Of a stretch of 40,376 nucleotides of DNA, positions 1 through 40,376 are shown piece by piece (the stretch's first letter is position 1; each line of letters opens with the position of its first letter). The stretch spans positions 1 to 40,376 of the forward strand of contig JAFIEO010000043.1 of assembly GCA_020832445.1 (NCBI GenBank). Direction: 5' to 3'. Both the position numbers and the translations under genes were made by a program. Below the pieces are notes generated by a model. It was not told the origin of the DNA. It made no database searches and was given only the letters and a program-made list of their open reading frames with translations. This DNA is from Paracoccaceae bacterium. GTDB lineage: Bacteria; Pseudomonadota; Alphaproteobacteria; Rhodobacterales; Rhodobacteraceae.

Positions 1-2
1 TG

Positions 3-80
3 GGACCAGAAGCCTCGCAGGCCTTCCTCATGCAATGGCGCAAAAAATGGGCGCCCACCGGCGGGCCGAAGCCAAGCTGA
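3..80 (+). CDS. C-terminal end of an unidentified protein, cut by the window edge
   Basis: The frame beginning at base 3 is open and ends at a TGA at 78-80, giving a tail that ends AFLMQWRKKWAPTGGPKPS. The stop overlaps the ATG of the next gene by one base (TGATG), the usual sign of translationally coupled neighbours, which is why I take it as a real gene end. Only about 25 residues are visible and no family can be recognised. It probably belongs to the same operon as the Rieske protein and FAD monooxygenase. Confidence 0.5.
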   Translation, partial: GPEASQAFLMQWRKKWAPTGGPKPS

Positions 81-409
81 TGACGGTGCTGTGTCGTCTG
101 GATGATCTGCCAAATGGCACCGCCAAAGGTTTCAAGGTGGCGGGACTGCCCTGCAAAGTCATCATCGTGCGCCGCGGCAATCAGGTCTTCGGCTGGCGCG
201 ACCTGTGCCCGCATTACGCAGGCGGAACACCCATGGCATGGAAACGCGACGCATATCTGAATGGCGCGGGCACCCATATCGCATGCCATGCACATGGCGC
301 GTGGTTCGACATTGAAACAGGTCAATGCACCAAAGGTCCATGCCTGGGAAAACGACTGACAAAAGTACCGCTTATCGTCGATGACGAGGGCGCAATACAC
401 ATACCCTGA
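80..409 (+). CDS. Rieske [2Fe-2S] ferredoxin-like protein
   Basis: A 109-residue single-domain Rieske protein, probably a soluble cytoplasmic electron carrier. The cluster ligands are visible as C43-P-H45 and C69-H-A-H72, followed by the GAWFDIETG segment usual after the second ligand pair. The spacing between the pairs is 23 residues, longer than in classical ring-hydroxylase ferredoxins (about 15-17) and like a separate subfamily of small Rieske proteins. An ATG at 35 would add 15 residues, but the ATG at 80 overlaps the upstream stop (TGATG) and starts right before the fold, so I prefer 80. The next genes are a FAD monooxygenase and an FAH-family hydrolase. A role as an electron-transfer partner in an oxygenation pathway is inference from that context. 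Confidence 0.88.
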   Translation: MTVLCRLDDLPNGTAKGFKVAGLPCKVIIVRRGNQVFGWRDLCPHYAGGTPMAWKRDAYLNGAGTHIACHAHGAWFDIETGQCTKGPCLGKRLTKVPLIVDDEGAIHIP

Positions 410-434
410 TCTGAAAAATATTGAGGAGGACGCA

Positions 435-1559
435 ATGAACACCCCCGGACGTATTCTGGTTATTGGCGGCGGCTTTTCGGGAATGTCCGCAGCAATCTTG
501 CTGTCAGAGCAAGGACATTCCGTCGATCTGGTGGAAATCGATGCAGACTGGCGAAGCTATGGCGCGGGGATCAGCCTGAATGGCGGCATATTCCGCGTCT
601 TTGACCGGCTTGGCATTCTGGACGGATACCGTGAATGCGGCGCAATGATTGACGGCATTGAAATACGCGGGCCTGCTGATCAGGTGCTTGCGCGCATTCC
701 CACGCCATCATTGATAGAGGGGGCGCCGGGCAGTGGCGGGATCATGCGCCCGGTGCTGGCACGGTTGCTGGCGGATCGGGTGCGCAAAACGGCGGTAAAT
801 ATCCGCCTTGGCCTGACCTTCGACACGCTTGCAGACAGCGCGGATGGTGTGGATGCCAGTTTTCGTGATGGCAGTTCGGGCAGATATGATCTGGTGATCG
901 GTGCTGATGGATTGTTTTCGGCAACCCGCGCGGCCGTGTTTCCCGACGCGCCCGCCCCCCGCTATATTGGTCAGGCGGTCTGGCGCGCCGTTGTCACGCG
1001 CCCCGCGCATCTGCCAAGTGTTGCCATGTGGATGGGACCCGGCCTGAAGCTGGGCATCACGCCGGTGTCAGATAACAAAAGCTACATTTTCCTGACCGAG
1101 AACCGGCCCGAGAACACCTATGTCCCGCCAGAAAGCCAGTTGGACAGCCTGAAAGTGCTGTTGGCCAATTTTACAGCGCCCACAGCACAGGCCATCACCG
1201 CAGAGTTAAGCGCCGACAGCCAGATCGTGTATCGTCCGCTGGAGCAACTTTTGCTGCCGCGCCCGTGGTATAAGGGGCGTGTGGTAATGATTGGCGATGC
1301 CGTGCACGCGACAACCCCGCATATGGCGGCCGGTGCCATGATCGGTATGGAAGACGCCGTCGTTCTGGCCGAGGAGTTGGCGGCGCATGACACTGTGCCC
1401 GCAGCGCTTGATGCCTTTCAATCCCGCCGCTGGGAACGCGCGCGCATGGTTGTGGAAAATTCCGGCCGGCTGGCGGAAATCGAGCAAGGCCACGGCACAC
1501 CGGATGAACACCGCCAGATCATGGGCCAGACATTGGGCGCTTTGGCGCAGCCGATCTAG
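435..1559 (+). CDS. FAD-dependent monooxygenase, class A (PHBH-fold)
   Basis: A 374-residue flavoprotein monooxygenase of the para-hydroxybenzoate-hydroxylase/UbiH/salicylate-hydroxylase type, which uses NAD(P)H and O2 to hydroxylate aromatic or enolic substrates. The dinucleotide-binding GGGFSG is at residues 11-16 with an acidic residue after strand 2 (E34), the DG motif GADG at 156-159, and the GD motif IGDAVHATTP around 286-295, all in the family order and spacing. The start at 435 follows GAGGAGGA (423-430). The frame also opens at 381 inside the Rieske gene, but that start has no ribosome-binding site and adds a non-family leader. Upstream lies a Rieske protein and downstream an FAH-family protein, which together suggest ring hydroxylation followed by cleavage-product hydrolysis. 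The substrate cannot be read from sequence. Confidence 0.92.
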   Translation: MNTPGRILVIGGGFSGMSAAILLSEQGHSVDLVEIDADWRSYGAGISLNGGIFRVFDRLGILDGYRECGAMIDGIEIRGPADQVLARIPTPSLIEGAPGSGGIMRPVLARLLADRVRKTAVNIRLGLTFDTLADSADGVDASFRDGSSGRYDLVIGADGLFSATRAAVFPDAPAPRYIGQAVWRAVVTRPAHLPSVAMWMGPGLKLGITPVSDNKSYIFLTENRPENTYVPPESQLDSLKVLLANFTAPTAQAITAELSADSQIVYRPLEQLLLPRPWYKGRVVMIGDAVHATTPHMAAGAMIGMEDAVVLAEELAAHDTVPAALDAFQSRRWERARMVVENSGRLAEIEQGHGTPDEHRQIMGQTLGALAQPI

Positions 1560-1629
1560 GCCAACGGGCAATCCGACCACTGAAATGGCTTCAGCGCCGC
1601 ATAGCGACGATAGCAAAAAGGACATTGTG

Positions 1630-2604
1630 ATGAAGTTTGCTACCCTTCCCGACGGAACCGAAGATGGCGCGTTGCTGGTCGTCTCTCGTGATCTGACACG
1701 GGCTGCTCCGGCGGCCGATATCAGCCCCAGCCTGCTGGCGGCGCTGCGTGATTGGACAGGCACGCAGCCGCTGTTGCGCGCGCGTGCGCAACAGATCGAA
1801 GATGGCACTGCCCCGGGGCTTGTCCCGTTTTCACCCAAAGACGTGCTTGCGCCCTTGCCGCGTGCGCCGCAATGGCTGGATGGGTCGGCCTTTCTGAACC
1901 ACGGGCGCTTGATGGATCAGGCTTTCGGTCATGACCCGTTGCCCGATTTTGACACGCATCCGCTTGTCTATCAGGGTGCAAGTGATGATTTTCTTGGCCC
2001 GCATGCTGCGCTGGCCACGCCCGATGAAGCCCTGAATATTGATTGCGAGGGGGAATTCGGTGTTGTCGTAGACGAGGTGCCAATGGGCACCAGCGCAGAC
2101 GACGCGCTGGGTCTTGTGCGGCTGATTGTGCAGATCAATGACTGGTCCTTGCGCGGCCCCGGCCCTTGGGAAATGAAGCGCGGTTTCGGGTTCATACAGG
2201 CCAAACCATCGACGGGCTTCGCGCCTTGTGCTGTTACGCCCGACGAGTTGGGCACCTATTGGCAAGGCGGGCGGGTGTGTCTGCCATTGCATGTGGCCGT
2301 AAATGGCAGACGTCTTGGCAGCCCCAATGGTGCCGAGATGGATTTCCATTTCGGGCATATCATCGCACATGCCGCGCGCACCCGGAAGTTGCGCGCGGGC
2401 AGTATCCTTGGGTCTGGCACAGTGTCAAACGCGGCGCGCGGGGCCGGGTCTGCCTGTTTGGCAGAAGTGCGCGTGATTGAGAAAATTGATTTCGGGGCGC
2501 CCCAGACACAGTTTCTGCGTTTCGGGGACCGTATCACCATGGAAGCCCGGTTGCCGGACGGGCCTGCCTTTGGGGGCATCGATCAGAAAGTGCAACACGG
2601 CTGA
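1630..2604 (+). CDS. Fumarylacetoacetate hydrolase (FAH) family protein
   Basis: A 324-residue member of the FAH superfamily, metal-dependent enzymes that hydrolyse, decarboxylate or isomerise acyl-pyruvate-type products of aromatic catabolism. Likely metal ligands are visible: E140-x-E142 in CEGEFGVVVDEV and D171 in INDWSLR. An N-terminal cap (MKFATL, VSRDLTRA) resembles the longer FAH forms. The start at 1630 is preceded by AAAAAGGACATT. Upstream in-frame ATGs (1387, 1585) would read through the end of the monooxygenase gene and lack family similarity. It follows the FAD monooxygenase by 70 bases in the same direction, so the pair likely acts in one degradative route. Whether it is a true fumarylacetoacetase or a 2-keto-acid hydrolase/isomerase is not decidable here. 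Confidence 0.9.
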   Translation: MKFATLPDGTEDGALLVVSRDLTRAAPAADISPSLLAALRDWTGTQPLLRARAQQIEDGTAPGLVPFSPKDVLAPLPRAPQWLDGSAFLNHGRLMDQAFGHDPLPDFDTHPLVYQGASDDFLGPHAALATPDEALNIDCEGEFGVVVDEVPMGTSADDALGLVRLIVQINDWSLRGPGPWEMKRGFGFIQAKPSTGFAPCAVTPDELGTYWQGGRVCLPLHVAVNGRRLGSPNGAEMDFHFGHIIAHAARTRKLRAGSILGSGTVSNAARGAGSACLAEVRVIEKIDFGAPQTQFLRFGDRITMEARLPDGPAFGGIDQKVQHG

Positions 2605-2655
2605 CGGAAACGGGCGCTGCCACAAAATTTGCATGGCTGTTCACGGCGCATGCTG

Positions 2656-2675
2656 GCCCGCAGCTTCGGGCTTTT
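2656..2675 (+). terminator. Probable intrinsic terminator after the FAH gene
   Basis: GCCCG (2656-2660) pairs with CGGGC (2667-2671) around a six-base loop and is followed at once by TTTT. It sits in the 99-base gap between the plus-strand FAH gene and the minus-strand HxlR gene, where a terminator is expected. The stem is short but GC-rich. Confidence 0.6.
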
Positions 2676-2703
2676 GGTCTGACACGCATTGCGCGACGAA
2701 TAC

Positions 2704-3069
2704 TCAGCGATGCTGCATGTTTTCAATCTGTTCAAGATTGCCCTCGATGCAGGCGGCCAGCGCATGGACCTTTTCGGCCACCAAACGGCCCAGCGGCGTC
2801 AGGTCGTATTCCACATGCGGGGGCACAACCGGATAGGCGGTGCGCCGGATAAACCCGTCATCTTCCAGCACGCGAAGGGTCTGGGCAAGCATCCGTTCCG
2901 ACACCCCCCCGATGCGGCGGCGCAGGCTGCTGAAGCGATGCGTGCCATCTTGCAGCGCGATCAGCACCAACACACCCCAGCGGCTGGTCACATGGTTCAG
3001 CACCCTGCGCGAGGGGCATTTTTCGTTCAGGACATCGGGGGTTTTGTCGGTCACGTCGATCCCGGGCAT
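2704..3069 (-). CDS. HxlR-family winged-helix transcriptional regulator
   Basis: A 121-residue HxlR-type regulator. The family pattern is clear: RVLNHVTSRWGVLVLIAL, then RFSSLRRRIGGVSERMLAQTLRVLEDDGFIRR and the wing with YDLTPLG. A single cysteine, C18 in NEKCPSRRV, sits just before the first helix, where redox- and quinone-sensing members such as YodB and QorR carry their sensing cysteine (family knowledge). It is transcribed divergently from a QorB/YtfG-type quinone oxidoreductase, the same arrangement as E. coli ytfH/ytfG and corynebacterial qorR/qor2. It most likely represses that gene and itself and is inactivated by quinones or electrophiles. This role is inferred from family and context. 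Confidence 0.93.
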   Translation of the reverse strand: MPGIDVTDKTPDVLNEKCPSRRVLNHVTSRWGVLVLIALQDGTHRFSSLRRRIGGVSERMLAQTLRVLEDDGFIRRTAYPVVPPHVEYDLTPLGRLVAEKVHALAACIEGNLEQIENMQHR

Positions 3070-3078
3070 TTTTCTTTA

Positions 3079-3115
3079 TACTTACATTTTTGTGCGTACT
3101 TCCTTTTCGTAAGTA
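3079..3115. promoter_or_regulatory. Candidate HxlR operator between the divergent genes
   Basis: The 89-base divergent gap holds TACTTAC (3079-3085) and its exact reverse complement GTAAGTA (3109-3115), with a further TACTT half-site at 3097-3101. Half-sites of the TACT...AGTA kind are known for YodB-type HxlR regulators. The position, covering both promoters, fits autoregulation and control of the quinone oxidoreductase. Confidence 0.6.
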
Positions 3116-3158
3116 TTTTGTTATTTGTGCCGCGTCAACACAACAAAAGGAGCATTCC

Positions 3159-4004
3159 ATGACCATCGCCATCACCGGCGCCAGCGGCCAGCTTGGGCGT
3201 CTTGCCATTGATCACCTGAAGACCCTGACCGATCCGGCAGGGATTGTGGCCCTTGCGCGCGACCCTGCAAGCTTGTCCGGTCTTGGCGTCGCCGCGCGCG
3301 CCTTCGACTATACAAAGCCAGATGTGATGGCCGCAGCGCTAAAGGGGGTCACGACACTGGCGTTGATTTCATCAAGTGATTTCAATGACCGCGTCGGCCA
3401 GCATCGCCATGTGATCGAAGTTGCGAAAACCGCAGGTGTGGCGCGCATCCTGTATACGTCTATTCTGAAGGCCGACCGCTCGCCCATGTTGATCGCCGCC
3501 GATCATGCGGCCACCGAAGGCATCATCGCTGCGTCTGGTCTGTCGGCCACGATCCTGCGCAACGGCTGGTATACCGAGAACTGGACCGCCAATCTGGGCG
3601 GTGCCATTGCCGCAGGCGCGTTGATTGGTTCGGCGGGCAATGCACGGTTCACCCCCGCCATGCGCGCCGACTATGCCCATGCCCTGGCCGTGGCCGCCGC
3701 CGATCCTGCCCATGCAGGCCAGACCTATGAACTGGCAGGGGACGAAGGTTTTACGCTGGCCGAACTCGCCGCCGAAGTCGCGCGCCAGACGGGCAATGCA
3801 CTGCCCTATAACGACCTGCCGGGCGATGTTTATCAGGGTATTCTGGAAAATCTGGGCATTCCGTCCGGCTTCGCGCGTGTGCTGGTCGATGTAGACCTGA
3901 AAGCGGGCGGTGGCTGGCTGGAAGATGACAGCGGCACGCTTGCCCGCCTGCTGGGCCGCCCCACGGCACCGTCCAGCAAGGCCGTGGCCGAAGCGCTGGC
4001 CTGA
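3159..4004 (+). CDS. qorB: NAD(P)H:quinone oxidoreductase 2-type SDR (QorB/YtfG, NmrA-like)
   Basis: A 281-residue atypical short-chain dehydrogenase that aligns over its length with E. coli QOR2 (YtfG), which reduces quinones with NADPH. Visible landmarks are the N-terminal ITGASGQLG nucleotide-binding loop, LISSSDFNDRVGQHRHVIE, YTSILKAD, LRNGWYTEN and YELAGDEGFTLAELA, each in the YtfG order. The start at 3159 follows AAAAGGA at 3146-3152; an in-frame opening at 3090 lies within the operator region and is not used. The divergent HxlR gene with a sensor-type cysteine supports induction by quinones or electrophiles. The upstream aromatic-oxidation genes may generate such compounds, but that link is inference. 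Confidence 0.9.
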   Translation: MTIAITGASGQLGRLAIDHLKTLTDPAGIVALARDPASLSGLGVAARAFDYTKPDVMAAALKGVTTLALISSSDFNDRVGQHRHVIEVAKTAGVARILYTSILKADRSPMLIAADHAATEGIIAASGLSATILRNGWYTENWTANLGGAIAAGALIGSAGNARFTPAMRADYAHALAVAAADPAHAGQTYELAGDEGFTLAELAAEVARQTGNALPYNDLPGDVYQGILENLGIPSGFARVLVDVDLKAGGGWLEDDSGTLARLLGRPTAPSSKAVAEALA

Positions 4005-4012
4005 AACCACAA

Positions 4013-4039
4013 GGCAGGCCCTGACCGCGCGGGCCTGCC
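4013..4039 (+). terminator. Terminator-like hairpin after the quinone oxidoreductase gene
   Basis: GGCAGGCCC (4013-4021) and GGGCCTGCC (4031-4039) form a perfect nine-base-pair stem with a nine-base loop, starting eight bases after the stop. No clear T-run follows, so termination may be weak or factor-assisted. Confidence 0.6.
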
Positions 4040-4188
4040 ATTCCTGCCCTCAACCAACAGTCATGCCAAGCGTTTTCTGATGGTGCATAGCTCAAAGCCA
4101 ATCTTTATTCAGCCCTGCCCGAATTTCGCGTTCAGGCGTTGGGCCGGTCTTGTCAAACACGGGTAAAGCTGCTCTTTTGCACGCCTGA

Positions 4189-4208
4189 TTGATGCATTTG
4201 ATCATCAA
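4189..4208. promoter_or_regulatory. Inverted repeat upstream of the TRAP operon
   Basis: TTGATG (4189-4194) and CATCAA (4203-4208) are exact reverse complements separated by eight bases. They lie 22 bases before the start of the TAXI binding-protein gene. It is a plausible operator for local control of the transporter, but no regulator in the window can be tied to it. Confidence 0.35.
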
Positions 4209-4230
4209 CGCACTGGGGGAGGAAACCTGA

Positions 4231-5199
4231 ATGTTAACTACAAGAATTTCTAAATTCATGGGCTTAGGCGCAATTACACTGGGCGCGGGCCTGACGGTGG
4301 CATCCATGGCCGCAGCCGAAACGCGGGTCACGCTGAAATCAGCATCATCAACCAGCTCTTACTATGTGATGATGGTTCAGTTGGGTGAAATGCTTAGTGC
4401 GCAATCCGGTGGCGCAATTCAGCCAACGGTCGAAGAAAGTCAGGGGTCTGTCCAGAACGTTGCCGAAGCAGGCCGCAGGCCCGGTGCGTTCTTGTTTACC
4501 ACCCCGCCGAACCTGATTGCCGATGCGCAAGCAGGTGAAGCCCCGTTCGAGCAGGGTGATTTCGACAGCATCCGCACACTTTTCCCGATGCCGTTTATCA
4601 CAATTCATTTGGTGGTCCGCGCCGACAGTGACATTCACAGCGCTGCTGATCTGGCCGGACGCAGCTTTATCTCGGGCGGGACGGGCACATTCTGTCAGCG
4701 TCAGGTCGCGTCGATTTTCGAAACGCTGGGCATCGCTGACAGTGTCACTGCCCCCGAAATGGAACTGTCCGGCGCACCGGCGGCGTTGCGCAACAATCAG
4801 GTTGACGGCTATGCGACATGCTCGGCCCATCCCACGCCACAGGTGCAGGAACTGGCCGCCACACTGCCCGTGCGCATCCTGTCCTTCACCGAAGAAGAGC
4901 GCGCTGCAATCATCGCCGCAAACCCCGGTGCGGGCGCGGTGACCGTTGCCGCAAATACCTATGCAGGTGTAGACGACGAGATTGCCACCATGGCTGTGCC
5001 CGTGGGCGCATATGCAACCAATATGGATGATGACACGGCGCTGGCAATCGTATCGGCCTTTTGGGAACAACGCGAAGGTATGGCTGACACAAACCCATGG
5101 TGGGCGGGTGTAACACCTGATCTTGTCCCGCAACTGGGCGCGCCCTTGCATGAGGGTATCGTAGAATTTTATGCCGAACGCGGCGTGGATATGCCCTGA
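4231..5199 (+). CDS. TAXI-family TRAP transporter solute-binding protein
   Basis: A 322-residue periplasmic binding protein. The first 29 or so residues form a Sec signal peptide (basic start, hydrophobic core ITLGAGLTVASMAA, cleavage near AAA-ET). The mature part carries the TAXI pattern: TLKSASSTSSYYVMMVQLGEML, a mid-protein SFISGGTGTFCQRQVASIFETLG and a C-terminal TNPWWAGVTPDLVPQLGAPLHEG segment. A GGAGGAAA ribosome-binding site ends ten bases before the ATG. The downstream gene encodes the fused TRAP membrane protein, so the pair makes a complete sodium-driven importer. TAXI systems are reported mainly for glutamate-like and other organic acids; the ligand here is unknown. Confidence 0.93.
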   Translation: MLTTRISKFMGLGAITLGAGLTVASMAAAETRVTLKSASSTSSYYVMMVQLGEMLSAQSGGAIQPTVEESQGSVQNVAEAGRRPGAFLFTTPPNLIADAQAGEAPFEQGDFDSIRTLFPMPFITIHLVVRADSDIHSAADLAGRSFISGGTGTFCQRQVASIFETLGIADSVTAPEMELSGAPAALRNNQVDGYATCSAHPTPQVQELAATLPVRILSFTEEERAAIIAANPGAGAVTVAANTYAGVDDEIATMAVPVGAYATNMDDDTALAIVSAFWEQREGMADTNPWWAGVTPDLVPQLGAPLHEGIVEFYAERGVDMP

Positions 5200-5245
5200 G
5201 CCTGAGGCTGTGTTGCCAAGCTAGACAATAATACACAAGACCAAG

Positions 5246-5276
5246 GCGCGCGCCTGACAGATGTGATTGCGCGCGC
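5246..5276. repeat. GCGCGCGC repeat pair in the TRAP intergenic gap
   Basis: The octamer GCGCGCGC occurs at 5246-5253 and 5269-5276, able to pair across a 15-base loop. It lies in the 146-base gap between the binding-protein and membrane-protein genes. It could form a hairpin that lowers downstream expression, but alternating GC is common at this base composition. Confidence 0.3.
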
Positions 5277-5345
5277 TTCCCTTACTACACAAACACGAGG
5301 TCGGTCGATGCCGGTGCTGCCTCGATAGCTGACATCGGAGGCTCG

Positions 5346-7172
5346 ATGAAACACGCGTCGTTTTATGAGAAATGGCTATCGGTCGAGCTGGAAGACCAGC
5401 GTTTCGGGGCAATCGCAATCGGGCTGGCGGTGGCGCTGGTCGGGTTTCACATGTGGAACGCTTTTGCAGGCCTTATTCCAAATCTGATCACCCGACCGGC
5501 GCATCTGGCCCTGGCATTGCCGTGGATATTCGTGCTGGGCGCGGCAGCACGGCAGGGGCGGGCCGCGTATTGGTCCGGCTGGGCGTTTCTTGCCATTGGC
5601 CTGACGGTCTGTGTGCTGATCATGCTGAACCGGCGCGATCTGATCCAGCAATACGGCGCACTTAACGGTCCTGTCCAGATCGCCTTGGCGGGCGCGCTGA
5701 TTGTGGTGGTGCTGGAAATGGCGCGCCGCGCAATCAAGATCGTTTTGCCCGCTGTCGCGGCAATCGTGCTGGCCTATGCGTTTTTTGGCGCCTACATCCC
5801 CGGAAAGTTTGGCCATGGCGGGATGCCGGTCGATTATCTGTTGGGCACCCTGACCATAACCGAAGGCGGGTTGTGGGGCACCCTGACGGGCACATCTGTC
5901 GATACGATCGCGATGTTCGTAATCCTGGGCGGGTTCATTTCGGCCGGGCAGGCGGGTGCGGGGTTCATGTCGTTTGCAACACAAATCGCGGGCCGCGCGC
6001 GTGCGGGTGCGGCAAAGGTGGCAATCCTGTCATCGGCCTTTTACGGATCGATTTCGGGGGTGGCTGCGGCGAATACGGCCTCGACCGGCATGATCACCAT
6101 CCCGACGATGAAACGACTGGGCTATCCGCCGCAACTGGCCGCCGCGACCGAAGCCGTGGCCTCGACGGGGGGGCAGATCCTGCCGCCAGTGATGGGCGCA
6201 GGCATCTTCGTGATGGCGGAACTGGTGCGCGTTCCCTATACCGAGATTATGGTTGCAGCACTGCTGCCTGCGATCCTGTTTTTTATGGCGGCGTGGTTCG
6301 GCGTGCATGTCTACGCATTGCGCACCAATCTGGCCGCGTTGCCGAAAGAATTGTTGCCCGGCTGGGCGGCCGTAGCGCGGTCAGTGCCGTTTTTTCTGCT
6401 GCCGTTTTCAATCCTTGTCGGGACACTTGTTTTCACCAGCTATACGCTTGCCTATGCGGCTGTGTTCGCCACCATCGTGACATGGGTGACGCTGATCTTT
6501 GACGCCGATGGCACTGCCTCGCTGACAGGGTGGTATCGCCGCACGCTGGTTGCCGTTGTCACAGCCGCGCAACAGGTGGCGATTATCGCAGCCGTCATCG
6601 TTTGCGCGGGGATCGTCGTGGGCGTGTTCAACATGACCGGGCTGGGGGTCAAGCTGACCTCCTTGATCCTGTCTGCATCCGACGGGCGTTTGTGGATTGC
6701 CCTGCTGCTGACGGCCCTGGCCGCGCTGGTGCTGGGCATGGAATTGCCTACAACTGCGGCTTATGTGATCTGCGCTGCGGTGGCTGCGCCCGCGCTTGTG
6801 GGTATGGGCTTGCCGGACATGCAGGCGCATCTTTTCGTGTTCTGGTATGCGCTGCTATGCACCATCACACCGCCGGTATGCGGCAATGTCTTCATCGCAG
6901 CCGCGATTGCAAAGACGCCGTGGTTGCCGGTTGCCGGAAATGCGATGCGTTTGGGGGTGGGCCTGTTCATAATCCCGCTGGGTTTTATCGCCAATCCTGA
7001 AATTCTGGACCTTGCCGCCACGCCATTCGCGGCGCTGCTTGCAATGGCGCAGATCGCGCTGGGGCTATGGCTTATCAGTTTCGCTGTGATCGGCGCAGCC
7101 CGACAGCCGCTGCTGGAGTTGTTGCGACTGCCTGCCTTGCCTGCGGGGCTGGCGGTGATTTTCCTGCTCTGA
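5346..7172 (+). CDS. TRAP transporter permease, fused 4TM/12TM (DctQ-DctM) type
   Basis: A 608-residue integral membrane protein with many hydrophobic segments throughout, matching the fused small-plus-large TRAP membrane subunit that accompanies TAXI binding proteins. DctM-like signatures include GTLTGTSVDTIAMFVILGG, AKVAILSSAFYGSISGVAAANTASTGMITIPTMK and EAVASTGGQILPPVMGAGIF, plus a second inverted half with GMELPTTAAYV and ITPPVCGNVFIAAAIA. It imports the ligand delivered by the preceding binding protein, driven by a sodium gradient (family knowledge). The start at 5346 follows GGAGG at 5337-5341. The length is near the lower end for fused TAXI permeases, but no domain appears truncated. 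Confidence 0.93.
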   Translation: MKHASFYEKWLSVELEDQRFGAIAIGLAVALVGFHMWNAFAGLIPNLITRPAHLALALPWIFVLGAAARQGRAAYWSGWAFLAIGLTVCVLIMLNRRDLIQQYGALNGPVQIALAGALIVVVLEMARRAIKIVLPAVAAIVLAYAFFGAYIPGKFGHGGMPVDYLLGTLTITEGGLWGTLTGTSVDTIAMFVILGGFISAGQAGAGFMSFATQIAGRARAGAAKVAILSSAFYGSISGVAAANTASTGMITIPTMKRLGYPPQLAAATEAVASTGGQILPPVMGAGIFVMAELVRVPYTEIMVAALLPAILFFMAAWFGVHVYALRTNLAALPKELLPGWAAVARSVPFFLLPFSILVGTLVFTSYTLAYAAVFATIVTWVTLIFDADGTASLTGWYRRTLVAVVTAAQQVAIIAAVIVCAGIVVGVFNMTGLGVKLTSLILSASDGRLWIALLLTALAALVLGMELPTTAAYVICAAVAAPALVGMGLPDMQAHLFVFWYALLCTITPPVCGNVFIAAAIAKTPWLPVAGNAMRLGVGLFIIPLGFIANPEILDLAATPFAALLAMAQIALGLWLISFAVIGAARQPLLELLRLPALPAGLAVIFLL

Positions 7173-7572
7173 GGGTGTTTGCGGCGTTCTTGGGCAGGCG
7201 AGTGCCTGACACCGGATAAAGCCTGTATGCCCGCAGCATATTTGACTGCGTGTCACGCGTGCGCACAGCATTTATATGCGATTGCCGCAATGCGCGGCTG
7301 TGCAGCGCCATTGGGCCAGTTGCAGGGATACGGCCCTGCAAGGCAAACATACCCGGAATGGAAGTGATCCGTGGCTGCCGCATAATCTGCGGTTTGCAGA
7401 CGTTGCTTGCGCAGTAAACGACTGCCCCCCTCAAGACTTTCGGCACAATTCTGCACGATGACACCCCTAGCATAGGGGATGATGGCGCGTATCCGCGTGT
7501 GTCAGCCGGACATGGGCCACGCCACAGGAACAAAGACAAAAACAATAACCAAAACCACAGAGAGGATTGGAA
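7173..7572. other. 400-base non-coding stretch before the first ABC importer operon
   Basis: No convincing gene is seen here: short open frames on both strands lack ribosome-binding sites and family features. It holds a small hairpin after the TRAP gene (CAGGC 7195-7199 / GCCTG 7204-7208), an inverted repeat GCACAGC (7263-7269) / GCTGTGC (7297-7303) enclosing the near-palindrome ATTGC-C-GCAAT (7281-7291), and the striking palindrome at 7464-7478. From about 7528 the leader becomes A-rich up to the AGAGGA ribosome-binding site (7561-7566). It is best read as the promoter and control region of the importer operon. Confidence 0.6.
7464..7478. promoter_or_regulatory. Palindromic candidate operator CCCCTA-GCA-TAGGGG
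   Basis: CCCCTA (7464-7469) and TAGGGG (7473-7478) are perfect reverse complements around GCA. The site lies about 95 bases before the importer binding-protein gene. With a three-base spacer it is more like a dimeric repressor/activator site than a terminator, because no T-run follows. No matching regulator gene adjoins this operon. Confidence 0.5.
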
Positions 7573-9237
7573 ATGACCGTTTCGAAATCAATAGAAAGCA
7601 TGCAATTTGCTTCAATAGGCCGCAGGGCACTGCTCGGGGCCTCTGTCGGGGTATGCGCCCTGATCGGGGCCAATATGCTTTTCGCGCAAACACCCCCGGA
7701 AACGCCCACGGGGCAGGTGGTTGTCGGGCTGTCTCAGGAACCGACCGCGTTTAACCCGTTGATGGCGGGGATTGAAGTCGATGAAACGATCTGGATGCAG
7801 ATCTATTCGCCGCTTTGGTATTCCGGCCCCGATGGAACATTGCTGCCCGAACTGGCCGCAGAAATCCCCATCACTGAAAATGGCGGCATTTCCCAGGACG
7901 GGCTGACCTGGACTGTCCGCCTGCGCGACGATGTAACCTGGCATGACGGAACACCCTTCACAGCCGAGGACGTTAAATTTTCGTTAGAGTTGATTAACAA
8001 CCCCGATTTCCGCGCAGGCAACCGTATGGGTCACGAACTGATCGAAGAAATCACAGTGACCAACCCGCATGAGATTACATGGACCATGCGCGAACCCTAT
8101 GCGCCCTATCTGGCCTTGCTGGCTGCAACCTATATGGTGCCGCGCCACATCATCGAAGCCGCTGACGATCCCCATACCGCGCTTGCCACTGCCCCTGTGG
8201 GCACCGGTCCCTTCACCTGGGGCGCGCGGGCGTCCGGCGACAGTATTACCTTGAACGCCAATGAAGATTTCTTCGGTGACGGCCCTTATCTGGAACGTGC
8301 GATCTTTCGCTACATCCCCGAGCAGACAGCCCTTTATGCGCAATTTCGTTCAGGCCAGCTTGATGCGACAATCGGAAGCGGTATTCCCGCGAACTATTTC
8401 GCCGAGGCACAGGATTTGCCCGGTCTGGTGGTCGAGGCCGTGGCAAACCCGTCATTGGAAATTGTGATGCCGAACCTTGAACATCCTGCCTTGCAGGACG
8501 TGGCCGTGCGCCGCGCGCTGTTCAGCGCAATCGATTCCGAGGCCATTATCGAGGCGATCTATTATGATCTGCATCGCCCCAATGTGTCCTTCGCCCCGCG
8601 CGAAAGCTGGGCCTATAACGATGCGCTGGCCCCGCATGTCTTTGACATTGACGAGGCAAACCGCCTGCTGGATGAAGCGGGGTGGGAAATGGGTGCGGCC
8701 AATGTGCGCGAAAAAGATGGCGTGCGGCTGGCATTCGACATTTCAACCACCACGGGCAATGCGTTGCGCGAACAGGCCCAACAGCTGATGATAGAAACAT
8801 GGCGGGCCATCGGCGCGCAGGTGTCCATCAATAATATGCCTGCGGCCGTGATCTGGGGTGATTTCTACCGCTTGTCACAGTTTGACACGCTGCTGGTCGG
8901 CACCGCGTTCCGCACTGGCATGGACCCCGACCCGTCCAACCGGTTCCTAAGCACGGCAATTCCCGCGCAGGGCGGTGCAGGCGCAAACTACATGCAATGG
9001 CAAAACACAGAAGCCGACGCGCTGCTGCAAGAAGGCATTGTCACCTTCGACATGGACCGTCGCCGCGAAATCTATCACCGCCTGCAAGAGATTGCCCGCG
9101 ACGAACTGCCGATCATTCCAATCTATCAGTATCAGCTTGTCGAAGGCCGCAAGGAAGGGCTGGAAGGATATGTTCCCAACATCAATGCGCGGCATAACAG
9201 CTGGAACATGCGTGAATGGTACTGGGCGCAGGACTGA
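7573..9237 (+). CDS. ABC transporter substrate-binding protein, peptide family (SBP family 5)
   Basis: A 554-residue periplasmic binding protein of the DppA/OppA type, which captures peptides or other organic solutes for import. The N-terminus has a twin-arginine-like leader (SIGRRALLGASVG, hydrophobic core, probable cleavage at LFA-Q). The mature part shows VVVGLSQEPTAFNPL, LRDDVTWHDGTPFTAEDVKFSL and a C-terminal DELPIIPIYQYQ region, all family hallmarks. The ATG at 7573 is chosen because AGAGGA ends seven bases before it; a TTG two codons earlier is unlikely. It heads a tight five-gene importer operon. The protein is clearly paralogous to the one encoded at 33618-35285, sharing GLSQEPT, PFTAEDVKF, LREQAQQ and a conserved PAAVIWG block. 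Confidence 0.95.
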   Translation: MTVSKSIESMQFASIGRRALLGASVGVCALIGANMLFAQTPPETPTGQVVVGLSQEPTAFNPLMAGIEVDETIWMQIYSPLWYSGPDGTLLPELAAEIPITENGGISQDGLTWTVRLRDDVTWHDGTPFTAEDVKFSLELINNPDFRAGNRMGHELIEEITVTNPHEITWTMREPYAPYLALLAATYMVPRHIIEAADDPHTALATAPVGTGPFTWGARASGDSITLNANEDFFGDGPYLERAIFRYIPEQTALYAQFRSGQLDATIGSGIPANYFAEAQDLPGLVVEAVANPSLEIVMPNLEHPALQDVAVRRALFSAIDSEAIIEAIYYDLHRPNVSFAPRESWAYNDALAPHVFDIDEANRLLDEAGWEMGAANVREKDGVRLAFDISTTTGNALREQAQQLMIETWRAIGAQVSINNMPAAVIWGDFYRLSQFDTLLVGTAFRTGMDPDPSNRFLSTAIPAQGGAGANYMQWQNTEADALLQEGIVTFDMDRRREIYHRLQEIARDELPIIPIYQYQLVEGRKEGLEGYVPNINARHNSWNMREWYWAQD

Positions 9238-9268
9238 TCCCGCGCAAGACTGACAAAAGGACCCGCCC

Positions 9269-10225
9269 ATGACCAGATTTCTAATCGGACGACTAGGCCA
9301 ATCTTTACTACTGCTGTGGATCGTGTCGGTAGTCGGATTTGCAATACTGCATCTGGCACCGGGCGGGCCCATGTCGCAATTCGCCGAATCCGGCAACATG
9401 ACGCAGGCCGACATGGACCGCATGGCCGAACAACTGGGCCTGAACCGCCCCCTGCCGGTCCAGTATGCGCAGTGGCTAACCAACATCGTCGCGGGCGACT
9501 GGGGCGTGTCCTACCGTGATCAGCAGCCGGTGCTGCGCATAATCTTTTCGCATCTCGGGGCAACCTTTGAACTGATGCTGACCTCTACCGTGATTGCGAT
9601 ATTCATCGGGGTATGGGTCGGCGTTCTGGGGGCTGTGTGGCGTTATTCGTTGTTCGACAGCGTTGCCACGATTTTTGCCATGGTTGCCCTGTCAATTCCT
9701 ACCTTCTGGTTCGGTCTGGTGGTCATCTGGTATTTTTCCATCGAGTTGGGCTGGCTGCCCGCGGGCAGCCGCATGACACCGGGCGACGGGTCGTTTGCGA
9801 ACAGGTTTCATCACCTGATCGGCCCTGCGCTGGTGCTGGCGCTTGTCTCGACCGCGATATGGAGTCGCTACATGCGTTCATCCATGCTTGATGTCATCAA
9901 TCAGGATTACATCCGCACCGCCAGATCCAAGGGCATATCGGAATGGCGCATCCTGACGCGGCACGCGCTGCGCAATGCGCTTTTGCCGATGATCACCATT
10001 CTGGGCCTGCAACTGCCTAACCTGCTAAGTGGGGCGCTGGTCACCGAAACGGTCTTTTCATGGCCGGGAATGGGGCGGCTGTTTCTCGATTCAATCAATT
10101 ACCGCGACTATCCGACAGTGATGGGAATTCTGATGTTCACAGCAATTCTGGTGCTTATCGGCAATCTGATTGCAGATATCCTGTATGGGCTGGCCGATCC
10201 GCGCATCGGGGGGCGCGCAAGATGA
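9269..10225 (+). CDS. ABC transporter permease, DppB/OppB-type
   Basis: A 318-residue inner-membrane permease with about six transmembrane segments. It begins with the family N-terminus (FLIGRLGQSLLLLWIVSVVGFAILHLAPGGP) and carries the cytoplasmic EAA loop that docks on the ATPase (DYIRTARSKGISEWRILTRHALRNALLPM), followed by SGALVTETVFSWPGMG. AAAAGGA lies just before the ATG. It overlaps the next permease gene by four bases (ATGA), so the two are translated together as the heterodimeric channel. Its counterpart in the second importer is at 32585-33535. Confidence 0.95.
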   Translation: MTRFLIGRLGQSLLLLWIVSVVGFAILHLAPGGPMSQFAESGNMTQADMDRMAEQLGLNRPLPVQYAQWLTNIVAGDWGVSYRDQQPVLRIIFSHLGATFELMLTSTVIAIFIGVWVGVLGAVWRYSLFDSVATIFAMVALSIPTFWFGLVVIWYFSIELGWLPAGSRMTPGDGSFANRFHHLIGPALVLALVSTAIWSRYMRSSMLDVINQDYIRTARSKGISEWRILTRHALRNALLPMITILGLQLPNLLSGALVTETVFSWPGMGRLFLDSINYRDYPTVMGILMFTAILVLIGNLIADILYGLADPRIGGRAR

Positions 10226-11106
10226 GCAATGCAACCCTTGCCCCTGCGGCCCCGCGCATTCGCCTTTTTCAAAGCCCCGCCCTGCGCCGGTTCCTGCGGC
10301 ACCGGCTGGCCGTCATCGGGACAATCACTATTCTGACAATGGTGTTGCTGGTCGTCATCGGACCTTGGCTGATGCCATTCGAGCCGACATCGACCAATAT
10401 CCGCAACCGGTTTCTGCCCCCTTTTGACAGCACACATCTGCTGGGCACCGACCCCTTGGGGCGTGATACGTTGACGCGCCTTCTGCACGCAGGCCGGATA
10501 TCATTGGCGGTGGGGTTTGCCGTGATGATCCTGAGCATGGCCATCGGCATTTTTGTTGGCACTGTCGCGGGCTTTTACGGGGGCGCATTGGGGGCTGCGC
10601 TGATGCGGTTTGTCGATGCAATGCTGTGTTTCCCACCTATTTTCCTGCTGCTGGCAATTTCGGCGCTGATCAACCCTTCGGTGATTTCAATTATCATCCT
10701 GATCTCTGCCGCGTCATGGATGGAAATTGCCCGCGTGGTCGAGGCGCAGGTGCGATCGTTGAAAGAGCGCGACTACACCGTCGCCGCCGAGGCATTGGGC
10801 GCGCGTGATCGCCGCATCATCTTGCGTGAAATCCTGCCCAATGCGGTCGCGCCCATCGTGGTTGCGGCAACCCTGAATGTGGCCAATGCTATTCTTGCTG
10901 AATCCTATATCAGTTTTCTGGGGTTCGGCGTTCAACCGCCGACCCCCAGCTGGGGCAATATGTTGCAGGATGCGCAAGGGTATCTGCGATCTGCGCCGTG
11001 GCTTGCAATCATTCCCGGCATCGCAATCACGCTTGCTGTAACCAGTTTCAACTTTATCGGGGACGGGCTGCGTGACGCACTGGACCCGCGAATGGAAAAC
11101 AGATGA
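10222..11106 (+). CDS. ABC transporter permease, DppC/OppC-type
   Basis: A 294-residue permease of the DppC class. A cytoplasmic N-terminal stretch (SPALRRFLRHRLAVIG) precedes the first membrane helix, then HLLGTDPLGRDTLTRLLHAGRISLAVG and the EAA loop near ERDYTVAAEALGARDRRIILREILPNA. The C-terminus FIGDGLRDALDPR is typical. The true start is the ATG that overlaps the previous stop (ATGA at 10222-10225); a longer frame from 10060 reads through the upstream permease. It partners the DppB-type protein and overlaps the following ATPase gene by four bases. The counterpart at 31673-32551 ends with the same FIGDGLRDALD. Confidence 0.95.
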   Translation: MSNATLAPAAPRIRLFQSPALRRFLRHRLAVIGTITILTMVLLVVIGPWLMPFEPTSTNIRNRFLPPFDSTHLLGTDPLGRDTLTRLLHAGRISLAVGFAVMILSMAIGIFVGTVAGFYGGALGAALMRFVDAMLCFPPIFLLLAISALINPSVISIIILISAASWMEIARVVEAQVRSLKERDYTVAAEALGARDRRIILREILPNAVAPIVVAATLNVANAILAESYISFLGFGVQPPTPSWGNMLQDAQGYLRSAPWLAIIPGIAITLAVTSFNFIGDGLRDALDPRMENR

Positions 11107-12146
11107 GCACAGCTGAACCCAAACCCGCCGCGCCCCCTGTGTTGCAGGTCAGCGATCTTGAAATCACCTTCAACACGCGGGCAGGGCCTGTCCGCGCTGT
11201 CCGGGATGTCAATTTCCAGATTGCGAAGGGGGAAACCCTTGCGATTGTCGGCGAAAGCGGTTCGGGCAAATCGGTCACCAGCCTTGCCATGTTGCGGCTG
11301 CTGCCCGGTGCGCCGTTTTGCAAGGTGTCCGGTCAGGTGTTGCTGTCGCATGAGGGCCGGCAGACCGATCTTGTCACCTGCTCTGCTGACGACATGCGTG
11401 CAATCCGCGGGCGTCATGCCTCTATCGTGTTTCAGGAACCGATGACCTCGCTTAATCCTGTGCACACGGCCGGAACACAGATTGCGGAATCCATCCGGCG
11501 GCATATAGGCCTTGGGCAGCGCGCGGCCATGGAACGCGCGATCGAATTGCTGGATCTGGTCGGCATTCCCGACCCGCGCCGCCGTGCCGCCAGTTTCCCG
11601 CATGAAATGTCGGGCGGTATGCGGCAACGGGTGATGATTGCGCTGGCACTGGCCTGTGACCCCAGCCTGCTGATTGCGGATGAACCGACGACTGCGCTGG
11701 ATGTGACCATTCAGGCGCAGATCATCGAGTTGATGAAAGACATTCAGGCGCGCACCGATCTGGCAATCATCTTCATTACCCACAATCTGGGTGTCGTGGC
11801 AGATGTAGCCGACAAGGTTATGGTCATGTATGCAGGCTCTCCCGTGGAAACTGCCCCTGTGGCTGATCTGTTCGAACGCCCCTTGATGCCTTATACGCGC
11901 GGGCTGTTGCAATCGGTGCCGCGGATCACGTTTTCCGCATCGCGAGGCCAGCCGTTACCGGCAATCAGGGGCACTGTGCCCAGCCCGCTGGCACTGCCAC
12001 AGGGGTGCAGCTTTGGCCCGCGCTGCGACTGGTTTCTGTCCGGCACCTGCGATGCAGATACACCCCTGCTGCAACCTGTGCAGCGCGGGCATGACGTGCG
12101 CTGCCACCGGTGCGAAACAATCCTGAAGGAGCTGGCAATTCAATGA
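11103..12146 (+). CDS. ABC transporter ATP-binding protein, DppD/OppD-type
   Basis: A 347-residue ATPase that powers the importer. Walker A is GESGSGKS at residues 50-57, the signature is MSGGMRQRV, and Walker [14 protein letters not shown]; a His switch lies in FITHNLGVV. The C-terminal oligopeptide/dipeptide extension contains the cysteine-rich segment [10 protein letters not shown]...GTCDAD...VRCHRC, a pattern linked in some DppD proteins to an iron-sulfur cluster (family knowledge). ATGA overlaps exist at both ends, placing it firmly in the operon. The second importer in this window has a fused ATPase that lacks this cysteine segment. Confidence 0.95.
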
Positions 12147-13147
12147 CGTCACCTCTGGTAGAACTTAACAATATCTCGCGTCATTTTCCGGGCAAGCGCA
12201 CCAGCCTGTTCGGCCCGCCCGAAACGGTGCGCGCGGTTGATGGCCTGTCGTTACGGATCAACCGTGGCGAAGTGCTAAGTCTGGTCGGCGAAAGCGGATC
12301 AGGCAAAAGCACGGTGGGCAAGGCGCTGATGCGCCTGACCGACCTGACCGCAGGCGAGATTGTCTTTGACGGGCAGGAAATCAGCCGCTTTGACCGCGCC
12401 CGCATGCGCCCGTTGCGCCGCCGTATCCAGATGGTGTTTCAGGACCCCTATGCCTCGTTGAACCCCAAGGCCAGCGTGGCCGACACACTGGCCGCGCCGC
12501 TTGAAATCCATGAACCGGATTTGACGCGCGCCCAGCGGCAGGACCGGGTTGCCGATATTTTGGAAACGGTTGGTCTGTCGCCCGATTTTGCTGCCCGCTA
12601 CCCGCACGAGTTTTCAGGTGGCCAGCGCCAGCGTATCGGATTGGCGCGCGCGCTGATCACCAAGCCCGATCTGCTTGTCGCGGACGAGCCGATCTCGGCG
12701 CTGGACGTGTCCGTGCAGGCACAGGTCATCAATCTGCTGCTGGAGTTGCAGCAGCGGCTGGGGCTGACAATCCTGTTCATCTCGCATGATCTGTCGGTGG
12801 TCAGCCACATCTCGGACCGGATTGCGGTGATGTATCTGGGCCGCGTGGTAGAGGTGGCACCAGCGGAAGCCCTGTTCCGCGCGCCGCGTCATCCCTACAC
12901 CGAAGCATTGCTGTCGGCCATTCCCGAACCCGATATGCGTGCGCGGCGCAAGCGTATGATCCTGAAAGGCGATATTCCCAGCCCTGTGAACCCCCCGTCA
13001 GGGTGCAGTTTCCGCACGCGCTGCCCGTATGCGATTGCGGAATGCGCCAATGCACGCCCGCTGCTTGAACCGGCTGGTCCGGGCCATCTGAAGGCCTGCA
13101 TCCGTGATGATCTGGATTTGTCCCCTGCGTTGACCTCGGATACATGA
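12143..13147 (+). CDS. ABC transporter ATP-binding protein, DppF/OppF-type
   Basis: A 334-residue second ATPase, forming the asymmetric nucleotide-binding pair with the DppD-type protein. Walker [10 protein letters not shown] is at residues 49-57, the signature is [13 protein letters not shown] and Walker B LLVADEPISALDV. The characteristic GPPETVRAVDGLSL opening and the C-terminal GCSFRTRCPYAIAECANARPLLE extension identify the F subunit. The start is the ATG overlapping the previous stop (12143-12146); an earlier ATG at 12110 lies within the upstream gene. It overlaps the next gene, a MOSC-reductase-Rieske fusion, by four bases, which ties that enzyme to the transporter. Confidence 0.95.
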   Translation: MTSPLVELNNISRHFPGKRTSLFGPPETVRAVDGLSLRINRGEVLSLVGESGSGKSTVGKALMRLTDLTAGEIVFDGQEISRFDRARMRPLRRRIQMVFQDPYASLNPKASVADTLAAPLEIHEPDLTRAQRQDRVADILETVGLSPDFAARYPHEFSGGQRQRIGLARALITKPDLLVADEPISALDVSVQAQVINLLLELQQRLGLTILFISHDLSVVSHISDRIAVMYLGRVVEVAPAEALFRAPRHPYTEALLSAIPEPDMRARRKRMILKGDIPSPVNPPSGCSFRTRCPYAIAECANARPLLEPAGPGHLKACIRDDLDLSPALTSDT

Positions 13148-15351
13148 AACCTGCATTTGAAGGGGCCTGCGTAACCGGCCTGTGGCGCTATCCGGTCAGC
13201 AGTCTGGCGGGCGAGCGTTGCGCAACATTGCAACTTGACCCCGACGGCCCCCAAGGCGACCGTACGCACGGATTGTTCGACGCCGCAACCAGCGCGCCCG
13301 CCTATCCTGTGCGCGATCCGTCATGGAATGATGCACCAGCGTTGATGGCCAGGGCGGGGCGCGATGGCCCCTGTGTGTCGCGTGATGGCCATGTCTGGCA
13401 TGACATAGATAGCGCGGCGGCCAGTGACCTGTTGTCGGCCCATTTTGACAGGCCGGTTCTGGCGCGGCGCTACGGCGCAGCGCTGCCCGATGGGACAGCG
13501 GCGAAAGCGCGGTATTCCATGGCCCCCGTGCATCTGATCAGCCGTCAGGCTTTGGCGCGACTGGCAGAACTTCTGCCCGACAGCCAGATAGACCTGCGGC
13601 GCTTTCGTCCCAATATTGTGGTTGATCTGCCCAACGCCCCTGCGGGTATGCCTGAATACAATCTGCTGGGTCAAAGCTTTCGCATCGGGGATGTGACCTT
13701 GCGCGGCGAGGCGCCTTGCGGGCGGTGCGGGTTCACCACCTTGCAACAAGATGATCTGCCCCGCGACCCTGACGTGCTGCGCATGCTGACCAGACATTTT
13801 CAGCGCAACCTTGGGATTTACTGCAAGGTTGAAATCTCGGGTGAAATCCATATAGCGCAGGCGTTACGCGTGCCGCGCATGCACCCTGTCGTGATCGTGG
13901 GGGGCGGTCAGGCGGGCGCAACGACTGCGCGCACGCTGCGGGAACTGGGCTACAGGGAACCGCTGGTCCTGATAGGGGATGAAACGCACCCGCCATATGA
14001 GCGCCCACAACTGTCAAAATCCCTGTTCCGGCCAGAACCGCTGACCGGTGCGATGACGCGTGCGCAGGCGCAAGACCTGAATATAGACCTGAAGACTGGC
14101 AGCCGTGTCGCAGCGCTGGACGCGGATGCACGCACCCTTACGCTGGCGGATGGCAGTTGCCTTGACTATGCCCGACTGGTGATCGCGACAGGCGGACAGG
14201 TGCGCAATCCCGTCGGGTTGTCCGGTCCACGGGTGCAAACCCTGCGCACAAGCGCGGATGCACAGGCGATTGCCGCATTGGCCCCGCGCAGGTTGATGAT
14301 CCTTGGTGGTGGATGGATCGCGATGGAAGCTGCTGCCGCCGCCCGCGCGGTCGGAATTGCGGTCACGGTTCTTGTGCGGGGGCCTGCCCTTGCGCACCGG
14401 ATTTTGCCTGATCAGGTGTCAGACCATCTGGCCGCGCTGCACCGTGCCAATGGCGTTGATCTGCGGCTTGGGGCTACGCCGCGCTTCAGCATGGATGGCG
14501 CTTGCGTGCGCGCACAGGTTGATGGCGCGACCATCACGGCCGATCTGCTGCTGGTTGCGGCTGGCATTACACCGGATGTCATGCTGGGGCAACAGGCGGG
14601 CATTGCGTCTGGCGACGGTATTGCAACGGATGGGGCGGGCGCTACATCGCAGCCGCTGATTTACGCGGTGGGTGACGTGGCGCTGCAACCGGTCGCGGAC
14701 ACGCGCATGCGCATCGAAAGTTGGCAGAATGCGAATGATCAGGCGCGCGCCTGCGCGCAGGCCATGATGGGCATGCCACTGCCTGAGCGCGCACCGCTGC
14801 GGTTCTGGTCCGACCAGTTCGGCAAGCGTATACAGATCGCGGGTCTGCCGCGACCGGATGCCCCCTTGTGCACAGCACTGCGGGATGCGCAGCGGCCATT
14901 CTGGAACTATGGCAGCTTCGCGATTGGCATCGACAGACCGCAGGATATTCATCAATTTGACGCCAACCCACCGCCTGCACGCGCGAACAGACAGCCCCCG
15001 CAGCCACAGGGGCCGGGGCGTGCAATTATTGCCAGCCATGCAGTGCGAGAGGGCGCGCTGATCCGTATCAATGATCCGGTGCATGGCGCGCTTGCGCTTA
15101 CGCGGCTCGGGGGGCGGGTTCATGCGGTTGCAGATGCCTGCCCCCATGCCGTCGCGTCCCTGTCCGACGGGTTTGTGGCGAATGGCCATATTGTGTGCCC
15201 TTTGCATTTCGCCGAATTTGACCTGACAGATGGCACCCCCCGCAACGCACCCGCCGGATGCGGCAGGCTGGCATGCTGGCCCGTCAGTGAAGCGGGCGGT
15301 GAAATCCTGATCCATGACATAGACAACGGACCAGCCCGCACCGGCGTGTAA
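13144..15351 (+). CDS. MOSC domain / FAD-NAD(P)H reductase / Rieske triple-fusion oxidoreductase
   Basis: A 735-residue three-part enzyme. Residues 1-240 form a MOSC (molybdenum-cofactor-binding) unit: the N-terminal barrel (VTGLWRYPVSSLAGE, GPQGDR) and core with RFRPNIVVD and the cysteine pair PC192-GR-C195 followed by FTTLQQDD and NLGIYCKV. Residues 247-605 are a ferredoxin-reductase-type flavoprotein: FAD loop GGGQAG 253-258, ERPQLSKS 287-294, VIATGG, NAD(P) loop LGGGWIAME 387-395 and AVGDVA 508-513. After a proline-rich linker (609-624) comes a Rieske domain with C666-P-H668 and C685-P-L-H688. The parts imply NAD(P)H to FAD to Fe-S to Mo electron flow within one chain. The YPVKS motif usual in MOSC-N reads YPVSS. 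ATGA overlap with the ATPase gene makes it the last cistron of the importer operon. Family knowledge (mARC, YcbX) suggests reduction of N-hydroxylated or N-oxide substrates; hydroxylation is the alternative. The substrate is unknown. Confidence 0.92.
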   Translation: MKPAFEGACVTGLWRYPVSSLAGERCATLQLDPDGPQGDRTHGLFDAATSAPAYPVRDPSWNDAPALMARAGRDGPCVSRDGHVWHDIDSAAASDLLSAHFDRPVLARRYGAALPDGTAAKARYSMAPVHLISRQALARLAELLPDSQIDLRRFRPNIVVDLPNAPAGMPEYNLLGQSFRIGDVTLRGEAPCGRCGFTTLQQDDLPRDPDVLRMLTRHFQRNLGIYCKVEISGEIHIAQALRVPRMHPVVIVGGGQAGATTARTLRELGYREPLVLIGDETHPPYERPQLSKSLFRPEPLTGAMTRAQAQDLNIDLKTGSRVAALDADARTLTLADGSCLDYARLVIATGGQVRNPVGLSGPRVQTLRTSADAQAIAALAPRRLMILGGGWIAMEAAAAARAVGIAVTVLVRGPALAHRILPDQVSDHLAALHRANGVDLRLGATPRFSMDGACVRAQVDGATITADLLLVAAGITPDVMLGQQAGIASGDGIATDGAGATSQPLIYAVGDVALQPVADTRMRIESWQNANDQARACAQAMMGMPLPERAPLRFWSDQFGKRIQIAGLPRPDAPLCTALRDAQRPFWNYGSFAIGIDRPQDIHQFDANPPPARANRQPPQPQGPGRAIIASHAVREGALIRINDPVHGALALTRLGGRVHAVADACPHAVASLSDGFVANGHIVCPLHFAEFDLTDGTPRNAPAGCGRLACWPVSEAGGEILIHDIDNGPARTGV

Positions 15352-15384
15352 TGCCGCGACATGACACCCCGACACTGCAGGGCG

Positions 15385-15405
15385 GCAGACTTAAACTCTG
15401 TCTGC
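15385..15405. terminator. Hairpin at the convergent end of the MOSC-fusion and Lrp genes
   Basis: GCAGAC (15385-15390) pairs with GTCTGC (15400-15405) across nine bases that include the Lrp stop codon. A second, wider pairing TGCCGC...GCGGCA encloses the preceding bases (15351-15387). The gap between the convergent genes is only 39 bases, and no T-run is present, so termination here is probable from position rather than from sequence strength. Confidence 0.35.
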
Positions 15406-15882
15406 GAAAAGGCGTGTCAGCGGGAACTGGGTCTTTGCAAAAGGTGTTTTGATCACCACAAAACTGAAATATTTGTCGACCCCGATTTCACGGTCAATCA
15501 GTGCTTCAATGATGTTCTGGTAGTCGGCAATTCCGGCCGTGACGAATTTTGCAAGGTAATCATACCCGCCCGATACCAGATGACATTCGATACAACTGTC
15601 AACCTTTTCCAACGCTTCCTGAAATCTGGCGAAATCAATCTGGCGATGGTTCTTTAACGTGAATTCGGTAAAGACCGTCAGCGTCTCGCCCAGTTTGCTG
15701 ACATCGATCTGCGCGGAATAGCCGGAAATAAAACCGGCCTGTTGCAGCTTCTTTACCCGCATCAGACAGGGCGAAGGTGACAGCGCGACCAGATCTGCAA
15801 GTTCGACGTTGGTAATCCGGCCATTGCGTTGAAGTTCGGCCAGAATTTTCACATCGATGCGGTCTAGTTTGTGGCCACTCAT
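15391..15882 (-). CDS. Lrp/AsnC-family transcriptional regulator
   Basis: A 163-residue Lrp-type regulator: DNA-binding domain at the N-terminus (LDRIDVKILAELQRNGRITNVELADLVALSPSPCLMRVKKLQQAGFI) and a RAM ligand-sensing domain with GGYDYLAKFVTAGIADYQNII. These proteins sense amino acids and often control a neighbouring divergent gene. The start at 15882 is preceded by AGAAGGAA about ten bases upstream; a longer frame from 15924 lacks such a site. It is divergent from a DAO-family oxidase at 16033, so it likely controls that gene, and perhaps the oxidase-dehydrogenase cluster, in response to an amino acid or its derivative. Confidence 0.94.
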   Translation of the reverse strand: MSGHKLDRIDVKILAELQRNGRITNVELADLVALSPSPCLMRVKKLQQAGFISGYSAQIDVSKLGETLTVFTEFTLKNHRQIDFARFQEALEKVDSCIECHLVSGGYDYLAKFVTAGIADYQNIIEALIDREIGVDKYFSFVVIKTPFAKTQFPLTRLFADRV

Positions 15883-15949
15883 CGGGCGTTCGTTCCTTCT
15901 GAAATGGGGGCAACATCCGGGCATGCTGCAAAGTAGGTCTGCTACAAAG

Positions 15950-16016
15950 GAATATGCCGGTATTCATTGCCACAGCAGCAGATGTAGTCCGGCAAGACGC
16001 GCTAGGTTTCATGAAA
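15950..16016. promoter_or_regulatory. Candidate Lrp-type operator sites in the divergent gap
   Basis: Within the 150-base gap, GAATA (15950-15954) and TATTC (15961-15965) form an inverted repeat with a six-base spacer, and TTTCATGAAA (16007-16016) is a perfect ten-base palindrome. The second sits 17 bases before the oxidase ATG. Lrp proteins bind loosely conserved AT-rich palindromes, often several per promoter, which fits two spaced sites. Confidence 0.4.
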
Positions 16017-16032
16017 ACCATAGGATAGTCGA

Positions 16033-17358
16033 ATGCCCGCTCCGCTACTGGAAATCAACACCAAACCTGATTTGCCGTCATATGCTGATTGCGTTGTGAT
16101 AGGCGGCGGTATCGTGGGGGTCTGCGCGGCCTATTGGCTTGCGCGCGCGGGTCAGAATGTTGTGCTTTTGGAAAAAGGGCGTGTCGGGTGTGAACAATCC
16201 AGCCGCAACTGGGGGTGGTGCAGGCAGCAAAACCGCGATGCGCGCGAATTGCCGTTGTCGACCGCCAGCTTGCGGCTGTGGGAACAGATCGGCGAGGATT
16301 TGGGGCCCGAAACCGGCTTTTCGCGCTGCGGGTTGCTGTATCTGTCAGATAACGAGGCAGAGCTGGAAGGCTGGGAAAAATGGGGCCAGTTCGCGCGCGG
16401 ACAAGGTGTCGACACGCGTATGCTGACGGGCACCAGGGCCACGGAAATGGCACAGGCCACGGGCAGGACATGGCGCGGCGGCGTCTGGTCGCCCAGCGAC
16501 GGGGTCGCCGATACATCGCGCGCGGTGCCCGCCATCGCGCAGGGCGTTGAAAAACATGGCGGGCGCGTCATCCAGTTCTGTGCGGCGCGCGGTGTGGAAC
16601 TGGCCGCAGGCCGTGTGGCAGGTGTCGTGACCGAACGCGGCACCATTCGCACGCCCAATGTGGTGGTTGCGGGCGGGGCGTGGGCGTCCAGTTTCATGTA
16701 TCAACTTGCCGTGCGGTTTCCGCAGGCGTCTGTGCGCAGTTCTATCCTGTCGGTCAAACCGGGGGGCGAAGGGCTGCCAGCGGCGCTGCATACTGCCGGT
16801 GTTTCTGTCACGCGCCGCGCGGATGGCGGGCATACGCTGGCCATATCGGGGTCAGCCGCTGTCGATCCAACGCCGGGAATGCTGTATGGTGCCCGACATT
16901 TCCTGCCGATGTTTGCAAAGCGGTGGCGGTCGCTGGTGGCTGGCGGGGCGCAGGGCTGGCGCGCGGGGTTCGAGACGCGCCGCATCTGGGCACTGGACCG
17001 CGAAACCCCGATGGAACGGGTGCGCGTTCTTGACCCTAAGCCGTCGAAGCGGTTGATTGCGAACACTTTGCAGCGCGCGCGTGCGCTGCTGCCAGCGCTG
17101 CGCGACATTCCGGTTCAGGCGGCATGGGCGGGCTATGTTGACAGCACGCCTGACGGGGTGCCGGTGATTGATGCGGATGTGGGTATTCCGGGGCTGGTGC
17201 TGGCCGCAGGTCTTTCGGGGCACGGGTTTGGTATCGGGCCGGGGGTGGGCCATCTGGTCGCCGATATGGTGGTGGGGCGCACCACCCTGACTGAAACCGC
17301 GCAATACCGTCTGAAGCGCTTTGACAAAAGCCAGTGGGGCAAGGTCGCCGAATTCTAA
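16033..17358 (+). CDS. FAD-dependent amine/D-amino-acid oxidoreductase (DAO family)
   Basis: A 441-residue DAO-superfamily flavoenzyme (relatives: DadA, sarcosine and glycine oxidase, opine oxidase). The FAD-binding loop CVVIGGGIVGVCAAYWLA lies near residues 20-37. It is followed by CEQSSRNWGWCRQQNRD, characteristic of a proteobacterial subgroup of amine oxidases, and by the C-terminal GLSGHGFGIGPGVGHLVADMV flavin contact. The expected reaction is oxidative C-N bond cleavage of an amino acid or N-substituted amine to an imine and then a keto acid or aldehyde. AGGATAG precedes the start. The divergent Lrp gene and the downstream aldehyde dehydrogenase suggest that an aldehyde product is oxidised onward. 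The substrate cannot be assigned. Confidence 0.9.
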   Translation: MPAPLLEINTKPDLPSYADCVVIGGGIVGVCAAYWLARAGQNVVLLEKGRVGCEQSSRNWGWCRQQNRDARELPLSTASLRLWEQIGEDLGPETGFSRCGLLYLSDNEAELEGWEKWGQFARGQGVDTRMLTGTRATEMAQATGRTWRGGVWSPSDGVADTSRAVPAIAQGVEKHGGRVIQFCAARGVELAAGRVAGVVTERGTIRTPNVVVAGGAWASSFMYQLAVRFPQASVRSSILSVKPGGEGLPAALHTAGVSVTRRADGGHTLAISGSAAVDPTPGMLYGARHFLPMFAKRWRSLVAGGAQGWRAGFETRRIWALDRETPMERVRVLDPKPSKRLIANTLQRARALLPALRDIPVQAAWAGYVDSTPDGVPVIDADVGIPGLVLAAGLSGHGFGIGPGVGHLVADMVVGRTTLTETAQYRLKRFDKSQWGKVAEF

Positions 17359-17485
17359 TCCCCCCGCCGCTGGCGCGGCCATGACAGATACCCGACAAGA
17401 TAGCGGAGGCATCGGCGGCTTTCCTGCGTTCGGGTGCATGTGCTGCAAACTCAGCCCTATCCGAACACATGTCAAAGAGGATGCC

Positions 17486-18949
17486 ATGAACAAGTCTTTT
17501 TCACCTGATGATCTGACACTGCGGCCCGCCCATTTCATTGGCGGTGATTATGTTGTGGATAAGGGGCGGCTGGATGTTCTTGCCCCCTCGGACGGGCGTT
17601 GGCTGGCCCGCATTCCGGTGGCTGATGCAGACATGGTGGACCGCGCGGTTGCGGCGGCGCGCACTGCGCTGAAGCAGTCGGGCTGGGCCGGGTTGCGCCC
17701 GCGAGAGCGGATACGCGCGCTGCACCGCTGGGCCGACCTGATAGAGGCCGAGGCCGACACGCTGGCCCGGCTGGAGGCTGTCTGTTCAACCCGCCCTGTT
17801 GCGCATGCGGCCACCGGCGATGTTATGGTCACAGCCGAACAAATTCGCTTCTTTGCCGAGTTTGCGGACAAGGAGGGTGGCGATCTTGTCCCCGCGGGGA
17901 CAGGCAGTCTGGGTTTCATTTCGTCACAGCCTTATGGCGTGATCGGCGCCATCGCACCGTGGAACTTTCCCATTTCTATGGCGGGGTGGAAGCTGGGGCC
18001 TGCGCTGGCGGCGGGCAATGCGGTCGTGCTGAAACCGTCCGAGATGACGCCCTTCAGCGCCCTTTACATGGCGGAACTTTCTGTGCGGGCGGGTGTTCCG
18101 GCGGGGCTGATCAATGTGGTGCTGGGCGACGGGCCGGTGACGGGCACAGCGATCACCGGCCATCCGGGGATCGACAAGGTGTCTTTCACCGGCTCTACCC
18201 GCGCGGGGGCGGCAATCATGGAAAACATCGCGCGCACCGGCATCAAACCCATGACGCTGGAGTTGGGCGGCAAAAGCCCCATGGTTGTGTTTGATGATGC
18301 CGATCTGGATATGACGGCGGATTGTCTGGAACGCGGCATCCTGTCCAATGCGGGGCAGGCATGTATCGCGGGGTCGCGCATGATCGTGCAGCGCGCCATT
18401 GCGGATGACTTGGCGGACCGCTTGGCCGCGCGCTTTGCCCGCCACCGACCGGCAGCGACATGGGCGGCCAAGGCCGGATTTTGCCCCATCATATCAGAGG
18501 TGCAACTGAAGCGCATTCAGTCCATTGTCACCGCTGCCGCAGAACAGGGCGGGCAAATCGTCACGGGCGGCGCGCGCTTCGATCACGAGGGCAGCTATTA
18601 CCAACCGACACTTATCCGCGATGTCACCGCCACCAGCCCTGCCGTCACCGAGGAAATATTTGGCCCCGTTGCAACATTCCAGACCTTCGACACCGAACAA
18701 GAGGCGATGGAACTGGCCAGCCATCCCACCTATGGTTTGTGCGCGGGGCTGTTTACCCGCGATCTGTCGCGCGCCATGCGCCTGACAGACCAGCTGGAGG
18801 CAGGGACCGTCTGGGTGAACCGCTATGGACGCTCGCGCGATCATATCCTGCCGACGGGTGGCTGGAAGGCGTCGGGGCTTGGCAAGGATCTGGGACGAGA
18901 GGCATATGTAGCAAACCGGCGCACGAAATCCGTGCTGATTGATCTGTAA
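17486..18949 (+). CDS. NAD(P)-dependent aldehyde dehydrogenase
   Basis: A 487-residue ALDH-superfamily enzyme oxidising an aldehyde to its acid. Catalytic residues are in place: N160 in APWNFP, E259 in LELGG and C293 in NAGQACIAGSR, with the cofactor loop FTGSTRAG near 234-241. AAAGAGGA lies before the ATG at 17486; the earlier frame from 17321 runs out of the oxidase gene and is not family-like. It follows the DAO-type oxidase and precedes a decarboxylating-type dehydrogenase and a GabD-type enzyme, so it probably handles an amino-aldehyde from amine oxidation (compare PuuC in putrescine breakdown). The region VCSTRPVAHAATGDV departs from the common GKP motif, suggesting an unusual substrate. 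Confidence 0.92.
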   Translation: MNKSFSPDDLTLRPAHFIGGDYVVDKGRLDVLAPSDGRWLARIPVADADMVDRAVAAARTALKQSGWAGLRPRERIRALHRWADLIEAEADTLARLEAVCSTRPVAHAATGDVMVTAEQIRFFAEFADKEGGDLVPAGTGSLGFISSQPYGVIGAIAPWNFPISMAGWKLGPALAAGNAVVLKPSEMTPFSALYMAELSVRAGVPAGLINVVLGDGPVTGTAITGHPGIDKVSFTGSTRAGAAIMENIARTGIKPMTLELGGKSPMVVFDDADLDMTADCLERGILSNAGQACIAGSRMIVQRAIADDLADRLAARFARHRPAATWAAKAGFCPIISEVQLKRIQSIVTAAAEQGGQIVTGGARFDHEGSYYQPTLIRDVTATSPAVTEEIFGPVATFQTFDTEQEAMELASHPTYGLCAGLFTRDLSRAMRLTDQLEAGTVWVNRYGRSRDHILPTGGWKASGLGKDLGREAYVANRRTKSVLIDL

Positions 18950-18967
18950 ATGACAAGGAATACCCGA

Positions 18968-20014
18968 ATGAAGACCCACAAGATTGCACTTATACCGGGT
19001 GACGGTATCGGCGCTGACGTGACCGGTGCTGCCATGACAGTTCTGGATGCCGCCGCAGATGGCTTCGGCTTTTCGCTGGAAACCGAAAGTTTTCCGTGGT
19101 CCTGCGACTGGTATCTGCAACATGGCCGGATGATGCCAGAGGACGGCATTGATATCTTGCGCGGCTTTGACGCGATCTTGCTGGGTGCGGTCGGCTGGCC
19201 TGCGACGGTGCCGGATTCAGTATCGTTGCACGGGCTTTTGCTGCCGATCCGCAAAGCCTTTGATCAATACGCCAATATCCGCCCGCATCGCCTGCTGCCA
19301 GGGGTCGAGGGGCCGCTGAAATCGGCAGGGTTCGATATTCTGTGCATCCGCGAAAACACCGAAGGGGAATATTCCGGTGCCGGGGGCCGGGTGCATCAGG
19401 GCCGCGACAACGAAGTCGCGATCGAAACAGCAATCTTCACCCGCCAGGGCGTGGAGCGGATCATCCGTTTCGGCTTTGATCAGGCGCGGGCACGGCGCAA
19501 GCACCTGACGTCGGTTACCAAGTCGAATGCACAGAAACATTCGATGGTGTTCTGGGACGAAATCACGCGCATGGTTGCCGCCGATTATCCCGATGTCACC
19601 GTCAGCCATATGCATATCGACGCGATGGCCGCCAAGATGGTCATGGCGCCGCAGGATCTTGACGTAATCGTGGCCTCGAACCTGTTCGGGGACATCCTGA
19701 CAGATCTGGGTGCCGCGATTCAGGGCGGGCTGGGGTTTGCGGCCTCTGCCAATATCTGCCCGGACCGCAGCAACCCCTCGATGTTCGAGCCGGTTCACGG
19801 ATCTGCCCCCGATATTGCGGGGCGCGACATTGCCAACCCGATTGCCACGATATGGTCGGGTGCCATGATGCTGGACCATCTGGGCGAGGGGGCGGCTGCG
19901 GCGGCCGTTTTGCGCGCGGTTGAAACAACCTGCGCGCAAGGCATTGGTCTGCGCCCCGGTTCGCACAGCACCGGCCAGATCACCCAAGCCATCCTGTCTG
20001 CCCTGAAGGTGTAA
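18968..20014 (+). CDS. Tartrate/D-malate dehydrogenase-type enzyme (isocitrate/isopropylmalate dehydrogenase family)
   Basis: A 348-residue beta-decarboxylating dehydrogenase of the TtuC/DmlA branch. Hallmarks are IALIPGDGIGADV at the N-terminus, LGAVGWPATVPDSVSLHGLLLPIRKAFDQYANIRP, IRENTEGEYSGAGGR, VTKSNA and SNLFGDILTDLGAAIQGGLG with the metal-binding aspartates, then FEPVHGSAPDIAG. The GWP...VPD segment is typical of D-malate/tartrate enzymes rather than LeuB. It would oxidise and decarboxylate a 2-hydroxy diacid (D-malate, tartrate or similar) with NAD. The ATG at 18968 follows AAGGAA with good spacing; the ATG at 18950 abuts the previous stop but has no such site. It lies three bases before gabD. 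Confidence 0.88.
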   Translation: MKTHKIALIPGDGIGADVTGAAMTVLDAAADGFGFSLETESFPWSCDWYLQHGRMMPEDGIDILRGFDAILLGAVGWPATVPDSVSLHGLLLPIRKAFDQYANIRPHRLLPGVEGPLKSAGFDILCIRENTEGEYSGAGGRVHQGRDNEVAIETAIFTRQGVERIIRFGFDQARARRKHLTSVTKSNAQKHSMVFWDEITRMVAADYPDVTVSHMHIDAMAAKMVMAPQDLDVIVASNLFGDILTDLGAAIQGGLGFAASANICPDRSNPSMFEPVHGSAPDIAGRDIANPIATIWSGAMMLDHLGEGAAAAAVLRAVETTCAQGIGLRPGSHSTGQITQAILSALKV

Positions 20015-20017
20015 GCC

Positions 20018-21454
20018 ATGAAACTTGATGATGCAGGTCTTTTCCGGCAATCGGCCCTGATTGATGGCGCGTGGCTGGACCGTGCGGATATGCCGGTGAC
20101 CGACCCGTCCACGGGGCAGGTTATCGGCAACATACCCGACTGCACAGCCGCCGAAACCACACGCGCCATCAGGGCCGCCGAACGCGCAATGGTTGACTGG
20201 CGCGCGCGCCCGCATGCCGAACGCGCGGACCTGCTGTTGCGGTGGTATCAGCTGATACTGGACAACACCGAAGATCTGGCCCTGTTGCTGACCACCGAGC
20301 AGGGCAAGCCCCTGACCGAAGCGCGCGGCGAAGTGGCATATGGTGCCGCATTCGTGCGCTGGTTCGCCGAAGAAGCGCGGCGCATCAACGGCAAGATCAT
20401 TCCGTCTCCCAGCCGTGACAAGAAGATATTGGCGATGAAAGAACCGGTCGGCGTGTGTGCCATCATCACGCCGTGGAATTTTCCTATTGCGATGATCACC
20501 CGCAAGGTTGCGCCGGGGCTGGCGGCAGGCTGCACAATGGTTATCAAACCTTCGGATTTTACGCCCTATTCAGCGCTGGCACTGGCTGTTCTGGCCGCGC
20601 GCGCGGGCATACCCGACGGGGTTCTGAACATTCTGACCGGCCGTCCTGAAACCATTGGCGCGACGCTGACGGCCAGTCCGGTGGTGCGCAAACTGTCCTT
20701 CACCGGATCAACCCGCGTCGGTGCGCTGCTGGCAGAGCAATGCGCCCCAACGTTGAAAAAGCTGTCATTGGAACTGGGGGGTAACGCGCCGTTCATTGTG
20801 TTCGATGATGCCGATCTGGACGCGGCTGTCGAAGGGGCGATGGTGTCGAAATTCCGCAATGGCGGGCAAACCTGCGTTTGCGCGAACCGTATCCTTGTTC
20901 AATCGGGCATTCATGATGCCTTCGTATCGGCGCTGGCCAGGCGTGTGGACGCGCTGTCGGTCGGCCCCGGCACCAAAGCGGGTGTTTCCATCGGACCCAT
21001 GATAAATGCCGCCGCCGTTGACAAAATACGCACCCATGTCGCCGACGCGGTAAGCAAGGGCGCAACGCCCGCGACCCGCGCGCGCGATTTGCCTGACCAA
21101 TACGCCGATCCGGTTGTGCTGACGGGTGCCACGCCCCGCATGCTTCTGGCGGCCGAGGAAACATTCGGACCTGTCGCGCCGGTTTTCCGTTTTGACACAG
21201 AGGAGGAGGCGCTGAGTCTGGCCAATGGCACACCTTTCGGACTGGCGGCCTATTTCTACACCCGCGATATGGCGCGTGCCTTTCGTGTGGGCGAAGCGCT
21301 GGAATTTGGCATGGTCGGGCTGAACACGGGACTGGTCAGTCATGATGTCGCGCCATTTGGCGGGGTCAAAGCGTCCGGGCTGGGCCGTGAAGGTGCGCAA
21401 GAGGGGATAGAGGAATATCTTGAAACAAAGGCGTTTCATCTGGGCGGGCTATAG
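20018..21454 (+). CDS. gabD: NAD(P)-dependent succinate-semialdehyde dehydrogenase (GabD-type)
   Basis: A 478-residue ALDH of the GabD class, which converts succinate semialdehyde to succinate and feeds GABA and polyamine nitrogen breakdown into the TCA cycle. N154 lies in TPWNFP, E252 in LELGGN and C286 in GGQTCVCANR. The second cysteine two residues on (C288) is the pair used as a redox switch in known GabD enzymes. FTGSTRVG and the PFGGVKASGLGREGAQEGIEEYLE C-terminus are also class-typical. The gene begins three bases after the preceding stop, with AAGGTG upstream. Substrate assignment is by similarity; glutarate semialdehyde is an alternative. Confidence 0.9.
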   Translation: MKLDDAGLFRQSALIDGAWLDRADMPVTDPSTGQVIGNIPDCTAAETTRAIRAAERAMVDWRARPHAERADLLLRWYQLILDNTEDLALLLTTEQGKPLTEARGEVAYGAAFVRWFAEEARRINGKIIPSPSRDKKILAMKEPVGVCAIITPWNFPIAMITRKVAPGLAAGCTMVIKPSDFTPYSALALAVLAARAGIPDGVLNILTGRPETIGATLTASPVVRKLSFTGSTRVGALLAEQCAPTLKKLSLELGGNAPFIVFDDADLDAAVEGAMVSKFRNGGQTCVCANRILVQSGIHDAFVSALARRVDALSVGPGTKAGVSIGPMINAAAVDKIRTHVADAVSKGATPATRARDLPDQYADPVVLTGATPRMLLAAEETFGPVAPVFRFDTEEEALSLANGTPFGLAAYFYTRDMARAFRVGEALEFGMVGLNTGLVSHDVAPFGGVKASGLGREGAQEGIEEYLETKAFHLGGL

Positions 21455-21458
21455 TGCT

Positions 21459-21474
21459 GCGGGTAAAATCCCGC
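21459..21474 (+). terminator. Small hairpin after gabD
   Basis: GCGGG (21459-21463) and CCCGC (21470-21474) pair around TAAAAT, four bases after the gabD stop. The outer bases CTGCGG/CCGCAG allow an alternative wider stem. There is only a weak T-rich stretch (GATTATT) downstream, so it is a modest terminator candidate. Confidence 0.4.
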
Positions 21475-21531
21475 CGCAGATTATTCGGCATTAATCAAGC
21501 ATCTCGGTATCAAATCATGGACTGGTGGGTA

Positions 21532-21537
21532 TATAAT
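21532..21537 (+). promoter_or_regulatory. Possible -10 element of the GNAT gene promoter
   Basis: A perfect TATAAT lies 54 bases before the GNAT start, in an AT-rich part of the 137-base gap after the gabD hairpin. No good -35 hexamer sits at 16-18 bases upstream, so an activator may be needed or the match may be chance. Confidence 0.3.
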
Positions 21538-21591
21538 CATCCAAAGTAACAGCACACGCGCGGTCGCAGCAGGAAGAAAACGAACACGAAC

Positions 21592-22509
21592 ATGACAAAC
21601 CAATTCGCAACCGAAGCAAGTATAGCAGGGCTTGATGCTGCCGCTGATCTGGATCTTGATGCCTATAGGGTGCATCTACAGCCATTGACGCCGGATCAGC
21701 GGGACCGTCTGTATCAGATGACGCTTGGTGTGAAATGGCCGCATCGGATTGAGGATCTGGATCTGACAATCTTGGTGGGGCGTGGTCTGATTGGCATTGA
21801 CGAAATCGGACGGCCATTATGCACCGCAATGGCGTTTCCGATGGGCGATGATTTCGCCACCATCGGGATGATGACAACCACGCCGCGGTTGCAGATGATG
21901 GGGGCGGGGCGCTGGCTTCTTCAGGCGATGCTGAAAGAATGCCAGGGGCGCGATCTGCGCCTGAACGCCACACGCGCGGGTTTTGCCCTTTATCAGGAAG
22001 CGGGTTTCATTCCTGTTGTGCCGGTCAAGCAGATGCAGGGTATCGCACGCGCTGTTGAAACCCCGCCAGATGTGTCCGGCCTTGTCATCCGGGCGCTGAC
22101 AGATGACGATCACAGTGCCATATTTGCCCTCGACAAGCACGCATATGGCGCGTGTCGCCAACATCTGCTGACGCGTCTGCTGGGCGCGGGTTCGGGAACA
22201 ATCGCGCTGCGCGACGGGCAGGCGGTGGGTTTTGCCCTTCGCCGGCGGTTTGGCAAAGGGGTCGTGATCGGTCCCGTTGTCGCCTGCGATGATGCATCGG
22301 CGATGCAGCTGATTGCCCCGCTGATCCATCAGGCAGAAGGTCAGTTCACGCGTATGGATACACCGGTTGAAAGCGCCGCCTTGCGCAGTTTTCTGGATGC
22401 GGCGGGCCTGCGGTATTTCGATACCGTAACCGAGATGCGCATCGGGCCGCATCGTCGGGCGACCACGGGCCCGGTAACCTATGGATTGGCTGCCCATTCC
22501 TTTGGGTAA
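21592..22509 (+). CDS. GNAT-family N-acetyltransferase with two tandem domains
   Basis: A 305-residue protein. Residues about 25-150 form a GNAT domain with the acetyl-CoA loop LQMMGAGRWLLQAML (Q-x-x-G-x-G) and the usual ALYQEAGF end. Residues about 165-290 form a second, divergent GNAT-like domain with VIGPVVA and a DAAGLR segment, as in the YitH-type two-domain group. It is expected to acetylate a small amine or amino acid. A second protein of the same build is encoded at 26365-27189, so the locus carries a paralogous pair. The ribosome-binding site (AGGAAG) is about 15 bases away, rather far. The gene stands alone between gabD and a convergent oxidase gene. Confidence 0.85.
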   Translation: MTNQFATEASIAGLDAAADLDLDAYRVHLQPLTPDQRDRLYQMTLGVKWPHRIEDLDLTILVGRGLIGIDEIGRPLCTAMAFPMGDDFATIGMMTTTPRLQMMGAGRWLLQAMLKECQGRDLRLNATRAGFALYQEAGFIPVVPVKQMQGIARAVETPPDVSGLVIRALTDDDHSAIFALDKHAYGACRQHLLTRLLGAGSGTIALRDGQAVGFALRRRFGKGVVIGPVVACDDASAMQLIAPLIHQAEGQFTRMDTPVESAALRSFLDAAGLRYFDTVTEMRIGPHRRATTGPVTYGLAAHSFG

Positions 22510-22595
22510 AGGGGTTGGGGTTTCGCGGAACCGCCAGCAACGCTTTAAGCCGCTGTTCTGGCGCAGTTTCGAACCGGAAAAACCTATCAAATTTT

Positions 22596-22612
22596 CCTGA
22601 AATCGCTTCAGG
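22596..22612 (-). terminator. Hairpin at the end of the minus-strand oxidase gene
   Basis: CCTGAA (22596-22601) and TTCAGG (22607-22612) form a six-base-pair stem with a five-base loop that includes the oxidase stop codon. In the minus-strand transcript it is followed by AAAATTTG and, a few bases later, a run of five U. It also lies in the 98-base convergent gap with the GNAT gene. Confidence 0.4.
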
Positions 22613-23897
22613 ACAGGCGGTCCTTCAGGCCAAACCACATGCCCACCAGCGGCAGGAACCATGGCCGCCCGCGATTTGCCGGTATGGCGGGCCAGTCCAG
22701 CCCTTCCAGCGGGTTCGTATCTGGGCGCCCCAAGGCAATATCTGCAAGCACCTGACCAATCAGCACGGACATCTGCGCGCCGTGGCCTGAATAGCCCATG
22801 CCGTAAATCATACCGTCTGCCTGCCCCGCGCGGGGAAAGCGGTCTTTGGTCATTCCGACCAGACCGCCCCAGCAATAGTCAACCGGGACATCGCGCAGGT
22901 GCGGGAATATTTCTGCCATTGATTTGCGCAATATCCGGCCGGATTTCGCGTCTGATACCTGATCCGATACCGTCGAGAACCGCGCCCTGCCGCCAAAGAT
23001 CAGCCGCCGATCCGGTGACAGGCGGAAATAATTGCCGATATTCAGCGAGGTGACACAGGTGCGGTCGCCCGGCAGGGTTTGTGCAACTTCAGGTTCGCTT
23101 AACGGGCGGGTTGCGATGATGAAAGAGCCGACAGAAACAATGCGCCGCCGGAAATAGCCAAGCGGCGCGCCCTTCACTGTGCCGCTATAGGCATCGGTGG
23201 CCGCGATCACGCGCGCGGCCTGAAGGCTGCCGCGCGGGGTGTGCACTTCCCAGCCAGCACTGGTTTTTTTGCGTCCGATCACAGGCGCGTTTTCCCAGAT
23301 CTGCGCCCCATGACGGTGCGCGGCATCGGCCAGACCGGTTACAAAACGCCCCATATGCATCATAGCCGATTTTTCAAACAGCACGCCGCCATGAAAAGCG
23401 TCCGAGCGGATTTCGGATGCCAGTGCCGCACGGTCCAGCCACTGCGTATCAGGGTCCACTTCCCGCCGGATCAGGTCGAAATTGGCGCGCAAGCCTGCGA
23501 CATGGCCGGGTTTTGACGCCAGCTTCAACTTGCCCGCACGGCTGAAATCGCACGCGATACCTTCGTCGCGCACCAGATCTGCGATCATGTCGATGGACCG
23601 GTCATAGGCCTGGTATAACGCATGCGCGCGCGCGGCCCCCAGATGGCCCTTTGCGTCAGCGTATCCATGCGCAATTCCGTTGTTCAGGTGCCCGCCATTG
23701 CGCCCCGAGGCCCCGGCCCCGACATGCGCGGCTTCCAGCAGGGCCACGCTGGCACCTGATTTTGCCAGTTTCAGCGCGGCGCTCAGGCCGGTGAACCCGC
23801 CGCCGATGACGGCCACATCAACGCGCCCGTCAACAGGGCCGGTTGCGGCATTTTCAAAGGGGGCCGCCGTGTCATGCCAGTAGGACAAGTATTTCAT
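22608..23897 (-). CDS. FAD-dependent oxidoreductase, PuuB/OrdL-like (DAO family)
   Basis: A 429-residue DAO-family oxidase. The N-terminus carries the YW segment (SYWHDTAAP) common in gamma-glutamylputrescine-oxidase-like proteins, then VAVIGGGFTGLSAALKLA near residues 28-45 and GAGASGRNGGHLNNG, the PuuB/OrdL-type flavin loop. The C-terminus has GMGYSGHGAQMSVLIGQVLADIALG. It is paralogous to the gene at 37930-39240, sharing the same architecture and the RGRPWFLPLVG / RGKPWFMPLVM ending. It begins five bases after the HAD gene stop, so the two are one transcript, probably translationally coupled. The likely reaction is oxidative deamination of an N-alkylated or acylated amine. Confidence 0.9.
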   Translation of the reverse strand: MKYLSYWHDTAAPFENAATGPVDGRVDVAVIGGGFTGLSAALKLAKSGASVALLEAAHVGAGASGRNGGHLNNGIAHGYADAKGHLGAARAHALYQAYDRSIDMIADLVRDEGIACDFSRAGKLKLASKPGHVAGLRANFDLIRREVDPDTQWLDRAALASEIRSDAFHGGVLFEKSAMMHMGRFVTGLADAAHRHGAQIWENAPVIGRKKTSAGWEVHTPRGSLQAARVIAATDAYSGTVKGAPLGYFRRRIVSVGSFIIATRPLSEPEVAQTLPGDRTCVTSLNIGNYFRLSPDRRLIFGGRARFSTVSDQVSDAKSGRILRKSMAEIFPHLRDVPVDYCWGGLVGMTKDRFPRAGQADGMIYGMGYSGHGAQMSVLIGQVLADIALGRPDTNPLEGLDWPAIPANRGRPWFLPLVGMWFGLKDRLS

Positions 23898-23902
23898 GGC
23901 AG

Positions 23903-24568
23903 CTACAGCCCGACAATACCGGCCAGTTCCGTGATGTCGCGGATCTCGGTATAGCCGTAATAGGGGTTGGCAGGTTCATGGCCGCGATTGACCCAGACCT
24001 TGTTGCGGATGCCCAGATCATGCGCACTCATCAGATCATAGCGGAAGCTGGACGAGACATGCAGCACATCTTCAGGCCCGCAGTTCAGTTCGTTGAACAT
24101 ATATTCAAACGCGCGCATCTGTGGCTTGTAGGCCCCCGCACTTTCAGCAGTAAGAACATGCGCAACAGGGGCGCCCAGCTTGGCGATGTTATGCGGAATC
24201 TGTGCATTCATCGCATTGGTCAGCGCAACCAGCGGGATCTTGTCTGCGATTTTGCGCAGCCCCGCAGGCACATCAGCATGTGGTCCCCATGTGGGCACAC
24301 GGTCATAGATGTCCTGCGCCACAGCCGGGTCGAACGGGATGTTATTGCGTTTGCAGGTGCGCGCCAGCGCATTGTAGACAACCTCGGCATAAGGTTTCCA
24401 CGCGCCCAGCACTTCATCCAGACGGTAAGCTGCGAAATCGGTGATGAATTTGTCCATGGCCCCGGGTGACAGATGCGCGGCATAATGGGCGCGTGCGCCC
24501 CCCGCCATATCGAAGAAGATCATAGTCCCGTGGCAGTCGAACGTGATGTATTTGGGGCGGAAGGTCAT
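23903..24568 (-). CDS. HAD-superfamily hydrolase, haloacid dehalogenase type II-like
   Basis: A 221-residue HAD hydrolase. The nucleophile is D11 in ITFDCHGTM. The second HAD motif is ALTNAMN, the conserved lysine is in GAYKPQMRAFEYM, and the acidic motif follows in HVSSSFRYDLMSAHDLG. The layout is that of L-2-haloacid dehalogenases (DxYGT form), except that histidine replaces the tyrosine in motif I. Dehalogenation or another small-acid hydrolysis is possible, and the substrate is unproved. The start at 24568 (MTFRPKYITFD) has GGAG upstream; the frame continues to 24598 without a better start. It is co-transcribed with the PuuB-like oxidase and divergent from the cupin operon. Confidence 0.85.
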   Translation of the reverse strand: MTFRPKYITFDCHGTMIFFDMAGGARAHYAAHLSPGAMDKFITDFAAYRLDEVLGAWKPYAEVVYNALARTCKRNNIPFDPAVAQDIYDRVPTWGPHADVPAGLRKIADKIPLVALTNAMNAQIPHNIAKLGAPVAHVLTAESAGAYKPQMRAFEYMFNELNCGPEDVLHVSSSFRYDLMSAHDLGIRNKVWVNRGHEPANPYYGYTEIRDITELAGIVGL

Positions 24569-24678
24569 TTTTGGCTCCGGTGTTTTTGTCACAATCACAA
24601 TGCCGCCATTCGCGCCGCAAAGACTGCCGCGTTCGGCCCCTCTGGCGCAGGAAATTGCGAAATGGCCATGTCACACGG

Positions 24679-24723
24679 CAGGCGCTGCCGCCGATCCCCC
24701 GACAACGACGCGCAGAGCGCCTG
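24679..24723. repeat. Inverted repeat in the HAD/cupin divergent promoter region
   Basis: CAGGCGCT (24679-24686) and AGCGCCTG (24716-24723) are exact reverse complements separated by 29 bases, inside the 205-base gap between the divergent HAD and cupin genes. It may be a two-site operator or a hairpin. The rest of the gap shows no gene. Confidence 0.35.
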
Positions 24724-24773
24724 ACGCACTGCGATGATGGCATTATAGCCAATCAAACGAAGGAATCCCCCTG

Positions 24774-25142
24774 ATGAGTCTGCTCAAGCGCCTTACCCCC
24801 GAACCCGGCTTTGCCCCGCGCGAAGACACCCCTTTGCCAGAGCGCCTGATCGAGGGCAGTCCCGCCTTCAAGACATGGGCCATCGATGAAGCCATCGCGC
24901 AGGCCCGCAACTGGGGCAAGATCAGCAGTGGCATATGGGAAGCAACGCCCGGCACGACCCATTCGATCAAGGGTGACACATTCGAATTCTGCCACATCCT
25001 GTCAGGCGAGGTCGAGATCACGGCGCATAATGGCGCGGCGCAGCGCTTCATCGCGGGCGACAGTTTCGTGATGAAGCCCGGTTTCGTTGGCCGCTGGAAG
25101 ACCATCAAGACAGTGCGCAAGATCTATGTCACAGCATCCTGA
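24774..25142 (+). CDS. Small cupin-domain protein
   Basis: A 122-residue single cupin. The barrel core is visible from about residue 50: SSGIWEATPGTTHSIKGDTFEFCHILSGEVEITAHNG, then FIAGDSFVMKPGFVGRWKTIKTVRKIYV. The pattern (WEATPG, F-x-ILSGEVEI, GDSFV-x-PGF-x-G-W) matches the small DUF861/EutQ-like cupin group, often encoded beside amine or amino-acid catabolic genes. A catalytic role is not established, and few metal-ligand histidines are visible, so it could be a sugar- or amine-binding accessory. AAGGAA sits eight bases before the ATG. It overlaps the start of the ArgE-type gene by 17 bases and heads a five-gene operon. Confidence 0.85.
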   Translation: MSLLKRLTPEPGFAPREDTPLPERLIEGSPAFKTWAIDEAIAQARNWGKISSGIWEATPGTTHSIKGDTFEFCHILSGEVEITAHNGAAQRFIAGDSFVMKPGFVGRWKTIKTVRKIYVTAS

Positions 25143-26247
25143 TGCGGCCTGCAAGATGCTGGAACAGCTTGTTGGCTTTTCCAGCGTTGTCGGAAGGCCC
25201 AATACCGACCTGATGGCGTTTGTGCAGGATTATCTGCACGGGCATGGCATCGCATCGCAGGTGTTGCCCGGTCCCGAAGGGGACAGGGTGAACCTGTTTG
25301 CCACAATCGGCGATCCGTCACGTCAGGGCTACATCCTGTCGGGCCATGTTGATGTCGTGCCCGCGAACGAACCCGAATGGCTGGCCGATCCGTTTGTGGT
25401 GCGGCGCGATGGTGCGCGGCTGATCGGGCGCGGGGCCTGCGACATGAAGGGCTTTGTCGCGGCGGTTCTGGCTGTGGCCCCCGAACTTGCGGCGCTGCCC
25501 CTGTCCGCCCCTGTCCATATTGCGCTATCCTATGATGAAGAAGCGGGCTGTCGTGGTGTCCCGCATCTGATTGGGGCCTTGCCGGACTTATGCGCCACCC
25601 CATTGGGCTGCATCGTGGGGGAACCGACAGGGCTGCACCCTGTGCTGGCACATAAGGGCAAGGCCGCGCTGCGCCTGGTGGGGCAGGGGCGTTCGGGGCA
25701 CAGTTCGCGCCCCGATCTGGGGGTGAATGCAATTCATGCGTTGTTGCCTGCGCTTGTGGCGGCCGCGGCACAGGCTGATGCGTTGCAATCCGGCCCGCAG
25801 GATGCGCGGTTTCAGCCGCCATGGTCCAGTGTGCAGGTTGGCACTGTCCATGGTGGGCAGGCCGTCAACATCATTCCCGACCGCGCCGAAGCCCGGATCG
25901 AAGCGCGCGCCATTGCGGGGGTGGACCCAAGCGGGCTGCTTGCCCCCGTGATTGCTGCGGTGGGGCCGGGGGTCGATGTGCAGCCCCTGTCGGCATATCC
26001 CGCACTGGGCCTGGACCGCACGCATCCGCTGGCCGTGTTGCTTGAAGGGATATCAGGGCGCAAGGCCCTTGATGCCGTCAGCTTCGGGACCGAAGCGGGT
26101 TTGTATCAGGCGGCGGGAATCCCGTCGATCATTTGCGGGCCGGGTGATATTGCGCGCGCCCATCGCCCTGAAGAATACCTGACCCTGCCAGAGTTGCGCG
26201 CGACATGTGACATGATCCGCGCCCTTGGTGCGGTGCTGGTGCAGTGA
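25126..26247 (+). CDS. argE: M20-family deacetylase, acetylornithine deacetylase (ArgE)-like
   Basis: A 373-residue zinc-dependent amidohydrolase. M20 landmarks are SGHVDVVP (metal His and the catalytic Asp), GRGACDMKGF (bridging Asp), YDEEAGCRG (general-base and metal glutamates), GEPTGLHPVLAHKGK, GQGRSGHSSRPD (dimerisation-domain His), and a final H in ARAHRPEEYL. The sequence is closest to the acetylornithine-deacetylase branch. Its position in a catabolic operon with a two-domain acetyltransferase and an aminotransferase makes deacetylation of another N-acetyl amine equally likely. I use the ATG at 25126, which overlaps the cupin gene; an ATG at 25156 is the alternative, and neither has a strong ribosome-binding site. 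A large hairpin starts at its stop codon. Confidence 0.85.
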   Translation: MSQHPDAACKMLEQLVGFSSVVGRPNTDLMAFVQDYLHGHGIASQVLPGPEGDRVNLFATIGDPSRQGYILSGHVDVVPANEPEWLADPFVVRRDGARLIGRGACDMKGFVAAVLAVAPELAALPLSAPVHIALSYDEEAGCRGVPHLIGALPDLCATPLGCIVGEPTGLHPVLAHKGKAALRLVGQGRSGHSSRPDLGVNAIHALLPALVAAAAQADALQSGPQDARFQPPWSSVQVGTVHGGQAVNIIPDRAEARIEARAIAGVDPSGLLAPVIAAVGPGVDVQPLSAYPALGLDRTHPLAVLLEGISGRKALDAVSFGTEAGLYQAAGIPSIICGPGDIARAHRPEEYLTLPELRATCDMIRALGAVLVQ

Positions 26248-26299
26248 TCGCGGCATCTTCTGCGGGTTCGGATGATACTGCCGCATGAAGTGCCGCGAT
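26247..26299. repeat. Large imperfect hairpin between the ArgE-like and GNAT genes
   Basis: ATCGCGGCA (26247-26255) pairs perfectly with TGCCGCGAT (26291-26299). Inside it, CTTC and TGCGG pair again with CCGCA and GAAG through single-base bulges, giving roughly 18 pairs around a 15-base loop. It begins on the last base of the deacetylase stop codon. No T-run follows, and the downstream genes run in the same direction with good ribosome-binding sites. It is more likely an mRNA-processing or stability element, or a dispersed palindromic repeat, than a full terminator. Confidence 0.55.
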
Positions 26300-26364
26300 T
26301 GAGGCGAATGTCGGCGGCAACAGGTGGCACGGGTCGCATAGGCTGCGGCAACAGGAGGTAGCGT

Positions 26365-27189
26365 ATGGCTGATATACTGAAGACCAAGATCAGGCTTGTT
26401 CCATTCCAGGCACATCATTTGTCGGACGCATCGCGCCTGTCGCAGCAGGCGGGCTGGCCCCATACTGCCGATGACTGGGCGCTGATACTGACGGCGTCGC
26501 GCGGGGTGGCGGCCATGGTCGATGACCAGCTTGTGGGCACTGCTTTATGTGCGGATTTTGGCAAGGTGGTGACATTGAATATGATCATTGTTGACGCCAC
26601 GATGCGCGGGCAGGGGCTGGGGCGCAGGTTGATGGGTGCGGTTATTGACATTGCGGGGCCGCGCGAAATGCGGCTGATCGCAACCGCAGATGGTTTGCCG
26701 CTATATGAAAAGCTGGGCTTTCGCGTGACCGGACTGATTGTGCAGCATCAGGGCATCGCGCTTGCCAATGTGCCTGAATGTCGTGTCACAATTGGCGGTG
26801 CGGCAGATCTGGACCGCTGCGCGGCCATGGATCTGGCCGCGAACGGAACCCGCCGCCATGCCCTGCTTGGCCGTATCGCTGCGCATGGCACAGTGCTGTT
26901 ATGTGGTGACGGCTTCGCGCTGGTGCGCCCGTTCGGCCATGGCCATGTGATCGGGCCTGTGGTGGCGCGGCGCAGGGCGGAGGCCCGCGCGCTTATATCT
27001 GCGGCGGCCACCCGCTGTGCCGGCGCTTTCACGCGCATCGATCTGCCCGCGTCGCACGGGTTGTCGGATCACGCAGCGGCGTGCGGGCTGACCCTTGCCG
27101 GTGGCGGCACTGCGATGGTGCGCAACCCCTTGCCCGCTGATGCTGGCGACACCACCACTTTTGCACTTGTGTCCCAAGCCTTGGGCTGA
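26365..27189 (+). CDS. GNAT-family N-acetyltransferase with two tandem domains (second copy)
   Basis: A 274-residue protein built like the one at 21592-22509. The first GNAT domain (about 10-130) has the acetyl-CoA loop DATMRGQGLGRRLMGAVI (R-G-Q-G-L-G) and LPLYEKLGF. The second half (about 140-255) has the matching VIGPVVA motif and a degenerate GNAT fold. Likely an acetyltransferase for a small amine or amino acid. GGAGG lies just before the ATG. It sits between a deacetylase and an aminotransferase, so acetylation and deacetylation of the same pathway intermediate are possible; this is inference from order only. Confidence 0.87.
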   Translation: MADILKTKIRLVPFQAHHLSDASRLSQQAGWPHTADDWALILTASRGVAAMVDDQLVGTALCADFGKVVTLNMIIVDATMRGQGLGRRLMGAVIDIAGPREMRLIATADGLPLYEKLGFRVTGLIVQHQGIALANVPECRVTIGGAADLDRCAAMDLAANGTRRHALLGRIAAHGTVLLCGDGFALVRPFGHGHVIGPVVARRRAEARALISAAATRCAGAFTRIDLPASHGLSDHAAACGLTLAGGGTAMVRNPLPADAGDTTTFALVSQALG

Positions 27190-27205
27190 TCCACGCGGAG
27201 GAAAA

Positions 27206-28582
27206 ATGCTGTCCAATTCACTGATCGAGCTTGACCGCCGACATCTGATTCACCCCGTTTCATCCTTTCGCGGGCACGAGGCGCGCGGCGTTCGCATATT
27301 GACATCAGCCAAGGGCGCAACGGTCACCGATGCCGAAGGGCGCACGCTGATCGACGGGTTTGCGGGGCTGTGGTGCGTGAATGCGGGCTACGGGCATGAA
27401 AGCGTGGTAGAGGCCGCGGCCGCGCAAATGCGGTGCCTGCCCTATGCGACAAGCTATTTCGACCTTGGGGCCGAAGCCCCGATCCGGCTGGCCGCCGCCC
27501 TTGCAGATCGTGCGCCGGGTGATTTGAACCATGTGTATTTCACCCTTGGCGGATCGGATGCGGTGGATAGCACAATCCGTTTCATCCGCTATTACTGGCA
27601 TTCGAAGGGCCAGCCGGGGCGCGACCAGTTCATTTCCGTGCAACAAGGCTATCATGGATCGACGACAATGGGCGCGGGGCTGACTGCGCTGCCGGGCTTT
27701 CATGACGGCTTCGGTGTGCCCTATGACTGGCAGCACAAGATTGCGTCGCATTACGCGTATCGCAACCCCGTTGGCAGCGACCCGCAAGCGATTATTGATG
27801 CCTCGACTGCCGAATTGCGCAGCCGCATAGAAGCCATCGGACCCGGGCGTGTGGCGGCATTTTATGCCGAGCCAGTTCAGGGGTCGGGCGGTGTGCTGGT
27901 GCCGCCTGCGGGCTGGATCAGGGCCATGCGCGCCGTATGCGACGAATTTGGTGTGCTGTTTGTCGCGGACGAGGTGATCACCGCCTTTGGCCGCACCGGC
28001 CCGCTATTTGCCTGCGAAGACGACGGTATCGTGCCCGACCTGATGACAACGGCCAAGGGGTTGACGTCAGGCTATGCCCCGATGGGGGCAGTGCTGATGC
28101 GCGATCATGTCTATGAAACCATTGCCGATGGTGCGGGGGCCAGTGCCGTGGGGCATGGATTTACCTATTCCGCGCACCCCGTTTCAGCCGCTGTCGCGCT
28201 TGCCGTACTGGATTTGTATGAAGGCGGCGGGTTGCTGGAAAACGGGCGCCGCGCGGGTGCGCGGCTGCTTGCGGGCCTGAAGGGGCTGCGCAACCACCCG
28301 CTGGTGGGCGATGTGCGCGGGCGCGGTATGCTGGCCGCGATTGAACTGGTCGTGGACAAGCAGGCGAAAACGCCCCTGCCCACCGCAATGATGGCAGCTA
28401 CGCGCCTGTTTGACCGCGCCTGGGAACACGGGCTGATTGTGCGGTCCTTTGCGCAAGGGGTTCTTGGGTATGCGCCCCCGTTATGCTGCACGGATGCAGA
28501 AATCGACGCCATAGTCGCGCGGACACGCAAGGTGCTGGACCAGACGCTGGATGATCCCGAAATCCGCGAGGTGATGAACTGA
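27206..28582 (+). CDS. Class III (omega) aminotransferase
   Basis: A 458-residue PLP enzyme of aminotransferase class III, the group that includes putrescine/beta-alanine-pyruvate transaminases (SpuC-like). Key features: DGFAGLWCVNAGYGHESV, GGSDAVDSTIRFIRYYW, QQGYHGSTTMGAG, the PLP-pyridine aspartate D255 in VADEVITAFGRTG and the Schiff-base lysine K284 in TTAKGLTSGYAPMGA. It transfers an amino group, usually from a terminal amine or omega-amino acid, to a 2-oxo acid such as pyruvate or glyoxylate. GGAGGAAAA immediately precedes the ATG at 27206. It overlaps the next gene, a GhrA-type reductase, by one base (TGATG), so amine transfer and 2-oxo-acid reduction appear linked. Confidence 0.92.
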   Translation: MLSNSLIELDRRHLIHPVSSFRGHEARGVRILTSAKGATVTDAEGRTLIDGFAGLWCVNAGYGHESVVEAAAAQMRCLPYATSYFDLGAEAPIRLAAALADRAPGDLNHVYFTLGGSDAVDSTIRFIRYYWHSKGQPGRDQFISVQQGYHGSTTMGAGLTALPGFHDGFGVPYDWQHKIASHYAYRNPVGSDPQAIIDASTAELRSRIEAIGPGRVAAFYAEPVQGSGGVLVPPAGWIRAMRAVCDEFGVLFVADEVITAFGRTGPLFACEDDGIVPDLMTTAKGLTSGYAPMGAVLMRDHVYETIADGAGASAVGHGFTYSAHPVSAAVALAVLDLYEGGGLLENGRRAGARLLAGLKGLRNHPLVGDVRGRGMLAAIELVVDKQAKTPLPTAMMAATRLFDRAWEHGLIVRSFAQGVLGYAPPLCCTDAEIDAIVARTRKVLDQTLDDPEIREVMN

Positions 28583-29493
28583 TGGCGCTGATGTTGCATT
28601 CCACGCCGGAACGCGGCGAAATCTGGGGTCGCATTTTCAACGACGCAGATGAGGCGTTTTTTCCGTCCGAGGCCGCAGTGACGGACCCGACGAAGATTAC
28701 CCATATCGCGTGCTGGAACCTACCGGCAGATCTGGACCGCTACCCAAACCTTGCCACGATAATATGTGTAGGTGCGGGGGCCGACCACCTGCGCGCGCTG
28801 CCTGACGGGGTGCGGCTGGTTCGCACAGATATTCCCAGCATCGCGGAAATGGTGCGTGACTGGGTGGTTATGGCAACGCTGGCGCTGCACCGTGACATGC
28901 CTGTGTATCTGGATCAGGCAACGCGCGGTCTTTGGCGGGGCGTGCCCACGCGCCGCACGCGCAGTTGCCGTGTGGGCATTATGGGGATGGGGCGGATCGG
29001 CGCGCTGGCCGCGTCAAGTCTTGCCGCGCTTGGTTTCGATGTTGCGGGTTTCAGCCGTTCGGGGCACCCGATCGAGGGCTTCCAAATATATGGCGCTGAT
29101 GATCTGGATGCGTTTCTTGCGCGCACGGATATGCTGATATGTCTGCTGCCGCTGACGGACAGCACGCGCCACATTCTGGGTGATGCGCTGTTTGCACGGT
29201 TGCCGCCAAATGCGCAGCTTGTGCATGCAGGACGCGGCGCACATCTTGATATGGACGCAGTGCAGCGCGCCCTGAACAACGGGCAGCTTCGCGCGGCCAT
29301 GCTGGATGTTGCAGACCCCGAACCCCTGCCGGCAGATCACTGGGTCTGGGCCGATCCGCGTGTTATCATAACGCCGCATGTCGCAGCACATACCGATGCC
29401 GAAGAAGGCGCGCAGTTTGCGCTACAGGTTGTCAGGGCCGAACGTTCCGGTATGACCCCGCCGGGGCTGGTCGATATTGCAAAAGGATACTGA
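28582..29493 (+). CDS. GhrA-type glyoxylate/hydroxypyruvate reductase (first copy)
   Basis: A 303-residue D-2-hydroxyacid dehydrogenase. The NAD(P) loop VGIMGMGRIGALAAS is near residues 132-146. Catalytic residues are visible as R in HAGRGAHL, E in DPEPLP and H in TPHVAAHTD. Its C-terminal ending (DIAKGY) matches the ARGY-type tail of GhrA proteins. It should reduce glyoxylate, hydroxypyruvate or a related 2-oxo acid to the 2-hydroxy acid. Translation is coupled to the aminotransferase (TGATG). It ends 91 bases from the convergent aldolase gene of the second importer operon, which has its own GhrA-type gene. Confidence 0.9.
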   Translation: MALMLHSTPERGEIWGRIFNDADEAFFPSEAAVTDPTKITHIACWNLPADLDRYPNLATIICVGAGADHLRALPDGVRLVRTDIPSIAEMVRDWVVMATLALHRDMPVYLDQATRGLWRGVPTRRTRSCRVGIMGMGRIGALAASSLAALGFDVAGFSRSGHPIEGFQIYGADDLDAFLARTDMLICLLPLTDSTRHILGDALFARLPPNAQLVHAGRGAHLDMDAVQRALNNGQLRAAMLDVADPEPLPADHWVWADPRVIITPHVAAHTDAEEGAQFALQVVRAERSGMTPPGLVDIAKGY

Positions 29494-29541
29494 AGCAAAA
29501 TAGCGGTTGCCCGTGTTCATTCACATTCATGCGCGACATTC

Positions 29542-29587
29542 TGACCTGTTGATGACGCATGTGCGCGGTGTCCTGATCAACGGGTCA
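29542..29587. terminator. Long hairpin at the junction of two convergent operons
   Basis: TGACCTGTTGAT (29542-29553) pairs with ATCAACGGGTCA (29576-29587) over twelve positions with one G-U pair and a 22-base loop. The right arm includes the stop codon of the minus-strand aldolase gene. It would fold in transcripts of either direction. No T-run follows on either strand, so it may block RNA decay or help stop convergent transcription rather than act as a classical terminator. Confidence 0.5.
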
Positions 29588-30739
29588 CAGGCACTTGCCG
29601 CGGGCGGTGACGGGCCACAGGCATTCGACTACATCGCCGCGCATTCCAACATACCAGTCGTGCAGGTTGCAGGTCGGGTCGCAATGGCTGGGCACCAGCC
29701 GCAGCCGGTCGTTGACTGCCAGTTGTCCTTGCGGGTCAGCGATCAGGCCATGCTCGTCATTGCAGGCGGTGAAATGCAGTCCGGCCTGTCCGTGGATTGC
29801 CGGCAGGCCGGACTCTGCCGATTGGGCTTTCAGCCCTGCATCGCAGACCGCGACACCGGGTCTTGCCTTGCTCATGATTGAGGTCAGCAGAAACAATGCC
29901 GGCTCAAACGTCTGGCCAAGCGGCAGGCTGCCTTCGCCTTCTACTGCTGCGTAGGACGCATCCATGAACGCGTAGGAGCCGCATTGCAATTCGGTGAACA
30001 AGCCCGAGTCTGCCTCCAGGTAGTAAGAACCAGACCCTGCGCCTGAAACCTGTTCCGGTGGCAATCCCGCGTCGTGCAGCACCGCGATGGTGTCCCGCAC
30101 AATCTGCGTGACACGGGTGAAAGCCTGTGCGCGCCGGGCCGCTGTGGGAAGATGCTGCAATGCGCCGTTATAGGCCTGAAGGCCGGTAAACCGCAGCCCC
30201 GGCGCTGCGGCAATCGCACGGGCGATCGCCAATGCCTCGTCAGGGGTGGAAACGCCGCAACGTCCTGCCCCGCAATCAAGCTCGATATAGCAATCCAGCT
30301 TTGTGCCGTGCCGCGACACGGCTGCCGACAACTCTGCCACATTGGGCAGATCATCGATACAGACCGTCAGCGTTGCACCAAGCTGCGGAAGGCGGGCAAG
30401 GCGGTCTATCTTGTGGGGATCGCGCACCTGATTGGACAGCAGGATATCGGTGATGCCACCCCGCGCGAATGCCTCGGCCTCGCTGACTTTTTGACAACAA
30501 ACCCCGACAGCACCGCCCAGTTCCTGTTGCAGGCGCTGCACATCGACGGATTTATGCATCTTGCCATGGCTGCGATGGCGCAGGCCCCGCGCGCGGACGT
30601 AGTCACCCAGCTTGCGGATATTGCGTTCCAGCGCGTTCAGATCAAGCAGCAGACAAGGTGTCTGAACCTCGGCTTCAGTCATGCCGGGCAATGCGGGGAT
30701 GTCGTATCCCAGCTCGAATTCGGACAGATCGCGCGCCAT
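29585..30739 (-). CDS. 3-hydroxyaspartate aldolase / D-threonine aldolase-family PLP enzyme (BhcC-like)
   Basis: A 384-residue fold-type III PLP enzyme of the D-threonine aldolase/D-serine dehydratase family. The PLP lysine is K60 in RSHGKMHKS. The C-terminal metal site is H352-x-D354 in VPSHCDPTCNLHDWY, the H-x-D form of aldolases. The N-terminus GYDIPALPGMTEAEVQTPCLLLDLNALERNIRK and the VGVCCQKVSEAEAFARGGI block resemble the Paracoccus beta-hydroxyaspartate aldolase, which splits 3-hydroxyaspartate into glycine and glyoxylate. D-threonine or phenylserine cleavage is the alternative. Its start overlaps the stop of a GhrA-type gene (TGATG on the minus strand), so a glyoxylate producer and a glyoxylate reducer are translated together. 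The other genes of the beta-hydroxyaspartate cycle are not seen in the window. Confidence 0.88.
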   Translation of the reverse strand: MARDLSEFELGYDIPALPGMTEAEVQTPCLLLDLNALERNIRKLGDYVRARGLRHRSHGKMHKSVDVQRLQQELGGAVGVCCQKVSEAEAFARGGITDILLSNQVRDPHKIDRLARLPQLGATLTVCIDDLPNVAELSAAVSRHGTKLDCYIELDCGAGRCGVSTPDEALAIARAIAAAPGLRFTGLQAYNGALQHLPTAARRAQAFTRVTQIVRDTIAVLHDAGLPPEQVSGAGSGSYYLEADSGLFTELQCGSYAFMDASYAAVEGEGSLPLGQTFEPALFLLTSIMSKARPGVAVCDAGLKAQSAESGLPAIHGQAGLHFTACNDEHGLIADPQGQLAVNDRLRLVPSHCDPTCNLHDWYVGMRGDVVECLWPVTARGKCL

Positions 30740-31665
30740 CAGTAGCCCCGCTCCGGTGCGACCTCGCCCAGCATGGGCTGGCCTTGCGCGTCACGCGAAA
30801 GATTGGCCGCGATTGCGGGGGCAAGGGTTTCGACCTGCGTAATGCAGGCAATGTGCGGGGTCAGGATGATGCGGGGATCACCCCAGAACGGATGGTCCTG
30901 CGGCAGCGGTTCAGGGTCGGTGACATCCAGCACGGCAGCGCTGATCTGGCCTGTTTCCAGCGCGGCGACCAGATCGGGCTGGTTCAAATGTCGCCCGCGC
31001 CCTGCCTGCACCAGTGCCGCACCATGCGGCAGTTTTGCAAAAAGGCTGGCGTTCAGGATGCCTTCGGTCTGGGGGGTCAGGGGCAGCAGGCAGACAAGGA
31101 TATCCGTGCGCGCCAGAAAATCATCAAGCATCGCGGCGCCGTGGAAGCATTCAACCCCGTCAATCTTATGCGGGCTGCGCGCCCATCCGGCCAAAGGAAA
31201 GCCAAAAGGCTGCAACGCCGCCAGCGCGCCTTTACCCAGTTCGCCCAGGCCCATAACACCGACACGGCGGGCACTGGCGGGGGGCGGGACAGATGCCATT
31301 TTCCACACCTGCGCCTGACGCTGCGCAATATAGGCGGGCAGATCGCGGTGCAGGCCCAGCACGGCCATAGTGACATATTCACGCATCATCGCCACCAGAC
31401 CGGGGGCCACCAAACGCACCAGTTTTGCCCCGTCGGGCAGGCGGATGCCGGTAAACTGGTCTACGCCCGCGCCCACAGAAAAAACGGTTTTCAGTGCGGT
31501 CATCTGCGCCAGATTATCCGGGATCTTCCATGTCAGCAGATGCCGGATATCAGTTGGGTCATATGCCTCGTCTGCGAGAGCGACCTGTTGATCAGGCAGC
31601 AGGTCCGCCAGTATGCTGCGCAGCTTTGCGCCGCGCTCTGTGTCGATATTTGCCAGTAATGTCAT
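30739..31665 (-). CDS. GhrA-type glyoxylate/hydroxypyruvate reductase (second copy)
   Basis: A 308-residue D-2-hydroxyacid dehydrogenase closer to classical GhrA than the first copy: FSVGAGVDQF, VGVMGLGELGKGALAAL (NAD(P) loop), FPLAGWARSPHKIDGVECFHG, R in QAGRGRHL, E in DPEPLPQDHPFWGDPR, H in LTPHIACITQ and the terminal APERGY. It should reduce glyoxylate or hydroxypyruvate with NADPH. The start at 31665 follows GAGGATAG; the frame extends to 31698 but would overlap the permease gene end. It begins seven bases after the last permease gene of the importer and overlaps the aldolase gene, so import, aldol cleavage and reduction are one transcription unit. Confidence 0.91.
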   Translation of the reverse strand: MTLLANIDTERGAKLRSILADLLPDQQVALADEAYDPTDIRHLLTWKIPDNLAQMTALKTVFSVGAGVDQFTGIRLPDGAKLVRLVAPGLVAMMREYVTMAVLGLHRDLPAYIAQRQAQVWKMASVPPPASARRVGVMGLGELGKGALAALQPFGFPLAGWARSPHKIDGVECFHGAAMLDDFLARTDILVCLLPLTPQTEGILNASLFAKLPHGAALVQAGRGRHLNQPDLVAALETGQISAAVLDVTDPEPLPQDHPFWGDPRIILTPHIACITQVETLAPAIAANLSRDAQGQPMLGEVAPERGY

Positions 31666-31672
31666 GCTATCC

Positions 31673-32551
31673 TCATACAGGGTCGCTGCGAACGTCAAGG
31701 GCGTCGCGCAGGCCGTCGCCGATGAAGTTGAAACTGGTTACGGCAATCGTGATGGTGATACCGGGAATGATGGCCAGCCACGGGGCCGATGCCAGATATT
31801 GCTGCGCACCGTTCAACATGTTGCCCCAGCTGGGCAGCGGCGGCTGGATGCCGTAACCAAGAAAGCTGACATAGGCTTCCAGCAGAATGGCGCGGGCCAC
31901 GGTCAGTGTGGCGGCCACGATGATCGGCCCCATTGCATTGGGCAATATCTCGCGGAACATGATATGCGCCCCGCTTAGGCCCAGCATCCGCCCAGCCTGA
32001 ACAAACTCGCGCTCGCGCAGGCTGCGCACTTCGGCTTCGACGATGCGGGCAACTTCCATCCAGCTGGTTACGGCGATGATAATGGTGATCATCACCGGAC
32101 TGGGTTTCAGCAACGCCGCCAGTGCCAGCAGCAAAAAGATAGAGGGAAACGACAGGAACGCATCCACCAGCCGCATCAGCCCCGCCCCCAGCCAGCCGCC
32201 GCGATAGCCCGCGATCACGCCGATGATCGTGCCAATCAGCGTTGACAGCACCATGGCGAAGAAACCCACCATCAACGAAATCCGCCCCGCCATCAGAAGC
32301 CGTGCTGCAATATCGCGGCCAAGTGGGTCAGTGCCCAGATAATAGTTGCCCGTCAGCGGCGGCGAGAAGCGCGCGCGCAGGTCGATGTGCAGTGAATCAT
32401 ATGGCAGCAGATAGGGGCCGAAGATGCACGCCAGCGTCAGCGTCACAATCATCACCACGCCAATCATTGCCAGCTTGTGGTTTCTGAACCGGCGCACGGC
32501 GCGGCTGTGCCACCAGCGCGGGGGGGCTGTGTTCTGGGCGATTGCGGTCAT
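31673..32551 (-). CDS. ABC transporter permease, DppC/OppC-type (second importer)
   Basis: A 292-residue membrane subunit. The N-terminal cytoplasmic stretch SRAVRRFRNHKLAMIG, NYYLGTDPLGRDIAARLLMAGRISLMVG, the EAA loop near EREFVQAGRMLGLSGAHIMFREILPNAMGP and the C-terminal FIGDGLRDALD are all DppC features. It is paralogous to the protein encoded at 10222-11106 throughout. AGGAG precedes the ATG. The gap to the preceding permease gene is 33 bases and to the following GhrA-type gene seven. Confidence 0.95.
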   Translation of the reverse strand: MTAIAQNTAPPRWWHSRAVRRFRNHKLAMIGVVMIVTLTLACIFGPYLLPYDSLHIDLRARFSPPLTGNYYLGTDPLGRDIAARLLMAGRISLMVGFFAMVLSTLIGTIIGVIAGYRGGWLGAGLMRLVDAFLSFPSIFLLLALAALLKPSPVMITIIIAVTSWMEVARIVEAEVRSLREREFVQAGRMLGLSGAHIMFREILPNAMGPIIVAATLTVARAILLEAYVSFLGYGIQPPLPSWGNMLNGAQQYLASAPWLAIIPGITITIAVTSFNFIGDGLRDALDVRSDPV

Positions 32552-32584
32552 GGGATACTCCTGTCCGGAAGCAAGGTGACGGGC

Positions 32585-33535
32585 TCAGCCCAGACGAATA
32601 CGCGGGTCAACAACGGCAACAACGATATCGGCGATCAGATTGCCCGCCAGTACCAGTATGGCCGAGAACATCAAAAGCCCCATCACCACCGGATAATCGC
32701 TATAGCCAAGGCTATCCAGAAACAGCCGTCCCATTCCGGGCCAGGTGAACACGGTTTCGGTTACCAGCGCGCCGCTAAGGATGCTGGGCAGTTGCATCCC
32801 CGCCAGCGTGATCATTGGCAAAAGCGCATTGCCGACGACATGTTTCATCAGCACGCGGCGTTCCGTCACCCCTTTGGCGCGGGCGGTGTTGACGAAATCC
32901 TGATTGATCACATCCAGCGTGGCCGACCGCATATAGCGGCTCCAGATGGCGATGTTGACCAGTGCCAGCACGAAACTGGGAAGGATCAGGTGGTGCAGGT
33001 AATTCAGCACGGACTGATCGCCGATCGTGTACATATTACCTGCGGGAACCCAGCCCAGTTTCAGTGCAAAGACATAGATACCGACAAGGCCGAACCAGAA
33101 AGTGGGGATCGACAGCGCCACCATGGCCCCGACTGTCGCCACATAGTCAAACGTTGAATAGCGATGCGTCGCGCCGCGAATGCCGATCCAGGTGCCAAGG
33201 GCAATCGCGATAACGGTAGAAGAACCCATCAGCAGAAGCGTTGCAAACAGATGCCGCCAGATGACATCCAGCACCGGTGCGCCGTCGCGAAAGCTGTGGC
33301 CCCAGTCGCCTTGCAGCAGCTTCCATGCCCAATCAAAATATTGCACCACAATCGGCCGGTCCAGGCCCATCTGCGCCGCAATCCGGTCGATATCGGCCTG
33401 CGTCATTCCCGGATCAAGCGCGAACTGCGACAGTGGGCCGCCCGGAATAAGGTTCAATACCACAAAGCCGATGATCGAGACGATCACCAGCAATACAGCG
33501 CTTTGCCACAAGCGGTTTAACAGGAATCCGAGCAT
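32585..33535 (-). CDS. ABC transporter permease, DppB/OppB-type (second importer)
   Basis: A 316-residue permease with about six membrane segments. It has the family start (FLLNRLWQSAVLLVIVSIIG), LIPGGPLSQFALDPGMTQADIDRIAAQMGLDRP, the EAA loop DFVNTARAKGVTERRVLMKHVVGNALLPM and SGALVTETVFTWPGMGRLFLDS. Many blocks are identical to the permease encoded at 9269-10225, for example ALSIPTFWFGLV and AIWSRYMRS. A strong hairpin separates it from the binding-protein gene upstream in the transcript. Confidence 0.95.
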   Translation of the reverse strand: MLGFLLNRLWQSAVLLVIVSIIGFVVLNLIPGGPLSQFALDPGMTQADIDRIAAQMGLDRPIVVQYFDWAWKLLQGDWGHSFRDGAPVLDVIWRHLFATLLLMGSSTVIAIALGTWIGIRGATHRYSTFDYVATVGAMVALSIPTFWFGLVGIYVFALKLGWVPAGNMYTIGDQSVLNYLHHLILPSFVLALVNIAIWSRYMRSATLDVINQDFVNTARAKGVTERRVLMKHVVGNALLPMITLAGMQLPSILSGALVTETVFTWPGMGRLFLDSLGYSDYPVVMGLLMFSAILVLAGNLIADIVVAVVDPRIRLG

Positions 33536-33581
33536 GAAGCCCCCGATGCGAATAGATGTCAGTTGGTGGTGCGGTCAGGTG

Positions 33582-33608
33582 CCGCCGCCCCGGTCCAGGG
33601 GGCGGCGG
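33582..33608 (-). repeat. Strong intercistronic hairpin between binding-protein and permease genes
   Basis: CCGCCGCCCC (33582-33591) pairs perfectly with GGGGCGGCGG (33599-33608) around a seven-base loop. It lies in the 82-base gap after the binding-protein stop on the minus strand. No U-run follows in the transcript. Such hairpins often protect the upstream message, which would give more binding protein than permease. The first importer has only 31 bases and no hairpin at the same place. Confidence 0.6.
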
Positions 33609-33617
33609 TTGTTGTTA

Positions 33618-35285
33618 TCAGGTCCAGTACCAGCCTGCGGCATGCCAGCTTTCGGTGCGGGTATTGCCGTTTGGCACCACGCCATCCAGCCCTTCCTTGC
33701 GGCCATGCACGTTCGAATCCGCAAATAGCGGCAGGAACGGCAGGTCATGGCGGACATGTTCCTGCACCTTCAGATAGATTTCGCGGCGCGCTTCGGGATC
33801 AAATGTGCGGCTGCCTTCCTCCAGCAGGGCATCTACGTCGGTGTTGACATATTGCGAATTGTTCGACCCGCGCCCGCCCTGCGCAGAGATCGCGCCGGAG
33901 TGGAAGCGGTTGGTTACATCGGGGTCTGCGCCGATCAGGAAGGTGATGCCGACAATCACCGAATCGAACTGCGACATTGCCCAGAATTCGCCCCAGATCA
34001 CCGCCGCAGGCAGGTTCGAGATGGTCATTTCGACGCCGATCTCGCGGAAGGTTTGCTGAATGAATTGCTGCGCCTGTTCCCGCAGATGATTGCCCGATGT
34101 GGTCGAGTTGGTGAAGGCCAGCCGCACCCCGTCTTTCTGGCGTATGCCATCCGGCCCCGGCAACCAGCCCGCATCATCCAGAAGCTGACGCGCGTGTTCC
34201 AGATTGAATTCATGCACTGGCAGCGCATCATTATAGAAATACGAGGAACGCGGCATGAAGGTCTCGGCCGATGTGGGCAGGCCATAGTAAAGCGCGTCGA
34301 TGATTGATTCCTTGTCGATCGCGGCATACAGGGCTTCGCGCACCGCCAGTTCCTTGAACTGCGGTTTTTCCTGGTTCAGATAGATTGTCTCGACTGCGGG
34401 CGACGGCACCAGCGTCACGGTCCGGCCGGGCAGGGCGCTGGCTTCGGCGTAATTGTCCGGCGTGATATACTGGCGCCCGATAAGATCAATATCGCCGCTG
34501 CGGAACTGGGTATACATCACAGTCAGGTCGGGGATGTATTTGAACACCAGCTGTTCGATATAGGGGCCGTCGCCGAAATAGTCGGGGTTGGCCTGCAATG
34601 TGATAATATCGCCGGCCACACGCTGGCCGAATTTGAATGCACCGGTGCCGATGGGGTTGGAATTGAAGGGTGCCGAATTCGGGTCTTCGACCCCGTCAAA
34701 GGCGTGTTTGGGCACAATGAAGGTTTCGGTCAGGAAGGACAGATAAGGCGCAAAGGCTGTCTCCATCCGCCATGTAATCTCGGTCGGGGACACCACGGTG
34801 ATATCGCGCAGCAACGAATGGCCAATGGTGCGCCAGCTGCGGAAATCAGGGTTCAGGATCAGATCAAGGGTGAATTTCACATCCTCTGCTGTGAACGGCG
34901 CGCCATCATGCCAGCGCACATCGTCGCGCAGCTTGATACGCCATTCCAGACCATCCTCGGAGATGCCGCCATTGGCCTGAGAGGGGACCTCGGTGGCAAG
35001 GTTCGGCACAATCTCGCCTTCGGGGGTCACGCGAAACAGGGCGTCAAACAGCGAGAAATGCACGCCGTCATCCACCTCTATCTTGACCATCAGCGGGTTT
35101 AGAACGGTTGGTTCCTGCGACAGCCCGACGATTACGCGGCCTGTTGGGGCTGCGGGTGGTGTCTGGCCATGGGCGGGTTTGCCCAGAAGGTTTGGTGCCA
35201 GCATGCCTGCGGCCCCTGTCATCGCCATCATTGTCAATGCATTGCGACGTGTGAAGTCGGTTGCCTTTTTTGTCTTGTCGGTCAT
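33618..35285 (-). CDS. ABC transporter substrate-binding protein, peptide family (second importer)
   Basis: A 555-residue periplasmic binding protein. The leader is twin-arginine-like (FTRRNALTMMAMTG, hydrophobic stretch, probable cleavage AHG-Q). The mature part has VIVGLSQEPTVLNPL, LRDDVRWHDGAPFTAEDVKFTLD and HDLPFLPLF near the C-terminus. It aligns over its whole length with the protein encoded at 7573-9237, pointing to duplication of the importer. A GGGGAAGACC ribosome-binding region precedes the ATG. Unusually, its gene lies after the ATPase gene rather than first in the operon. Confidence 0.95.
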   Translation of the reverse strand: MTDKTKKATDFTRRNALTMMAMTGAAGMLAPNLLGKPAHGQTPPAAPTGRVIVGLSQEPTVLNPLMVKIEVDDGVHFSLFDALFRVTPEGEIVPNLATEVPSQANGGISEDGLEWRIKLRDDVRWHDGAPFTAEDVKFTLDLILNPDFRSWRTIGHSLLRDITVVSPTEITWRMETAFAPYLSFLTETFIVPKHAFDGVEDPNSAPFNSNPIGTGAFKFGQRVAGDIITLQANPDYFGDGPYIEQLVFKYIPDLTVMYTQFRSGDIDLIGRQYITPDNYAEASALPGRTVTLVPSPAVETIYLNQEKPQFKELAVREALYAAIDKESIIDALYYGLPTSAETFMPRSSYFYNDALPVHEFNLEHARQLLDDAGWLPGPDGIRQKDGVRLAFTNSTTSGNHLREQAQQFIQQTFREIGVEMTISNLPAAVIWGEFWAMSQFDSVIVGITFLIGADPDVTNRFHSGAISAQGGRGSNNSQYVNTDVDALLEEGSRTFDPEARREIYLKVQEHVRHDLPFLPLFADSNVHGRKEGLDGVVPNGNTRTESWHAAGWYWT

Positions 35286-35319
35286 TGGTCTTCCCCCTGT
35301 GTGAAGTGCTTTAATGCTT

Positions 35320-36990
35320 TCAGTGTGTTGGCATCATGTTGTGAATGTCTGCGCGCTTGCCCGGAATGGCCGCAACCAGTTCACGCGTGTAGTCGGATTG
35401 CGGGTTAAGGAATATTTGCGACGGCGGCCCGCTTTCGACGATCCGTCCGTATTGCATAACCGCAATCTCATCGCAGATCTGCGAGGCGACCCGCAGGTCG
35501 TGGGTGATGAAGATCATGGATACACCGGTTTCGCGCTGGATCTGATCCAGCAGCTTGAGGATTTGCGCCTGAATTGACACATCCAGCGCCGAGACTGCCT
35601 CATCCGCGACCAGAAGCCGGGGTTTGAACATCAGGGCGCGCGCAATGCCGACCCGCTGGCGCTGGCCGCCGGAAAATTCGTGCGGGTAGCGGTCATAGGC
35701 GCGTTCATCAAGGCCCACATGCTTGAGCAGCGCGCGCGCTTCGTCCCGCGCGCGGGCGGGGTTCATGCCATGTGCCACCGGGCCAACAGTCAGGATATGG
35801 CCGATGGTCGAGCGCGGGTTGAGCGAGGCAAAGGGATCTTGAAAGATCATCTGGATCTGAGAACGGAAGCTGCGGAACGCCTTTTCGGGCAGCCCCGCTA
35901 TGTCGTTGCCTTCGAACAGAATTTGCCCTGCATCGCTTTCCATCAGCTTGACCAGCAACCGCCCCAGTGACGATTTCCCTGAACCGGATTCGCCCACCAC
36001 GCCCAATGTGCGACCGCGTGCCAGTTCAAAGGACACATCCTGCACTGCCCGAACCTCTCGCCGTTTTCCAAGCAACTTTGATCCGCTGGCATAGGTTTTG
36101 ACCAGTGACCGAACCTTCAGGATCGGCGCGCTTTCGTCTGGCTGGGTCAGGTCTCGGTCCTTGCCGGTCAGTTGCGGCACGGCGGCAATCAGGCGTTTTG
36201 TATAGGGGTGCGTGGGCGCGTTCAGCACGGCATCTGCGCTGCCTTGTTCAACAATATGCCCCTTTTCCATCACCACCACACTGTCCGCAATTTCCGCCAC
36301 GACGCCGAAATCATGGGTGATGAACATCACGCTCATGCCCTTGCGGCGCTGGATATCGCGGATCAGTTGCAGGATTTGCGCCTGTGTGGTCACATCCAGC
36401 GCTGTCGTGGGTTCATCTGCGATCAGGATCTTGGGTTCCAGTGCCAGTGCCATGGCAATCATCACCCGCTGACGCTGCCCGCCCGACAAGCGGAACGGAT
36501 ACTGATGATACATCAGCTTGGGGTCCGGCAGGCCAACTTCGTTCAGCAGTTCGATGGCGCGGTCGCGGCGGCTGTTCGGGGTGCCTATGTCATGCGCCAT
36601 CATAACCTCGGTGACTTGCGCGCCCACCGTCATCAACGGGTTCAGGGCCGAAAGCGGGTCCTGAAATATCATCGACACGACACGCCCGCGCATTCCCCGC
36701 AGCGTAGTCTGCGCGGTGCTGACAAGATCGACACCATCCAGCGTAATCGCCCCGTGCGAAATACGGATCACCCTGGGCAACAACCCCATTATCGCATTTG
36801 CAGTCACCGATTTTCCAGAGCCGGACTCGCCGATGATGCACAGGATCTGCCCTGCCATCAGGTCAAAGGAAATATCCTCGACCGCGAATTTGCGCTCCAT
36901 GCCGTCGGGCAGGCTGACTGTCAGATTGCGCACCGAAAGTGCGGGCGTCTGAACCGCGTTTGTATTGATGTCTGACGGAACCAAGCTCAC
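35320..36990 (-). CDS. Fused double ABC transporter ATPase (DppD-DppF-type, second importer)
   Basis: A 556-residue protein with two complete ATPase domains. Walker A GESGSGKS at 54-61 and 333-340, signatures LSGGQ 168-172 and FSGGQ 439-443, Walker B ILIADEP and LLVADEA at about 188-194 and 459-465, His switches in FITHDFGVV and FITHDLRVA. The first half is D-like, the second F-like. Both cysteine-rich C-terminal extensions seen in the separate ATPases of the first importer are absent; the linker (about 266-290) is short and only two cysteines remain (C51, C506). I choose GTG at 36990 because AAGGGG sits six bases upstream; the frame extends to a TTG at 37056, in AT-rich promoter DNA. It heads the operon ending at 29585 and is divergent from the XRE-cupin gene. 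Confidence 0.92.
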
Positions 36991-36996
36991 ATGTTT

Positions 36997-37002
36997 CCCC
37001 TT
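36997..37002 (-). promoter_or_regulatory. Ribosome-binding site fixing a GTG start
   Basis: On the minus strand AAGGGG lies six bases before the GTG at 36988-36990. This decides the start of the fused ATPase gene in favour of GTG over the upstream in-frame GTG (37008) and TTG (37056), neither of which has a comparable site. Confidence 0.6.
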
Positions 37003-37039
37003 CGTCACATCCTGCGCACTTGGCGAAAAGTAAGCATAT

Positions 37040-37218
37040 AGTGAAATATTGAGCAAGGGCTGTTACGAAAAACGACAGGAAAACCAGCATTGTATTTCGC
37101 GCATTTTTCATAATATTAATAAAAAACAATAATTTAGTCTGATATGCAAAATTTTTCTACTTTCACTGAAGTGAATTTATAATTGGCTATATTGAAAAAT
37201 TGCTTCGATTGATTCACT
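37040..37218. promoter_or_regulatory. Divergent control region with repeated TTCACT half-sites
   Basis: The 286-base AT-rich gap between the fused ATPase gene and the XRE-cupin gene contains TTCACT-GA-AGTGAA (37162-37175), an inverted repeat with a two-base centre. Single half-sites lie on either side: AGTGAA (37040-37045) and TTCACT (37213-37218). The arrangement flanks both expected promoters, so it is a good candidate operator for the XRE-cupin regulator acting on itself and the importer operon. The rest of the gap shows no gene. Confidence 0.5.
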
Positions 37219-37276
37219 ATCGTAACCTGTTGCACCAGCAAGCAGACGCGCAGCGCGCCACGAGAGCGGAGAACCA

Positions 37277-37888
37277 ATGGACCAGCAAGCGGACAAGACG
37301 GCGGAGCAAAGTGAACACCTTCGCGTCGGTGCCACGCTGCGCAAACTGCGCAAAGAAAAGAAGATGTCTTTACAAGACCTTGCAGCGGCTTCGGGGGTTT
37401 CCGTCGGGATGATCAGTCAGGTCGAGCGTGACCTGGCGAACCCGTCGATGCGCCTTCTGTCCGCACTGCGCAGGGCGCTTAATATTTCGATGCAGGAAAT
37501 GTTTGGCGAATCGCCCGAGAGTAGCACTGACAGGGGCAGCGATCCTGGTTTTGTGCGCCGGGCCGAAAATCGCCCCGAGATTAACCTGGGGCAACTCAGG
37601 AAAGAGTTGCTTACCTCTGGCGGGCGGCACAACCTGCAAATCATGATTCTCAGGTTCGAACCGGGCGGCCAGTCGGGTGGGCGCGCGTTAAGCTATCCTG
37701 CCGAAAAAGGTGGTCTGGTGTTGCAAGGTGAACTTGTGCTGCGCGTCAATGACGAAGAGGCCGTGCTGCGCGAAGGCGACAGCTTCGCCTTTGACAGCGC
37801 CCTTCCCCACGGTATCCGCAATGACAGTGATGCGCCCGCAGATGTTCTGTGGGTCATCGGTGCCGTGCAGTTCGACCGCCATTTATAG
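37277..37888 (+). CDS. XRE-family regulator with C-terminal cupin domain
   Basis: A 203-residue regulator. Residues about 15-72 are an XRE helix-turn-helix (LRVGATLRKLRKEKKMSLQDLAAASGVSVGMISQVERDLANPSMRLLSALRRALNIS). Residues about 110-200 are a cupin sensing domain (MILRFEPGGQSGG, GGLVLQGELVLRVNDEEAVLREGDSFAFDSALPHGIRND). This layout is shared with PuuR-type regulators of polyamine and amino-acid catabolism. GGAGAA precedes the ATG. It is divergent from the second importer operon and followed after 41 bases by a PuuB/OrdL-like oxidase, so it probably controls both in response to a small amine or acid ligand. Confidence 0.92.
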   Translation: MDQQADKTAEQSEHLRVGATLRKLRKEKKMSLQDLAAASGVSVGMISQVERDLANPSMRLLSALRRALNISMQEMFGESPESSTDRGSDPGFVRRAENRPEINLGQLRKELLTSGGRHNLQIMILRFEPGGQSGGRALSYPAEKGGLVLQGELVLRVNDEEAVLREGDSFAFDSALPHGIRNDSDAPADVLWVIGAVQFDRHL

Positions 37889-37929
37889 CTACTCCCACTT
37901 CCACATCCCTCAATCATAAAGCTGGAACC

Positions 37930-39240
37930 ATGCAACACTCTCAGGTCGCTGATAAGAACACCCCCTACTGGTGGGAGGAGGCGCCGGTAAGGCCGGTGCC
38001 GGAACAACCGCTTGCCAAAGCGGTGGACGTTGCCATTGTGGGCGCGGGGTATGCGGGCCTGACCGCCGGGCTGACCCTTGCGCGAGAGGGGCGGTCGGTT
38101 GCGGCCTTCGATGCGATGAACCCGGGCGAAGGGGCATCATCACGCAATGGCGGCATCACAAGCGGCAATATCCGTGTGGATTACGCAACCCTGACGCGCC
38201 GTTTCGGTGCCGCCAAGGCCGATGCGATTGAGGCTGAAGGCAAGATTGCGCGCGAGTATGTGTATGACATGATCGCACAGGAAGGGCTGGATTGCGATTT
38301 CCGGCAGGTCGGGCGGTTTAACGGCGCAATCGGCTACGAGCAGTATGACAGTATGGCCCGCACAGCCGAGAAACTGGCAAAAACACTGGGGATCGAATCG
38401 TATGGCGTCCCTTATGCCGAACAACAGACTTATATCGGGACCGATTTCTACCGTGGCGGCACGGTGCGGATGGACATCGGCGGGCTGCACCCCGCCAAGT
38501 TCCATGCCGAATTGTTGCGCGTGGCGCTGGCGGCAGGGGTCACCGTTCATTCCAATACTGCGGTCCAGTCCATTGAACCGGATGTAAGCGGTTTTCGTGT
38601 CAACACTGCGGCTGGCACGATCCGGGCGCGGCAGGTTCTTGTGTGCTCGAACGGCTATACCGATGGTTCAGACCCCTGGCTGCGCCGCCGCATCGTGCCG
38701 GTGCGCAGCCGGATTATCGCCACCGAAGAACTTGCCCCCGATGTCATGGCGCGGCTTATGCCCAAGCTGATGATGATGGGCGAGCATCGCCAGCTTGGTT
38801 TCTATTACCGCCCGTCGCCCGACGGGAAACGGATTTTGCTGGGCGGGCGCGACGGCACCAATTCGGGCGATGCGCCCGAACCCACACTACATTTGCGCCG
38901 CGGCCTGATCAATCTGTTCCCTGAACTGGAAAATGTGCGCCTGACGCATAGCTGGTTCGGCAATGTTGCGATGCACCGCGACATGCTGCCTCGCATTTTT
39001 GAAAAGAAGGGCCTGACCTATGCCACCGGCTTTTGTGGGTCAGGCGTGGTCTGGGCGCCATGGATCGGCAGCCGGGCAGCATTCAAACTGATGAGCGATG
39101 ATCGCAAGGGGGCCTCTGCCTTCGATTTCGCGCCGCCCGCCGCGATACCGCTCTATCGGGGAAAGCCATGGTTCATGCCGCTGGTCATGGTCAAATTCAG
39201 GATGGAAGACAGCATCGCCCTGCGCCGTGCCACCCGTTAG
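37930..39240 (+). CDS. FAD-dependent oxidoreductase, PuuB/OrdL-like (DAO family, further copy)
   Basis: A 436-residue DAO-family oxidase. The N-terminus has TPYWWEEAPVRP, then VAIVGAGYAGLTAGLTLA near residues 35-52 and GEGASSRNGGITSGN, the PuuB/OrdL flavin loop. The C-terminus has GFCGSGVVWAPWIGSRAAFKLM, in which the usual GHG is replaced by CGSGV, and the shared ending RGKPWFMPLVM. It resembles the oxidase encoded at 22608-23897. Its expected job is oxidative deamination of an imported amine-type substrate. It directly follows the XRE-cupin regulator and is probably co-transcribed with it. The ribosome-binding site is weak (CTGGA). Confidence 0.9.
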   Translation: MQHSQVADKNTPYWWEEAPVRPVPEQPLAKAVDVAIVGAGYAGLTAGLTLAREGRSVAAFDAMNPGEGASSRNGGITSGNIRVDYATLTRRFGAAKADAIEAEGKIAREYVYDMIAQEGLDCDFRQVGRFNGAIGYEQYDSMARTAEKLAKTLGIESYGVPYAEQQTYIGTDFYRGGTVRMDIGGLHPAKFHAELLRVALAAGVTVHSNTAVQSIEPDVSGFRVNTAAGTIRARQVLVCSNGYTDGSDPWLRRRIVPVRSRIIATEELAPDVMARLMPKLMMMGEHRQLGFYYRPSPDGKRILLGGRDGTNSGDAPEPTLHLRRGLINLFPELENVRLTHSWFGNVAMHRDMLPRIFEKKGLTYATGFCGSGVVWAPWIGSRAAFKLMSDDRKGASAFDFAPPAAIPLYRGKPWFMPLVMVKFRMEDSIALRRATR

Positions 39241-39266
39241 CCGGACCCGCCCGCCCAGTGGTCAAA

Positions 39267-39304
39267 GGCTGCTTGCGCCTTGTGACAACTGCCTTGCTGC
39301 AGCC
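39267..39304. repeat. Inverted repeats at the convergent oxidase/LysR junction
   Basis: GGCTGC (39267-39272) and GCAGCC (39299-39304) can pair across 26 bases, and the ten-base palindrome GCCCCGGGGC follows at 39302-39311. They lie in the 79-base convergent gap and may help end transcription, but there is no T-run. Confidence 0.3.
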
Positions 39305-39319
39305 CCGGGGCCGGTGCGG

Positions 39320-40249
39320 CTAACGCCCTGACTCGAAATAGCTGACAATCTGGTCACGAACCCAGATCAAGGCCCGGTCTGTTGCGCCATAATGGTGCCA
39401 CTGGATCACTTCGGTCAGCGGCGGGATCTGCACGGGCGCTTCGATAATGCGCAGCGGCATGATGCGTGTATAGGCTTCGGCCAGACGCCGATGCGCCAAA
39501 GCAATCCGCGTGGTCCCCGCAATCAAAAAGGGCATTGTGGAAAATGACCCTGCAACAATGTCAATTCTGCGGGATTTGGCCCCGAATTCGCGTGTGAACC
39601 ACTCCTCATAGCTTGGGGCTGAATTCGGCCCGAAACTGACGGTCACATGACGCATCTTCAGAAATTCATCCAGCGTTACATGCGTGTCGATAAGCGGATT
39701 GTCCCGACAGATCAGGCAACAAAAGGTTTCGGCGAACAGGGGGGAATGCGGATGCGAATGCGAGACATACGCCTGTGGCATCGCCAGCAGGTCAATCTCG
39801 CCGTTTTCCAGCAAAAGATCAGGCGCGTTTTGTCGCCCCTGCAATTGTGACGGTTGCAGCACCTCGAACCGGACCCCCGGCGCGGCACGATTGATCAGGC
39901 GCATCGCATTGGCCAGCCCCGCAATCATTAGATAGTCTGATGCGAATATACGGATGGTCCGTTCCGAGGATGCAGGGTCGAAATCCGGTGCCGTCATGAT
40001 ACGCGCATCGATTTGCAACAGCAGGTCACGGGCCGCCGCCGCCAGTTCCAGCCCGCGCGCGGTGGGCACCATTTCGCGCCCGACCTGCACCAGCAGGTCA
40101 TCGTTGAAATGTTCCCGCAACCGCGCCAGCACACCGCTGATTGTGGATTGGTTGCGCAACAGCTTCTCTGCCGCGCGCGATACACTGCGCTCCGTCAGCA
40201 GATGGTCCAGCGCCACAAGCATATTCAGGTCGAAACCATTGAACCTCAT
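39320..40249 (-). CDS. LysR-family transcriptional regulator (NodD-like)
   Basis: A 309-residue LysR-type regulator. The DNA-binding domain (residues 1-65) reads FNGFDLNMLVALDHLLTERSVSRAAEKLLRNQSTISGVLARLREHFNDDLLVQVGREMVPT, the pattern of the NodD/NodD-like branch (RFxGLDLNLL...TERS). The effector-binding domain follows, with FASDYLMIAGLANAMR and LLLENGEIDLLAMP. AGGAA lies seven bases before the ATG. No target is adjacent on the window side, because the neighbouring oxidase gene is convergent. Its target is therefore more likely the gene beyond the right edge or a distant operon. Confidence 0.93.
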   Translation of the reverse strand: MRFNGFDLNMLVALDHLLTERSVSRAAEKLLRNQSTISGVLARLREHFNDDLLVQVGREMVPTARGLELAAAARDLLLQIDARIMTAPDFDPASSERTIRIFASDYLMIAGLANAMRLINRAAPGVRFEVLQPSQLQGRQNAPDLLLENGEIDLLAMPQAYVSHSHPHSPLFAETFCCLICRDNPLIDTHVTLDEFLKMRHVTVSFGPNSAPSYEEWFTREFGAKSRRIDIVAGSFSTMPFLIAGTTRIALAHRRLAEAYTRIMPLRIIEAPVQIPPLTEVIQWHHYGATDRALIWVRDQIVSYFESGR

Positions 40250-40262
40250 ATTGTATTCCTTT

Positions 40263-40295
40263 GTTTGCGTGGTTTTGTTGTTTGTGTGGTTTTGT
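40263..40295. repeat. Tandem 16-base direct repeat upstream of the LysR gene
   Basis: GTTTGCGTGGTTTTGT (40263-40278) recurs as GTTTGTGTGGTTTTGT (40280-40295), one mismatch and a 17-base period. It lies 14 bases before the LysR start codon on the minus strand, in AT-rich DNA that runs to the window edge. It may be a regulator-binding repeat or a small expansion in the leader. Confidence 0.5.
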
Positions 40296-40376
40296 GTATT
40301 GTTATTTCCGATATATTACATCTGAAGTTTCGATTTTTAAAATATAGATAGTTTTGCTACTTCTTTTTGGGGCGCT

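Follow-up and report, generated by a model that had tools for sequence, protein, structure and literature searches.

The window analysed here, a stretch of 40,376 nucleotides from a Paracoccaceae bacterium (contig JAFIEO010000043.1), contains on its forward strand an open reading frame of 735 aa that starts with the ATG at 13144 and ends with the stop codon at 15351 (13144–15351), exactly as an earlier note on this DNA had placed it. The gene and its product, a fusion of MOSC, FAD reductase and Rieske domains, were named as MFR. Directly upstream and on the same strand are the genes of an Opp-type ABC importer (solute-binding protein, two permeases and two ATPases; 7567–13147), and 4 bases (ATGA) are shared between the start of MFR and the stop of the importer's ATPase gene before it. 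Downstream of MFR, an Lrp/AsnC-type regulator is encoded on the reverse strand (15391–15924) and the DAO-family flavoprotein DAO1 on the forward strand (16033–17358; Pfam DAO E 1e-72), followed by forward-strand genes for an aldehyde dehydrogenase, a tartrate dehydrogenase-type and a succinate-semialdehyde dehydrogenase (SSADH)-type enzyme (17321–21454), among which TIGR02089 (559.8 vs 470.4 bits) and TIGR01780 (653.2 vs 646.35 bits) were matched. The region within 21592–29493 encodes a GNAT acetyltransferase, DAO2 and a short unassigned protein (both on the reverse strand), an EutQ-like cupin, an M20 acetylornithine-deacetylase-like enzyme, a second GNAT protein, a class III aminotransferase and a GhrA-like reductase. 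A second Opp-type ABC importer lies on the reverse strand (31673–37056), and an XRE-cupin regulator and the flavoprotein DAO3 on the forward strand (37277–39240). The 40 kb of the window hold three of the 16 DAO-family matches of this genome. Judged by gene content, a route from an acetylated diamine to succinate through GNAT, DAO, aldehyde dehydrogenase, M20 deacetylase, aminotransferase and SSADH would fit these genes.

Three domains of MFR exceeded the curated Pfam cut-offs. The MOSC domain was found at residues 126–237 (13519–13854; E 2.1e-15; 57.2 bits against a cut-off of 22.7), inside the first 240 residues where the earlier note had expected a MOSC unit, and contains the motif RRFRPN (152–157) and C195. 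The FAD/NAD(P) reductase module at residues 248–534 (13885–14745; E 1.3e-52) covered positions 2–291 of the 291 of the Pyr_redox_2 profile, and the Rieske [2Fe-2S] domain at residues 649–704 (15088–15255; E 1.9e-11) carries the four ligands C666, H668, C685 and H688 where they had been called. Two further matches stayed under the cut-off of 25 bits, namely an MOSC_N-like N-terminal stretch at residues 9–45 (13168–13278; 16.5 bits) with the motif WRYPVSSLAGE and Ser19, and a Reductase_C remnant at residues 554–574 (14803–14865; 22.6 bits) matching profile positions 2–22, that is 21 of 85. The reductase module had been described as complete, which is right for its full-length Pyr_redox_2 part and not for its C-terminal domain; likewise, among the four domains that the earlier note had named for a search, MOSC_N alone fell short in the window protein. 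MOSC_N was matched at E ≤ 0.01 in seven of the nine aligned proteins including that of the window, with 5.5e-7 as the best value.

The closest solved relatives of the reductase module are the BphA4 ferredoxin reductases (PDB 4h4v, E 5.5e-54), and the best solved relative of the Rieske domain is the CarAc ferredoxin 1vck (E 1.8e-10). The reductase module did not reach the equivalog cut-offs of HcaD and AndAa, and the plant/spinach-type ferredoxin family Fer2 was absent among the 18 Pfam families matched at E ≤ 1 in the window protein. A structure predicted with AlphaFold from a 4-sequence alignment (mean pLDDT 45.8, pTM 0.42) is too poor for inter-domain distances.

Eight intact homologues of MFR with 47–80% identity showed the same architecture, and MOSC, Pyr_redox_2 and Rieske were all matched in nine of nine proteins including that of the window (E ≤ 0.01 for MOSC). 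A further copy, L047, has a gene broken into three frames and for this reason is not among the nine. G452 and G1173 were equated with L003 and L002, respectively, on the grounds of position and of a shared contig number or length, and each pair was counted once. The motif RRFRPN, Ser19 and all four Rieske ligands are kept in every one of the nine. When the window gene was compared with its 80%-identical homologue, dN/dS was 0.155 for the MOSC, 0.112 for the FAD and 0.109 for the Rieske part. The linker gave 0.18 against 0.11–0.16 for the domains in the window/L001 pair, and 0.43 against 0.15–0.16 in the window/L002 pair. All three domains of MFR are under purifying selection. Because of the domain dN/dS of 0.109–0.155 and the presence of the three Pfam domains in all nine proteins, the architecture is neither a chance product nor a frame artefact. 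The gene is rare and patchy in the sampled genomes (overlapping samples), and further fusions may be missed in these censuses because at most two candidates, in one census three, were scored per genome. No relative was encoded in 35 pattern-matching viral-contig stretches.

The codon of C195 (13726–13728) specifies the candidate molybdenum ligand. In a weak alignment (phmmer E 0.048), C195 pairs with the second cysteine of the CSRC motif of human mARC1, and it is kept in nine of nine MFR proteins, while C192 is kept in eight; both cysteines lie at the positions given in the earlier note. Six MOSC proteins outside the MFR family (five plasmid-borne and one from the same genome) all have a cysteine at the position of C195 and none at that of C192, so the cysteine pair that had been called conserved is not strictly so, and C195 is the candidate ligand. 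The position of Ser19 is occupied by a lysine in mARC1 (in a sub-threshold stretch), in the second MOSC protein of this genome and in the Aromatoleum MOSC protein; because Ser19 replaces this lysine, cofactor binding in MFR may differ from that in other MOSC proteins. Matches to MoaC and MoeA_N, two families of molybdenum-cofactor synthesis, are present in this genome and overall in four of four MFR genomes tested. In the reductase module, R412 is invariant in the nine proteins and is preceded by V, A or L, never by an acidic residue, which favours NADPH as the coenzyme. MFR scores best against BphA4 chains with CRG, ARG or QRG at the place of R412, which we take to be coenzyme-switch mutants.

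The surroundings of MFR were compared among the other loci. The 4-base overlap with an importer gene is found in L001 as in the window, this importer gene being in both the closest gene on the strand of MFR; in L002 (gap of 5 bases) and L003 (61 bases) the closest is DAO3. The counterpart of the second Opp importer stands in the same gene row as MFR in L002, L003, G017, G295 and G1386, and in the last three an aldehyde dehydrogenase and a cupin separate MFR from the importer. Each of the nine other loci read has DAO-type frames no more than 25 kb from MFR. Out of the genome totals, 3 of 19 (G017), 3 of 15 (G295), 3 of 15 (G1386) and 2 of 23 (G1372) DAO matches lie within this distance, and in G1372 one DAO gene only is within 10 kb. 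Because DAO genes are common (15–23 matches per MFR genome), a single DAO neighbour means little. G1372 and two rhizobial loci have differing neighbours, which are other ABC importers, hydantoinase A/B, or frames with DAO and GCV_T domains that resemble dimethylglycine dehydrogenase and are accompanied by ETF, PurU and FolD. Because of these differences, one substrate common to all MFR loci is unlikely. Similar clusters of importer and oxidase genes were also found without MFR, in G385, G112 and G241.

Two specific proposals were considered and rejected. N-hydroxypipecolate was considered as a substrate because DAO2 and DAO3 resemble the pipecolate oxidase AmaA; these proteins scored 177 and 130.9 bits, respectively, against an AmaA cut-off of 600. 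Hydroxyguanidine reduction in canavanine breakdown was the second candidate role; the term 'hydroxyguanidine reductase' was absent among the literature matches listed.

The self-contained supply of electrons from NAD(P)H that had been suggested earlier is the natural reading of MFR because a MOSC unit with the conserved cysteine, an Fe-S carrier and an FAD/NAD(P) reductase stand on one chain. The contrast that had been drawn with known systems is not supported. As far as the available text of a 2023 review goes (PMC10637980, citing Kozmin et al, 2010), the YcbX of Vibrionales unites Mo-binding, FAD/NAD(P)H and [2Fe-2S] domains on one chain, as MFR does and in the same order of MOSC, FAD and Fe-S; the difference is that it has a ferredoxin domain where MFR has a Rieske carrier and a flavin module of the BphA4 family. 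The principle of joining Mo, FAD and Fe-S in one chain is already known, and MFR differs in the modules used, which are a Rieske domain and a reductase of the BphA4 type. The flavin module of the Vibrionales protein presumably has an FNR fold, unlike that of MFR. The YcbX of E. coli also has a MOSC domain with an attached [2Fe-2S] carrier; by the same part of the review, this carrier is its own spinach-type ferredoxin domain and the flavoprotein, CysJ, is external (PMC10637980).

The mARC system shares with MFR the conserved cysteine and the CxRC and FRPN motifs (in a weak alignment), and the proposed order of electrons from NAD(P)H through FAD and a one-electron carrier to Mo is alike; unlike MFR, mARC, cytochrome b5 and b5 reductase are separate proteins and the carrier is a haem, as described in the available review text (PMC10637980). 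Both electron-transfer modules of MFR are of the kind found in BphA4 and BphA3, the reductase and Rieske ferredoxin of biphenyl dioxygenase, but in MFR they are fused to each other and to MOSC, the C-terminal domain of the reductase is shortened and no Rieske oxygenase was found alongside. The five plasmid-borne stand-alone MOSC proteins compared (from Sinorhizobium americanum, Rhizobium sp., Pseudochrobactrum, Agrobacterium and Aromatoleum) have 34–40% identity to the MOSC half, with the WRYPVSS motif in four of them and the cysteine at the C195 position in all; unlike MFR, they are separate genes of ~240 aa (Aromatoleum 308) and lack C192.

These comparisons together suggested that MFR is probably an N-O reductase of the same kind as mARC and YcbX, self-contained and supplied by NAD(P)H, and accessory to amine catabolism; its molybdenum binding, electron flow and N-O activity are predictions made from the sequence. 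Judging from the fold, the FAD of the BphA4-type module would receive its electrons from NAD(P)H, NADPH being the likelier of the two, and would pass them singly to the Rieske [2Fe-2S] cluster on the same chain, as BphA4 does to its separate Rieske ferredoxin. The Rieske domain, carried on the variable linker, could then swing to the MOSC domain and reduce the molybdenum held by C195, and the molybdenum would strip the oxygen from an N-hydroxylated or N-oxide compound to give an amine and water. The gene context suggests that the substrate is taken up by an Opp-type importer and that the freed amine may be passed on to enzymes encoded nearby, namely the DAO flavoproteins, the aldehyde dehydrogenases, the aminotransferase and the succinate-semialdehyde dehydrogenase. 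Because similar importer and oxidase clusters exist without MFR, it probably feeds or protects the amine pathway, as an optional entry or clean-up module and not as its core. Hydroxylation, which had been left as an option earlier, is disfavoured since all MOSC proteins studied in vitro to date have N-reductive activity according to the available part of the review (PMC10637980), and nothing found here points to hydroxylation.

Other explanations of the same locus were weighed against this reading. The association with DAO-type frames (three in the window) would also suit a role of MFR as a peroxidase-like enzyme that runs on NAD(P)H and serves the DAO oxidases, its Mo site reducing the hydrogen peroxide that they release. 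Human mARC1 and mARC2 reduce H2O2, as given in the accessible text of PMC10489706, and the absence of MFR from some clusters that are otherwise similar would be compatible with a protective enzyme. However, it is the same clusters that keep their DAO genes without MFR, and the S. meliloti DAO frame adjoins ETF genes, because of which this oxidase may release no peroxide. Catalases remove peroxide more cheaply, and on balance we consider a peroxidase role improbable. The low probability is shared by the proposal that MFR has no particular connection with the amine genes and is a general detoxifier of base analogues or reactive N-hydroxyl by-products. YcbX and YiiM of E. coli have such a role for 6-hydroxylaminopurine (available text of PMC10637980), and a rare and patchy gene fits an accessory detoxifier; the importer-gene overlap seen in L001 as well as the window, and the short gaps to DAO3 in L002 and L003, point instead to a dedicated role in a pathway.

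The origin of the electron-transfer parts raises the question of a separate oxygenase, either a Rieske oxygenase or a desaturase-type hydroxylase, which the FAD-Rieske half would feed with the MOSC half as a passenger or regulator. The nearest relatives of the parts are the BphA4/HcaD reductases and the CarAc/toluene-dioxygenase-type ferredoxins, and Pseudomonas gingeri (L004) has, beside a 401-aa protein, a reductase that is not fused and a small gene that would encode a Rieske ferredoxin because the query match extends to residue 723 there. The 401-aa neighbour was examined as a possible Rieske oxygenase and rejected, as Pfam places it in the fatty-acid-desaturase family (FA_desaturase). Against a partner oxygenase, a scan of 15 stretches for the motif C-x-H...C-x-x-H gave only four frames outside MFR; three run antisense to genes of the window, and the fourth belongs to a stretch that extends the G295 SSADH-type frame upstream. 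None was fit as an oxygenase, so no Rieske oxygenase subunit was found in these neighbourhoods. No desaturase was seen among the window genes run against Pfam, and MOSC is fused in all nine proteins and selected like the other parts, which makes a passenger role doubtful and this explanation unlikely. A MOSC part that acts in the transfer of sulphur or Moco, like that of Moco sulfurases, with the FAD-Rieske half serving that step and with no catalytic Moco, appears far less likely still. Moco sulfurase does contain a MOSC domain (available text of PMC10637980), and Ser19 stands where some other MOSC proteins have a lysine; on the other side, no NifS-like domain was found among the Pfam matches of the window protein, RRFRPN and the MOSC cysteine are kept in nine of nine, and the C-terminal domain of the sulfurase itself reduces N-O compounds by the same text (PMC10637980).

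The N-O reductase reading bears on an open question, the natural substrates of MOSC N-reductases. The abstract of PMC10489706 describes the physiological function of mARC as unknown, and the review PMC10637980, so far as available, devotes a section to 'potential endogenous substrates'. MFR places a MOSC reductase beside an importer and amine-degrading enzymes in an operon-like arrangement, and because of this growth tests and importer-binding tests could reveal the substrate. A bolder form of this reading, which we put forward tentatively and with less than even confidence, is that MFR is a MOSC molybdoenzyme that lets an amine-degrading pathway use imported N-hydroxylated or N-oxide natural compounds, with a Rieske domain of aromatic-dioxygenase origin as the direct donor to Mo. 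To our knowledge, there is no earlier example of a MOSC enzyme with a dedicated catabolic role or of a Rieske domain as direct donor to the Mo of a MOSC protein. By title and abstract, no paper on a MOSC-Rieske fusion was found in the searched literature, which lies outside most subscription journals. MFR would be evidence that this electron chain was assembled repeatedly from different parts, and a single-chain enzyme run by NAD(P)H would be of practical use for N-O reduction. As for other features of the window, Rfam and tRNA scans gave no match, and a tandem-repeat scan found one short array at 40261–40295.

The MOSC-FAD reductase-Rieske fusion (MFR), encoded at 13144-15351 on the forward strand of the window, was found to be a single uninterrupted frame of 735 residues, as the earlier note had described. 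The Pfam search placed MOSC (residues 126-237), Pyr_redox_2 (248-534) and Rieske (649-704) above their curated cut-offs, which confirmed the MOSC unit claimed within residues 1-240 and the C-terminal Rieske domain; MOSC_N (9-45) scored under its cut-off. The claim of a complete ferredoxin-reductase module held for Pyr_redox_2 but not for the reductase C-terminal domain, in which 21 of 85 positions were matched, under the cut-off. The nearest kin of the flavin part are ferredoxin reductases of aromatic-ring dioxygenases (best E 5.5e-54 with PDB BphA4 chains; 266 bits with the HcaD model, under its 450-bit cut-off), and that of the C-terminal part is CarAc, the carbazole-dioxygenase ferredoxin (E 1.8e-10).

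The species-level scan, in which each of 84,980 species (by its own description) is represented by a single genome, returned 11 loci, three of which carry the whole fusion, namely a Halomonas-labelled MAG (L001, 80% identity) and two Sulfitobacter (L002 and L003, 66-67%), a genus of Rhodobacterales (NCBI taxonomy). The L001 contig NZ_REBQ01000137.1 is binned as Halomonas and its importer proteins are 89-96% identical to those of the window; the nearness of this importer-MFR segment to the Rhodobacterales-type window reflects either mis-binning or transfer. The remaining eight loci match the flavin part, the match extending into the Rieske part in L004, L005 and L006, and in the five examined (L004-L008) the reductase frame begins at the flavin part without fused MOSC. 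The BphA4-like reductase of Pseudomonas gingeri (L004, 8714-11542) adjoins a small separate gene and a fatty-acid-desaturase family gene, so this reductase type may have roles beyond ring dioxygenases. Whole-genome searches added MFR genomes G017, G295, G1386 and G1372. Only 2 of 72,556 plasmid records have one place covering at least 80% of the MFR query, Ensifer adhaerens pB and S. meliloti AK57 pSymA. The pSymA gene (L047, 13980-16227) is broken over three frames through either decay or sequencing error, and a FolD-type gene there is likewise broken, into two frames.

With a threshold of E ≤ 1e-90, the fusion turned up in at least 3 of the 390 genomes sampled from the order, counting the own genome, in at least 1 of 385 from the class and at least 1 of 398 from the phylum (in both, the own genome only among the candidates scored), in at least 3 of 345 from the family of G295, and in 2 of 62 from the genus of G452, which is taken as L003 (Sulfitobacter EhC04) and shares its family with the window genome. 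Two or three candidates were scored per genome for the order, class, phylum and G295-family counts and the samples overlap, so these counts are not independent. A full-length match was present in at least 2 of 100 relatives (the own genome and G017) among the matches listed.

Alignment of nine intact MFR proteins, the window's included and the split L047 gene left out, showed C195, R152-N157 (RRFRPN) and the four Rieske ligands C666, H668, C685 and H688 to be invariant. The conserved cysteine pair C192/C195 proposed earlier was thus upheld for C195 and less so for C192, which is Ala in G1372 (Cys in 8/9). Six MOSC proteins outside MFR (five plasmid stand-alone proteins and the second of the own genome) all have Cys at the C195 position and none at that of C192. 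C195, the candidate Mo-ligating cysteine, aligns, albeit weakly (E 0.048), with the second Cys of the mARC1 motif CSRC. A residue count, together with the mention of C273 in PMC10637980, would make that Cys the Mo ligand Cys273. Position 19 is Ser in all nine MFR proteins; it is Lys in a sub-threshold stretch of mARC1 and in two of the six outside proteins, the other four having Ser. All three MFR domains are under purifying selection, with dN/dS for MOSC, FAD and Rieske of 0.155, 0.112 and 0.109 (window/L001) and 0.164, 0.195 and 0.179 (L002/L003). Selection is weaker on the linker at 571-630 (0.180 for window/L001, 0.355 for L002/L003 and 0.426 for window/L002), and these ~60 residues are the least conserved part of MFR, being 27-67% identical to those of the window protein.

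In the NAD(P) fold, the second strand ends in VLVRGP, in which R412 is invariant in 9/9 proteins and preceded by V, A or L. This stretch scored 45.4-46.1 bits against those BphA4 chains that read CRG, ARG or QRG here and 39.5 bits against 1d7y. These chains are mutants built to shift BphA4 from NADH to NADPH, and MFR may accordingly prefer NADPH. MoaC and MoeA_N scored above cut-off in all four genomes searched, own included. MOSC itself is matched twice in the own genome, by MFR and by a protein of 249 residues.

Sequence signs of the flavin, Fe-S and Mo sites thus appear together in one MFR chain. According to PMC10637980, MOSC enzymes tested in vitro reduce N-oxygenated compounds, and in mARC and YcbX the flavoprotein electrons arrive through a one-electron carrier. 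The simplest reading would be a path from NAD(P)H through FAD, Rieske and Mo to the N-O bond, in which the ~60-residue linker would allow the Rieske domain to travel between FAD and Mo. Peroxide reduction at the Mo site remains a rival to N-O reduction because human mARC reduces H2O2 (PMC10489706). The contrast drawn earlier with separate-protein systems is not supported, since PMC10637980 describes a one-chain MOSC electron chain for Vibrionales YcbX and also mentions a YiiM-like protein that has both flavin and [2Fe-2S] domains. The word "Rieske" occurs 0 times in that review, and, judged by title and abstract, no paper on a MOSC domain-Rieske-ferredoxin reductase fusion was found in a literature search that covered few subscription journals. 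MFR is therefore classed as a known principle, common with Vibrionales YcbX, but assembled from other parts.

The gene context suggests a role in catabolism. MFR overlaps by 4 bases the last gene of the first Opp-type importer (7567-13147), which it also overlaps in L001. After MFR come the genes of an Lrp regulator, an amine-oxidase-type flavoprotein (DAO1), an aldehyde dehydrogenase (ALDH) and two enzymes of the tartrate dehydrogenase (TDH) and succinate-semialdehyde dehydrogenase (SSADH) types. Farther along are two GNAT acetyltransferases, DAO2, a small EutQ-like cupin (24774-25142), an M20 enzyme resembling acetylornithine deacetylase, a class III aminotransferase, the second Opp importer (31673-37056), an XRE-cupin regulator and DAO3; one 40-kb window thus contains two Opp-type importers. 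In all five of the Sulfitobacter, G017, G295 and G1386 loci, importer 2, DAO3, the cupin (57-66% identity), M20, GNAT2, the aminotransferase and DAO1 recur near MFR, with importer 2 in the same gene row. L001 keeps the first importer, DAO1, DAO2 and the SSADH-type enzyme, its contig stopping 2.8 kb past MFR. A 231-residue protein (23903-24598) with no Pfam match at E 1e-10 accompanies DAO2 in L001, L003, G017 and G1386. DAO-type frames also lie near MFR in G1372, E. adhaerens and S. meliloti, but the neighbourhood is otherwise different: they are accompanied by ABC importers of other kinds (the SBP_bac_8 type in E. adhaerens, the betaine type in S. meliloti), by hydantoinases, or by ETF, PurU and FolD alongside DAO and GCV_T frames. 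On the reverse strand, a BhcC-like 3-hydroxyaspartate aldolase relative (29585-30739; 622.8 against the 690-bit cut-off) adjoins a GhrA-like reductase and separates the two halves of the amine cluster.

The window holds 3 of the 16 DAO-family matches of its genome, where even spacing would put 0.16. The counts within 25 kb of MFR are 3 of 19 for G017, 3 of 15 each for G295 and G1386, and 2 of 23 for G1372, whose two lie 5.4 and about 22 kb away. In the reverse control, close relatives of DAO3 (63-70% identity) turned up in 5 of the 295 genomes of the family, and among these five G295 alone has MFR. Importer 2, the XRE regulator and DAO3 occur together in G385, G112 and G241, with no MFR within the 52-57 kb stretches around the cluster, nor genome-wide in G112 among the candidates scored; G179 has DAO3 without the importer. 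The G112 cluster additionally contains the cupin, aminotransferase, DAO2, ALDH, TDH and SSADH, most of which are also in G385. The amine cluster therefore does not need MFR, which is best seen as its added entry or protection step. On Sinorhizobium americanum plasmid A (L076, 1-7699), a stand-alone MOSC closes a row of FAD-dependent oxidoreductase, SDR, aldehyde dehydrogenase and proline racemase family protein, and may represent an unfused MOSC placed close to the catabolism of amines or amino acids.
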